Shown one piece after another: positions 1-42,631 of a stretch of DNA of 42,631 nt (positions are counted from its first letter, which is position 1; the number at the start of each line of letters is the position of its first letter). The DNA is from Actinobacteria bacterium HGW-Actinobacteria-6 (lineage in GTDB: Bacteria > Actinomycetota > Coriobacteriia > Anaerosomatales > Anaerosomataceae). Both the position numbers and the translations under genes were made by a program. Under the pieces are notes generated by a model. That model did no database searches and had not been told where the DNA came from. It saw only the letters and a list, made by a program, of their open reading frames with translations. The stretch covers positions 1 through 42,631 of the forward strand of contig PHEU01000015.1 of the NCBI GenBank assembly GCA_002841295.1, in the 5' to 3' direction.

Positions 1-216
1 CTCGGGTCTACGGCGCCGCTCGGGTCTCCGGCGCCGCTCGGGTCTCCGGCGACGCTCGGGTCTCCGGCGACGCTTGGGTCTCCGGCGACGCTCGGGTCTA
101 CGGCGCCGCTTGGGTCTCCGGCGACGCTCGGGTCTCCGGCGACGCTCGGGTCTCCGGCGACGCTCGGGTCTCCGGCGACGCTCGGGTCTCCGGCGACGCT
201 CAGGTCTACGGACCAG
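1..216 (+). repeat. Twelve 18-bp tandem repeats
   Basis: The unit CTCGGGTCTCCGGCGACG repeats head to tail from base 1; the last copy (199-216) is diverged. Variants swap TCC/TAC and GAC/GCC. The unit is a multiple of three, so all plus frames stay open across the array. Only the third frame (R-V-S-G-D-A hexapeptides) joins a conserved-looking downstream protein, so I take that as coding. The array begins at the window edge and may be longer. Confidence 0.95.
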
Positions 217-467
217 ACCACACGCTCACCGCTGGCCCGCTGAGCAGCCAAGGCCACCACGGCACCCTCACCCGCCAGCCAGACGGCGGACACCAGATCA
301 TCATCGGTTGCTGGTCCGGGACCACCGACGAGCTTCGTGAGCTGGCTGCCGCCAAAGACTGGCCTTCGAGCTGCGACAAGAAGACCCGGGAGCGTTACGC
401 GCCGCGTCTGATCGCGTTCGCTGCGCTGTGCGATGCGCAGATCTCGGTCTGGGAGGGGTCGAAGTGA
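1..467 (+). CDS. Hexapeptide-repeat phage protein, 5' end missing
   Basis: The first complete codon is at base 3. The visible part has twelve six-residue repeats of type R-V-(S/Y)-G-(D/A)-A, the period expected of a left-handed beta-helix. A C-terminal domain follows with the motifs IIIGCWSGTTDELREL and ERYAPRLIAFAALCDAQI. Actinophage proteins with A-x-V-x-G-(N/D) repeats and a GCW-type tail domain are familiar to me, but I know no function. The stop overlaps the next start by 4 bp (GTGA), so it is in the same operon. The frames encoding LGSPAT and SGLRRR are rejected because they run into stops or unrelated sequence. Confidence 0.75.
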   Translation, partial: RVYGAARVSGAARVSGDARVSGDAWVSGDARVYGAAWVSGDARVSGDARVSGDARVSGDARVSGDAQVYGPDHTLTAGPLSSQGHHGTLTRQPDGGHQIIIGCWSGTTDELRELAAAKDWPSSCDKKTRERYAPRLIAFAALCDAQISVWEGSK

Positions 468-793
468 TCGAGAACGCGGCCTGCGCTGGCGATCTAACGT
501 TCACCGAACGTCCCTACGCCGAGCAGCGCCCGATCTGTTTCCGATGCCCGGTCCGGGTGGAGTGCCTGGAGGGGGCGCTGGGCGAGAAGACGTCCGAGTA
601 CACCCGTGCCGGTCTGCGCCCGGATCAGTTGGCGAAGTTGCGTGGGCTGCGGAAGGCGTCGGTGGTCGCGGTGTGCCGGGGGTGTGGTGCGGAGTTCCTG
701 CGGGCGAGTAATCGGCAGGTGCATTGCTCGGTGGCGTGTCGGCAGGCGTGGAGTAATCGTCGGCGTGATGAGCGTCGGGCGGTGGCGTCATGA
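464..793 (+). CDS. WhiB-like protein with extra C-terminal zinc ribbon
   Basis: 109 residues from GTG 464, overlapping the previous stop. The four iron-sulfur cysteines of WhiB proteins are present (C7, C25, C28, C34, in the order C...C-x2-C-x5-C, with ICFRCPVRVEC). The usual G-W-G-G turn is degenerate (EYTRAGLRPDQ). Unusually, a second cysteine set follows (C71, C74, C88, C92; CRGC...HCSVACRQAW), a zinc-ribbon-like module. WhiB proteins are actinobacterial redox or NO-sensing transcription partners of the sigma factor, and phage copies can act on host WhiB targets. Here it probably controls early phage or host transcription (inference). The downstream gene overlaps by 4 bp. Confidence 0.8.
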   Translation: MIENAACAGDLTFTERPYAEQRPICFRCPVRVECLEGALGEKTSEYTRAGLRPDQLAKLRGLRKASVVAVCRGCGAEFLRASNRQVHCSVACRQAWSNRRRDERRAVAS

Positions 794-1320
794 AGTCTGT
801 GGTTGGGCTGGATCCGTCCCTGGCAGCTACCGGCATCTGTGTCAGCGGCTTTGCCCCTAAGACCATCGTGACGAAGCCGGGAACCAAGGCGATCACCACG
901 CGAATCTGCCGGCTGAACGTGATCGCCGCTGAGGTGATGAACCGGGTGCATCCAGGCTCACTGGTGGTCATCGAGGCCCCGGGATTCTCCCGCGGCGCCC
1001 AACCCGGGCACCACCAGCTCGCGGGGCTGTGGTGGCTCTTGGTGATCTTGCTCGACGCCCGGGGCGTGCAGTTTGTCGAGGTGTCGCCGTCGACGTTGAA
1101 GAAGTTCGCGACCGGTCGCGGGAACGCCACGAAAGCCGACATGCGAATGGCCCTGTTCAAGCGGGCCGGCATCGATCTACCCGACGACAACCAGGTCGAC
1201 GCCTGGTGGCTGATGCAGATCGGTCTCCACCTGGTGGGGAGTGCCGACGTGATCGATCTCCCGAAGGACCAGCTGGCCGTTCTCTCCCCGTTGCGCGGCC
1301 AGCTTCCAGCGCCCGGATAG
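790..1320 (+). CDS. RuvC-like Holliday junction resolvase
   Basis: 176 residues with an RNase H-like fold: first acidic residue in VVGLDPSLAATGI (D8), second in VVIEAP (E62), and a C-terminal acidic cluster in PDDNQVDAWW (D132, D133, D137). This is the order of catalytic residues in RuvC and in the phage resolvases of this family. It would resolve branched recombination or replication DNA, probably before packaging. ATG 790 overlaps the WhiB-like stop by 4 bp. The length is normal for the family. Confidence 0.85.
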   Translation: MKSVVGLDPSLAATGICVSGFAPKTIVTKPGTKAITTRICRLNVIAAEVMNRVHPGSLVVIEAPGFSRGAQPGHHQLAGLWWLLVILLDARGVQFVEVSPSTLKKFATGRGNATKADMRMALFKRAGIDLPDDNQVDAWWLMQIGLHLVGSADVIDLPKDQLAVLSPLRGQLPAPG

Positions 1321-1424
1321 GGGGTGGCTGGCTCTGGTTCGTCAGTTGCCGGGGAAGGGCGGTGGCGGGCCGGGGTGAACCTCTCCCGAGTAGTTCCCGT
1401 TTTTCGATCAGAAGTGAGGTTGCG

Positions 1425-1544
1425 ATGCCTGAGTGGTTGAACCCGATCCCGCTGTTGCCGGCGCTGGTGTTCCTGGCCCTGATCGGCCGGGGCCTGGCCG
1501 CCGACGTCCATCACCACATGACCCGGAAGGACCTCCCCGAATGA
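1425..1544 (+). CDS. Small one-helix membrane protein
   Basis: 39 residues, from ATG 1425 preceded by a GTGAGG Shine-Dalgarno-like stretch. There is one hydrophobic segment (NPIPLLPALVFLALIGRGLA), then a short polar tail. The stop overlaps the next start by 4 bp (ATGA), which supports real translation. Function unknown. Confidence 0.55.
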   Translation: MPEWLNPIPLLPALVFLALIGRGLAADVHHHMTRKDLPE

Positions 1545-2002
1545 CCACCCAAACCCCTCCGACCGCCGAGCAGATCGCCGAACGGATCGAGCGCGTGTTG
1601 AAGGCGCGCACCACCATGCCTCACCCGGTCTATGGCGGTGGGTTCACCCTCACGGCGCTGGAGCTGGCCGAGGAGATCGTGCCCCTGTATCCGGTGGCCG
1701 AGGAGGGTCCTCGCGATCCGGGAGCGCGGCACGGCTGCACGGTGGGCCTGAGGTTCGCAACCCTCCAGCTCAACGTCGAAACCGCGCGAGGCACCAGGGC
1801 CTCGGGGATCTTCTGGTCCGTGATCACGGCGACGTTGGCGCTATGGAATCTCGCCGAGGGCCAGGCCGTCGGCGGATGGGTACTAGTCGGCATCACCGTG
1901 CTCCAGATCATCGGCGCTGCGCGCGGCCACCACGACCTCAAGATCGCGAGAGCTGAGCTGGACGCGTTCGACCTCGACGCGGAGCTGGAGGGCCGGTCAT
2001 GA
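1541..2002 (+). CDS. Hypothetical protein with C-terminal membrane hairpin
   Basis: 153 residues from ATG 1541. The N-terminal half is soluble (helical AEQIAERIERVLKA, then GGFTLTALELAEEIVPLYP). The C-terminal half has two hydrophobic segments (near GIFWSVITATLALWNLA and GWVLVGITVLQIIGAA) followed by a charged tail rich in D and E. It is coupled at both ends by 4-bp overlaps to two other small membrane proteins, so they may act together at the membrane. I do not recognise the family. Confidence 0.7.
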   Translation: MTTQTPPTAEQIAERIERVLKARTTMPHPVYGGGFTLTALELAEEIVPLYPVAEEGPRDPGARHGCTVGLRFATLQLNVETARGTRASGIFWSVITATLALWNLAEGQAVGGWVLVGITVLQIIGAARGHHDLKIARAELDAFDLDAELEGRS

Positions 2003-2250
2003 CGTGGCTCTGGTTCCTCCTGGCGGCCGTCGCGATCGCGGTCATTCTGGTGGCGACGTCGCGACTCCCCCGGCCTCGCCGGTGGCGGTGCGAGTGTGGC
2101 GCACAGTTCCACGGTGAGCGGGAGCTGGTTGAGCATGTGACTCGGCTTCATGGTCGCTGCCGGTCCTCGAATCACTCCCATCGGTGTGTGTTGTTGGACG
2201 GTCATGCCGGGACTCATCTGTGTGGGTGTGAGTTGAGGTGGACGCGATGA
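1999..2250 (+). CDS. Membrane-anchored zinc-finger-like protein
   Basis: 83 residues. An N-terminal transmembrane segment (WLWFLLAAVAIAVILVA) is followed by a basic stretch and a C2H2-like finger: two Cys (CECG), then HVTRLH. A further Cys/His-rich tail (CRSSNHSHRCVLLDGHAGTHLCGC) may bind a second metal. Zinc binding is inferred from the spacing. A small anchored finger of this kind is unusual. It is in the early operon, overlapping both neighbours. Confidence 0.65.
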   Translation: MTWLWFLLAAVAIAVILVATSRLPRPRRWRCECGAQFHGERELVEHVTRLHGRCRSSNHSHRCVLLDGHAGTHLCGCELRWTR

Positions 2251-2603
2251 GCCTCATGGGTTTAGTCGGGCTGCTGATCGCCGCGGGGGCTGCGGTGGGG
2301 TTGGCGTTGGTGCTCGGCAGGGCGTTCGCCGGCTTCGAGGTTGAGGCGCCGGTTCCTGAGGTTGAGCCGGACGTGCCCGCGGTGGATCCGTCCCCTGGGG
2401 TGTGGGAGCAGCCCACGTTCTCCGAGGTGCTGCCGGCGCTGCCTTCGCGGCCGTCCCCGATGCGTGAACCCGAGCTGCGCCGCGAGCCAGCGATCCCGCT
2501 ACCACCGGTGCATCTGGAGACGGTGATGCATCGCGAGAGCTGGCCGCCGCCTGGCCGCGTTCCCCCATCCCTGCCCAAGTACGAACACCACTTCAGGAAG
2601 TAG
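2247..2603 (+). CDS. Membrane protein with proline/glutamate-rich tail
   Basis: 118 residues from ATG 2247, chosen because it overlaps the previous stop (ATGA); GTG 2238 is an alternative. One N-terminal hydrophobic helix (LVGLLIAAGAAVGLALVLG) is followed by a Pro-, Glu- and Val-rich tail without predicted fold (EVEAPVPEVEPDVPAVDP). It is probably anchored in the inner membrane with a disordered tail. Family and function are not recognised. Confidence 0.65.
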   Translation: MSLMGLVGLLIAAGAAVGLALVLGRAFAGFEVEAPVPEVEPDVPAVDPSPGVWEQPTFSEVLPALPSRPSPMREPELRREPAIPLPPVHLETVMHRESWPPPGRVPPSLPKYEHHFRK

Positions 2604-2610
2604 GAAAGCC

Positions 2611-2799
2611 ATGATGACGATCACTGAGGCGCAAGCCACCAACACCGTGCTCCAAGCCCTGATCCATCCCCGCGCCGAGCTGACCGAGGAACAACGGCGC
2701 CAGCTGGTCCGGGACGCCGCGACGCTTGCTGATCACGCGCAGCGGGCGTTGGGGGCTGGGTTGTCGGCGAAGGACGTCCGGGAGGCGATGGAACGATGA
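2611..2799 (+). CDS. Small helical hypothetical protein
   Basis: 62 residues from ATG 2611 (a second ATG follows at once), with purine-rich AGGAAG upstream. It is predicted helical and charged (ELTEEQRRQLVRDAATLADHA). The stop overlaps the next start by 4 bp (ATGA). No recognised family. Confidence 0.65.
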   Translation: MMTITEAQATNTVLQALIHPRAELTEEQRRQLVRDAATLADHAQRALGAGLSAKDVREAMER

Positions 2800-3233
2800 T
2801 CGACAAGCGAGCGTTCCTGCGCCCTCGCACCATCCCGGTATCCGAGGTGAACCAGCGGCCCTACGAGAAGCCGCACTTGATCGAGATCGGCGGGCACCTG
2901 GCCCCGGTAACGATGACCGGGAGCGGGAAGCCCGACAAGCGCCGAATCAGCGGTGAGGCACACGTCGAATTCATCCTCTTTGCGACACCCAGCGCGCTGG
3001 TGGACGTGTTCGAGTTTGACGCGTCCGCCTACCAAGTCGAGGTCGCGGCTGAGCAGATGGCCAAGGCTGACGGCAGCACGAAGCCGTGGGCTGATCTTCA
3101 GGACGAGGATCGGCGGCGGTGGCGAACTTTGGTCGAGCGGCTTGTTCGGTCTGGTGGGATCACGCTCCCGAAGGTGGACACGTCGGGCCTCAACCGTGGA
3201 CCCGTGGTTGATCCTGAGAAGGGCGGCAAGTGA
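2796..3233 (+). CDS. Hypothetical phage protein
   Basis: 145 residues. The N-terminal part looks beta-rich (HLIEIGGHLAPVTMTGSG, EAHVEFILFATPSALVDVFEF) and the C-terminal part helical (DEDRRRWRTLVERLVRSGG). There are no catalytic motifs I can name. It is inside the overlapping early operon, directly before a conserved actinophage hypothetical. Confidence 0.65.
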   Translation: MIDKRAFLRPRTIPVSEVNQRPYEKPHLIEIGGHLAPVTMTGSGKPDKRRISGEAHVEFILFATPSALVDVFEFDASAYQVEVAAEQMAKADGSTKPWADLQDEDRRRWRTLVERLVRSGGITLPKVDTSGLNRGPVVDPEKGGK

Positions 3234-3691
3234 TGGCCATCGTTGAGAACTACACCACCTCGATCTCCGCCACCAAGACCGCCGCCGAGATCCAGCGACG
3301 ATTGGCGGAATCCGGTGCCAGCAAGGTCATGATCGAGTACCGCGACAGCCGGCCGTCCGGGGTCGTGTTCGAGGCTCAAACCGAGTTCGGTCCTCGATCG
3401 TTCGTCCTCCCCATTGACGTCGACGCGATGCACCAGCTCCTGGTCGCGGAGAAGCGCGCCGGCCGGCTGCCGGGGATCTCGGCGCCGCTGGCTCGGGATC
3501 GTGCTCAGGCTGAGCGGGTGGCGTGGCGTGTGGTAGCTGAGTGGGTGCGTGCTCAGATGACGTTGATCGCGGCGCGCATGGCGACTCTGGATCAGGTGAT
3601 GTTGCCGTATCTGGTGGTGGATGGTCAGCGGTCGTTGTATGAGGCGTATCGGTCTGAGGGGTTGCGCGAGCTGACGGGTGGCCAGCGATGA
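3233..3691 (+). CDS. Conserved actinophage hypothetical protein
   Basis: 152 residues from ATG 3233; GTG 3230 overlaps the previous stop and is an alternative start. The N-terminus (ENYTTSISATKTAAEIQRRL) with a following S-K-V-M-I-E-Y strand is a pattern I remember from early operons of actinophages, where it has no assigned role. The C-terminal half is helical, including the segment RVAWRVVAEWVRAQMTLIAA. It may be a DNA-metabolism accessory protein, judged only from position. Confidence 0.7.
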   Translation: MAIVENYTTSISATKTAAEIQRRLAESGASKVMIEYRDSRPSGVVFEAQTEFGPRSFVLPIDVDAMHQLLVAEKRAGRLPGISAPLARDRAQAERVAWRVVAEWVRAQMTLIAARMATLDQVMLPYLVVDGQRSLYEAYRSEGLRELTGGQR

Positions 3692-4008
3692 GCGGCTTTG
3701 ACCGACTCCTCCGCGAGAAGCTGGGCGATCCCGTGGTTAGGGCTGGGTATCTGGCCAATCAGCGCCGGTACCGGCGCTGCGTCGCTGAGGCCGCGAACGT
3801 CACGATCGCGAACGCTGGCATGGTGTCGGCCGTCGTTGCCGCGCACTGGCACCGCGGTCTCGCCGAGGACGCCACACGCCGCGCCAGTAAGGCTCCTCAC
3901 GCTGACGCAAGAGCCTGGTGGGAGGCGTACGCCAGCCATCACGCCGCGCTCGCAGACCTCGGAGTCACCGCGGTGAAGCGAGATCCCGTGCGCGTGTTCT
4001 ATGTCTGA
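3688..4008 (+). CDS. Hypothetical helical phage protein
   Basis: 106 residues, starting at ATG 3688 with a 4-bp overlap. Mostly helical and rich in Ala, Arg and Trp (AHWHRGLAEDATRRA, ADARAWWEAYASHHAALADL). No recognised motif. It overlaps the start of the next small gene (ATG 4001) by 8 bp. Confidence 0.65.
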   Translation: MSGFDRLLREKLGDPVVRAGYLANQRRYRRCVAEAANVTIANAGMVSAVVAAHWHRGLAEDATRRASKAPHADARAWWEAYASHHAALADLGVTAVKRDPVRVFYV

Positions 4009-4138
4009 CCCTCCGCGGCCCATCCCGCGCCCGTGCTGCAGCTGGTGTGGCCACGACCCTCACGGGGCGGGCTGTACCTCGGAGATCCGTGGGCCGTTTG
4101 GTCGTTTCGTCCCCTGTCCGTGCAAGAAGAAAGCCTGA
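4001..4138 (+). CDS. Tiny cysteine-rich, zinc-binding-type protein
   Basis: 45 residues from ATG 4001, overlapping the previous gene by 8 bp. The motifs CCSWCGHDPHGAGC and CPCKKKA give six cysteines and two histidines, enough for one or two zinc sites. The Cys pattern and a clean fit between neighbours argue that it is real. Such tiny Cys-rich genes are common in actinophage early operons. Function unknown. Confidence 0.55.
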   Translation: MSDPPRPIPRPCCSWCGHDPHGAGCTSEIRGPFGRFVPCPCKKKA

Positions 4139-4141
4139 CCC

Positions 4142-4714
4142 GTGAACACCACCGTGGCAGCCGAAGCCCGCGAGTTCCTCCAATCCCCCTGGCCCGACCT
4201 CCTCGACTACCTGGTCGACCCGGACGGAACTGAACGACGCATCGACTATGGCCAGATCAAGGCCAGTTACAGCGGGGGCCCAGAGGATGACGAGGGCTGG
4301 GCCTGGGCGATCTGGAAGGACGGCCTACGCTTCGAGCGGGGGGACTCCTGGTGTCGCGCCGGCGGCTGGAACCATCGCCCCATCCATTGCATCCCGTGGG
4401 CCGATCTGCGCGCACTGATCGACTCTCACCCCGCGGAAATGGCGCGGATTCGGGAGCTGGCCGAGGGGCGAGGGACGCCGTACAGCCTCGGGTGGCGGTG
4501 GTTCATGATGCCGGCGATCATGCGGCCCGGGATGCACCCCAGCTACTACGAGTCAGAGCGCGAAGACGACTATTACGACACCTCGAACTACTGGCCGACC
4601 AAGCCCAACGGCTACGCGGACAAGTTGAACGCCTGGCTCGCTGCGTGGCGGATCGTGGGCGATTTCGCGGGTGAGCCGGCGGATTTGATCGAGTGGGCGC
4701 AGGTGCTCCAGTGA
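4142..4714 (+). CDS. Hypothetical phage protein, Trp/Tyr-rich
   Basis: 190 residues from GTG 4142, three bases after the previous stop. Rich in aromatic and acidic residues (DDEGWAWAIWKDGLRFERG, WRWFMMPAIMRPG, ESEREDDYYDTSNYW), with a helical C-terminus (KLNAWLAAWRIVGDF). No domain recognised. The next gene starts inside its stop (GTGA). Confidence 0.65.
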   Translation: MNTTVAAEAREFLQSPWPDLLDYLVDPDGTERRIDYGQIKASYSGGPEDDEGWAWAIWKDGLRFERGDSWCRAGGWNHRPIHCIPWADLRALIDSHPAEMARIRELAEGRGTPYSLGWRWFMMPAIMRPGMHPSYYESEREDDYYDTSNYWPTKPNGYADKLNAWLAAWRIVGDFAGEPADLIEWAQVLQ

Positions 4715-5115
4715 CCGAGCGACTGTGCGCCTGGTGCAACGGGCCGATCCGCGCCGCGGCGAGACGCGACGCCATCACTTGCTCCACCAGCTGCCGGCAG
4801 GCCCGTAACCGGTTCGCCCAGGGCGTCGGCAGCCCGCCACCCGTCGCAGGTGGCCGCCCGCTACGGCTCGCCTCACGTAGCGGATCCGGACACGACGCGT
4901 CGCGTGGATCATCACGACGGATCGACTCACTGGTCTACAGGCCCGGCGTCCGAACCACCGACCCGAACCGAGTCATCGGCGCCAAGCCGGCCGTCTTCAT
5001 CCGATGGGTGTTCGACCTCCTCGGCGCGCTCCCCGGCGACGAGCTGGTCGACGTCTTCCCCGGATCCGGCGGCGTCGGCCGCGCCTGGGAGCTCTACACC
5101 AAGGCAGGTGCATGA
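4711..5115 (+). CDS. DNA methyltransferase-like protein with zinc ribbon, catalytic part absent
   Basis: 134 residues from GTG 4711. It begins with a zinc-ribbon-like module (C6, C9, C24, C28; CAWC...TCSTSCRQA). The C-terminus, GAKPAVFIRWVFDLLGALPG followed by DVFPGSGGVGRAWELY, matches the SAM-binding F-x-G-x-G end of phage DNA methylases. I see no D/N-P-P-(Y/W) catalytic motif, so it may be shortened, inactive as a methylase, or a DNA-binding derivative. Its CSxxCRQA ribbon resembles that of the WhiB-like protein at 464-793. It overlaps the next gene by 4 bp. Confidence 0.6.
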   Translation: MTERLCAWCNGPIRAAARRDAITCSTSCRQARNRFAQGVGSPPPVAGGRPLRLASRSGSGHDASRGSSRRIDSLVYRPGVRTTDPNRVIGAKPAVFIRWVFDLLGALPGDELVDVFPGSGGVGRAWELYTKAGA

Positions 5116-5456
5116 TGGGCGCCCGCCTCGTATCACTCGCACTCAACCCCGCCTGGTCAAACCTCACCCCACCCGCCCGACTCGCCTTCATCACCATGTG
5201 CCACACCGCCCGCGACAAAGACGCCGAAGGCATCCCCGCCCGCACATACTGGGCCGGCCACGACTACCTAGCCGTCGTCCTCGCCGGCGAAGAAACCGAC
5301 GCCGCCCGGCAACGCGTCAAGCGCGCGATCGCCGAGCTGATCGCCGCCGGCGCCATCGAACGCATCGGCACCGCCCACCGCGCCCGCCAGATGACCTACC
5401 TGGTACAGCCGGACGCCTGGCCCAACCAGCCGCGCCTCAACGCCGCAGCGGACTAG
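5112..5456 (+). CDS. Winged-helix replication-initiation-type protein
   Basis: 114 residues from ATG 5112. The pattern LVSLALNPAWSNLTPPARLA, then a helical region and KRAIAELIAAGAIERIGTAH, is the winged-helix N-terminal domain of phage replisome-organiser or helix-turn-helix proteins in actinophages. Only the DNA-binding domain is present. It is the nearest candidate to bind the repeats at 6003-6089, which would make it an initiator (inference). Codons end strongly in C compared with the upstream genes. Confidence 0.65.
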   Translation: MMGARLVSLALNPAWSNLTPPARLAFITMCHTARDKDAEGIPARTYWAGHDYLAVVLAGEETDAARQRVKRAIAELIAAGAIERIGTAHRARQMTYLVQPDAWPNQPRLNAAAD

Positions 5457-5465
5457 CCTGGGCGC

Positions 5466-5822
5466 ATGCCCAAAGTCGTCACCCACACCTTCGGCCCGTT
5501 TATGGTCTCCAACCGCAAGTGGGGCAAGATCGTGCCGCCCTACTTCTCGATCGGCGTCAAGACCTGGCCGGTCGACCAGGCCCAGCTCGACGTCGAAGTC
5601 GAGGACCAACACTCACGCATCACCGCGACCCGCGTGCTGGCCGGCGGGCTGCTGCTGGGCCCCGCGGGCATGATCCTGGGCGCACTGGCGCGCAAGGACG
5701 TCACGAAGGGCCGCCTGGTGCTCACCGTCGACGGGCGGGTGGTGCAGCGGTTCGAGTTCCCGGGCCGCGACGTCGGTAAGGCTGAGGCGTTCATCGACGC
5801 ACTGGCCCAGGCCAAGGAGTAG
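5466..5822 (+). CDS. Hypothetical protein with central hydrophobic glycine-rich loop
   Basis: 118 residues from ATG 5466, ten bases after the previous gene. Beta-rich ends (FSIGVKTWPV, GRLVLTVDGRVVQRFEF) flank a hydrophobic Gly-rich centre (VLAGGLLLGPAGMILGALA). Small actinobacterial proteins of this shape exist, but I cannot name a function. It is the last gene before the non-coding region with the repeat cluster. Confidence 0.65.
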   Translation: MPKVVTHTFGPFMVSNRKWGKIVPPYFSIGVKTWPVDQAQLDVEVEDQHSRITATRVLAGGLLLGPAGMILGALARKDVTKGRLVLTVDGRVVQRFEFPGRDVGKAEAFIDALAQAKE

Positions 5823-5920
5823 AATCCAGGACTAGGTAACTAGTGCGGGCCGGTCGGGGTTAACCCGGTCGCTCTCGCCCTGATGTTTGGCCTGCTGTGG
5901 TAGCTGACGACATCGACCTT

Positions 5921-5954
5921 AGAGGCCCCGCCGGATCCGTCCAGCGGGGCCTCT
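5921..5954 (+). terminator. Strong GC stem-loop, possible terminator
   Basis: Arms 5921-5931 and 5944-5954 (AGAGGCCCCGC / GCGGGGCCTCT) pair perfectly over 11 bp with a 12-base loop. No T-tract follows, so it may be a weak or factor-dependent terminator ending the early operon, or a structural element of the neighbouring candidate origin. Confidence 0.5.
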
Positions 5955-5957
5955 GCC

Positions 5958-5966
5958 TGTGGATAA
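5958..5966 (-). promoter_or_regulatory. DnaA box, perfect consensus
   Basis: The minus strand reads TTATCCACA, the consensus DnaA binding site. A single 9-mer can occur by chance, but this one adjoins the TGACCCCC cluster and a second near-consensus box. Confidence 0.5.
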
Positions 5967-6002
5967 CTCACACCCCCAAAGCTACGGAAAGCGGGTCACA
6001 TC

Positions 6003-6089
6003 TGACCCCCATTACCGATCACAGATGACCCCCATTCCGAGAGAAAGGGGGTCAAAATCGGCCAGAAAGGGGGTCACCCCATGACCCCC
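6003..6089. repeat. Five TGACCCCC motifs, iteron- or operator-like
   Basis: Exact copies lie at 6003-6010, 6026-6033 and 6082-6089 on the plus strand, and at 6047-6054 and 6069-6076 on the minus strand. A partial copy is at 5993-5998. The first two are followed by ATT. The two inverted copies are preceded by AGAAA and lie 22 bp apart; the first two direct copies are 23 bp apart, about two helical turns. They form inverted pairs around 6040 and 6079. Confidence 0.8.
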
Positions 6090-6184
6090 CGAGGAAGAAG
6101 AGGAGAAAGTAACTACTAGGAAGAATTCTGGAGGACCCAACTCAACACACTGCCCAACCCGCACGCGCGACCCCCACAACAGCC

Positions 6185-6193
6185 TGTGGAAAA
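6185..6193 (-). promoter_or_regulatory. DnaA-box-like sequence
   Basis: The minus strand reads TTTTCCACA, which fits the relaxed DnaA-box consensus TTWTNCACA. It is immediately before the HNH-kinase gene and on the far side of the repeat cluster from the perfect box. Confidence 0.4.
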
Positions 6194-6201
6194 CTCGAAC
6201 C

Positions 6202-6942
6202 ATGTCCAACCCAGCAGCACGACGCGGCAGCCGAGCATGGATGAAGACCCGCGCCAACTGGACCCACCGCCTCGCCCACATCTGGGCAGGCACAGACCCC
6301 GAACACACCCAGTGGATCTGCCGCAAGTGCAACCAGCCCATCCTCCCCGGCCAACCCTGGGACCTCGGACACCTCCTCGACCAAGCCACCCACGGCCCCA
6401 ACACCATCGACCTACAACCCGAACACTCCGGACGCTGCAACCGAGCAGCAGGCGGACGACTCCGACACCAACGCCGAGCCCAAATCCCACCCTCACGCAA
6501 CTGGACCAACCCCACACCCACCAACCAACCCCGCCGAGTCATCCTCCTCTGCGGCCCACCAGGAGCAGGCAAAAGCACCATCGCCAACCAGCTCGCCCAA
6601 CAAGGCCTCACGATTTACGATCGCGACCACCCACAATGGGCCGGCAACGAAGCCACCTTCAAGAAGGCGATCGCCCAGATCGCCACCAACCCCAACGCCC
6701 ACGCCGTCGTCATCCGAGCAGGAGCCACCCGCACAGCACGAGACCAGGCAGCACAACTCATCCAGGCCACCGAGACCCGCATCATCGCCACACCCCTCAA
6801 CCAGTGCGAGCAACGCATCCTCGCCCGCTCCCGCAACAGCAACCCAGCAGGCGAACTCACCGCAGCACGCAAGTGGTGGCGCGACTACCAAGCCGAGCAG
6901 ACCACGCAACCAGCCACCCTCACACCCTCCCGGCGCTGGTAG
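6202..6942 (+). CDS. HNH endonuclease fused to P-loop kinase/ATPase domain
   Basis: 246 residues. Residues about 10-90 form an HNH nuclease domain with zinc cysteines (C40, C43 in ICRKC; C79), DLGH (54-57) and PEHSGRCN (73-80). A Pro/Asn linker follows, then a P-loop domain with RRVILLCGPPGAGKST (Walker A at 118-125) and an Arg-rich C-terminal part (RTARDQAAQLI, EQRILARSR) of the polynucleotide-kinase/AAA_33 type. HNH proteins beside terminase take part in cutting cos DNA during packaging in several phages. Why a kinase domain is attached is unclear; end-healing is a guess. Codons end almost always in C. Confidence 0.75.
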   Translation: MSNPAARRGSRAWMKTRANWTHRLAHIWAGTDPEHTQWICRKCNQPILPGQPWDLGHLLDQATHGPNTIDLQPEHSGRCNRAAGGRLRHQRRAQIPPSRNWTNPTPTNQPRRVILLCGPPGAGKSTIANQLAQQGLTIYDRDHPQWAGNEATFKKAIAQIATNPNAHAVVIRAGATRTARDQAAQLIQATETRIIATPLNQCEQRILARSRNSNPAGELTAARKWWRDYQAEQTTQPATLTPSRRW

Positions 6943-7352
6943 ATCCCCACCAAACCGAGGCATACCCCGTAACCTGGTGGACGTGACCCAGAAACCCACA
7001 CCATCGGCGAGCTTTGCCAGGCCTTACAGCCTCGCACCATGCCCCGAAGGTGATCGGCCCACCCCGGGGGTTGAGGCGCTCAGATCGCCACACAGAGCCG
7101 CACAACACACCGCACCCACACCAGGGGACGACACCCCCACCAAGCGCACCAACCCCACAAACCACACCCCACAAGACGCGAATGATGAAATGCAGCGGCT
7201 CAGCGACGACCCGCAAGCACGTAGGCGCGACACGCGCCGCGACGTTTCCCCTTGTCGTGGCGTTTTTTTGCTGAGGGGCGCTGCGAAGGAAGCCCGCAGC
7301 CCGCTTCTGTCTCTCTCTCCCGGCGAAACCGGGCAACCAGGGGTGATGAAAT
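6943..7352 (+). other. Non-coding gap before terminase, possible cos region
   Basis: About 410 bp between the HNH gene and small terminase. The open frames here are low-complexity Pro/Thr/His-rich readings that I do not accept as genes. The region is C-rich on the plus strand, has a GC palindrome ACCCCGGGGGT at 7061-7071, and ends with a strong terminator. In cos-type phages with HNH next to terminase, the cohesive-end site usually lies here; the palindrome is only a candidate. Confidence 0.4.
7235..7269 (+). terminator. Rho-independent terminator
   Basis: Arms 7235-7243 (CGCCGCGAC) and 7254-7262 (GTCGTGGCG) form a 9-bp stem with one G-U pair and a 10-base loop, followed by seven T (7263-7269). 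It ends upstream transcription before the late (packaging/structural) operon, or serves a small RNA. Confidence 0.85.
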
Positions 7353-7682
7353 ATGGCCGGAGTTGGGCGGGTCGGGAAGGAAGCTCGCAGGTTCGTCAAG
7401 GAGTCGGGCGATCTGGTCGGATTGGCCCGGATCACGGCGGAGATGGTGATCTCGGTGGCCGACGTCGCCGATGCCTGTCGGCGGGATGGGAAGCCTCGGG
7501 AGTCGCTGGCTGCGTTGCGCGAGCTGCGCGAGTTGCTCGCGGATCTGCGTCCGGGAGGTCCTGGCGGTGAGCCTGGCCCAGGTGATGGAGGAGCAGATCC
7601 GGGAGGAGTCGCCGGGGACACCGACGAGCTGGAATCCCTCCTGGGGTCCGGCCCCTCTGTGGGCGACCGAGCGGACGCCTGA
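7353..7682 (+). CDS. Terminase small subunit
   Basis: 109 residues from ATG 7353. The helical part with LVGLARITAEMVISVADVADACRR (in two pieces, residues about 22-45), then RESLAALRELRELLADL, is typical of short actinophage small terminases. The C-terminus is Gly/Asp-rich and probably disordered. It recognises the packaging site and hands DNA to the large subunit. It lies directly upstream of, and overlaps, the large terminase gene by over 100 bp in another frame. Confidence 0.7.
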   Translation: MAGVGRVGKEARRFVKESGDLVGLARITAEMVISVADVADACRRDGKPRESLAALRELRELLADLRPGGPGGEPGPGDGGADPGGVAGDTDELESLLGSGPSVGDRADA

Positions 7683-9129
7683 GCGTCCGACGTACGGCGG
7701 CATCGTCGCGCGGGCTGCGGAGATCCTCGGCCGGCCACTGTTCCCCAGTCAGCGGTACATCGTGGACGTGATGGGCGAGGTGCAGTCCGAGGAGGCTGGC
7801 GATCCTGAGCCGGGCCGGCTGGCGTACGACCAGGGCACAGCGTTCATGCCCCGACGTAGCGGCAAGACCGTGGTGGTGCAGCCGATGGTTGCCAGGACGT
7901 GCGGCGGCAAGGAGAGGCGCCAGGCGTGGACGATGGCCCAGAAGCGGGACAGCGCGGTCCACCGGTGGCGTGATGCCACCGATCAGATCCTGGCCTCGCC
8001 GATGGCGGCTCAGGTGAAGCGGAAGATCTCGATTGCTCACGAGGAGCTCCGCTGGATCAAGACCGGATCGCTCTATCTGCCGGCGGCACCAGACGATGAG
8101 TCGCTGCACGGCGAGGACCCGGATATGGCGATTGTCGATGAGCTGTGGGCGCTGACGCTCGCCGAGCTGGAGGCGATCCAGGACGGGTATCGGCCGGCGT
8201 GGTCGGTGAAGGAAGGCCAGGAGCTGTTGCTGTCCGCGGCGGGGGTGCTGCGGTCGACGGCGTTGAAGCACCAGCGGGTGATCGGGCGTGAAGGTGTCGC
8301 GCGCGGCCGCCGGCTCGGCTCGGCGTTCTTCGAGTGGGCGGTGCCGCCGATGGTCGACGGGGTGCCGGTGCAGGACCTGGAGGATGAGCAGCTGATCGAT
8401 GTGGTGTGGGCGTCACATCCTCGCCGGCACTTCGGGCTCGGTCGGGCGTTCCTGGCCAACGAGCTGACGAAGGGCCGGACGCGGTTCCTGCGGCACTACG
8501 GCGGAATCGATGACGACACCGGGAGCGATTCGGCGATCATCGATCTGGTCCGGATCCACGACGCGGCCGCGGTTGCGGGGATCCCGGAGGATGCGCGGGT
8601 GGCCCTGGCGTTCGAGGTGGATCCCGATGGGCTGCAGGCGTCGATCGCGGCCGGCTACGTGTGGCCCGATGGTGTGGCCCAGGTGGAGGCGGTTGAGGAG
8701 CGGGACGGCACTCGGTGGGCTGGGCCTCGGATCGTGGAAATGGTGGAGGCCGGCGGTGTCGGTCTGGTGGCGTGTGTGAATGCGGGGCCGGCTCGGGATC
8801 TCGCTGACGAGATCGAGCCCAGGTTGCCCGAGGGTGTGACGATGCTGCGGCTTCCGGCCGGTGATTACTCGGCATCGTTCACCCGGTTGAAGACGTCGAT
8901 CGAGGAGCAGCGTCCGCCGGAGCTGGTGCGGGTGCGGATACATGATCCGCGGGGCGAAATGGTGACGGCGGTAACTCGAGCGGGCACGGCGCGGTGGCGT
9001 TCGGGCCCGGTGCCGGTGAAGCGTGGCGCGGAGCCGATCGCGATGCTGCCGGCGTTCTCGGTGGCGTTGTGGGCTGCAGACAAGATTCCGGCGCCGCCGA
9101 AGCCGCGGCCGCCGTTCCGGATCGGTTGA
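7567..9129 (+). CDS. Terminase large subunit
   Basis: 520 residues from GTG 7567 (GGGAGG just upstream); an in-frame start at 7471 lies within the small-subunit gene and is less likely. Walker A-type MPRRSGKT (residues 94-101) and Walker B DMAIVDELW (from 186) define the packaging ATPase. The C-terminal half, including ALAFEVDPDG and later acidic residues, is the RNase H-like nuclease that cuts concatemers. The length is usual for the family. Protein motor at the portal vertex. Confidence 0.92.
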   Translation: MSLAQVMEEQIREESPGTPTSWNPSWGPAPLWATERTPERPTYGGIVARAAEILGRPLFPSQRYIVDVMGEVQSEEAGDPEPGRLAYDQGTAFMPRRSGKTVVVQPMVARTCGGKERRQAWTMAQKRDSAVHRWRDATDQILASPMAAQVKRKISIAHEELRWIKTGSLYLPAAPDDESLHGEDPDMAIVDELWALTLAELEAIQDGYRPAWSVKEGQELLLSAAGVLRSTALKHQRVIGREGVARGRRLGSAFFEWAVPPMVDGVPVQDLEDEQLIDVVWASHPRRHFGLGRAFLANELTKGRTRFLRHYGGIDDDTGSDSAIIDLVRIHDAAAVAGIPEDARVALAFEVDPDGLQASIAAGYVWPDGVAQVEAVEERDGTRWAGPRIVEMVEAGGVGLVACVNAGPARDLADEIEPRLPEGVTMLRLPAGDYSASFTRLKTSIEEQRPPELVRVRIHDPRGEMVTAVTRAGTARWRSGPVPVKRGAEPIAMLPAFSVALWAADKIPAPPKPRPPFRIG

Positions 9130-9143
9130 GGGAAGGGGTTGCG

Positions 9144-10301
9144 GTGACGGTGGCGATTCAGCCGTGGAGCGAGATCGTGTGGCCCGATATGTGGGCGAAC
9201 GCGCGGCTCACGGCGACGAGGGTGAAGGGCATCCCGGCGATCGGTCGGGGGCTCGCGCTGATTGGCGGTCTGGCCAAGCAGATGCCGTTGGACGACTTGC
9301 GCGGTGATGTGGTGTTACCGCGGCCGGGGTTGTTGGAGCAGCCGGATCCGGATCAGGCGCGGTCGTGGTTCGTCGACGTGCAGATCGAGGACTACCTGGT
9401 GCACGGGAACGCCCTGCATCTGGTGACGTCTCGGGGTGCGTTCGGTCAGCCGTTGTCGGCGGTGTGGTTGCCGGCGGCGTGGACGACGTGCACCAGGATG
9501 CCGGATGGCCAGCTTGACTACTGGTGTGCGGGTGTTCGCCTGAACACCGAGGACGTGGTGCACGTTCGTCGCGGTGCGCATCCGCTGGCCCCGTGGGTCG
9601 GTGTCGGGATGGTGGAGCAGTTCCTGGACTCGCTCGGCGTCATGGTCGACCAGTCGACCTACGAGTCGCGGATCCTGAAGGGGTCGGCGGTTCCCTCGGT
9701 GGTGATCGTGGCTCCGCATGATGACCTTGGCCAGGAGGAGATCGACGCAGCTCAGACCGCTTGGTTGAACAAGTACGGCGGACCTAATCGGGTGCCGGCG
9801 GTACTGCCGAAGGGCACCGAGGTGAGGCCATTGGCGTGGTCGCCGTCCGACTCGCAGCTGGTCGAGGCCCGGCAGCTCGGCTTGGTCGACGCCGCGAACA
9901 TGATGAACATCGACGCCTATTGGGTGGGCGCTCAGTCGACCGGCTACAACTACAAGTCGCCCGGCCCGATGTACCTCAACCTGGTCCGCCAGACGGTGAG
10001 CCCGATCCTGGAGGACTTCGAGGGCGTGTGGTCGATGAAGTGGCTACCGCGTGGCCGGCGGGTGCGGTTCGCGCGGAACGTGGTGATGACCGACGACATG
10101 CAGACCACTGCGGGTTGGGTGGCCTCGCTCCTGAAGAACAAGATCATCACCTTGTCCGAGGCTCGGGTCTACCTCGGCCTGGGTGCCGAGGTGCCCGACG
10201 AACTCAAGCCGAAGCCGGTACCGGATGCGCTGCAGCCGGGCGCCGGTGGTCAAGATCCAGCGGCGCCGGCCGCGGGCAATCCAGAGGAGGTACCGGCATG
10301 A
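9144..10301 (+). CDS. HK97-type portal protein
   Basis: 385 residues from GTG 9144 with GGAAGGGG upstream. The pattern IPAIGRGLALIGGLAKQMPL, then EDYLVHGNALHLV, ESRILKGSAVPSVVIV and DAYWVGAQSTGYNYKS, is that of siphovirus portals. It ends with a Pro/Ala-rich tail. It forms the dodecameric DNA channel at one capsid vertex and docks the terminase. The next gene overlaps by 4 bp (ATGA). Confidence 0.9.
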   Translation: MTVAIQPWSEIVWPDMWANARLTATRVKGIPAIGRGLALIGGLAKQMPLDDLRGDVVLPRPGLLEQPDPDQARSWFVDVQIEDYLVHGNALHLVTSRGAFGQPLSAVWLPAAWTTCTRMPDGQLDYWCAGVRLNTEDVVHVRRGAHPLAPWVGVGMVEQFLDSLGVMVDQSTYESRILKGSAVPSVVIVAPHDDLGQEEIDAAQTAWLNKYGGPNRVPAVLPKGTEVRPLAWSPSDSQLVEARQLGLVDAANMMNIDAYWVGAQSTGYNYKSPGPMYLNLVRQTVSPILEDFEGVWSMKWLPRGRRVRFARNVVMTDDMQTTAGWVASLLKNKIITLSEARVYLGLGAEVPDELKPKPVPDALQPGAGGQDPAAPAAGNPEEVPA

Positions 10302-10927
10302 CTGAGACGGTGACGTTGCGCGCCCCTGAGGTGCGGACGATGAGCGCGCTGGGGCTCCAGCTGCGCGATGCGGAGGTGTCGGCGTCTGGCCGGTACCTGG
10401 AGGGCCGGGCAGTGCCCTACGGCGAGTGGGCGAACATCGGCTGGTTCATGGAGCAGATGGCCGCCGGCGTGTTCGAGCGATCGACCCGTGAGGCTGCGAA
10501 GGGCTTGCCGCTGCTGATGTGGCACGACAACCGGACGTGGCCCATCGGAGTCTCGGAGAAGTGGACCGAATCGTCCGCTGGTCTCGATGCGGTGTGGAAG
10601 TTGGACACCTCGGAGGAGGCGACGCGCGCCGCCGATCTCGCCGAGAAGCTGATGCTCACGGGCCTGTCGGTGGGGTTCATTCCGATCCGGTCGGAGTGGG
10701 AGATGGTGGATCTGCGGGATTGGGATCCCGATCTGGGTCCGGATCACATGGACAAGGTGACACGTCTGGAGGCGCGCCTGTTGGAGGTGTCGTTGACGCC
10801 GACGCCGGCGTTTGCTGGTGCGCAGGTGTCGTTGGTGCGGACGCGGGAGGCGAAGAAGGTGCATGAGGGTCGGTCTTCGGCTGAGGTTGAGTCTTGGCTG
10901 AACTGGTTGAGGAGCGTGAAGCGATGA
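10298..10927 (+). CDS. Prohead maturation protease
   Basis: 209 residues. The family core is visible: YLEGRAVPYGEW near the N-terminus, LMWHDN (H76), LTGLSVGF (S124) and LLEVSLTPTPAF (E163), which match the conserved catalytic positions of HK97-type proteases as I recall them. It cleaves the scaffold-like delta domain from capsid subunits during head maturation. The position between portal and capsid is as expected. Confidence 0.9.
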   Translation: MTETVTLRAPEVRTMSALGLQLRDAEVSASGRYLEGRAVPYGEWANIGWFMEQMAAGVFERSTREAAKGLPLLMWHDNRTWPIGVSEKWTESSAGLDAVWKLDTSEEATRAADLAEKLMLTGLSVGFIPIRSEWEMVDLRDWDPDLGPDHMDKVTRLEARLLEVSLTPTPAFAGAQVSLVRTREAKKVHEGRSSAEVESWLNWLRSVKR

Positions 10928-11169
10928 ACGAGCTGACGAAGTACGACGACGGTTCCCCGATCGGAGAGCCCACCCGTCGAATGCTGGCGTTCTTCCGGTG
11001 GGAACACCTCCGGGCGGATCTGCAGCCCGTGAGCGCGGCATGCTCCAATCTGGCGCACGAGATGGCCAGGACGTTGCCGGATGGTCCCGAGCTGACGGCC
11101 GGCCTGCGAAAGCTGCTGGAGGCGAAGGATTGCTTCGTCCGGGCCGATGTGGAGGCTCGAAATGGGTAG
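10924..11169 (+). CDS. Acb2/Tad1-like small protein, candidate cyclic-nucleotide sponge
   Basis: 81 residues from ATG 10924 (GAGGAGC upstream; overlaps the protease stop). The motifs MLAFFRWEHLRADLQPVS, NLAHEMARTLP and LRKLLEAKDCFVRADV match a helical-hairpin family very common in phages (F-x-x-E-H-L...L-Q-x-V-S...L-x-K-L-x-E-A-K-D). I remember this family as the Acb2/Tad1 hairpin domain. Characterised members bind cyclic di-/trinucleotides or related signals and block CBASS or Thoeris defence. Ligand binding by this copy is inference. It is cotranscribed with head genes. Confidence 0.65.
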   Translation: MNELTKYDDGSPIGEPTRRMLAFFRWEHLRADLQPVSAACSNLAHEMARTLPDGPELTAGLRKLLEAKDCFVRADVEARNG

Positions 11170-11365
11170 CTTCCGAGAGGAGATCCTGAAGCTCACCGAA
11201 GGCCACCGCACCCACACCGGTGAGGCCCAGGTCACCACCACCGAGCCAGACATTCGACACGCGGACGAACCTGAGCGTCCTCGACCCAAGCCGCGCAAGC
11301 GAGCTACCCTGACGCCGAAAGCGAAACTCTCGCCGGAGACGAAGGATCCCAGCCCGGAGCATTAG
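11162..11365 (+). CDS. Small basic hypothetical protein
   Basis: 67 residues from ATG 11162, overlapping the previous stop by 8 bp and preceded by GGAGG. Charged and apparently disordered; the C-terminal third is Lys/Arg/Pro-rich (RPRPKPRKRATLTPKAKL). It may bind nucleic acid or be a structural accessory. No family recognised. Confidence 0.55.
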   Translation: MGSFREEILKLTEGHRTHTGEAQVTTTEPDIRHADEPERPRPKPRKRATLTPKAKLSPETKDPSPEH

Positions 11366-11389
11366 ACGGGCCACCAGCTGAGGATCTGG

Positions 11390-11442
11390 GATGGGCCACC
11401 ACGAGAGGCGATTACTCAATCGACCTCGGAAGGTGGCCCATC
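11390..11442 (+). promoter_or_regulatory. Hairpin covering the capsid ribosome-binding site
   Basis: Arms 11390-11400 (GATGGGCCACC) and 11432-11442 (GGTGGCCCATC) are perfect complements with a 31-base loop. The right arm contains most of the GGAAGGTGG Shine-Dalgarno stretch, and the capsid ATG is at 11446. A further GGGCCACC copy is at 11369-11376. The fold would hide the capsid ribosome-binding site or act as a weak terminator/attenuator between early head genes and capsid. Confidence 0.5.
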
Positions 11443-11445
11443 GCC

Positions 11446-12759
11446 ATGAATCCCGTCCTTGCCTCACTGCTGGCGCAGCGCGCAGAGCAGACCACGTACG
11501 CCGACCAGCTCCTGAGCCGTATCTCGGAAGAGAACCGCGACATGGTGGACGCTGAGCGGTCCAACCTCAATGCCACCCGCGAGCGCATCGCGCAGCTGGA
11601 TGAGCAGATCAGCGACCTGGAGGCCTTCGAGGCCACCCGCGCCGCCCACCAGGAGAGCTCCGCGACCGCGCTGGCCAACGTCCGTGCGACCCACGGCGGC
11701 AGCACCCCGCCCGCCGGCGGCCAGTCGCTCGGCGTCACCGCCCGCGACCGCGCCGTCGAGTACCGCAGCCCTGGCCACTTCGTGGTCGACTACCTGCGGG
11801 CCCGCGGCGATGAGAGCCAGAACCGGCTACCCGACGCTGACGCCGCTCAGCGGGTCGCGTCCGCGCTCGGCCGCGCAGCCAACGACGTTCCCGCCGGCAA
11901 CCTGGTCACCACCGCCGACCACGCCGGGCTGCTGCCCGAGCCGATCATCGGCGCCATCCTGACCCAGCTCGACGGCAGCCGCCCGTTCCTGTCCTCGATC
12001 GGGATCAAGCCGCTGGACGTCGTTCCCGGTAAGACCTTCGAGCGGCCCAAGGTTGTGCAGTCGACCAGCGTCGCAGAGCAGACCGCCGAGCTCGGCGAAC
12101 TGACCTTCGGTGACTTCAAGGTCGACGGCGTTTCGTTCACCAAGAAGGTTTTCGGCGGCGCGCTGCGCGTGTCCCGGCAGGACATCGACTGGACCAGCCC
12201 GGCCGCGTGGAACGCGCTGATCGAGGATCTCCAGTTCGAGTACGCCGAGGAGACTGAGGACATCGTGGCGGCCGCGTTCGCCACCGGCGTCACTCAGTCG
12301 CAGGAGATCGCCGCGGCCGACGTCGAGAAGCTCCCGGCGTGGATCAAGGCGCTGTACCTGGCGGCCACCAAGGCGGCCACCGCGGGCGGCACCAAGCGGG
12401 CTCGCGCTCGCCGGCTGCCGAACATCATCTGGACGTCCATCGACATGTGGGCCCAGCTCGGCGCGGTGATCGACGCGGTCCGCGCCGAGAACAACAGCCA
12501 GATCTCCGCCGGCACCTCCTCGGTGATGAACTTCATGGGCTCGATCCTGGACGCCCCGCGCGTCATGGTTCCCGGCTTCGAGTCCGGCACCATGATCGTC
12601 GGCCGCAAGGAGCAGTTCGAGTTCTACGAGGAGCGGATCGGCCTGCTGTCCGCGATCACCCCGGTGAACCTGGGTGTCCAGGTCGCCTATGGCGGCTATG
12701 GCGCCTGGGGCAACATGGACGCCACCGCGTTCTCCAAGGTCGAGATCGCCGCGGCCTGA
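11446..12759 (+). CDS. HK97-fold major capsid protein
   Basis: 437 residues. Residues about 1-80 are a coiled-coil scaffold-like delta domain (RISEENRDMVDAERSNLNA, ERIAQLDEQISDLEAF). The mature HK97 fold follows from about residue 100, including LLPEPIIGAILTQLDGSRPF, IGIKPLDVVPGKTFERPKV and a C-terminal beta-rich end with VPGFESGTMIVGRKEQFEFY. The upstream protease would remove the delta domain. The length is normal. Confidence 0.92.
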   Translation: MNPVLASLLAQRAEQTTYADQLLSRISEENRDMVDAERSNLNATRERIAQLDEQISDLEAFEATRAAHQESSATALANVRATHGGSTPPAGGQSLGVTARDRAVEYRSPGHFVVDYLRARGDESQNRLPDADAAQRVASALGRAANDVPAGNLVTTADHAGLLPEPIIGAILTQLDGSRPFLSSIGIKPLDVVPGKTFERPKVVQSTSVAEQTAELGELTFGDFKVDGVSFTKKVFGGALRVSRQDIDWTSPAAWNALIEDLQFEYAEETEDIVAAAFATGVTQSQEIAAADVEKLPAWIKALYLAATKAATAGGTKRARARRLPNIIWTSIDMWAQLGAVIDAVRAENNSQISAGTSSVMNFMGSILDAPRVMVPGFESGTMIVGRKEQFEFYEERIGLLSAITPVNLGVQVAYGGYGAWGNMDATAFSKVEIAAA

Positions 12760-12779
12760 GGCCAGAGCGAGCGCCGATC

Positions 12780-13121
12780 ATGGCTCTGACGACTGCCACT
12801 GAGGTGGCCGTGGTTCTCAAGTATGAGAACGCGGCCACCGATGTGGCGTTCCTGAAGGCGTACGCCGCGGCCGAGCGGTGGATCGCTCGCCGGTGCCGGT
12901 GGAAGACCGAGACGGTCACCGAGGACGGCGAGGAGATCACTCGCCCGGTCGACGTCGAGGACCTGGTGCAAGCGGTGATCCTCCTCACCGGCCGGTATCT
13001 TGCCCGCCGCAACTCCCCCGATGGCCTGCTGAACATGGGCGAGCTGGGCGTGATGCGAGTGGGCGCGATCGACCGGGACGTGCAGAGCCTGACCGGCCCC
13101 TACCGAAAGATCATGGTCTGA
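12780..13121 (+). CDS. Head-tail connector protein
   Basis: 113 residues from ATG 12780. The helical pattern FLKAYAAAERWIARRCRWK, VDVEDLVQAVILLTGRYLARR and a short beta end (GVMRVGAIDRDVQSLTGPYR) fit gp6/gp15-type adaptors that sit below the portal. The position directly after capsid agrees. The stop overlaps the next start by 1 bp. Confidence 0.75.
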   Translation: MALTTATEVAVVLKYENAATDVAFLKAYAAAERWIARRCRWKTETVTEDGEEITRPVDVEDLVQAVILLTGRYLARRNSPDGLLNMGELGVMRVGAIDRDVQSLTGPYRKIMV

Positions 13122-13525
13122 TGCTCGACCTAGCAGCGGTCCGCGGTCACCTCGGCGATGGGCTGGACGACGCGAAGGACACGACTGAGGTCGAGCGGGT
13201 GTACCGGCGAGCGATCACCGGCACCTTCCAGGCGCCGGCGGTCGTCATCGGACAGCCGTCCTTGGAGCAGCCGAACGTGCAGCCGTGCCTCGATCAGTGG
13301 TCGTGGCCGGTGCATGTGGTGGTCGACCGGCCGGGAGCTGACGAGGACGCCACGCAGGCCAAGTTGGAGGGCTGCTGGGTCAAGGTCTACGCCGAGCTGG
13401 CCGGCCTGGTGGACGGCATCCCGGGCGCGGTGATGGCGCGAATCATGCGGGCCGAGTTCGGCTCGCTGCTGGTGGGTGGGGTCAGCTTCCCCGCCTACGA
13501 AATCACTCTCGAAATCGTTGGGTAA
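13121..13525 (+). CDS. Head-tail joining or tail terminator protein
   Basis: 134 residues from ATG 13121. Alpha/beta pattern with QPNVQPCLDQWSWPVHVVVD, KLEGCWVKVYAELAGLVDGI and a closing strand SFPAYEITLEIVG, as in small tail-terminator/completion proteins that precede the tail tube. The assignment rests mainly on order and size. Confidence 0.65.
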   Translation: MLDLAAVRGHLGDGLDDAKDTTEVERVYRRAITGTFQAPAVVIGQPSLEQPNVQPCLDQWSWPVHVVVDRPGADEDATQAKLEGCWVKVYAELAGLVDGIPGAVMARIMRAEFGSLLVGGVSFPAYEITLEIVG

Positions 13526-13537
13526 GGAGAACCCGAA

Positions 13538-13972
13538 ATGGCATTCAAGCCGTATTTCATGAAGGACATCGATCTGATTATCGGTGACGAGGCGGACACC
13601 ACGCCGAACTTCAAGTGCCAGGCCAAGAGCTGCAAGCTCACCCCGGACGTCTCGATCCAGCGCGTCGAGACCGCGTGCCCGAACGGTCAGTTCGCCGACA
13701 TGGGCAACCCGGTGTGGACCGCTGAAGTCGGCTACCTGTTCGGTGAGGACGACGGCGTGGGTACCGCGGCGACCGTGCTGGCCGACTACCTGCTGGCGCA
13801 CATGGGCGAGACCCAGACGCTCACCTTCCGGCCGCACGCCGGCGGGAAGGGATACCAGGCGTCGATCAAGATCGTGCCCGGCATCATCGGCGGCGAGTAC
13901 GGCAGCTTCTCCGAGCAGTCGGTGAGCCTGCCGATCCTGGGCCAGCCGGTCCCGATCGCTGCGGTGCCCTGA
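13538..13972 (+). CDS. Major tail tube protein
   Basis: 144 residues from ATG 13538 with a good AAGGAG site. Beta-rich throughout (DIDLIIGDEADT, FKCQAKSCKLTPD, VWTAEVGYLFGEDDG, QTLTFRPHAGG, EQSVSLPILGQPVPI), as in siphovirus tail tubes. It precedes the frameshifted chaperones and the tape measure, the standard order. Two conserved-looking Cys occur in the N-terminal third. Confidence 0.8.
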   Translation: MAFKPYFMKDIDLIIGDEADTTPNFKCQAKSCKLTPDVSIQRVETACPNGQFADMGNPVWTAEVGYLFGEDDGVGTAATVLADYLLAHMGETQTLTFRPHAGGKGYQASIKIVPGIIGGEYGSFSEQSVSLPILGQPVPIAAVP

Positions 13973-13973
13973 T

Positions 13974-14279
13974 ATGTCGTGGACCAAGAGCGGCACGGTC
14001 AACACGTTCCGCGTCACCTTCCATGACGGTGCGGAGCCGCTGGTCGTCCGCAACCGGGTCGGCGATGCGGTGGCGTGGGAGCGGAAGTCGAAGACGCAGC
14101 TGGCCGATGGGGTCTCGACCGAGGGTCTGATCTGGATCGCGTGGAAGGCGGCCCGGTCGCAGGAACTCACTGACGAACCGACGTTCGACCAGTTCCTGGC
14201 CCGCGTCGATGACGTCGAGATCCAGGGCGAGGGTGAGGACCTGGAGGACCCTACGAACCCGGATCCCTCGGCGAGCTGA
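13974..14279 (+). CDS. Tail assembly chaperone, short (zero-frame) form
   Basis: 101 residues from ATG 13974. It has an N-terminal beta part (TVNTFRVTFHDGAEPLVVRN) and a helical middle (TEGLIWIAWKAARSQELTDE), then an acidic end, like lambda gpG-type chaperones that bind the tape measure. Its end overlaps a -1 frame continuation (see next entry). This form is the main product; a few per cent of ribosomes are expected to shift (family knowledge). Confidence 0.8.
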   Translation: MSWTKSGTVNTFRVTFHDGAEPLVVRNRVGDAVAWERKSKTQLADGVSTEGLIWIAWKAARSQELTDEPTFDQFLARVDDVEIQGEGEDLEDPTNPDPSAS

Positions 14280-14401
14280 TCTGCGCACTGGCGGTCAGCA
14301 CGGGCCGGCTCCCCAGCGAGTGGGAGCGCGAGGAGCCGGCCGCGATCGCTACAACGCTCAACTTGCTCGAAGAGATCCAGAGACGACAGCAGAAGGGGTG
14401 A
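13974..14401 (+). CDS. Tail assembly chaperone, -1 frameshift (G-T) form
   Basis: In the -1 frame, uninterrupted coding continues past the zero-frame stop at 14277 to TGA 14399-14401. It reads E-P-G-S-L-G-E-L-I-C-A-L-A, then RLPSEWEREEPAAIATTLNL, a typical gpT-type extension. The total is about 142 residues. The heptamers GGACCCT (14246-14252) and GAACCCG (14255-14261) both permit -1 slippage, at least at the A-site codon. No start codon precedes the extension, so frameshifting is the only sensible way to make it. Confidence 0.75.
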
Positions 14402-14406
14402 GCCCG

Positions 14407-14853
14407 GTGGAACCAATCGCGAGAATCGATGACCTGCCGGGCATGCTCAAGCGGCTGTCGGCGTTGCCGAAGACCGCCCAGGCCGAGATCCGGGCCCAGG
14501 CGCAGGCGATCGCCGATGAGGAAGCCGTGAAGATTCGTACCGCGGCGGTCGGTTCCAGCGCTCAGGCCGCCGCGGTCGCTCCGTTCATCAAGGCCCGCCG
14601 GGATCGGGTCCCGGCGATCGTCGCGGGCGGCCCGGCGAAGGCGAAGGTCTCCGGTGGCGCTACCCGTGGAGAGATCTTCTTTGGTGCCGAGTTCGGTGGC
14701 CAGGCCCGTAAGACCACGATGCAGTTCCGTCCCCACAAGGGCCGTGAGGGCTATTTCTTCTATCCGCAGCTGCGGCAGGACTCCGACCGGATGGTCGAGC
14801 GGTGGCTGGGTGTGGTTCGTGCAGTAGAGCGTGAGTGGAGTCAGCATGGCTAG
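14407..14853 (+). CDS. HK97 gp10-like minor structural protein
   Basis: 148 residues from GTG 14407 with AAGGGG upstream. The helical N-terminus (LPGMLKRLSALPKTAQAEI, QAQAIADEEAVKIRTAAV) and the segment REGYFFYPQLRQDSDRMVERW resemble gp10/neck-type proteins. In most siphoviruses this gene sits among the head-tail connectors; here it lies between the tail chaperones and the tape measure, which is odd. It may be a tail-tip completion protein instead. Confidence 0.6.
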   Translation: MEPIARIDDLPGMLKRLSALPKTAQAEIRAQAQAIADEEAVKIRTAAVGSSAQAAAVAPFIKARRDRVPAIVAGGPAKAKVSGGATRGEIFFGAEFGGQARKTTMQFRPHKGREGYFFYPQLRQDSDRMVERWLGVVRAVEREWSQHG

Positions 14854-16960
14854 CGGTGGGGCGTCGGCTGCTGTTCGGCAGCTGGTGGTGAAGTTCGTGG
14901 GCCTGGTCGACCCGACGCTGGGTAAGGCTGCGGCCACCGTGAACTCCAAGATCAAGGGCAGCGGTACTGAAGCTGGGAAGACCGCTGCGAAGACGGCCGC
15001 GATCGCTGCGGCCGCGGTGGCGGTGGCTGGCGCCGCGGTAAAGATGGGCAAGGACTCGGTCGCCGCTTTCCAGGGGGCCGCCGGCGAGGTGATCCCGTTC
15101 AAGCGGAACCTGGGCCTCACCGCCGAAGAGGCGTCGCGGCTCCGGTTCCAGCTGAAGATGAGCGGCGTCGACCTCGGTGTGGCGGGGAAGGCTGCGACGA
15201 TCTTCGCCAAGAACCTCCAGAACTGGCTCCAGAAGGACGAGGCGCTCAAAGCGACCACCGAGGCCAAGACGAAGGCGATCAAAGCCCAGATCGCGGCGCT
15301 GGAGGCGGCTGGTCCGTCGACGGCCGGCTACACCGAGAAGATGGCGGCGCTGAAGGCGAAGCTCGCCGCGGTGACCGCGCAGGGTGAGGCCAACGAGAAC
15401 GCGCTGACCAAGCTGGGTATCGCCTACTCCGACGCGGAGGGCAATGCCCGGCCGATGTCGCAGCTACTCCCGGAGATCGCTGAGAAGTTCAAGACGATGC
15501 CTGACGGGCCGGAGAAGACGGCGCTGGCTATGAAGTTGTTCGGGAAGAGCGGTGCGGCGATGCTGCCGTTCCTGAACAAGGGTGCGGCCGGGCTGGCCGA
15601 GCTGGCGGCCAAGAGCGACAAGTTCGGGGAGACGCTGACCGGTGAGAACCTCGCGGCGCTGGTGGCGTCGAAGGTGGCCCAGCGGGATTGGAACGCTGCG
15701 GTCGAGGGTTTCCAGATCCAGTTCGGAGCGAAGCTCTTGCCCCTGCTCACGACAGGTGCGACCACGATCACCGGTGTTCTGATCCCGGCGCTGAACGGGG
15801 CGGCGGCGTTCTTCCGGGATAACCAGACGGCGATCGGTACGACCGCAACTGTGGTCGGCGTGCTCACGGTCGCCTATGGCGCGTTGGTGGTGGTCCAGAA
15901 CGCTCAGGCTGCTGGCGGATTCGTGAAGTACTTGCTCACGGTCGGCCAGGCGACGAAGGCGTGGGCGATCGTCCAGGGCGTGCTCAACGTGGTCATGTCG
16001 GCCAACCCGATCGCGCTGGTGGTGATCGCGATCGCCGCCCTGGTCGCCGGGATCATCTACGCGTACAACAACTGCAAGGAGTTCCGGCAGGTCGTAGATG
16101 TGACGTTCAAGGCGATCGCGGATGCCGGGGTGTGGTTGTGGAACAACGCGCTGCAGCCGGCCCTGAAGGGCATCGTGATGGGCTTCGGGTGGGTAATGGA
16201 CGGGCTTGCCGCGTTCCTCGACGGGCTGGGGAATATCCCCGGCTTCGAGTGGGCGAAGGGTGCCGCGGCCAGCGTGCGCGATGTCGGCAAGGCCGCTCGG
16301 GATGCTGCGGACGGGATCAACCAGATCCCGATCAAGAAGAAGGTCACGGTCTCGGCTGCTGATGAGGCGTCGGCGAAGCTCGCCAACGTGAAGTCTCAGC
16401 TGGCCGAGCTGAAAGACAAGCTGATCCGGGCCAAGGCTGAGGGCGACACGGCCGAGGTCGACAAGCTGAAGAAGAAGATCGATGACCTGAAAGACAAGAA
16501 GGTCAAGCTGCAGGCCGAGGTGGAGAAGGGCACGGTGATCTCCAAGGTCAAGATCGTGGCCGGGAAGGGCAACGGAGCGGCCAAGTTCCAGATGATCGCG
16601 ATGGCCGGCGGTGGCATCCTCGGTGGCGCTGAGCGTCATGTGGCGCAGATCGCGAAGGCCGGCGCGATGAGGCTATGGGCGGAGCCCGAGACCGGTGGCG
16701 AGGGCTACGTACCGCTGGCGGCGTCCAAGCGGTCGACGTCGGTACCGGTCTGGTGGGAGATCGGCCGCCGGTTGGGTGTGGTCCAGTACGCCAACGGTGG
16801 CGTTTCTGGTGGCCAGGCGCAGCCGGCGAGCGTGTCCGAGCTGGTCGCCGCGATCCAGGCGCTGGGGTTGCTGATCACCGCGGCTCAGGAGCGGTTGGTG
16901 AACGAAACTCTCCGAGCTGCCAGCTCTGGTTCCCCGCGGCCGATTGTGAGGTTGGGCTGA
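14846..16960 (+). CDS. Tape measure protein
   Basis: 704 residues from ATG 14846, overlapping the previous stop. Ala/Lys-rich helices in the first third (RFQLKMSGVDLGVAGKAATI; several Ala-rich runs) and two hydrophobic stretches near residues 335-400 (TVVGVLTVAYGALVVV; ANPIALVVIAIAALVAGI) are typical. A coiled coil follows around residues 500-560 (KSQLAELKDKLIRAKAEG, KLKKKIDDLKDKKVKLQ). The length sets the tail length; about 0.15 nm per residue suggests a tail near 105 nm. Confidence 0.92.
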   Translation: MASGGASAAVRQLVVKFVGLVDPTLGKAAATVNSKIKGSGTEAGKTAAKTAAIAAAAVAVAGAAVKMGKDSVAAFQGAAGEVIPFKRNLGLTAEEASRLRFQLKMSGVDLGVAGKAATIFAKNLQNWLQKDEALKATTEAKTKAIKAQIAALEAAGPSTAGYTEKMAALKAKLAAVTAQGEANENALTKLGIAYSDAEGNARPMSQLLPEIAEKFKTMPDGPEKTALAMKLFGKSGAAMLPFLNKGAAGLAELAAKSDKFGETLTGENLAALVASKVAQRDWNAAVEGFQIQFGAKLLPLLTTGATTITGVLIPALNGAAAFFRDNQTAIGTTATVVGVLTVAYGALVVVQNAQAAGGFVKYLLTVGQATKAWAIVQGVLNVVMSANPIALVVIAIAALVAGIIYAYNNCKEFRQVVDVTFKAIADAGVWLWNNALQPALKGIVMGFGWVMDGLAAFLDGLGNIPGFEWAKGAAASVRDVGKAARDAADGINQIPIKKKVTVSAADEASAKLANVKSQLAELKDKLIRAKAEGDTAEVDKLKKKIDDLKDKKVKLQAEVEKGTVISKVKIVAGKGNGAAKFQMIAMAGGGILGGAERHVAQIAKAGAMRLWAEPETGGEGYVPLAASKRSTSVPVWWEIGRRLGVVQYANGGVSGGQAQPASVSELVAAIQALGLLITAAQERLVNETLRAASSGSPRPIVRLG

Positions 16961-17745
16961 TGGTCACGGTCGTAGACATCACTGCTGCCGTTCGGACGTC
17001 GGCGCGGGCCGCAGCGCTGTCGATCACGGTCACCGGTGCTGCCGTTGGGGAGACCATGACGGTGTGGCGTCGGGTCGGCGCCGCGGCGTTGGTGCAGGTG
17101 ATGGGTGCGGTGTCGGTCCCGGCCGCGTCACGGGTCGTCATCGATCCGGAGGCGCCGCTGAACCGTGCGGCGTCTTGGGTGGTGACGACGTCGACCGGTG
17201 CGTCGGACGAGAGCGACCAACTCACTGTGACGTCACAGCTTTCCGCGATCGCTGATCCGGTGTCCGGCCTGCTCGCCGACATTGCGGTTATCACCAGGGA
17301 CACGGCTTCGCGTGCCAATCGGGTGACGGTGGTTCAGGTGGAGGGTGACCCGACACCGTGGGTGGTGGCCGATGTACCGATGAACGCTCGCGTTCCGCTG
17401 CGGCTATTGGCGACGTCGGCGACCGCTACCGCGAAGGTTTGGCAGGTATTGGCCACCGGCGAGCCCGTCCTGCTGCGCTGTGCATGTGGTCAGCACGCCG
17501 ACGTGTGGGTGCAGCCGGTCGGTGATGCGGTGTCGTCGGAGCCGCTGGTGGTCACCGGCGGCGACCTGACGGCATTCGACCTGGGTGAGTGTGTCGTGTT
17601 CGCCGGCAATCCGGATCTGGCGTCGTCGGCTCGATCGACCACTCTGGGCGACGTCGACGCTGCGGTCACTCCGCACACTCTGGGTGCTATCGCTGCGCGG
17701 TGGGCGACCTTGGGCGAGATCGCCGCGGCTGATTTGGGGGCGTGA
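16960..17745 (+). CDS. Minor tail protein (distal tail/tip)
   Basis: 261 residues from ATG 16960, overlapping the tape measure stop by 1 bp. Beta-rich, with many V/T strands (VTVVDITAAVRTSARAAALS, AALVQVMGAVSVPAASRVVI). It directly follows the tape measure, where distal tail proteins lie. No catalytic motif seen; the assignment is by position and fold character. Confidence 0.6.
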   Translation: MVTVVDITAAVRTSARAAALSITVTGAAVGETMTVWRRVGAAALVQVMGAVSVPAASRVVIDPEAPLNRAASWVVTTSTGASDESDQLTVTSQLSAIADPVSGLLADIAVITRDTASRANRVTVVQVEGDPTPWVVADVPMNARVPLRLLATSATATAKVWQVLATGEPVLLRCACGQHADVWVQPVGDAVSSEPLVVTGGDLTAFDLGECVVFAGNPDLASSARSTTLGDVDAAVTPHTLGAIAARWATLGEIAAADLGA

Positions 17746-18752
17746 TGGCCGAGCTGCAGCTGACCTCCTGGCTCGGCGGGACCGCGCTGGGGAAGATCCC
17801 GGTGGTGGCCGGGTCGTGGAAGGTGACGAATCAGGCCGGTGTGCAGGTGCCGGGAACGATCGAGTTCTCGGTTCCTGCGGTGCCGGAGTGGATCCCGACG
17901 ACCGATCGGCACCCGTTGGCCGCGATGGGTCAGCGGGTGTGGGCACAGGTCGACCAGGGTGACGGTCTGCGTACGTGGGGATGGTTCCGGCTGAACCGTC
18001 CGAAGTTGTCCGGGCCGGTTGTCCAGTGCAGCGGTGTCGGGCTGTTGCGCGAGGTGGAGAGGTTCCGGTTCCCGACGTCAATGCAGGTGGCGGTGGGTAC
18101 GTCTCGCTCGCAGCTGGTGCGGGATCTGTTGGCCGGGATCATGCCGGTGGTGATCTCAGGTGTCGCGGACTCGGCGACATCGGCGCTGATCACATGGGAG
18201 GAATCCCGGATATCGGCGTTGTGGGAGGTCCTGGAGTCGTGGCCTGCGCGGGGCGAGGTGCGTGAACAGGTGTTGTGGGTGTTGCCGGCGTGGAACGACG
18301 CATCGCCGGGCGATCCGACCGTGAGCCTGGTCGATGGCGTTGGCGGCTCACTGGTTGACCTAGAGCCGGTGGTGGATGACTCCGACCCGTACAACGGCTA
18401 CGTCGTGTCGACCGTGCCATCTGGTGAGGAGGCGGCGGTGGTGCGCATGTGGACGATGCCTGATGGGCCGATGGCGTGGGGCGGGCCGTACGGCTACAAC
18501 CCGGGCTTCCACTCTTCACCGCTGAACCCGGCCGACCCCACCAAGTTGCTGGCCATCGCGGAGTCGATGACTCGGCGTGAGGTGTCTGCGGGTCGGACTG
18601 TGACGTTCATCGCGCGGCCGTCGTTGCGGGCCGAGGTTGGGCAGGTTGCGCGGGTGCGGTCGACGCGGAAGGGCGTGAGTGGTGTGGGTCGGATCACCGC
18701 GTTGGAGCTGACGCGCGGGGCGCTGTCGGGAACGGTGGCGATGCTGTCATGA
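17745..18752 (+). CDS. Tail hub or baseplate-type minor tail protein
   Basis: 335 residues from ATG 17745; GTG 17742 is an alternative that overlaps the previous stop. Motifs include GKIPVVAGSWKVTNQAGVQV, VPGTIEFSVPAVPEWIP and GRTVTFIARPSLRAEVGQVA. This resembles the DUF5047-like hub proteins of actinophage tails, with a repeating beta pattern. It is probably part of the tail tip that contacts the cell envelope. Confidence 0.6.
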   Translation: MAELQLTSWLGGTALGKIPVVAGSWKVTNQAGVQVPGTIEFSVPAVPEWIPTTDRHPLAAMGQRVWAQVDQGDGLRTWGWFRLNRPKLSGPVVQCSGVGLLREVERFRFPTSMQVAVGTSRSQLVRDLLAGIMPVVISGVADSATSALITWEESRISALWEVLESWPARGEVREQVLWVLPAWNDASPGDPTVSLVDGVGGSLVDLEPVVDDSDPYNGYVVSTVPSGEEAAVVRMWTMPDGPMAWGGPYGYNPGFHSSPLNPADPTKLLAIAESMTRREVSAGRTVTFIARPSLRAEVGQVARVRSTRKGVSGVGRITALELTRGALSGTVAMLS

Positions 18753-19489
18753 ACGTGTGGAAGGCGCAGGCGAGGACGGCGTACGCGGCCGGTTCGCTGG
18801 AGGTCCGCCGGCAGGGTGAGTCGGCGAACCGAAAGGTGTCGATGGGACGCCATTGCTCGGGCGCCCAGGCTGGCGATTGGGTGCTGGTGGGCGAGCAGGA
18901 CGGGGTCTGCTGGGGGTTGGCGCTACTGGGTACGGGGCCGACTGCATACCCGGCGAATCCAGCAATCGATGGGTCGGTGCCGGCGGCGGGCACGCTGATC
19001 GTTCCGGCTGGCTGGACGGGGACCATCACTCGGGAGACTGGCCTTGTTCAGGACGGCGGGTGGAGATTCGGCCAGTCTCGGTTGTCGACCCCCTACTGGA
19101 ATGGGTCTGAGCTGACCTGGACTGTGACCCAGGACGTGATGCTGGACACCCTGTCGTACTACCCGGGTGCAGCTGGGCTGAACATCACCGGTGCGTCGAT
19201 CACTATCCAGTCGTCGGATGCGTCGACCACAGCAAAGGTCGCTCTCTTCTCCGCTCCCACATCCCGCCCCGTCTCGAACGCGGCGATCACCCGGCTGGCC
19301 ACCGTGGCGGCTCCCGTGCTCCCGACATCCGGGGCGGTGACGTTCGCCCTCCCGGCGGCCTGGCTACCGCAACTGGCCTCGGGAGCGGCCAACGCGATCG
19401 GAATGATCGATGAGACTCGCTCGACCACCGCGGAGTACGTGGCTTCGAAATCGGCCGCGATCCCCAACCTGTCCATCAACTACGCCTAG
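18749..19489 (+). CDS. Minor tail protein
   Basis: 246 residues from ATG 18749 (4-bp overlap). An N-terminal small beta domain (ARTAYAAGSLEVRRQGES, GDWVLVGEQDGVCWGLALLG) looks like an OB-type attachment domain. The rest is beta-rich and Thr/Ser-rich (TITRETGLVQDGGWRFGQS), as in tail-tip adhesins. It may contribute to host recognition. Confidence 0.6.
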   Translation: MNVWKAQARTAYAAGSLEVRRQGESANRKVSMGRHCSGAQAGDWVLVGEQDGVCWGLALLGTGPTAYPANPAIDGSVPAAGTLIVPAGWTGTITRETGLVQDGGWRFGQSRLSTPYWNGSELTWTVTQDVMLDTLSYYPGAAGLNITGASITIQSSDASTTAKVALFSAPTSRPVSNAAITRLATVAAPVLPTSGAVTFALPAAWLPQLASGAANAIGMIDETRSTTAEYVASKSAAIPNLSINYA

Positions 19490-19498
19490 GAGGGCACC

Positions 19499-19981
19499 AT
19501 GACCAGCACTCGATTCAACGCAAACAGTTCGTCCTCCATCTGGGACCACCTGAACAACCTCGACAACCCACCGTTCGCGCGCGGAACGGCAGGTACAGCG
19601 GGCCAGTCCATCACCGCAGGCGGCGCGACCCTTACTCCAACTATCAGCGCTACCGAGATCGCTGGCGTGGTAACAGTCGGCTCCCCTGCCACGGCAATCG
19701 GGGGCATCCCAGCCGGCCGCTACCTGTTGTCCCTCAAGGCGCGTGTCGGGCTGGCCGCCAGTCAGTGGGCGAACGCCGCGATCGTGGGTAACGCCGCGGT
19801 GACATCGCTGGATGACCCGGGGGTCGAGGCGAACGGCGGCGGAGGCGGTTACAACATGCTGGTGATCTCCGCGGTGATCCTCGTGGGTGACGCTGGCGGT
19901 GGGCAGATCTCGTTCTCGTTCGGCGGGAACGCGACCTACACGCTGCGGACGCCTGCCGCCTGGTCACTCATCCGGTTGTGA
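19499..19981 (+). CDS. Minor tail or receptor-binding-type protein
   Basis: 160 residues from ATG 19499 (AGGAGGG upstream). It opens with a polar N-terminus (STRFNANSSSSIWDHLNNL), followed by Gly/Ala-rich beta strands and a glycine run (EANGGGGGYNMLVISAVILV). The last strand is NATYTLRTPAAWSLIRL. The compact beta-sandwich look and its place before the lysis genes suggest a tail tip or fibre protein. Not recognised further. Confidence 0.5.
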   Translation: MTSTRFNANSSSSIWDHLNNLDNPPFARGTAGTAGQSITAGGATLTPTISATEIAGVVTVGSPATAIGGIPAGRYLLSLKARVGLAASQWANAAIVGNAAVTSLDDPGVEANGGGGGYNMLVISAVILVGDAGGGQISFSFGGNATYTLRTPAAWSLIRL

Positions 19982-19987
19982 TTCGCC

Positions 19988-20392
19988 ATGGCTGATTACG
20001 CACTTGCCGTCGCTGCGGTGTTGACGGCTGCAGCATCACTGACCGGAGCGGTCTTCGCGTGGGTGAAGTGGCAGCGCGAGATCCGCGCCGTCCGCGCAGA
20101 ACTGAGCCCATCCGATCCGGCCGAGCAGTTACCGACGCGAGCGATCCCGGACGGGACGCCACCCAACCCCGGTACCACCCGCGATGTCGTGGATTCCAGC
20201 CACCTGCTGTTGCTGCAGATCGCGCAGCAGGTCGAGGGCCTGATCGTGAAGGACGGCGAGATCAAGAAGTGGGGCGAGGAAGAGCACGCCCGCCTCGATG
20301 TCCGAATCGACGGCCTCACCGAAGACACCGATTACCGGATCACCGCGCTCGATGAGCGCGTGACCAACCTCGAAAAGGAGACCGAACGATGA
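19988..20392 (+). CDS. Membrane protein with coiled-coil tail, lysis-module type
   Basis: 134 residues. One N-terminal transmembrane segment (ALAVAAVLTAAASLTGAVFAW) is followed by a basic stretch, a Pro-rich linker and a C-terminal charged coiled coil (RLDVRIDGLTEDTDYRI, LDERVTNLEKETER). The single helix plus coiled coil before the endolysin suits a holin-associated or spanin-like factor, but this is by position. It overlaps the endolysin by 4 bp. Confidence 0.5.
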   Translation: MADYALAVAAVLTAAASLTGAVFAWVKWQREIRAVRAELSPSDPAEQLPTRAIPDGTPPNPGTTRDVVDSSHLLLLQIAQQVEGLIVKDGEIKKWGEEEHARLDVRIDGLTEDTDYRITALDERVTNLEKETER

Positions 20393-21567
20393 TCACGACC
20401 AAGGGAATTCAGGCGCAGTGTGACGCGCTGGTCGCCGCACGTCCCCGCATCCGCTACACCCAGGACCTGAAGGGACGGCGCACCGGTGTCGACCTGAAGC
20501 GGCGCCGCTGGGTACCCGGAGGGAAGCTCGATTGCTCGCTGTCCAGCGCAGCGATCAACTACCTCGCCGGCGCACCGGTGAACATGGCCAACCCCCTGTG
20601 GAACGTCAACATCGTCTCCCGCCTGGTCGCAACCGGCCTCTACAAGCGGATCAGCGTCCGGCAGTACAAGACGCTGAAGGCGCTCACCGCGGTCCTCAAG
20701 CCGGGCGATACGATGCGCGGCCCGGGGCACGTCATCGTGGTCCGCGACGGGAAGCGCTGGGTCTCGTGGCAGGGCGCCGTAAACGGCTACCGGGCGCCGT
20801 ACATGCGTTCACGCGGCTGGACCGACGTGGCCCGGCTGATCAGCCCCGAGGAGTTCCAGGGCCGCATCCTGGCCGCCAAGTCCAGGGGCAAGAGCTACGC
20901 CAAACCGATGGCCTTGCTGCAGCAGCGCTCGGCGTTCGACGGGCCGCGGTGGGCCGAGTTCCTCGCCGCGTGGGATCGCGCCGACAAGGGCATGGCGATC
21001 ACCTGGGAGCCGGCCGCCCTGGTCGCCGACGTGTACGTCGTCCTGGGTGCCGCGCTGAAGGCGGACGGGTCGGTCCTGGAGCAGTTCCGGCGCCGCCTGG
21101 TGCTCGCGAAGGCGGCACTGGATCGCTACCCGGCCGCGAAGGTGCTGATCACCGGCGGGAAGGCGCGCAACGGCGTCACCGAGGCTGCGGCCGGGAAGGC
21201 GTGGATGGTGTGCGCCGGTATCGATCCGGGCCGGGTCCTCACTGAGGAGTCGGCCAGCTCGACCATCGGGAACGCGCTCGGTTCGCTCCCGGTGCTGCGC
21301 CGTGCTGGTGTCACCACCTACGCGCTGGTGTCGGACGCGTCGCACCTGCGGCGGGCTCAGGTCGAGTTCTGGGCGGCTCAGCTGCAGATCGAGACCGGCG
21401 AGAACGTGCAACTCAAGCTCCGGTCGGTCGGCGTGCTCGGGTTCAACAACTACGGCCAGAAGGCGGTCGCAACCGCGGCACCGGTGACCGCGCTCACCAG
21501 GAAGGCGATCGTCACCGAGGTGGCGACTCTGTTGCGGCTCACGCAGCAGTACAACCAGGCCCTGTAG
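20389..21567 (+). CDS. Endolysin: Cys/His peptidase domain fused to DUF218 (YdcF/SanA-like) domain
   Basis: 392 residues. The N-terminal part (about 1-150) looks like an NlpC/P60- or CHAP-type peptidase: Cys in GGKLDCSLSSAAINYL (C49) and His in MRGPGHVIVVRDG (H114), each at the expected place. Residues about 212-350 form a DUF218 domain: DVYVVLGAALKADGS, RRLVLAKAALDRYPAAKVLI, LITGG, TEA, the segment EESASSTIGNALGSLPV, and VSDASHLRRAQVEFW. DUF218 proteins (SanA, ElyC, YdcF) act in envelope biology. Fusion to a lysin is uncommon in my memory. It lies upstream of the holin. Confidence 0.7.
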   Translation: MITTKGIQAQCDALVAARPRIRYTQDLKGRRTGVDLKRRRWVPGGKLDCSLSSAAINYLAGAPVNMANPLWNVNIVSRLVATGLYKRISVRQYKTLKALTAVLKPGDTMRGPGHVIVVRDGKRWVSWQGAVNGYRAPYMRSRGWTDVARLISPEEFQGRILAAKSRGKSYAKPMALLQQRSAFDGPRWAEFLAAWDRADKGMAITWEPAALVADVYVVLGAALKADGSVLEQFRRRLVLAKAALDRYPAAKVLITGGKARNGVTEAAAGKAWMVCAGIDPGRVLTEESASSTIGNALGSLPVLRRAGVTTYALVSDASHLRRAQVEFWAAQLQIETGENVQLKLRSVGVLGFNNYGQKAVATAAPVTALTRKAIVTEVATLLRLTQQYNQAL

Positions 21568-21590
21568 GGCGAAGGAGAAGGGAGATCGAC

Positions 21591-22019
21591 ATGGGTGGAA
21601 TCGTGCTCGGCTCCACGTTCGATTGGGCGTGGACCGTGGTGCTGGGGTTGGTGGCGCTGCCGCTGATCTCGCTGGTGGTGCAGTCGCATTGGTCGGCGAC
21701 GGCGAAGCGGGTCACCGTGGTGGCCGTGTCGGCGGTGCTGGCGGTGCTGTACCTGCTGGCGTCCGGGAAGATCGACGGGGTGCCACCCGACGCGGTGGCC
21801 CAGCTGGTGCGCTGGTTCGTGATCTTCGCCGGCATCGTGGTGGTGACGCAGGCGATCTACAACATGGTGAAGGGGCCGCTGGCCAAGTGGGAGTCGGTAA
21901 CCGATATCACGCCGGCGCCGGTCGAGGTCCCTGACGAGGATCCGGACGCGACGGCTGAACCGGATCCGGCCGAGGGTGAGGAAGATCCCCCGGTCGAGGA
22001 TGATCCCGCGAACGGTTAG
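21591..22019 (+). CDS. Holin
   Basis: 142 residues from ATG 21591 with GGAGAAGGGAG upstream. Three hydrophobic segments (WTVVLGLVALPLISLVV; VTVVAVSAVLAVLYLLA; LVRWFVIFAGIVVVTQA) are followed by an acidic, Pro-rich tail (EVPDEDPDATAEPDPAEG). Size and topology fit a phage holin that controls lysis timing. It is next to the endolysin. Confidence 0.75.
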   Translation: MGGIVLGSTFDWAWTVVLGLVALPLISLVVQSHWSATAKRVTVVAVSAVLAVLYLLASGKIDGVPPDAVAQLVRWFVIFAGIVVVTQAIYNMVKGPLAKWESVTDITPAPVEVPDEDPDATAEPDPAEGEEDPPVEDDPANG

Positions 22020-22030
22020 GTGGATGAGAG

Positions 22031-22061
22031 AAGGGCCCCGGGTTGCATCCCCGGGGCCCTT
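22031..22061. terminator. Convergent stem-loop between holin and integrase
   Basis: Arms 22031-22042 (AAGGGCCCCGGG) and 22050-22061 (CCCGGGGCCCTT) give a perfect 12-bp stem with a 7-base loop. There is no long T-run on either side, but it lies between convergent genes and can serve both strands. Confidence 0.7.
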
Positions 22062-22063
22062 CG

Positions 22064-22885
22064 TCATGCTGCAGCGTTGACCGCGGCTCTCAGCGCTTCG
22101 TCTGGGATCTCCACGTAGATCTGAGTGGTCGCGACCGACGCGTGGCCGAGCACCTCCTGGACGGCACGGATATCGCCGGTGCGGGAGTACGCCGTGGTAG
22201 CCCAGCGGTGCCGCAGGGTGTGCCCGGTCCAGTGAGCCGGCAGCGCTCGGGAGAGAAGTACTCCGACGTGACCAGCTGATAGGTGTCCGTCGACTTGGCC
22301 GGGGAATGCCCAGCCACGCGGGAGCGACCGGAGCCGAGCAGCAATGTCGTCGGCCAAGGGAATGATCCGATCCCGGCGGCCCTTTCCATGAACCACCAGT
22401 GACCAGCCGGCCAAATCCTCGATCAGGTCGTCGCTGTGCACAACCGCGATTTCTCCCCGGCGGAGCGCTTCACGGTATCCGAGAAGAATCATGAGCTGAG
22501 TCCGGGAATCGGAGGTGGCTAGAGCCATCTGAATGGCGCCTTCGGGAGCGGGGTAACGGACTCGCTTTCGGGACGATCTGATGCGCGCCAGGAGGCGGGA
22601 GGGGTCGGTGGCGGTGAGGCCGGATGCGTAGGCCCAGCCGTAGAAGCTGCGGAGCGCGGAGAGCTGCGATCGCCGGGTCTCTGTGGACCAATCTGGGCGG
22701 GCGAGCCAGTTGGTCAGGTGGGTGGCCGTTACGGCGAGCAGATCGGGGTGGTGTTCTGCGAATCGGCGCATCTGGTAGGTGCGGAGCCGGATCGTTTGGG
22801 GTGATAGGTCGGAGGCTATTAGCCAGTTTCTCCATGCGGTGAGTGGGTTCATGGCTGAACGGTTTAGAGCAATGACGTTGGTCAT
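22064..22885 (-). CDS. int: Tyrosine-type phage integrase
   Basis: 273 residues. A SAM-like core-binding domain fills the first 100 residues (TIRLRTYQMRRFAEHHPDLL; LSALRSFYGWAYASGL). The catalytic domain has R142 (EALRRGEI), K168 (HGKGRRDR), H222 and R225 (HTLRHRWAT), H248 (LGHAS) and the nucleophile Y257 (TTQIYVEI). All six conserved residues are present, so it is likely active. It sits at the prophage end beside attR and inserts into tRNA-Asn. It is transcribed towards the late genes from the attR side. Confidence 0.95.
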   Translation of the reverse strand: MTNVIALNRSAMNPLTAWRNWLIASDLSPQTIRLRTYQMRRFAEHHPDLLAVTATHLTNWLARPDWSTETRRSQLSALRSFYGWAYASGLTATDPSRLLARIRSSRKRVRYPAPEGAIQMALATSDSRTQLMILLGYREALRRGEIAVVHSDDLIEDLAGWSLVVHGKGRRDRIIPLADDIAARLRSLPRGWAFPGQVDGHLSAGHVGVLLSRALPAHWTGHTLRHRWATTAYSRTGDIRAVQEVLGHASVATTQIYVEIPDEALRAAVNAAA

Positions 22886-22962
22886 GGTGTTGTCCGATTG
22901 GGGAAGGTGTTGCGGAGGTTAATTAGTGGTTGAGAGTTAGGCCGCGACTAGGCGTAACAGTG

Positions 22963-23000
22963 AATCCGCAGGTTCCTGGTTCGAGTCCAGGTGGGGGAGC
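22963..23000 (+). other. attR: 3' half of tRNA-Asn
   Basis: Bases 22963-23000 read as the end of a tRNA: AATCCGC (last anticodon-loop bases and 3' anticodon stem), variable loop, T-arm CCTGG-TTCGAGT-CCAGG (22975-22991), 3' acceptor TGGGGGA (22992-22998) and discriminator G. The pattern matches tRNA-Asn. No 5' half precedes it; instead the phage sequence ends in ...CAGTG. This is the duplicated att core on the host side. No CCA is encoded. Confidence 0.85.
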
Positions 23001-23010
23001 TTTCGTCAGG

Positions 23011-23048
23011 GCCCCGCAACGAGGAGCAACTCCTCGCGCGGGGCTTTT
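23011..23048 (+). terminator. Terminator of the tRNA-Asn gene
   Basis: Arms 23011-23017 (GCCCCGC) and 23038-23044 (GCGGGGC), with an inner stem GAGGAG/CTCCTC (23021-23026 / 23030-23035), are followed by TTTT. Separated from its promoter by the prophage, it shows that the original tRNA unit ended here. Confidence 0.8.
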
Positions 23049-23316
23049 CTGTATCCCTCCCCAGACCCGTCGAACGGGCAGCACGGACCACCCATCGCTT
23101 CGGGAAGCCACCCGCTCGCCGGGTACTGCTGTCACAGCGTGAGTCGCCACCACTGGAAGGCGATCACCCTCGCCGCCTCCGGCCAACCAGTCGGGTGGCC
23201 TCATACAGCACATCGCAGCATTCGAGCCGGTGACGCCTACGTATCTGTGGGATCCCCTTGCGACTTCCCGTAACACCACGTCGAAGGCGGTCGTTTTCTC
23301 AATTGGAAAGGTGGTC
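23049..23316. other. Non-coding stretch after attR
   Basis: About 270 bp of host sequence before the anti-sigma-like gene. The open reading frames in it look like shadow frames. A plausible Shine-Dalgarno (GGAAAGGTGG) occurs at its end. No promoter is obvious enough to call; an ECF-dependent promoter for the downstream pair may be present. Confidence 0.4.
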
Positions 23317-23997
23317 ATGGGAATCGACGACATGCAGGAGCCCTGGTTGGTACTGCGGGGCGTGCCGAACGACGATCCGGCCCTGGGGGAGGTCTCCGCC
23401 TTCCTGGAAAGGGTGGACACGGCGTATGCCGGGCTGTCCACCGCCCACTGCGAGACCGGGCACCTGGCCGCTGTCACGCAGGAGGCCCGCACCATTCGGA
23501 ACGGGCTTCGGACCAGTAGGAGGAAGACGATGAAGGAACTGTTCAGCTTCAAGACCCACCGACTGCTCGTCGGCTCGGTGATGGCCGCTCTGATCATGCT
23601 CAGCGGCGTCGGTGTTGCCAGCGCCATGGGCGGTGGCCCGATCGCCCAGTTGTGGCCGGCTGCCCCGCTCGACACCACGTCACCCGAGCCCGCGGCGACC
23701 ACCCCGCTCAGCGACCCGACCCCGTCCGCCCCGGCGACTGCGAGCGACGAGGATGCCGACGATCAGAGCGAGGAAGCCGACCACCAGAGCGAGGAAGCCG
23801 ACGATCAGAACGATGACGCCGACGACCAGCGTGAAGAGGCCGACCACGAGAGTGACGACGCCGACGACGACCAGAGCGAACACGCTGAGAGCCAGAGCGA
23901 CGACGATGAGAACGTCAGCAGCCCCAGCAGCGATGGCAGCCACGACAGTGGCGATGACGAAGGTGACGAGAGCAGCGACGATGACACCGAGGACTGA
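23317..23997 (+). CDS. Anti-sigma-like membrane protein with acidic repeat tail
   Basis: 226 residues from ATG 23317; ATG 23530, with a strong AGGAGG, is an alternative shorter start. Residues about 1-70 are cytoplasmic and helical (FLERVDTAYAGLSTAHCETG, HLAAVTQEARTIRN). One membrane segment (LVGSVMAALIMLSGVGVASA, about 84-103) follows. The outer part is almost entirely Asp, Glu, Ser and Gln, with five heptads of type D-Q-S-E-E-A-D. The layout and the neighbouring ECF sigma gene suggest an anti-sigma factor with an acidic, possibly cation-binding sensor tail. That function is inferred. Confidence 0.6.
   Translation: MGIDDMQEPWLVLRGVPNDDPALGEVSAFLERVDTAYAGLSTAHCETGHLAAVTQEARTIRNGLRTSRRKTMKELFSFKTHRLLVGSVMAALIMLSGVGVASAMGGGPIAQLWPAAPLDTTSPEPAATTPLSDPTPSAPATASDEDADDQSEEADHQSEEADDQNDDADDQREEADHESDDADDDQSEHAESQSDDDENVSSPSSDGSHDSGDDEGDESSDDDTED
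23761..23865 (+). repeat. Five 21-bp repeats coding acidic heptads
   Basis: Units start at 23761, 23782, 23803, 23824 and 23845. Each encodes seven residues of the type (D/H)-(Q/E)-x-(E/D)-(E/D)-A-D. Wobble positions vary, so the protein pattern is conserved better than the DNA. Confidence 0.85.
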
Positions 23998-24064
23998 GGT
24001 CCACCGGGTCACTTCGCGGACCCAGTCGGCTTCCCGGGCCCACTCCTAGCTGTGGTGTGAGCGC

Positions 24065-24649
24065 GTGTCCCCCGACGCACCATTCCCACAGGTCCTCTCG
24101 GCTGCGGCCGAGGGGGCCGAGTGGGCGTGGGCCCGGTTGTACCGCACGCACGCGCCACATCTCCTGCGGTTCCTGGCCAGCCAGGGTGCCCGTGACCCCG
24201 AAGACCTCCTGGCCGAGGTGTTCATCCAAATCGTCCGCAAGCTCCACACCTTCACCGGCGAGGAGGGCGACTTCCGGGCCTGGGCGTTCAGGATCGCCCG
24301 CCGTCGCCTGATTGACGCCTGGCGCGCCGAGCAACGTCGCCCGGCCACCACGCAGGAGGCCACCGATGCCTCCCACCACAGCTGGCACGCGCCGCCCGCA
24401 GACCGGGATATCGACCAACGCACCGCCGTCGAAGACATCCTGGCGACCCTTACCGTCGATCAGCGCGCCGTGCTCGTGCTGCGACACGTTCACCAGTTCA
24501 GCGTTGACGAAACTGCGGCGATCCTCGACAAGACCCCCGGTGCCGTCCGCGTCCTTCAGCACCGCGCCGTTCGGTCACTGCGGCGAACCCTCGCCACGCC
24601 GACCGGCTGGGCTGCGATGGCACCCGAGCCCGGGTTGGCCCAGGCATAA
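24065..24649 (+). CDS. ECF-type RNA polymerase sigma factor
   Basis: 194 residues from GTG 24065. Region 2 is seen in ARLYRTHAPHLLRFLASQG, DPEDLLAEVFIQIVRKLHTF and FRAWAFRIARRRLIDAWR. Region 4 is seen in RAVLVLRHVHQFSVDETAAI and KTPGAVRVLQHRAVRSLRR (a helix-turn-helix). It directs RNA polymerase to a specific promoter set and is likely held by the membrane protein encoded just upstream. Having the candidate anti-sigma gene first is the reverse of the common order. Confidence 0.9.
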   Translation: MSPDAPFPQVLSAAAEGAEWAWARLYRTHAPHLLRFLASQGARDPEDLLAEVFIQIVRKLHTFTGEEGDFRAWAFRIARRRLIDAWRAEQRRPATTQEATDASHHSWHAPPADRDIDQRTAVEDILATLTVDQRAVLVLRHVHQFSVDETAAILDKTPGAVRVLQHRAVRSLRRTLATPTGWAAMAPEPGLAQA

Positions 24650-24650
24650 C

Positions 24651-25652
24651 TCACAGCCATAGCCCCGCAAGCCAACCGGTGGCGACAGCGGTGACGAACA
24701 AGGTGCCGATAACCAGAGCAACGATGCGCCAGCGGGCGATCACGAGCATCCCGCTGATTGCCCCCATGCTGGTGCCCGCCCCGGTGATCAGGAAGGCGAT
24801 GCCGGCGCCCGGGGCCATGCCGCCGTGCAGGAGGCTCGCGACCAGAGGCAGCGAGGCATCGGTGTTGAGGTAGACCGGGATACCCAGGATGGCGGCCAGC
24901 GGAACCGACCAGATGGGATTCCCTGCGCCGAGCCAGTCGGTGATCAGGCCGGCGGGCAGGAGCCGGATCACCAGGTAGCCAAGAGTGGCGAAGGCCAGGA
25001 AGAAGCCCGCCAGCTTGCGGCCGTTGGTGAGCAGGGCGCCGCCGAACTGACGTAGCTTCGACGGCTCCACCGTCTGCACGGTCGGCTTCTCGATCACGGT
25101 CAGCAGCCGCATCCCTCCCGATGTGGTCATCGGGTCATCGCTAGCGCCAGCTGCGTCGCAGGTCGGGCCACAGGCGGACGCAGGTTCGGCGCTCGCCATC
25201 CGGGCTTGACCGTCGAGGAGGCCGTGACGCTCAAGCCACCAGGCCGCGCCTCCCCCGATCAAACCGACGGCGATCGCGGCGACGAAGAACGTGGTGGCGA
25301 AGGCGGGCCCGAACAGGCCCACGGACAAGACGTACTCCTCTGGACTGGTCAGCGGGGAGGACGCCATGAACGCCACGATCGGCGCCCAGGGCACCGCCGA
25401 AGCCATCGCGCCGAGGACGACGGCGGTGGTGCCACAGGAACAGAAGGGGGTGAGCGCGCCGAGAGCGACCGCGCCGAGGATCGCAACCCCCGTGCGACGC
25501 CGCAGCCACGTCGCCAGTCGTTCCTGCTGTACGAACACCTGGACGGCCGAGGCGATCACGACGCTGGCGAGCAGGAACGGCCAGTTGTGGACGATGGTGG
25601 TCCAGACATCGCCGGCCACGGTGGCGGTGAGGGTGGCGAGGTAGTCGATCAC
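24651..25652 (-). CDS. ArsP/DUF318-type permease
   Basis: 333 residues from GTG 25652, chosen because AGGAGT lies 5 bases upstream; ATG 25670 is in frame but lacks a ribosome site. Eight or so membrane segments in two halves carry the family motifs ALTPFCSCGTTAVVLGAM and YLNTDASLPLVASLLHGGM, then GAGTSMGAISG. A soluble loop (about residues 140-200) has a Cys pair in ACGPTCDAAG. Relatives export organoarsenicals or move metal ions. It is divergent from an ArsR gene, so it is probably metal- or arsenic-responsive. Confidence 0.85.
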   Translation of the reverse strand: MIDYLATLTATVAGDVWTTIVHNWPFLLASVVIASAVQVFVQQERLATWLRRRTGVAILGAVALGALTPFCSCGTTAVVLGAMASAVPWAPIVAFMASSPLTSPEEYVLSVGLFGPAFATTFFVAAIAVGLIGGGAAWWLERHGLLDGQARMASAEPASACGPTCDAAGASDDPMTTSGGMRLLTVIEKPTVQTVEPSKLRQFGGALLTNGRKLAGFFLAFATLGYLVIRLLPAGLITDWLGAGNPIWSVPLAAILGIPVYLNTDASLPLVASLLHGGMAPGAGIAFLITGAGTSMGAISGMLVIARWRIVALVIGTLFVTAVATGWLAGLWL

Positions 25653-25667
25653 GACGCACTCCTGTTT

Positions 25668-25722
25668 CATAGATGACTATCGATTGTTTGATGGTGATCG
25701 ATATGATAGACATACATCTATG
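25668..25722. promoter_or_regulatory. Palindromic operators between permease and arsR-like gene
   Basis: Two nested inverted repeats occur: CATAGATG (25668-25675) with CATCTATG (25715-25722), and TATCGAT (25678-25684) with ATCGATA (25697-25703). The stretch is unusually AT-rich for this genome. ArsR-family repressors bind AT-rich imperfect palindromes between divergent target genes, so these are likely the operators and both promoters overlap them. Confidence 0.7.
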
Positions 25723-26112
25723 AGTAATCAAGAGGTGTCGAAACGACTCCCCCAGGTCAGTGATCTGTGCTGCTCGCCGGTCCTGCAGGCGCCACTCGGA
25801 GCTGACGATGCGCTGACCTTGTCGACGGCGTTGAAGGCTCTCGCCGACCCAGCGCGACTGCGACTCCTGAGCCTGATCCGATCCGCCGACGGCGCCCGGG
25901 CCACCACGGCAGCGCTGGCCGATCAGGTGCAGCTGAGCCAACCGACAGTCACCCACCACCTCGGTGCCTTGCTGGACGCGGGCTTCCTGGAGCGTGAGCG
26001 CGAGGGGCGGCAAACCTGGTACTGGGTGAACCCTGACGGGCTGACGGCCATCCAACAGCTTCTCGATCCGGCACCGGCCCGGCATCCGTTGACGGTCGAA
26101 GCGTCGACCTAA
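25720..26112 (+). CDS. ArsR-family transcriptional regulator
   Basis: 130 residues from ATG 25720, which is within the outer operator arm. The winged-helix core is clear: LSTALKALADPARLRLLSLI, ALADQVQLSQPTVTHHLGAL, then FLEREREGRQTWYWVNPDGL. The usual C-x-C of helix 3 in ArsR is absent; instead an N-terminal Cys pair (LCCSPVLQ) is present, so metal(loid) sensing may use that site. It probably represses the divergent permease and itself. Confidence 0.88.
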   Translation: MSNQEVSKRLPQVSDLCCSPVLQAPLGADDALTLSTALKALADPARLRLLSLIRSADGARATTAALADQVQLSQPTVTHHLGALLDAGFLEREREGRQTWYWVNPDGLTAIQQLLDPAPARHPLTVEAST

Positions 26113-26213
26113 GCCGAAGACCAGGTGCGAGCACCCGCCTCGCTCACCCCACCGACACTGCAGTCTGCCGAAGTTGCCTGCGCACGCCCGCGTCCACCGC
26201 TAGCCTCGTTGAG

Positions 26214-27449
26214 GTGAGCACCCCCCGTAGCGAGCGTCTCGAGACGAACCGCCCCCAGCGCCATCGGCGCCAGCCGCTGCCCCGGCGCACCCAGTTGCTC
26301 ACCATCGGCGTGATCGCGCTGATCGTCGCCCTGACCGGTGGCGTGGCCTGGGTCTACTCCCTGGTGCCCGGCCAGCGAACCTGCCCGGTCAGCACTGCCG
26401 CCGCGATCGTGCCCGACAGCGGCGTGCTGTTCGGCGTGAATCTGGATTGGCAGACCGAGAACCTGACCCAGTACGGCGACTCGCTCAGGCATCCGCCGGC
26501 GGTCGCCACCCAGTTCTCCGACCTTCCCTACGATGCCCAGCACTGGGATTGGATCGCCTCGGCTGCCGTTCAGGCCCGCTCGGCCAACAGTGTGCTGTTG
26601 CTCACTCTTGAACCGAACGAGGGACTGGCTGCGGTCACCGACGAGGTGGTGTCGCGCCTGGTGACCGATCTGCGCGGACTCAACGATCAGGGCGTTCCGA
26701 TCGTGCTGCGGTTCGCCCACGAGATGAACGGCACCTGGTACGCCTGGAGCCAGCAGCCGACCGCCTACATCGCGACCTTCCGGAAGGTGTCCGCGGCCGT
26801 CCATCAGGGCGCCCCGGGGACGGCGATGATGTGGGCGCCGAATTACGGCGGCGGCTATCCCTTCGCGGGTGGCGCCTACCTGGCCAAGCCAGGAACAAAG
26901 AACTTCGCCATCCTGGACACCAACCACGACGGAGTCTTGTCGATGGCCGATGATCCCTACCTTCCCTACTACCCCGGCGACGACGCGGTCGATTGGGTCG
27001 GGATGTCGGTGTACCACTGGGGAAACAAGCACCCGTGGGGCGCGAATGCCATCCCCGAAGACGGCAAGTTCGCCGCGATGCTCACCGGCACCTACTCCGG
27101 GTCGATCGGCAACGAGACCGCCGTCCCGGACTTCTACGCGATCTTCGCCGAACAGCACCATCGCCCGATGGCGGTCACCGAGACCGCCGCCTTCTACGCA
27201 CCCACCCGCGGCGGGGCCGACGAGCGTGCGATCAAGGAGGCCTGGTGGCGGCAGGTGTTCTCCCCCGAGATGCCCCAACGCTTCCCCATGCTGAAGATGA
27301 TCAACTGGTTCGAGTGGAACAAGTTCGAGGTCGAGGTCGGCGAGCAGGTGGACTGGCGGGCCCTAGGAACCGCAACCACCCGGGACGCCTTCGTAGCCGC
27401 ACTCCCCTCGTGGCTGCACTACGGCGGAACACCGCCGGCCTGCCCCTAG
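26214..27449 (+). CDS. Membrane-anchored GH26-like glycoside hydrolase
   Basis: 411 residues from GTG 26214. The N-terminal basic tail is followed by a membrane segment (about 29-50), then the enzyme domain. GH26 hallmarks are RFAHEMNGTWYAW (acid/base E170) and MAVTETAAFYAP (nucleophile E323). A 13-residue EF-hand-like loop, DTNHDGVLSMADD (235-247), may bind calcium. GH26 enzymes cleave beta-mannans or related beta-glucans, so this one would act on an extracellular polysaccharide, possibly its own capsule. Substrate unknown. Confidence 0.85.
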   Translation: MSTPRSERLETNRPQRHRRQPLPRRTQLLTIGVIALIVALTGGVAWVYSLVPGQRTCPVSTAAAIVPDSGVLFGVNLDWQTENLTQYGDSLRHPPAVATQFSDLPYDAQHWDWIASAAVQARSANSVLLLTLEPNEGLAAVTDEVVSRLVTDLRGLNDQGVPIVLRFAHEMNGTWYAWSQQPTAYIATFRKVSAAVHQGAPGTAMMWAPNYGGGYPFAGGAYLAKPGTKNFAILDTNHDGVLSMADDPYLPYYPGDDAVDWVGMSVYHWGNKHPWGANAIPEDGKFAAMLTGTYSGSIGNETAVPDFYAIFAEQHHRPMAVTETAAFYAPTRGGADERAIKEAWWRQVFSPEMPQRFPMLKMINWFEWNKFEVEVGEQVDWRALGTATTRDAFVAALPSWLHYGGTPPACP

Positions 27450-27489
27450 CGCCCGCCCGCGATCAGGACAGCACCACGACTAGCGCCGA

Positions 27490-28599
27490 TCAGGGCCGTC
27501 CCATGGTCGCCGCGGTCGGGCATCGGAATGTCCGGGAGGCGGCCAGCCCGACGTCGTTCATGTGGCGGACGACGATCGCCAGCGCTTCGTGCAGCGAAGT
27601 CTCGGTGTAGAGCACGTCGTGTTCGCGGCAGTACGCCCGCACCAACCGGCGAGCCTTCGCCAGGTGTGGCCGAGGCATGCTGGGGAACACGTGATGCTCG
27701 ATCTGGTAGTTGAGCCCGCCCATGAACGCCGTCATCCACCATCCGCCGGAGACATTGCGCGAGGTCAGGACCTGTTTCTCCAGGAAGTCCAGGCGGGTAT
27801 CGGCCGGCACGATCGGCATCCCGATGTGGTTCGGGGCGAAGCTGCCACCCATGTAGACCCCGAACACGGCGAGCTGGACGCCGAGGAAGGCGAAGGCCAT
27901 GCCGGGCGGCAGCAGCCAGAACAGCAGGCCCAGGTACAACACCGTGCGGAGGCCGATCATGGTCAACTCCAGCGCACGTCCCTGCAACGGACGCCGCACG
28001 AACAGGCTGCGGATCGACCGCTGATGCAGGTCGATTCCCACCAGAGGCAGCAGCGGGAAGAAGAGCCAACCCTGCCGACGGATCACCCAGCCGCGCACTC
28101 CGGTGCTGGCCGCGGCATCCTCCGCGGTGAACACCACCGTGCCCGGGTCGATATCGGGGTCCTTGCCGACCCGGTTCGGGTTTCCGTGATGCCGGGTGTG
28201 CTTGTTCATCCACCACGAGTAGCTGATCCCGACGAAGAAGGTGGACAGGATGCGTCCGACCGCGTCATTGGTCGGCCCGGAGGTGAACACCTGTCGGTGG
28301 GACGCCTCGTGTCCGAGGTAGGCGAACTGGGTGAAAATCACCCCGAGGGCGCCCGCGATCAGCAGCTCGAACCAGGAGTCCCGCAAGAGAACCACGCCCG
28401 TGACGGCGCCCGCCAGCGCCGTCACGAGCCCGCTGAACACCGCCAGATAGAACCAACGGGTGCGGTTGTTGAGCCCGGCGACGCGTGCAGCCTGGGCAAG
28501 TTCAGTGAAGCTTCGGGTCCGCTTGGTGAGTTCTTCGCGAACGGCCGCCGACCTGAGCGATCGGGAAGTGGGTGTGGCCAGTCCATCGGTTGCCATCAT
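27490..28599 (-). CDS. Fatty acid desaturase, membrane di-iron type
   Basis: 369 residues from ATG 28599 (a second ATG follows). The three histidine boxes are present: YLGHEASHRQ, KHTRHHGNPNRVG and YQIEHHVFPSMPR. There are four or more membrane segments, and the helical C-terminus has HDVLYTETSLHEAL. These enzymes add a double bond to membrane acyl chains. Extension upstream to 28689 would add a Cys pair (CGLCEE) but has no better ribosome site, so I leave it out. Confidence 0.9.
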   Translation of the reverse strand: MMATDGLATPTSRSLRSAAVREELTKRTRSFTELAQAARVAGLNNRTRWFYLAVFSGLVTALAGAVTGVVLLRDSWFELLIAGALGVIFTQFAYLGHEASHRQVFTSGPTNDAVGRILSTFFVGISYSWWMNKHTRHHGNPNRVGKDPDIDPGTVVFTAEDAAASTGVRGWVIRRQGWLFFPLLPLVGIDLHQRSIRSLFVRRPLQGRALELTMIGLRTVLYLGLLFWLLPPGMAFAFLGVQLAVFGVYMGGSFAPNHIGMPIVPADTRLDFLEKQVLTSRNVSGGWWMTAFMGGLNYQIEHHVFPSMPRPHLAKARRLVRAYCREHDVLYTETSLHEALAIVVRHMNDVGLAASRTFRCPTAATMGRP

Positions 28600-28855
28600 G
28601 GCGTCACCGTCTTCTACTGGCTCTTCACAGAGACCACAGTGGCGTCCATCGGACCAGGTGCCTTTCACAGTACGCCCCACAGTCGGCAAAAGCGCCGGAA
28701 CCGCTCCGCTGCTTTCGGCCGCAGGCGGGGCAGGTGAGCAATGCTGCTGGGATCAGGCCCCAATGGGTACTCACGGAGAGCCGGACGGGGTCTGCCGCTG
28801 ACCAGCAATGTGCGGTCCGATTAGGTGGAATGGCCGCGAGGTGAGTCAATGGACC

Positions 28856-29134
28856 ATGACTGATCTCTACACCAAGAGCGGTCGCCTCCTCCAACGAGTC
28901 GACAACCACCTCTTTTCACGCGCGGGCCGCTACCTCGGACGGGTCGTGAACCAGAAGGTGTTCGACCCGGACGGACGGTATTGCGGCACGCTGGTGGGTG
29001 ATCGGGTGGTGTATCGGACCATCGACAGCGCCGCGATCGTTGCGGCCTCCCTCGAGGTGGCACACACCGCCACCGCTCGCGCCAACATCAAGGGCTCGCC
29101 CATCTGGGGCATCGAGCCGCCGTTCGGCGACTGA
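28856..29134 (+). CDS. Small protein with beta-flower-type repeats
   Basis: 92 residues from ATG 28856 (GTG 28841 is possible). The repeats of strand-turn type (LYTKSGRLLQRVDNHLFSR, AGRYLGRVVNQKVFDPDGRY, CGTLVGDRVVYR) resemble the four-fold beta-flower fold seen in small bacterial proteins. The C-terminus is a short helix and a Gly/Pro-rich end (IWGIEPPFGD). Function unknown. Confidence 0.6.
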   Translation: MTDLYTKSGRLLQRVDNHLFSRAGRYLGRVVNQKVFDPDGRYCGTLVGDRVVYRTIDSAAIVAASLEVAHTATARANIKGSPIWGIEPPFGD

Positions 29135-29171
29135 GAATCCACCTCGCGCCGCGGAGTATCCCGCGGTGGAT

Positions 29172-31334
29172 CTACGCGCTCGTAGCGAGCGCGCGGTCGG
29201 GTAGCCCGGCGAGGTACTGGCGCACGCGGCGACGCGCGGTGTGCTGGTTGGCGTAGGCCAGCCCGAAGGCGCTGGTGCCCAGGCTGAGCAGGTAGATCGC
29301 CACCGCCACTTGCAGCAGGTCGGTGCCCAGCCGCGGGTAAACCCACATGGCGATCGCGATCACCAGTGAGAACACTCCCTCGACCACCAGCTTCCAGCGA
29401 CGTCCGGGCGTGCGTGGCGCCTTCCACGCCACCACCAGGATGGCGGCCGCGCGGGCAATGCCGCCCACGATGATCGTCAGCCACACCAGATGAAGCGCGG
29501 CTATCGCACCCCACAGCAGCGCCCCGGCGAACACCAGCTCCAGGGCACCGACGATGAAGCTCAGCACCCACGAGCTGTTTCGGCGCCACAACCCGAAGGT
29601 GTCCCACAGCGTCCGTCCCGCTTCGATGGCCAGCCAGCCGGCCAACACCACCGTGACCATGTTCAGGGGAAGCCGGAATGCCAACAAAGCCAGCCCGGCA
29701 AGCACCATCAGCACACCGCGAACGATCAGCCGGGCGTTGAGCCCGCCCAACTGCCGTGACAGCGGATCGGGGCGCCGCACCTTCGGGAACAGCGGAGCAG
29801 CTTCCACTTCGGGCAGTGGCTCTCCGCGCACGGCGGCGGTCACGATGGCCACGTCATGGCCGGGGTCTGCTGCTCCGCGGACGATGTCGACGCTCACCGG
29901 CGACCCTGCAGCCAGCGCGGCTGCCGCCTGAGTCTCGTGCGAGGCACCGGCGAACACCAGCTGCGTGGGGGTGGTGATTCGACCCAACAGGTCTGCGGTC
30001 GAGGTGGCCATCAGCGCATTGACCGAACGCACCGTCGGCAACACCTGGTGCTCGATCCGTTCGCTGGCGAAGCGTTGGATGCGGTCGTCGTGCGCCACTG
30101 CCAGCAGGGCGTCGTGGCTGGCCCGCTGCCGGGCGGCGTGCGGATCATCGCTCGCGGCCAGGTCGGGCACCATCGGCGACAAGGCCACGGCCCGGCTCAC
30201 CGCATGCGGGTCGGCGGCCGCACAGGCCAACGCGACCGTGCCGCCGAACCCACGTCCGGCAAGAACGAACGGCTGGTCACCGAACAGCTTGCGGGCCGTA
30301 CCCAGGACCGCCGACGTGTGGTCGGCGAGGGTGAAGTAGCACGACAGCGGGCTGGGCGAACGACCAAAGCCGAGCAGGTCGAGGGCCAGCGCGTCATGGT
30401 CCGTGCTCAACGCCTCAACGACCGGGCCCCACGACGCTGCTTGCTCCTCGACATCACCCAGCAGCACCACCGGCGTCCCGGAGCCGGCGCGCGGCCCCAC
30501 CGCCAGATCGGTCACCTCGTCGCGCAGGATCTCCGCGGCGACGCGCTCGGGGGCACCGATGACGATCATGTGGTCGGCGGTCAGCCCGCGAATCCGTCGG
30601 ATCTCCAGTTCGGGCTTGAGTCGCTTGAGGGCCAGGGTCTGGTCGGGCCGGACGATCGCGTCGTTGACTCCGAGGGCGAACACCGTCGGCATCGTCAGCT
30701 TGGGGAGATCGTCGATGAAGGTCGACTTCGAAATCGCGTTCTCCAAGTTGAGGGCCATCACATCCCAGTGATGAGAGAGATCGTCGGTGCGGACGAAGTC
30801 CTCGGTCGCGTCCCGCAACGGCCCGGCGGCCAGCTGGTACAGCGCGGTGTCGCGCTTCTTCTGCTGACCGATCACCTTCCACAGCCAGGTGAACAGCATC
30901 GCCTGGGCATACTCGAGACCGAAGCCGCGCGTGGAGTAGTACTCCGGCGGCAGGTAGAACGGCGCCGACAACAAGAACAACCGGCGCAGCCGCTGCGGAT
31001 AGGTGGCCGCATAGCGGGCGGCGATCGATCCGCCCAGCGAGTAGCCCACCAGGTAGTAGGGATCGACCACTCCGGCGTCGCGAAGGGTCGCCTCCAGCAC
31101 CTGGGTGTGCTGGTCGAGGGAGTACTCGATGTCCAACGGCTTGGGTGACTTGCCGAAGCCGAGCAGGTCCGGCGCAATGATGCGGTGGCCGGTTCCGAGC
31201 TGGTCGATGAGCGGGCGCATGTAGTCGGCGTCCGCGTTGATTCCGTGCAACACCACGATGACCGGACCGTCGCCTTCGTCGATCCGGACGTGGAGCCGGA
31301 GATCGGCAATGTCAGTTCCCAAGGCTGCCTCCAT
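29172..31334 (-). CDS. Tandem alpha/beta hydrolases fused to a membrane domain
   Basis: 720 residues in three parts. Hydrolase 1 (about 10-275) has VVLHGI, PDLLGFGKS, nucleophile VGYSLGGS (S99), acid GVNDAIVRPDQ (D225) and H255, so it looks active. Hydrolase 2 (about 285-520) keeps LDLLGFGRSPSPL, but its elbow reads AGRGFGGT, with Gly (362) where Ser should be, so it looks inactive. The last 190 residues have about six hydrophobic helices (RLIVRGVLMVLAGLALLAF; FIVGALELVFAGALLWGAI; FSLVIAIAMWVYPR), HdeD-like. Probably a membrane-tethered esterase with a regulatory partner domain. Confidence 0.75.
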   Translation of the reverse strand: MEAALGTDIADLRLHVRIDEGDGPVIVVLHGINADADYMRPLIDQLGTGHRIIAPDLLGFGKSPKPLDIEYSLDQHTQVLEATLRDAGVVDPYYLVGYSLGGSIAARYAATYPQRLRRLFLLSAPFYLPPEYYSTRGFGLEYAQAMLFTWLWKVIGQQKKRDTALYQLAAGPLRDATEDFVRTDDLSHHWDVMALNLENAISKSTFIDDLPKLTMPTVFALGVNDAIVRPDQTLALKRLKPELEIRRIRGLTADHMIVIGAPERVAAEILRDEVTDLAVGPRAGSGTPVVLLGDVEEQAASWGPVVEALSTDHDALALDLLGFGRSPSPLSCYFTLADHTSAVLGTARKLFGDQPFVLAGRGFGGTVALACAAADPHAVSRAVALSPMVPDLAASDDPHAARQRASHDALLAVAHDDRIQRFASERIEHQVLPTVRSVNALMATSTADLLGRITTPTQLVFAGASHETQAAAALAAGSPVSVDIVRGAADPGHDVAIVTAAVRGEPLPEVEAAPLFPKVRRPDPLSRQLGGLNARLIVRGVLMVLAGLALLAFRLPLNMVTVVLAGWLAIEAGRTLWDTFGLWRRNSSWVLSFIVGALELVFAGALLWGAIAALHLVWLTIIVGGIARAAAILVVAWKAPRTPGRRWKLVVEGVFSLVIAIAMWVYPRLGTDLLQVAVAIYLLSLGTSAFGLAYANQHTARRRVRQYLAGLPDRALATSA

Positions 31335-31455
31335 CGTCTGCGGTCATCATTCCATGTCGATGCGCACAACCACCCAGAAGTGGGGGGCCTCCCCCTCTCG
31401 CGCTGCGGGGTCAACAGCGGGACAATCAGGCTTGGGTGCGATAGGAGGATTCCCT

Positions 31456-32646
31456 ATGCGTAAGTCCACCATGGTGCGTGCGCTCGCCGCACTCGCCCTC
31501 ATCGGAAGCACGTTCACCTTCTCCCCCGCCGCCGCCACCGCGGCGCCGGCCTCACCAGCGATCGCCCCGACCGCGCTGACGTCCAGCAAGGTCAAGGACA
31601 TCACCGGCGGCGAACTACACAACTGTGCGATCACCACCAAGCGCACCGTGCGATGCTGGGGTGACAACACCTACGGCGAACTCGGAGACGGCACGACTAC
31701 GTCGTCCTCGGTGCCGGTGGCCGTGGCCAACCTGACCAAGGCCAAGTCGATCACCGCCGGCTTCGGCTTCACCTGTGCGCTCACCACCAGCGGCAAGGTC
31801 TGGTGCTGGGGGTTCAACGCCTACGGCCAACTCGGCAACGGCACCACCACCAACTCCTCTGTTCCTGTGCAGGTCCTGGGGCTGACCAAGATCAAGTCCA
31901 TCTCCTCGGGCTGGTATCACGCCTGCGCGGTCACCTCCAACCGACACCTGAAGTGCTGGGGGATGAACAGCTCCGGGCAGTTGGGTAATGGCACCACCAC
32001 CAACTCAGGAACCCCCGTGGACGTCGTCAGCCTCACCAAGGTGAAGGGCTCATCCGGCGGCGTGGCCCATGCCTGTGCGGTCACCACCACCGGAAAGGTG
32101 AAGTGTTGGGGCAACAGCAGCTACGGCCAACTCGGCGCCAACAACACCACCGAATCGCTCACCCCGGTTGCGCCCTACAACCTGCCCAAGGTGAAGGTGC
32201 TCAAGGCCGGCGGGTACGACACCTGCGTCGTCACCAGCAAGGGTGCCGCCAAATGCTGGGGGTTCAACGCCAACGGCCAAGTGGGCAACGGCGTCACCAG
32301 TGGTCCCGTCCTGGCGCCAGCCCAAGTAGTGGGCCTCACCAAAAAGGTCAAGACCGTCGAGGTGGGCTACCTCCACGTCTGCGCGATCAAGACCAACGGC
32401 AAGATCATGTGCTGGGGTGCCGGCACCTACGGCGCCCTGGGTAACGGCGCCACGACCGACTCAAGTTCTCCGGTGTACGTGGTCGGGCTGAGTAAGGCCA
32501 AAGACCTCGGCACAGGGATCTACTCCAGCTGTGCGCTGACCACCAGCGGCAAGGTTCGGTGCTGGGGCTACAACAACGCCGGGCAACTCGGCAACGCCAC
32601 GACCGCCGACTCCAACCTTCCGGTCGCGGTCGTCTCGCTGCCCTGA
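31456..32646 (+). CDS. Secreted RCC1-repeat protein
   Basis: 396 residues from ATG 31456 with AGGAGG 8 bp upstream. A signal peptide (about 1-30; LAALALIGSTFTFSPAAATA) is followed by seven RCC1/BNR-like repeats, each with CA(I/V/L)T...G.V.CWG...YGQLGNGTTT. The two Cys per repeat may form disulfides outside the cell. A beta-propeller is expected. Actinobacterial RCC1 proteins of this kind are secreted, with unknown partners. Confidence 0.88.
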   Translation: MRKSTMVRALAALALIGSTFTFSPAAATAAPASPAIAPTALTSSKVKDITGGELHNCAITTKRTVRCWGDNTYGELGDGTTTSSSVPVAVANLTKAKSITAGFGFTCALTTSGKVWCWGFNAYGQLGNGTTTNSSVPVQVLGLTKIKSISSGWYHACAVTSNRHLKCWGMNSSGQLGNGTTTNSGTPVDVVSLTKVKGSSGGVAHACAVTTTGKVKCWGNSSYGQLGANNTTESLTPVAPYNLPKVKVLKAGGYDTCVVTSKGAAKCWGFNANGQVGNGVTSGPVLAPAQVVGLTKKVKTVEVGYLHVCAIKTNGKIMCWGAGTYGALGNGATTDSSSPVYVVGLSKAKDLGTGIYSSCALTTSGKVRCWGYNNAGQLGNATTADSNLPVAVVSLP

Positions 32647-32656
32647 GAATCGTTGG

Positions 32657-32685
32657 GTGGGGCGTCCGACTGGCCGGCGCCCCAC
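32657..32685 (+). terminator. Stem-loop after the RCC1 gene
   Basis: Arms 32657-32664 (GTGGGGCG) and 32678-32685 (CGCCCCAC) pair perfectly over 8 bp with a 13-base loop. A second GC stem (CGCCGGG/CCCGGCG) lies near 32724-32745. Neither has a T-run, so termination is probable but not certain. Confidence 0.5.
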
Positions 32686-32758
32686 TCGACCCCCTTCGGG
32701 CGAACGCCTCAACTGATCTGGGACGCCGGGGACGGTTCCCGGCGCCCCAGGAGTGAGG

Positions 32759-32923
32759 GCTGCCACCTGATGGTGGTTATCAGCCCTGGGTTCTCGACGG
32801 CACAGGGGCGGTGCCACTTCGTGGTGGCTATGGAGGGTCGAAAGGGGCTCATATCGACCATCATGTGGCACGGCCCTCGAATCGGGCTTGGGGGTAGGCC
32901 GATAACCACCATCAGGTGGCAGC
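32759..32923. repeat. Symmetric four-copy repeat element (MITE/REP-like)
   Basis: A 23-bp perfect inverted repeat (32759-32781 and 32901-32923) encloses two further copies. All four units have the form TGCCAC...TGGT..., starting at 32761 (+), 32812 (+), 32851-32870 (-) and 32902-32921 (-). Unit spacing is 51 bp on each side, so the whole is a mirror-like palindrome about position 32841. There is no gene in it. It could be a small mobile or regulatory element; it occupies most of the gap 32647-33048. Confidence 0.8.
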
Positions 32924-33048
32924 GGGGGCTTCAGAGCTAGGGCGTGGAGCCCTTCTCGCCCTCACACAAGCTTCACATGCGGCCCATCGGGTCTTCATCG
33001 CCGGTTTCTACCTTGGTGATTGTCACCAATCCGACAAGGAGAAACACC

Positions 33049-33816
33049 ATGAAGACCTGGAAGACCCGGACGGCTGCAGCTACCGCCGTCATGATCGGAC
33101 TCGGTCTGGGGGTCGCCGCGGTTGCCACTGCCGCCCCGGTCCCTGCACCGACTCCCAGCCCGTCCACGACCAGCACCGTGACCACCGTTGATGCAGACGT
33201 GGCCAAGACGCTCGCCTACATGCGAGAGGAAGAGCGACTGGCTCGCGACGTGTACACCGCGATCGCGAAGCTCTACCCCGACAACGCGACGCAGTTCACC
33301 CGCATCGCCACCTCCGAACAGCGCCACTTCGACGCGATGGGCATCATGCTCACCCGCTACGGGCAACCTGACCCGTCCACGGGCCTGGCAGCCGGCAGCT
33401 ATGCCAACCCGGCCCTGACCGACCTCTACGCGAAGCTGATGACGCAGGCGAAGACCTCGCTCACCGAGGCCTACAAGGTGGGCGTGGCGATCGAAGAGAC
33501 TGACATCGCCGATCTGAAGACCGCACTGGGTCAAAACGCGCCCAGCGACGTGAAGGCCGTCTACACCAACCTGCAGAACGGTTCCAACGCTCACCTGGCT
33601 GCCTTCACCGCCCTGCGTGACGGCAAGACCATCGGGATGGGCGCCGGCTACGGCCGCGGACCGGCCAACGCCACCGCCGCACCGGGCACCGGAACACCGG
33701 GCGCAGGGATGGGCAACGGCAACCGCCGCGGCCCCGCCAATGGCACCGCTGCGGGGACGGGTGTCCCGGGAACGGGCATGGGCCGCAACGCCAACGTGGA
33801 TTGCCCGCTTCGTTGA
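33049..33816 (+). CDS. Secreted DUF2202 ferritin-like protein with Gly-rich tail
   Basis: 255 residues from ATG 33049 (AAGGAG upstream). A signal peptide (about 1-28) is followed by a Thr/Pro/Ser linker and a four-helix DUF2202 domain. The domain has metal-ligand-type residues in YMREEERLARDVY, ATSEQRHFDAMGIM, AIEETDIADLKTAL and GSNAHLAAF. The last 50 residues are Gly/Asn/Pro-rich (GYGRGPANAT; GMGNGNRRGP), resembling the outer loop of the nearby sensor kinase. It probably binds iron or another metal outside the cell. The two-component genes follow, separated by a terminator. Confidence 0.85.
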   Translation: MKTWKTRTAAATAVMIGLGLGVAAVATAAPVPAPTPSPSTTSTVTTVDADVAKTLAYMREEERLARDVYTAIAKLYPDNATQFTRIATSEQRHFDAMGIMLTRYGQPDPSTGLAAGSYANPALTDLYAKLMTQAKTSLTEAYKVGVAIEETDIADLKTALGQNAPSDVKAVYTNLQNGSNAHLAAFTALRDGKTIGMGAGYGRGPANATAAPGTGTPGAGMGNGNRRGPANGTAAGTGVPGTGMGRNANVDCPLR

Positions 33817-33829
33817 CACACCACTAGGG

Positions 33830-33860
33830 CTCGGCGCGACGCTCCCAACGTCGCGCCGAG
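33830..33860 (+). terminator. Strong terminator after DUF2202 gene
   Basis: Arms 33830-33841 (CTCGGCGCGACG) and 33849-33860 (CGTCGCGCCGAG) form a perfect 12-bp stem with a 7-base loop, followed only by TTCT. It separates the ferritin-like gene from the regulator pair, which probably has its own promoter. Confidence 0.75.
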
Positions 33861-33896
33861 TTCTAGGCTGTGAACACTCCGCAGGAAGGTGGCGTG

Positions 33897-34613
33897 ATGG
33901 CCAGACGCGTGCTCATCGTCGATGACGAGCCGGCGATTCGGACTGTTCTGGACGCCTACCTGGCGGCTGACGGGTTCGAGGTGGTGCACGCCGACACCGG
34001 CGCTGAGGCACTTCGCCGGGCGCTGGATCCGTCCGCTCCGGTGGAGCTGGTGTTACTCGATGTGGGCCTGCCCGATTTGAACGGCATCGAGGTGTTGACG
34101 ACGATCCGGGCCAAGTCGAATGTGTGCGTGATCATGGTGACCGCGCGGGCCGAAGAGGTCGATAAGCTGGTGGGGTTGAGCGTCGGTGCCGATGACTACA
34201 TCACCAAGCCGTTCAGCCCTCGCGAGGTCGTGGCCCGGGTCAACACCGTGCTGCGGCGAGCCCGCGTGGAGCCTGCCGAGCAGGCGTCCGCCGACCCGGT
34301 GCTGCGCTTCGAGGAGTTGAGCATCGACCCCGAGCGCCGCGAAGTCGTCTCCGACGGCCGGACGCTGGAGCTGTCGGCACTCGACTTCGATCTGTTGTGG
34401 GCACTGGCCGGCGCGCCGGGTCGGGTCTACTCCCGGGCCCAACTACTGGAGAAGGTCTGGGGCTACGACTTCTACGGCGACGATCGGGTGGTGGACGTTC
34501 ACATCCGCAGCCTGCGGGCCGCGCTGGGCGACGACGCGAACAACCCGCGAATCGTCGGCACTGTGCGCGGTGTCGGCTACAAGTTCCTGGGTCGCCGTTT
34601 GGAGCAGCAATGA
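33897..34613 (+). CDS. OmpR/PhoB-family response regulator
   Basis: 238 residues from ATG 33897 (AGGAAGG upstream; GTG 33870 is possible). The receiver has D9/D10, phosphoacceptor D55 (LLLDVGLPD), T82 and K104 (TKPF). The C-terminal winged helix has LDFDLLWALAGAPGRVYSRA, then VDVHIRSLRAAL and RGVGYKFLG. It overlaps the kinase by 4 bp, so the pair is cotranscribed. Confidence 0.93.
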   Translation: MARRVLIVDDEPAIRTVLDAYLAADGFEVVHADTGAEALRRALDPSAPVELVLLDVGLPDLNGIEVLTTIRAKSNVCVIMVTARAEEVDKLVGLSVGADDYITKPFSPREVVARVNTVLRRARVEPAEQASADPVLRFEELSIDPERREVVSDGRTLELSALDFDLLWALAGAPGRVYSRAQLLEKVWGYDFYGDDRVVDVHIRSLRAALGDDANNPRIVGTVRGVGYKFLGRRLEQQ

Positions 34614-35716
34614 ACCGGCTGAGCGTCCGACTCGTGTTGAGCCATGTCCTGGTGGCTGTGATCGGTGGTGTGGCGGCCTTCTTGGTGGTGCGCTGGCTGG
34701 CGCCGGCACTGTTCGACGAAAGCATGCGCCAGGGCACGCCCGGCTATGGCGGCGGACGCGGCCCCGGGCAGGGAATGGGGTCCGGGGGCGCGTTGCGTGA
34801 CCAGTTCGCCGCGGCCGTGGATCAAGCCCTGCTGGTGGGGGTCGCGGTGGGGGTGGTCGCCGCGGCCGCGTTCGGGGTGTTCGCCGCGCAGCGAGTGATT
34901 CGCTCCCTGGGACGGGTGCGCGCCGCCACCGGGGAACTCGCCGCCGGCCATTACGACGTGGTGATGCCCGAGCCCAAGGAGCCGGAGTTGGCCGAATTGG
35001 CCCGCGACGTGAACCAGTTGGGCCAAGAACTCGCCCAGACCGAGGCCACTCGGATGCGCCTGCTCGGCGAAGTGGCCCACGAACTGCGCACGCCGCTGAC
35101 GGTGATCGACGGCTATGTCGAAGGCATGATCGACCAGGTGCTGCCGACCACGGCGGAAAACCTCGCCCAGATCACCGACGAGACCCGGCGGCTGCGGCGG
35201 CTGGGTGAGGACCTGTCGGCATTGAGCAAGGCCGAGGAGGGACGGCTAGGGTTGCGGCTCGTGCCGTCCGATCTGGGTGCGGTGGTGTCCGCAGCGGCCG
35301 AGCGACTGCGTCCCCAGACCGACGACGCGCAGGTTTCGTTGGTGGTGGACTCCCCCGCCGGGCTGAGCGCGACGATCGATGCCGACCGGGTGGCCCAGGT
35401 GGTCACCAACCTGGTCGGCAATGCCCTGCGAGCCACCGACGCGGGCGGGACGATCACCGTACGTTCCCGGGCCGTCGGCGGCCATGCTGTGGTCGAGGTC
35501 CGCGACACCGGAGTGGGGCTCAGCGCAGAGCAGTTGTCGAAGGTGTTCGAGCGCTTCTATCGAGCTTCCGGTGAGCGGATCGGCGAAGCCGGATCGGGCA
35601 TCGGGCTGACCATTTCGCGCGGCATCGCCCGCGCCCATGGCGGCGAGCTGACCGCGGCCTCGTCCGGCCTGGGCCAGGGGGCGAGCTTCACTCTGCGACT
35701 GCCACTGACTCGCTGA
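34610..35716 (+). CDS. Sensor histidine kinase
   Basis: 368 residues. Two membrane segments (about 8-30 and 73-93) enclose a short outer loop with GYGGGRGPGQGMGSGG, like the tail of the DUF2202 protein. HAMP, then HisKA with VAHELRTPLTV (H157), and HATPase with NLVGNALRAT, DTGVGLS and GSGIGLTISRG follow. It phosphorylates the regulator encoded upstream; the loop may sense a metal or the secreted protein (inference). The 3' end overlaps the convergent MFS gene by 29 bp. Confidence 0.92.
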   Translation: MNRLSVRLVLSHVLVAVIGGVAAFLVVRWLAPALFDESMRQGTPGYGGGRGPGQGMGSGGALRDQFAAAVDQALLVGVAVGVVAAAAFGVFAAQRVIRSLGRVRAATGELAAGHYDVVMPEPKEPELAELARDVNQLGQELAQTEATRMRLLGEVAHELRTPLTVIDGYVEGMIDQVLPTTAENLAQITDETRRLRRLGEDLSALSKAEEGRLGLRLVPSDLGAVVSAAAERLRPQTDDAQVSLVVDSPAGLSATIDADRVAQVVTNLVGNALRATDAGGTITVRSRAVGGHAVVEVRDTGVGLSAEQLSKVFERFYRASGERIGEAGSGIGLTISRGIARAHGGELTAASSGLGQGASFTLRLPLTR

Positions 35717-37295
35717 GCCCGTCCTCGCGTTCGTATTCGGCGACCAACGCAAGTTCGCCCTCACGGGAGGGCAGGAAGACCGCGACCACGACGGTGCCCA
35801 CCACGATGGCGATGGCACCGACCAGATAGGCCGCCCAGGCGCCGTCCACCATGCTGCGGGTGGCCGCGGTGATGATCTCGTCCTTGTACTGCGGGTACTG
35901 CTCGGCGACGTGCAGCGCCGACGCGTAGGACGATTGCAGGGCTTGGGCCACGGTGTCGCTGATGGTCGACGCCTCAGGTGAGGCGGCAATCTGCTTGCGG
36001 AAGGAGGCGGCGAAGCCGGTGGCCAAGATGGCGCCGAGGATCGCCTCCATCACCGAGCCGCCAAGATCGCGCTGCAGGTCGGAGGTGCCCGATGCCATAC
36101 CGATGCGTCGCACCGGGGTGCTCTCGGTGAGGGCACGGGACGCCGGCGTCATCGCGAACGCCGCACCGCAGCCGATCACCAAGAACCCGAAGCCGACCAG
36201 AAGGTACGGGGTGGTCGGGTTCCACAGCAGGGTGGTGAGGAAGCCGACCAGGACGAAGCCGTACCCGATCAGCATGGTGGTACGTGAGCCGCGCGCTTCG
36301 AGCACGCGAGCCGAGATGGGTGAGATCACCAGCAGCCCGAACGCGGAGGGGACGACGGCCAGTCCCGCTTCGAGCGTGGAGTAGCCGAGGATGTTCTGCA
36401 GGTACTGCTGGCCGACGAACAGCACGCCCATCAGGGAGCCGAACACGATCGTCCCGCCGACAGCCGGCACCCAGAACATCCGCCGACGCGCGACCTTCAG
36501 GTCGTAGAGGGGGTAGGTGGCGCGCAGCTGCCGCCAACCGAAAGCCGCCAACAGGATGGCGCCGACCACGATCAGGACGACACCCATAGTGGTCTGCCCG
36601 GGCGAGAAGACAGTGCTGATGCCCAAGACCAGGGCAGCGATCGCGATCGTCGAGAGCACCCCTCCGACGTGGTCGACCGGCTCAGTGGATTCCCCGACGT
36701 GCGAGGGCACGTAGAGCGCCACCATCACCGCGGCGATCGCCGCGATCGGCGCGGCCAGCAGGAACGCCGACCCCCACCACCAGATGGTGAGCAGGAATCC
36801 GGCGACCACCGAGCCGGCTACTGAGGCCATGGCGCTGACGCCAGACCACATCGCGATCGCGCGGGTGCGGGTGGGACCGGCGCTCCACAAAGCGGTGATC
36901 AGCGACAGCGTGGTCGGGAAGGCCATGCCGGCGGCCAGGCCGGTGAACACCCGCGCGGCCATCAACATCTCGACCGACACCGAGTAGGCCGACAGGAAGC
37001 TGGCGATGACGGTGAGGATGAGTCCGCCGAGCAGCAGCTGCTTGCGTCCGTACCGGTCGGCGAGGGCGCCGAAGTAGAGCACCGACATCGCCAGGCCCAG
37101 CGAGCAGCCGACTGCGACCACGTTGAGGGTGGTCTGTGAAGCGTGGAAGGCGTCGCCGACGTCCGGCAGGGCAACGTTGGCCGCGGCGAGGTTGATGTTG
37201 CACACCAGCGCGCCGAGGATGAGCGCGATGAGGACGAGCCCCGCACGATCGGGGGCCGAGGCGCGGACGGCGTCGTCCGATGGGGTGGCGGTCAC
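35688..37295 (-). CDS. MFS exporter, DHA2 (14-helix) type
   Basis: 535 residues with about 14 hydrophobic segments. The motifs DVGDAFHASQTTLNVVAVG, then FGALADRYGRKQLLLGG, are typical of EmrB/QacA-type drug exporters, and RVFTGLAAGMAFPTTLSLI follows. The C-terminal region has the soluble loop ASPEASTISDTVAQALQSS. It uses the proton gradient to export drugs or metabolites; the substrate is unknown. Its 3' end overlaps the kinase gene, so antisense interference is possible. Confidence 0.9.
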   Translation of the reverse strand: MTATPSDDAVRASAPDRAGLVLIALILGALVCNINLAAANVALPDVGDAFHASQTTLNVVAVGCSLGLAMSVLYFGALADRYGRKQLLLGGLILTVIASFLSAYSVSVEMLMAARVFTGLAAGMAFPTTLSLITALWSAGPTRTRAIAMWSGVSAMASVAGSVVAGFLLTIWWWGSAFLLAAPIAAIAAVMVALYVPSHVGESTEPVDHVGGVLSTIAIAALVLGISTVFSPGQTTMGVVLIVVGAILLAAFGWRQLRATYPLYDLKVARRRMFWVPAVGGTIVFGSLMGVLFVGQQYLQNILGYSTLEAGLAVVPSAFGLLVISPISARVLEARGSRTTMLIGYGFVLVGFLTTLLWNPTTPYLLVGFGFLVIGCGAAFAMTPASRALTESTPVRRIGMASGTSDLQRDLGGSVMEAILGAILATGFAASFRKQIAASPEASTISDTVAQALQSSYASALHVAEQYPQYKDEIITAATRSMVDGAWAAYLVGAIAIVVGTVVVAVFLPSREGELALVAEYEREDGLSESVAVAE

Positions 37296-37396
37296 GCGTT
37301 CACCCTACCGAGCAGGCAGGTTCGGGTCCGGCAATCCGAGCGGTTGGACATGACTCGGCGATATCTCCACCTCAGCGCGACGGAGTCTGCCAGAGT

Positions 37397-39493
37397 GTGA
37401 AAGTGGGCACCCCGACTCCCCTTTCCGCGCGCAGTGTGGTGACGCGACTGTGGTTCACCATCGCCGTGACGATCACCCTGATCGCGGTGGCGATCGCCTC
37501 CGGCACCCTAACCAGCGCGACAGTGAAACAACCGTGGTTCGACCAGGTCGCCTTCGGCGTCCCCAGCTTCGCCGCGGGACGTTGGTGGACGCCGCTGAGC
37601 GGCTCGGTGTTCGCCCTGACTCCGCTGACCCTGGTGGTGTTGCTGGTGTTCGTGATCATCGGGGTGGGGCTCTGCGAGTGGCTGCTCGGGCACGCCCGGA
37701 CGATCGCGGTGACCGTCGGCCTGCAACTGGTGGGGGTCGTGGGCGGGGTGCTGGTGGCTTGGCTGCTGGGCCTGACCGGCTGGGGTTGGGGCGTCCAAGT
37801 GGCTGGCGATCTGGATACCGGGCTCAGCGCGGGTGCGCTGGGGGCCGCCATTGTGGCGTCCGCGGCGATCCGGCAGCCGTGGCGGGGGCGACTGCGTCTG
37901 GCGGTCTTCGCCCTGGTGCTGACCTCCTTGGTTTTCCTGGGGTACCTGGCTGACGTCATTCATCTGGTGGCCATCGTGGTTGCCTGGCCGCTGGGCACGG
38001 AGCTGGCCGGACGTCGCCCGCAGTTGGCTCCGCAGCCCTCGTCCCGCGACGAGGTGCGCAAACTGACCGCCGCCTTCTTCGTGCTGAGCGCCGTCCTGGG
38101 AGTGATCGGCACCCTGGTGGAGCGGCAGGGGCCGTTGGGCACCTTCGGCGGCGACGCGCCCGACCCCTGGATCTGGGCCGGGGCCGCGCTCAACATCGCG
38201 ATCGGTGTCGGCTTGTTGCGCGGGCGGCGGGGTTGGTGGGTGCTGGCGCTGGTGCTTACCCTGACGCCGCTGCTGCTGGTCGGCCTGGCCATCGCGCTGC
38301 TCCCGGATGAGCTGATCGCGGCTTCGTCGGCGCTGTTCGTGTTGAACGTGGTGATGCTGATCGCCCAGGTGTTGCTGCTGATCGTCGGGCGGGCCGCCTT
38401 CCGCAATCCGAGCACTCGACGGGTGCGGCGGCTGTCCGGGGCTCGCATCGGCGGCACCGCGACCGAGGACGAGCGGACCCGGGCACGAGAGATGGTCACG
38501 ACGCTGGGTTCGGCCAACCGGCTGAGCTGGATCGGAACCTGGTCGGAGAACAGCTGGTGGTTCCCGGCGTCCGGGCAGGGCGTGGTGAGCTACCAGGTAC
38601 AGGGCCGGACGGTGATCGGTCTGGGTGACCCGGTGACGGCACCGGGCGAGGTCGCGGCGGTCGCGGAGGAGTTCGTCACCGCGGCGGCCGATGCCGGCCT
38701 GGGCGCCTGCATCTTCTCCGCAACCGATGAGGTGCGGGACTGGGCCGAGGCGCGCGGGTGGGTGTCGTTGGCGGTGGCTCAGGAGGCAGTGATCGACCTG
38801 TCGGAGCTGGCGTTCACCGGCAAGAAGTGGCAGGACATCCGCACCGCGCTCAACCAGGCGGCCAAGGCTGGCATTGAGCATCGACTGGTGCGCCTGGCCA
38901 CCCAACCGCGGGCGATCAGGGTGCAGGTGCGCTCGATCTCGGCCGAATGGGTCGGCGAGAAGCAGCTTCCCGAGATGGGATTCACCCTGGGCGGGGTGGA
39001 CGAAGCGATGGACGAGCAGGTCTGGGTGTCGCTGGCGATCGACGCCGACGGCACAGTGCATGGCTTCACCAGCTGGTTGCCGGTGCACGCCATCGGCGGC
39101 GAGGTGACCGGTTGGACGCTGGACGTGATGCGCCGGGCGCCGGAGAGCTTCCGCTACACGATGGAGTTCCTGATCGCCTCGGCGTGCCAGCAGTTCCAGG
39201 CCGACGGGTATCAGATGGTGTCGCTGTCTGGCGCCCCACTGGCTCAACGCGAACTGGCCGAGCCGGGCGCGCTCGACCTGGTCGTCCAACGGCTGGGCAC
39301 GGCGATCGAGCCCTACTACGGGTTTGCGTCCCTGGAGCGCTTCAAGGACAAGTTCATGCCCCGCCACGAACCGCTGTGGCTGGTCGCCGCCGACGAGGCC
39401 GCGATGGCCCGCGCCGGTGTCGCGATCGCCAAGGCCTACCTGGCTCACGCCACTCCCCTGCAGTTGCTGTCGCTGATGCGTCCGCCTGAGTAA
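37397..39493 (+). CDS. MprF-like protein: rhomboid-like membrane domain plus DUF2156
   Basis: About 698 residues; GTG 37397 and GTG 37403 are both plausible starts. The N-terminal half has many membrane helices; WWTPLSGSVFALTPLTLVV and GLSAGALGAAIVASAAIR look rhomboid-like, with a possible Ser in GLSAG and a His in DVIHLVA. The C-terminal half is the DUF2156 lysylphosphatidylglycerol-synthase domain (WSENSWWFPASGQGVVSYQV, GLGDPVTAP, GYQMVSLSGAPLAQRELAEP and others). Such enzymes move an amino acid from tRNA to lipid, changing surface charge. Whether this one does so is inferred. Confidence 0.85.
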   Translation: MKVGTPTPLSARSVVTRLWFTIAVTITLIAVAIASGTLTSATVKQPWFDQVAFGVPSFAAGRWWTPLSGSVFALTPLTLVVLLVFVIIGVGLCEWLLGHARTIAVTVGLQLVGVVGGVLVAWLLGLTGWGWGVQVAGDLDTGLSAGALGAAIVASAAIRQPWRGRLRLAVFALVLTSLVFLGYLADVIHLVAIVVAWPLGTELAGRRPQLAPQPSSRDEVRKLTAAFFVLSAVLGVIGTLVERQGPLGTFGGDAPDPWIWAGAALNIAIGVGLLRGRRGWWVLALVLTLTPLLLVGLAIALLPDELIAASSALFVLNVVMLIAQVLLLIVGRAAFRNPSTRRVRRLSGARIGGTATEDERTRAREMVTTLGSANRLSWIGTWSENSWWFPASGQGVVSYQVQGRTVIGLGDPVTAPGEVAAVAEEFVTAAADAGLGACIFSATDEVRDWAEARGWVSLAVAQEAVIDLSELAFTGKKWQDIRTALNQAAKAGIEHRLVRLATQPRAIRVQVRSISAEWVGEKQLPEMGFTLGGVDEAMDEQVWVSLAIDADGTVHGFTSWLPVHAIGGEVTGWTLDVMRRAPESFRYTMEFLIASACQQFQADGYQMVSLSGAPLAQRELAEPGALDLVVQRLGTAIEPYYGFASLERFKDKFMPRHEPLWLVAADEAAMARAGVAIAKAYLAHATPLQLLSLMRPPE

Positions 39494-39547
39494 GGGTTTT
39501 GTGGACCACCTGCCGATGGGGATAGCTTGATCGCCGACGGCATCTCG

Positions 39548-39624
39548 GGGGCGGTAGCTCAGCCGGTCAGAGCAGGGGACTCATAATCCCTGGGTCGCGG
39601 GTTCGAGCCCCGCCCGCCCCACCA
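39548..39624 (+). tRNA. tRNA with CAT anticodon, probably tRNA-Ile2
   Basis: The cloverleaf is complete: acceptor GGGGCGG (39548-39554) pairs with CCGCCCC (39614-39620), T-arm GCGGG-TTCGAGC-CCCGC, anticodon CAT at 39582-39584, discriminator A and encoded CCA (39622-39624). The CAT loop could be Met; the ACTCATAATC core and GGTCGC variable region look more like tRNA-Ile2 (lysidine-modified, reads ATA) than initiator tRNA. Automatic tools may label it Met. Confidence 0.9.
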
Positions 39625-39630
39625 CCTTGC

Positions 39631-39651
39631 TGGTTGAGCCTGTCGAAACCA
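39631..39651 (+). repeat. TGGTTGAGCC...AACCA interspersed repeat
   Basis: A 21-bp sequence with TGGTT/AACCA ends and a GAGCCTGTCGA middle. I recall this quasi-palindrome as a widespread interspersed repeat in actinobacterial genomes. It starts 6 bp after the tRNA, a common place for island edges. Confidence 0.5.
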
Positions 39652-39986
39652 CGCGCCTTCGGTTGACGCTTCCCACTTGGCCTTCGGCTGAGTGGTGACA
39701 GTGTTCCGGTTGATGGGTTACGTCTACTTGGTTGATTGGTGACGCTCCTGAGTGTAGGAGATGAGTCTGGTGGAGCGGCGCAATCAGGCCGTGCTGACCG
39801 TGATTGGCGCCGGGCCAAGCCCGACCCCGGCGCCAGCGCTGCGCACCACTCGCCGACTTCAAGGTCACCACCTCAGTCGCTCGACGGCCTTCGCAGCGCT
39901 CTCCTACTAGTCCACTGCGAAGGACCTGGGTCAAATGAGTGCGGAGAACCTATAGCCCAGAAGCCAAAGACCGATAGTCCCGCAGG
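39652..39986. other. Gene-poor stretch after the tRNA
   Basis: About 335 bp without a supported gene. A 9-bp GC stem-loop with arms 39806-39814 (GGCGCCGGG) and 39826-39834 (CCCGGCGCC) lies within it. The rest has uneven GC and no clear promoter. It may be remnant DNA from integrations at the tRNA. Confidence 0.4.
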
Positions 39987-40631
39987 CTAGTACGCACCTT
40001 CGATTGCATCCACCAGGCGCCACACGCCACTACTGGGGTTATTGTGCGGAAACACAGTTCCGTCCCCCTCATGCTTGCGCTCCAGCAGCATGGCACGCTG
40101 ACGCGCGTCGTCGAAAGCGCCTTCGAAGGGACTCAGCGACGCAATTGTCTTGTCGTACCCAACGATATGGCGCTGCAGGCTTCGGCGAGCGTCGTCGCGA
40201 GACAGGTAGGCAGTTTGTGGTTGGAAGTGGAGTAACAGCCAGAGTTCGAAGGATGGGTTGGAAACTGCCAGTTGCACTCCATTATCACGGGCTTTCTCGC
40301 AAGCCTCACGCAGGAATAGGTGCTCATCAACATCAAAAACACACCAGACGTCGTCGACAAGGTCGTTCGGATCCTTACTTCGGCGGTAAGAACGCTTTGC
40401 CTCAGCCTTAATCTCCACAGCGCGCCTCACGAGACTCCGCGGATCAGTCGCTGGCTCGTCTACAACCTCCACCTCGACCAGGGCGGCCAGACATCTCGGT
40501 CGAAGTAGTGCGATGTAGTGCGGCTCTGTCTTTGCCCCCTCCGCCACCACAACTACCCGCCGCTTAGGATCTTTCGTCCCGACTGGCCGACGCGTAATCG
40601 GACGCGGCGGTCGCCTACTCGTCACGGTCAC
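39987..40631 (-). CDS. RloB/AbiLii-like Toprim-type nuclease
   Basis: 214 residues from GTG 40631 (GTG 40625 is also possible). The Toprim-like core is seen in RRVVVVAEGAKTEPHYIALL (E31), DDVWCVFDVDEH (D100, D102, E103) and VSNPSFELWLLLHF (124-136). These are hallmarks of RloB, the toxin-like partner of AAA15 ATPases in AbiL-type systems. It overlaps the ATPase stop by 17 bp, so the two are translated together. Nuclease activity is presumed from the family. The usual role is phage-triggered cell shutdown. Confidence 0.78.
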   Translation of the reverse strand: MTVTSRRPPRPITRRPVGTKDPKRRVVVVAEGAKTEPHYIALLRPRCLAALVEVEVVDEPATDPRSLVRRAVEIKAEAKRSYRRSKDPNDLVDDVWCVFDVDEHLFLREACEKARDNGVQLAVSNPSFELWLLLHFQPQTAYLSRDDARRSLQRHIVGYDKTIASLSPFEGAFDDARQRAMLLERKHEGDGTVFPHNNPSSGVWRLVDAIEGAY

Positions 40632-41946
40632 GCCCAACCGTCGCAGCGCCGGACACGGAGCCTCGCGCCATACGCGGAGTACCACCATAACGACCCTGAA
40701 GGTAGCCCCTCTGGAGGTCCTCACCCTTGCGAGGCCGATAGTCCGAGAGGGGCGTCAGCGAGCTCCGCGCCTGGTCGTCCTTCTCGGCGAACCAGATCTG
40801 GCCACGCGAAAGCTCTAGGCCATCCTGTGTTCGACCCAGCAGGGTTGCATCGTGAGTGGAGAAGATGAGTTGAGCATGCCGCGCGTTGGTTCGCTTGCTC
40901 TGAAACAGGCCGACAGCCTCCTTGACAAGAAGCGGGTGAAGGCTGAGGTCAAGCTCGTCCACAATGAGCGTGCCTCCAACATCCAGCGCGTCGAGCGCGT
41001 ACACGAGGAACGTCAGCCACGAACGAGTGCCCAGACTCTCTTCCTCAAATGGGAGGGAGGACCCCCCGACACCGCTTCGGTGGATTAGCTCGAGAACCTC
41101 GCCTCGATCCATAAACGAGTCCAGGATCTCCTGAACCTGAGCGGCCTTTTCCGCTGGACCTAGTTCATTCGGCAACGACTTGGAGATCGCGGCCCTCATG
41201 GCGTCGAGCTCGTCAGGGTCGCGTTCTACCTTCTCGATCTTTGCTTCGCGGATACCAAGATCCGCCATCGCCGCGAGCTGCAAGACCTGAACCCTGAGCC
41301 GCTTGAGCCGTTGGATACCCAACTGATCGAAATCGCTTCGGTCATTGGCCTCCAGCACGCTGATACCCCTCTGGAAGAATCGGTAGATCCCGTCAAGCTC
41401 GCGGTTTTTCGCCGTTGCCATGACGGAGAGGAACAGGCTGTTTGGCCGGACGATTTCGGCCACGGCTCGAGCACTACCGCCAACGAGTCGCCGTCCGAAC
41501 TGGAACTCATCGCCATCCCGCTCAAAAACCGTCTGCGGTCGCTTGTGTGGATACGTGAAGAGCCATTCGCCAATGATGCGATCCGCCCCCAGTTCGAAGC
41601 CGTACATGTATCGCTCGCCATTGACTACGAAGTCGAGTTCGAAGAGGCTTGATCGCTCCGCGCTGGTGTCGAACCGGAAGGGGTCGCGCGGTATCCGATC
41701 GAACGGGGACGACTGCGCGGACCGAAGGACAAGAGAACGCATGAAGCCAAGGGCGCGAAGGATGTTTGACTTGCCTGAAGCATTGGCACCAAGGACCGCC
41801 AGCACTGGCAACACGTCTCTGGTTGAACCATCCTCAGCGACCACCACGTCGTGGCCGACACCTTGATCGAGTCGGGTCGCGGACAATGACAGCGACGCTT
41901 CATCCCGGAACGACCTGTAGTTGCACACCCTGAACCCTAGGATCAT
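40615..41946 (-). CDS. AAA15-family ATPase (RloA/AbiLi-like)
   Basis: 443 residues from ATG 41946. Walker A is GANASGKSN (53-61), following the FRVCNYRSFRDEASLSLSA N-terminus of ABC/OLD-type ATPases. A signature-like EEESLGTRSW (301-310), Walker B TLIVDELDLSLHP (326-338) and an FSTHD histidine switch (362-366) follow. These proteins sense infection and control the coupled nuclease. Codons look less GC-biased than the host genes, consistent with recent transfer. First gene of the pair. Confidence 0.85.
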   Translation of the reverse strand: MILGFRVCNYRSFRDEASLSLSATRLDQGVGHDVVVAEDGSTRDVLPVLAVLGANASGKSNILRALGFMRSLVLRSAQSSPFDRIPRDPFRFDTSAERSSLFELDFVVNGERYMYGFELGADRIIGEWLFTYPHKRPQTVFERDGDEFQFGRRLVGGSARAVAEIVRPNSLFLSVMATAKNRELDGIYRFFQRGISVLEANDRSDFDQLGIQRLKRLRVQVLQLAAMADLGIREAKIEKVERDPDELDAMRAAISKSLPNELGPAEKAAQVQEILDSFMDRGEVLELIHRSGVGGSSLPFEEESLGTRSWLTFLVYALDALDVGGTLIVDELDLSLHPLLVKEAVGLFQSKRTNARHAQLIFSTHDATLLGRTQDGLELSRGQIWFAEKDDQARSSLTPLSDYRPRKGEDLQRGYLQGRYGGTPRMARGSVSGAATVGRDRDE

Positions 41947-42183
41947 CGAACCACCTCATTCTGAAGCACGAACGGCCACCACTTGGCATCGTTCGGGCCG
42001 ATCTGTGACAACAGTATGCACGAAACGCCCTGAGTGTCTATCTAGATCCGCCGTTTAGCCACCAGCCGAGTGCTCGCCCACCGACAGCCATTCCGCACTG
42101 AGACTGCTGCCCAACGTGCGACAAGACCCGAGCTGCCACCCTTCACGAAGCTAACGTGCGATAGCGAGTGCGCTCATCGCACC
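41947..42183. other. Upstream region of the AAA15-RloB pair
   Basis: 237 bp without a supported gene. It should contain the minus-strand promoter for the defence pair, but I cannot place one with confidence. GC is lower than average. Confidence 0.35.
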
Positions 42184-42630
42184 TTATGGACGCCGACCAG
42201 CCAACACCCGTCCCACAGCCCGCTGAATCAGGCCGGAGTTGAAGCAGGTGAGCAGGTGACCTTCGACGAATCGGTCAGCCCGAAGCTGGGCCACGATCAC
42301 CATCGCAGCCTCGGCCAGAGTGGCTTTGGTCAGCAACTCTGGGTCGGCGGCCAGAGTCTTGCCCCGGGGCCAGGACATCCCGTCGAAGGGAATCTGCAGG
42401 CCGGCCTGGGTGAAGGCTCGCACCAGCGCCTCAGCTTCGGCCGACAGCGACGGGAATGCCATCCGGGACGTGCCGTCGGCTCGGGCGACCGCGACATTCC
42501 ACTGGCCTGCCGATCCACCGGCCTCGACCGCAGCCAACGCGGCTCGCAGCGAATCCCAGTCGGTCGCCGCCAACGCAGCGAACTGAGCCGCATATGCAGC
42601 CTTGACTTCTCTTACCGAGGTACCTGACAC
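42184..42630 (-). CDS. DUF6508-like protein, may be 5'-incomplete
   Basis: 148 residues visible, with a GTG at 42630 at the very window edge, so the start may lie outside. The pattern WDSLRAALAAVEAGGSAGQW, SRMAFPSLSAEAEALVRAF, QAGLQIPFDGMSW and a helical end (RFVEGHLLTCFNSGLIQRAV) fits my memory of the DUF6508 family of small soluble proteins. No known function. Confidence 0.6.
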   Translation of the reverse strand: MSGTSVREVKAAYAAQFAALAATDWDSLRAALAAVEAGGSAGQWNVAVARADGTSRMAFPSLSAEAEALVRAFTQAGLQIPFDGMSWPRGKTLAADPELLTKATLAEAAMVIVAQLRADRFVEGHLLTCFNSGLIQRAVGRVLAGRRP

Positions 42631-42631
42631 G

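Follow-up and report, generated by a model that had tools for sequence, protein, structure and literature searches.

Endolysins typically build up in the cytoplasm and are released when a holin opens the membrane, and the lysins of Gram-positive hosts usually bear their binding domains C-terminally. DUF218 proteins are widespread and shape the integrity of the cell envelope. Work on SanA and ElyC of Escherichia coli connects DUF218 with lipid-linked precursors of glycans on the outer side of the membrane (PMC12176290, PMC13251401, PMC3879167). The studies of SanA propose either an enzyme or a pocket that binds a membrane molecule, and lipid II is discussed as its substrate or ligand (PMC12176290, PMC13251401). 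The positions T125, H149, E182, R152, and L51-G52 are required for SanA function (PMC12176290, PMC13251401). The SanA and ElyC data come from Gram-negative bacteria, and no established biochemical reaction was found for any DUF218 protein in the DUF218 literature searched.

The window analyzed here is the whole stretch of 42,631 nucleotides (contig PHEU01000015.1), in which one prophage gene joins an endolysin-like N-terminal half to a DUF218 C-terminal half. This gene lies at positions 20389-21567 of the forward strand and encodes 392 amino acids, as assigned from the ORF call, Pfam, codon-position GC, and the SD motif. The earlier note had proposed this reading frame, and it was recovered at exactly that position, with 392 codons, an ATG start codon, and a good ribosome-binding site (the SD motif AAGGAG at 20375-20380, 8 bases before the start). 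GC3 is 0.89-0.94 in every segment of the frame, compared with 0.84-0.87 in the phage neighbors. Because it is uniform in both halves, the frame is one coherent coding sequence and not a frame accident. The residues and motifs that had been named (C49, H114, VVLGAALKADGS from residue 217, LITGG, ASSTIGNAL, and VSDASHLRRAQ) are all present in the translation. A helical linker (residues 153-203; 20845-20997, forward strand) with model helices at 153-165, 171-182, and 185-203 leads into a WAEFLAAW helix, which alignment shows to be kept in a Propionicimonas DUF218 protein. Synthesis of the DUF218 half alone from an internal start was considered and rejected, as no good ribosome-binding site was found at M174 or M202.

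The prophage is siphovirus-like, and the fusion gene belongs to its lysis cassette, in which hydropathy and position are the basis for naming the holin. Genes for packaging, head, and tail (terminase, portal, protease, capsid, tail, and tape measure) occupy 6202-18752 on the forward strand. The fusion gene is placed 3' of the tail genes and 5' of a holin candidate with three hydrophobic segments and an acidic C-terminal tail (21591-22019, forward strand; no family match), which supports the lysis-cassette context. The order is completed by a tyrosine integrase on the reverse strand (22064-22885; Pfam 1e-19, PHROG integrase 1.3e-34) and an attR-like tRNA 3' end (22971-23000, forward strand), which occurs once in the window and nowhere else in the assembly. 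The gene that overlaps the start of the lysin (19988-20392, forward strand) has one N-terminal TM segment and a long polar tail by hydropathy and no family match; it is possibly a second holin, a lysis accessory, or a regulator. No other lysin candidate was found among the prophage genes scanned.

The N-terminal endolysin-like domain (ELLD / NlpC-P60 type) covers residues 1-155 (20389-20853, forward strand). Pfam ELLD (PF25309) matched it with 17.2 bits, under the curated cut-off of 27, and the half is therefore called ELLD-related rather than an ELLD member. Even so, comparing profiles connects this half, as a predicted Cys/His enzyme, with endolysin-like domains of phages (NlpC/P60-type). 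Each half was aligned separately, since aligning them jointly had placed ELLD rows wrongly on DUF218. Residues 7-121 aligned with four phage or prophage ELLD domains in hhalign at 90.6% probability, with a score of 41.8 that was attained in 0 of 150 shuffles (maximum 20.1). C49, the presumed nucleophile (20533-20535, forward strand), falls on the invariant DC(S) Cys of the ELLD relatives, and H114, the presumed catalytic His (20728-20730, forward strand), on the invariant His of RHTVMV/GHAVIV. A profile that combined the N-terminal half with phage ELLD lysins, and was dominated by the lysins, matched unpermuted ELLD domains at 98.5%. These domains in turn match the PDB endolysin Lys2972 (8TW1, 5.8e-7) and NlpC/P60 endopeptidases. 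The N-terminal half itself matched neither a PHROG nor any PDB sequence, and none of the genome sets searched yielded a close relative.

The AlphaFold model of this half has a pLDDT of 47.8; it places the start of a helix next to C49 and a strand at H114. A fold search with this low-confidence model returned no fold match, and no NlpC/P60 chain was among the results. S126 and Q128 are candidates, by spacing only, for the third polar catalytic residue. The Cys/His peptidase half described in the earlier note is thus backed in part: the profile match with C49 and H114 aligned stands, but the Pfam cut-off is not reached and the model is poor. The sub-threshold ELLD score, the poor model, and the failure to assign a third catalytic residue would also suit a protein that is no wall hydrolase in its N-terminal half and by which, beside the holin, the prophage modifies the envelope or protects the host (a moron). 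We regard this as very unlikely, in view of a profile match with aligned Cys and His that no shuffle attained, a linked family that reaches a solved endolysin, and the position in a lysis cassette with no second lysin candidate among the genes scanned.

For the C-terminal half, sequence and model agree on a bona fide DUF218 domain with a predicted YdcF-type fold, and the complete DUF218 domain that had been claimed for it was borne out. Pfam DUF218 (PF02698) matches residues 214-331 (21028-21381) with E=1.5e-17 and 64.2 bits, compared with a curated cut-off of 27.6. The domain is larger than this core and extends over residues 188-392 (20950-21564, forward strand): an exported DUF218 protein of Propionicimonas can be aligned with all of this stretch, from one end to the other, with 40% identity, and both the WAEFLAAW helix and a C-terminal TEVA motif lie within the aligned part. 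AlphaFold modeling from 27 sequences gave block-mean pLDDT values of 82-98 over residues 211-330 and of about 90 or more over 221-310. The top solved match of the modeled C-terminal half is E. coli YdcF (3CA8; Z 15.4, 155 residues, rmsd 3.7), and the next match has a Z of 9.9.

The residues that matter in SanA are retained. In a direct alignment with E. coli SanA, T125, H149, E182, R152, and L51-G52 correspond to T292, H319, E377, R322, and L219-G220. Among 26 relatives, T292 (21262-21264, forward strand) is invariant in all, H319 (21343-21345, forward strand) is conserved, and E377 (21517-21519, forward strand) is D or E in 25, with a gap in the remaining one. The same 26 relatives define 25 near-invariant DUF218 columns, 20 of which are kept in the phage copy, including all the polar ones. 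The five changes are L233F, V254I, M269G, L273M, and I283V; four are conservative hydrophobic swaps and M269G is the exception.

We prefer, with a probability of about 0.5, to read the protein as a modular endolysin from a temperate actinobacteriophage, in which a peptidase or amidase half is combined with a working DUF218 domain that would act on or hold lipid-linked precursors and thereby block repair. The N-terminal Cys/His domain would be a peptidoglycan peptidase or amidase of a divergent, NlpC/P60-like (ELLD-related) kind and would cut stem peptides or cross-links. The fusion protein lacks both a signal peptide and a TM segment (its maximum hydropathy is 1.37), and holin-dependent release is proposed for this reason: the protein would accumulate in the cytoplasm and then reach the wall when the neighboring holin opens the membrane. 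The DUF218 domain may have been captured from an exported actinobacterial DUF218 protein. The nearest DUF218 relatives examined are exported proteins, which argues that the phage domain would also work outside the membrane. We infer its action on, or binding of, lipid-linked precursors by analogy, from the E. coli SanA and ElyC work and the conserved pocket residues. It would most likely work on the membrane's outer face on lipid II or another undecaprenyl-linked glycan, either modifying or holding it, and the wall would then be cut and its repair presumably blocked at the same site.

The DUF218 domain may also be a targeting module only, which would bind a lipid-linked precursor or nascent-wall glycan and anchor the peptidase at sites of wall growth without catalysis. 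Its C-terminal position is the usual site of binding domains in the lysins of Gram-positive hosts, and an inner-membrane molecule may be the ligand of the SanA pocket (PMC13251401). That every strongly conserved polar residue is retained, the proposed catalytic T/H/E among them, speaks against this role, although weakly, since a binding pocket could need them too. As a full account of the protein we hold targeting alone to be possible but somewhat doubtful; a binding-only role is nearly as likely as one in which the precursor is modified or held. At the other end, one half would cut peptidoglycan and a catalytic DUF218 half would destroy or trap the lipid-linked precursor pool, so that the damage could not be repaired. 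This dual action is proposed tentatively; if true, it would provide a soluble handle on the DUF218 reaction.

On the preferred reading of a modular endolysin, a lysin with intact essential residues points to a target that is reachable from outside the membrane. The fusion is a predicted holin-delivered and probably soluble protein in which DUF218 activity could be measured. If the DUF218 half attacks or binds lipid-linked precursors, we know of no precedent for a lysin module of this type.

Phage, plasmid, and genome collections were searched for further fusions of this kind. The tblastn searches of INPHARED yielded 4 and 3 records, none of which was recognized as a lysin; the best of them (MW462191) encodes a DUF218 protein that is exported and TPR-like. 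PLSDB yielded 36 records, none spanning 80% of the query, and in the 20 matches listed the aligned part starts no earlier than residue 150. In IMG/VR, scans with the protein and with three alignments found only one alphaproteobacterial TPR-DUF218 and a contig of 27,434 bases with an identical copy of the fusion, which was not counted as an independent instance. GTDB contigs held 80 DUF218 loci and no lysin fusion; the Propionicimonas locus (L081) was checked whole, and the upstream stretches of the others are TPR-like or other non-lysin sequence. About 2,000 genomes, sampled from the same order, class, and phylum and from other actinobacteria, yielded no DUF218-lysin fusion in scans that were pattern-based and can miss distant relatives. 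Weak N-terminal matches in these genomes were not borne out; the best one overlaps genes in other frames. The proteins matched no DUF218 family in PHROGs. No DUF218 lysin is reported in the open-access literature on DUF218 with endolysin or phage, and the two matches retrieved there were discarded because they concern DUF2184. Three INPHARED records with DUF218 genes, OR847240, OR848174, and OR846615, are unverified wastewater contigs labeled "Listeria phage" and "Enterococcus phage"; in the Listeria-labeled one the protein resembles a common membrane-anchored type of bacteria, and all of them may thus be bacterial sequence mislabeled as phage.

In the collections searched, the DUF218-lysin fusion represents a new combination of domains within a known class and is currently a singleton. 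This agrees with the statement of the earlier note that no standard lysin was known to carry DUF218 as its C-terminal part, since the same domain order was absent from the phage collections and open-access literature covered. Because the architecture is a singleton, the conservation of the fusion itself cannot be gauged. One instance with its identical contig, and none other in the genomes sampled, is what a recent accident would leave, in which the lysin gene gained a host DUF218 segment that has no role in lysis and is tolerated as the N-terminal half still works. The DUF218 copy, however, shares just 40-45% identity with the nearest relative known and still keeps its polar invariants, which points to purifying selection over a long span, although not necessarily within the fusion. 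The intact pocket makes an inert passenger less likely, and we consider the accident unlikely.

The host flank (23001-42631) and the rest of the assembly probably come from two different actinobacteria, and the contig is probably mis-binned. An MprF-like protein in the flank shares 51% identity with one from another actinobacterial family, compared with about 26% with proteins from the assembly's own order, and a transporter shows the same pattern. Tetranucleotide usage correlates at 0.30-0.47 with that of contigs sampled from this assembly and at 0.68 with the other actinobacterium. The phage host is, on this sequence evidence, probably an actinomycete. Near the left end of the prophage, a WhiB-like transcription factor gene (window 428-793; just below the Pfam cut-off, E 1.2e-4) is consistent with an actinobacterial host. 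Relatives of the genome to which the contig is assigned carry GH25-ELLD lysins, which we take to be associated with Coriobacteriia. Directly outside attR lies a gene (window 23230-23997) whose product combines a single hydrophobic segment with a long repeat tail rich in D/E/S (ADDQSEEADHQ-like); an ECF sigma factor gene (24065-24649) adjoins it.

Among known systems, ELLD (PF25309) and NlpC/P60 lysins such as Lys2972 (8TW1) align with residues 7-121 in the DC(S) Cys block, the GD...GH block, and the overall spacing, and they are phage lysins, as proposed for the fusion protein. The Pfam ELLD order is permuted, whereas in the fusion protein the Cys block comes before the GW block. The partners of the ELLD members examined are GH25, repeats, SH3-like or other domains, and none has DUF218. 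The Pfam ELLD model is also circularly permuted relative to many actinobacterial copies (L028, L022, L021, and L039), which match it at 46-173 and then 1-43; these domains are therefore split into two matches and can score below the cut-off.

The closest relative of the phage DUF218 domain that was found is the Propionicimonas protein (L081 291-1895), with 40-45% identity over the whole C-terminal half, the same WxxFL..W helix, and the same T/H/E residues. It consists of a signal peptide, DUF218, and a C-terminal bacterial Ig-like domain (Big_3_5, 1e-13), and its gene lies beside NusA-like translation genes. Exported actinobacterial DUF218 proteins, including this one and the Gordonia/Nocardia/Tsukamurella-type TPR-DUF218 proteins, have a signal peptide and a TPR-like or Ig-like partner; unlike the fusion protein, they are chromosomal and lack a hydrolase. 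E. coli SanA, ElyC, and YdcF share the DUF218 fold, and the functional residues of SanA are kept in the fusion, but SanA and ElyC are membrane-anchored regulators, YdcF is cytoplasmic (PMC12176290, PMC3879167), and none of the three has a lysin domain. The stand-alone DUF218/YdcF proteins of Synechococcus phage S-SRM01, Edafosvirus, and Marseillevirus LCMAC201 have a virus-encoded DUF218 fold in common with the fusion protein; unlike it, they are single-domain proteins of about 170 amino acids without a lysin half.

What the first reader, a model, noticed from the sequence alone, without database searches (positions are those of the whole stretch)
39987..41946. AAA15 ATPase plus RloB nuclease pair near a tRNA: AbiL/RloAB-type defence system
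The two genes overlap by 17 bp. One has every ABC-type ATPase motif, the other a Toprim core with E31, D100, D102 and E103. AbiL (AbiLi/AbiLii) has this pairing, and PARIS (AAA15 plus DUF4435 Toprim) is a relative whose nuclease cuts host tRNA. The pair lies just past a tRNA gene, with different base composition, suggesting an acquired island. Its trigger and target in Actinobacteria are not known to me.
Basis: partly seen in the sequence, partly recalled or inferred. Interest (0 to 1): 0.7.

Follow-up and report, generated by a model that had tools for sequence, protein, structure and literature searches.

The report
AbiL-type ATPase and nuclease pair
Two adjacent bacterial genes encode a sensor ATPase and a probable metal-dependent nuclease of a widespread phage-defence type called AbiL; it is a good but ordinary new member, probably acquired by an actinobacterium, whose trigger and target are still unknown.

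Summary
Window 40615-41946 (-) encodes a 443-aa ABC-type ATPase (PADLOC AbiLi E 8.8e-88). Window 39987-40631 (-) encodes a 214-aa RloB protein (Pfam E 2.3e-35). ATPase motifs are intact. Among 160 loci found through the ATPase alone, RloB follows directly in 145 of the 156 with room, and the two genes' distances correlate (r 0.87, 0 of 2000 permutations). The pair's low GC suggests acquisition. Best reading: an abortive-infection module in which the ATPase restrains a Toprim-like nuclease and frees it on a phage signal. It works like PARIS but is not PARIS: the effector is RloB, not DUF4435. Toprim kinship rests on motif register and topology; fold search was inconclusive. A tRNA beside the pair is uncommon in homologous loci but recurs. 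The contig seems mis-binned in its assembly, so absence from 'relatives' is weak evidence. New member of a known kind.

The parts
40615..41946 (-). AbiLi/RloA-type ABC ATPase, 443 aa (putative sensor/antitoxin)
   Evidence: PADLOC AbiLi E 8.8e-88; Pfam AAA_21 1.4e-34; model pLDDT 90.9, Foldseek top hit OLD nuclease 6p74 E 4.5e-11
41764..41790 (-). Walker A, residues G53-N61
   Evidence: G53, N55, G58, K59 invariant in 40 sequences
41026..41040 (-). ABC signature, residues E303-T307
   Evidence: E303, S304, G306, T307 invariant in 40 sequences
40954..40971 (-). Walker B, residues 326-331 ending D330-E331
   Evidence: D330, E331 invariant in 40 sequences
40852..40854 (-). switch histidine H365
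   Evidence: at least 90% conserved in 40 sequences
39987..40631 (-). RloB/AbiLii-type Toprim-like nuclease, 214 aa (putative effector)
   Evidence: Pfam RloB E 2.3e-35, residues 27-210; PADLOC AbiLii 5.6e-25; model pLDDT 89.8
40524..40541 (-). first Toprim-like motif E31-G-x-x-T-E36
   Evidence: E31 90%, E36 91% of 145 homologues
40326..40334 (-). second Toprim-like motif D100-x-D102
   Evidence: D100 98%; D102 acidic in 97% of 145 homologues
40245..40247 (-). E129 in S-x-P-x-F-E-x-W
   Evidence: acidic in 97% of 145 homologues
40149..40151 (-). K161, candidate catalytic lysine
   Evidence: 90% of 145 homologues; the catalytic role is inferred
39625..42183 (.). low-GC stretch holding the pair (parts at GC 0.59-0.61), probable acquired segment
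39548..39624 (+). tRNA gene with anticodon CAT, 362 nt from the end of RloB, its 3' end facing the pair

Best explanation
A two-gene AbiL/RloAB-type abortive-infection module. Shown: an intact OLD/Rad50-like ABC ATPase gene overlapped by an RloB gene with an intact set of conserved acidic residues, a pair that is linked and inherited together across bacteria and phages. Inferred: the ATPase assembles as an oligomer that holds RloB inactive; a phage product or phage-induced state changes the ATP-bound ATPase and frees RloB; RloB, a metal-dependent Toprim-like nuclease using E31/E36, D100/D102, E129 and perhaps K161, then cuts a host nucleic acid, most likely RNA (tRNA is the leading guess by analogy with PARIS AriB), stopping translation and phage growth.
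For: Families: Pfam RloB and AAA_21/AAA_15, PADLOC AbiLi and AbiLii. Linkage: RloB directly downstream in 145 of 160 loci fetched by the ATPase alone, 145 of the 156 with room. Joint inheritance: Mantel r 0.871 over 122 pairs, 0.749 over 87 non-redundant ones, 0 of 2000 permutations each. Conserved residues. Six OLD Toprim domains as a profile aligned with E31 and D100-x-D102 in register, score 23.2 against a best of 19.7 in 200 column shuffles. Mobility: on phages and plasmids. Literature: an RloB (D44):AAA (D29) pair of Clostridium algidicarnis is shown as validated by toxicity neutralisation (PMC10440598, passages, section 11 and figure legend); Fusobacterium AbiLii was toxic in E. coli (PMC3985639, passages); AriB is a two-metal Toprim tRNase held by AriA (PMC12409363 and PMC11455837, passages).
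Against: Nothing here shows activity. In PMC3985639 lactococcal AbiLii was not toxic in E. coli and F. nucleatum AbiLi did not neutralise its AbiLii, so simple antitoxicity by the ATPase is not general. In PMC10440598 the one AAA pair screened against coliphages (with another toxin) gave no protection, and AlphaFold gave no convincing ATPase-toxin interface. Foldseek found no PDB match to the RloB model at E <= 0.001, and the VIA match to the PARIS complex is weak (Z 4.9, 136 aligned, 4.7 A). 11 of the 156 loci with room lack RloB, among them L062, the window ATPase's neighbour in the tree.
Confidence: 0.8

Rival explanations
1. The pair is a PARIS (AriA-AriB) system.
For: Same two-gene plan; the ATPase also matches PADLOC AriA (E 1.4e-33); weak structural match of RloB to the PARIS complex chain 8ux9_A.
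Against: AbiLi scores far better (8.8e-88); RloB matches no DUF4435 or AriB model at E <= 0.1; one DUF4435 protein gave no profile signal (score 14.0; 62 of 200 shuffles as high).
Confidence: 0.04
2. RloB is a DNase: the pair acts like a split OLD or Gabija nuclease that degrades phage or host DNA.
For: The ATPase's best Foldseek match is the OLD nuclease 6p74; the RloB motifs align with OLD Toprim domains. OLD and GajA cut DNA (PMC10568477, passages; PMC8136825, search listing with start of abstract).
Against: A tested Toprim effector encoded apart from its ATPase, AriB, cuts tRNA (PMC12409363, passages). Substrate cannot be read from sequence.
Confidence: 0.25
3. A stress-response or plasmid/prophage-maintenance toxin-antitoxin pair without a real role in phage defence.
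For: Presence on plasmids and prophages; the published RloB:AAA pair was scored by toxicity neutralisation, not phage challenge, in what I read.
Against: AbiL itself is described as a phage abortive-infection system (title of Deng 1999, cited; not read).
Confidence: 0.12
4. A decayed or inactive remnant.
For: Short non-coding stretches on both sides and a change of composition at its edges.
Against: Both frames are open and the conserved residues are present.
Confidence: 0.05

Closest known systems
AbiL (AbiLi-AbiLii) / RloA-RloB, PADLOC AbiL
   Same: Both components match their models, same gene order, overlapping genes, conserved acidic residues
   Different: Window ATPase at most about 42% identical to the homologues compared and 23% to that of Lactococcus phage proPhi7; activity untested
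PARIS (AriA-AriB)
   Same: ABC ATPase plus separate Toprim-like effector
OLD nucleases and Gabija GajA
   Same: ABC ATPase fold and E...D-x-D Toprim motifs (OLD only)
   Different: There ATPase and Toprim are in one protein; here in two genes
Septu / retron PtuA-PtuB
   Same: PtuA ATPase is similar in fold (Z 17.9)
   Different: PtuB is an HNH nuclease (PMC10440598 passages)

Membership tests
AbiL / RloAB | First gene matches the AbiLi ATPase family | tested here: met
   PADLOC AbiLi E 8.8e-88
AbiL / RloAB | Second gene matches AbiLii/RloB | tested here: met
   Pfam RloB 123 bits, cut-off 31.5; PADLOC AbiLii 5.6e-25
AbiL / RloAB | Two genes, ATPase first, adjacent or overlapping, same strand | tested here: met
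   same in 145 of 160 homologous loci
AbiL / RloAB | ATPase motifs and family-conserved effector residues intact | tested here: met
AbiL / RloAB | Abortive infection on phage challenge | not testable with these tools
   Needs experiment
PARIS | AriB effector of the DUF4435 family | tested here: not met
   No DUF4435 or AriB match at E <= 0.1; no profile signal with one DUF4435 protein
PARIS | Triggered by Ocr-like phage proteins; cuts tRNA-Lys | not testable with these tools
   Needs experiment
Toprim superfamily | Conserved E after strand 1 and D-x-D after a later strand | tested here: met
   E31 follows strand 24-30, D100 ends strand 94-100; conservation; register with OLD. The motif definition is recalled
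Toprim superfamily | Structural match to a solved Toprim protein | tested here: inconclusive
   No Foldseek match at E <= 0.001; PARIS complex Z 4.9

The most novel reading that the evidence does not exclude
RloB is a separate Toprim RNase class with a site of its own (E31/E36, D100/D102, E129, K161), and the actinobacterial clade that holds this pair has its own RNA target and phage trigger, distinct from PARIS.
Probability: 0.2. Interest if true: 0.55.

Novelty: new member of a known kind. Interest (0 to 1): 0.28.

Why it matters
RloB-ATPase pairs occur in many phyla, yet no credible solved relative of RloB was found by sequence, and the passages I read name neither its target nor its trigger (paper searches; open-licence PMC papers only; figures are not held, so the metabolic-labelling panel for one RloB in PMC10440598 was not seen). 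This member gives an intact pair and a corrected list of residues to mutate, so the question whether RloB is a tRNase like AriB or a DNase like OLD can be tested directly.

Tried and rejected
PARIS membership: rejected. tRNA-targeted island: no repeat of the tRNA region of 14 bases or more within the window (the only 13-base match is at 27262, other strand); the contig ends at 42631, so a distant att site cannot be excluded. tRNA adjacency as a general family feature: not borne out, but not excluded for some members. Of 80 genome loci 8 have a tRNA in the stretch held (5 of 56; 3 of 24, L116, L126 and L135; many stretches are cut by contig ends); only L116 has one within 1 kb, 401 nt past RloB with its 3' end facing the pair as in the window. 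Of the four pairs, L003 has a tRNA-Sec 115 nt past RloB. The 80 viral loci were not scanned for tRNAs. An earlier count said 6; the call shows 5.

Empty-site comparison: not achieved. The gene beside the tRNA (P0003) has no match at E <= 1e-30 in 10 genus or family genomes, its best match G838 ends at a contig edge, and only one genome of that genus is held. P0004 was found in 1 of 11 genomes, the window's own.

Solved relatives of RloB by sequence: none for the single protein at E <= 1; the profile search listed 60 of 131 matches, designed proteins, myosin light chains and calmodulins at E 0.018 or worse, judged chance. Fold search of RloB: top rows are generic Rossmann-like folds (lumazine synthase and others, Z up to 7.9); PARIS chain 8ux9_A ranks 46th of 50. 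Other Toprim entries are not among the 50 rows, which excludes nothing.

Neighbour survey: 148 ORFs, drawn from 205 candidates in 69 of 80 genome loci, were scanned; among the 25 families listed of 249 (PADLOC) only type I specificity models (3 members) and two MADS models (3 each) appear, and among 25 of 184 Pfam families none has more than 4 members, so no strong defence-island signal. The 11 loci without RloB show no obvious substitute effector by eye. Relatives of an OLD and a DUF4435 protein were sought in viral contigs to deepen the controls: none, so the OLD profile rests on 6 sequences and the DUF4435 test on 1.

Full report
What is there. On the - strand, 40615-41946 encodes a 443-aa protein and 39987-40631 a 214-aa protein whose start lies inside the end of the first. 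The overlap is 17 bp with GTG 40631 and 11 bp with GTG 40625; 98 of 145 homologues have their first residue in the column of the latter, by longest-ORF starts. A tRNA with anticodon CAT lies at 39548-39624 on the + strand, 362 nt away. The pair has GC 0.596, while the lowest of all 1960-bp windows in 1-39624 is 0.642.

Family. Pfam gives RloB at E 2.3e-35 for the smaller protein and AAA_21 (1.4e-34) and AAA_15 (3.2e-9) for the larger. PADLOC gives AbiLii 5.6e-25 and AbiLi 8.8e-88; AriA follows at 1.4e-33. NCBIfam has no model over its cut-off. The filing as AbiL/RloAB is therefore firm at the level of sequence.

The pair as a unit. All 160 have the ATPase ORF. An RloB ORF follows directly on the same strand in 137 (65 genome, 72 viral), and in 8 more whose longest ORF starts further upstream, so 145 of 160; 4 loci end too soon; 11 lack it. 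Of the 137 spacings, by longest-ORF starts, 108 lie between -20 and +10 bases, median -1. Distances within the two families correlate at r = 0.871 over 122 pairs (window included; incomplete or oddly sized members left out) and 0.749 over 87 non-redundant ones, with 0 of 2000 permutations as high. Shared descent contributes to this, so it shows long joint inheritance rather than contact. In the 61 genomes nearest the assembly, the ATPase and RloB occur in the same 4 genomes (own, G007, G032 twice, G058), side by side.

Residues. Over 145 homologues: E31 90%, E36 91%, D100 98%, D102 D/E 97%, S124 92%, E129 D/E 97%, H135 96%, K161 90%, P199 91%; E103 16%. The likely site is therefore E31/E36, D100/D102, E129 and perhaps K161; E103 should be dropped. 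The role of K161 is my inference, partly from recalled OLD work.

Structure. The RloB model (60-sequence alignment) has mean pLDDT 89.8; strand 24-30 ends at E31 and strand 94-100 at D100, a beta-alpha order that fits Toprim. Foldseek against the PDB found nothing at E <= 0.001; the VIA second look gave generic Rossmann-like folds up to Z 7.9 and the PARIS complex chain 8ux9_A at Z 4.9, 4.7 A over 136 residues, the longest alignment of the 50 rows but 46th in rank. An HHalign comparison with six OLD-type Toprim domains put E31 and D100-x-D102 in register with the OLD E and D-x-D; probability only 3%, E 0.014, but score 23.2 against a best of 19.7 in 200 column shuffles and 14.0 for the reversed profile. 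A single DUF4435 protein gave no signal. I hold Toprim kinship to be likely, not proven here; PMC10440598 reports the same from HHPred (passages). The ATPase model (pLDDT 90.9) matches the OLD nuclease 6p74 first in Foldseek (E 4.5e-11), then Rad50, SMC, PtuA and GajA, and Rad50 at Z 21 and PtuA at Z 17.9 by VIA.

Where it comes from. The window is contig C53 of an assembly of 69 contigs. In a leave-one-out comparison of ten readable sampled contigs of that assembly, 8 have tetranucleotide profiles correlating 0.92-0.95 with the rest; the exceptions are C10 (short, 0.69) and C52 (0.77), while three window chunks give 0.74-0.78 (first seen). P0003, beside the tRNA, has no match at E <= 1e-30 in 10 genus or family genomes; its best matches lie outside the assembly's class, 51% in G271 and 54% in G838. 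The contig is most likely mis-binned. It is probably actinobacterial: the ATPase falls in a set of 10 rows, the other 9 all Actinomycetota (support 99/95), and the capsid of the neighbouring prophage matches only Mycobacterium phages (34 records, best listed about 28%). Hence absence from the assembly's congeners says little.

Mobility and the tRNA. A tRNA next to the pair is uncommon but recurs: 8 of 80 genome loci have a tRNA in the stretch held, one within 1 kb (L116, 401 nt past RloB, 3' end facing the pair as in the window), and L003 has a tRNA-Sec 115 nt past RloB in the other orientation. No att repeat was seen. tRNA-site integration therefore stays possible for this copy, unproven.

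How it most likely works. By analogy with PARIS, whose ATPase AriA sequesters AriB until a phage protein releases it to cut tRNA (PMC11455837 and PMC12409363, passages), I propose that this ATPase restrains RloB and that infection frees it to cut a host nucleic acid, probably RNA. Support from RloB itself: a Clostridium algidicarnis RloB (D44):AAA (D29) pair is shown as validated by toxicity neutralisation (PMC10440598, section 11 and figure legend; the figure itself is not held), and Fusobacterium AbiLii inhibits growth of E. coli (PMC3985639, passages). Against: in the latter study AbiLi did not neutralise AbiLii, and lactococcal AbiLii was not toxic; in the former, the one AAA pair screened against coliphages, with a different toxin, gave no protection. 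Trigger and substrate are unknown.

Verdict. Interest is modest and lies in RloB's untested chemistry.

Noticed in passing
window 1-22885: A prophage cut by the contig start: terminase (7471-9129), portal (8994-10301), major capsid (11446-12759), tape measure (14831-16960) and a tyrosine integrase (22064-22885 -); the capsid matches only Mycobacterium phages, at about 28%.
   Followed up: partly
whole window (contig C53): The contig's composition and gene content differ from most other sampled contigs of its assembly, so it is probably mis-binned.
   Followed up: yes
window 42184-42630: A DUF6508 gene at the contig end, possibly cut; no match at E <= 1e-5 in 10 genus and family genomes.
   Followed up: no
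window 39634 and L218 1-100: The 14-base repeat TTGAGCCTGTCGAA lies just past the tRNA, and also beside the P0003 homologue in G838.
   Followed up: no
L062: The window ATPase's neighbour in the tree (support 92/60) has no RloB next to it; 10 other loci with room also lack one.
   Followed up: partly
L003 612-708 and L116 2770-2854: Two other pairs have a tRNA gene just past RloB: tRNA-Sec at 115 nt and tRNA-Leu at 401 nt.
   Followed up: partly
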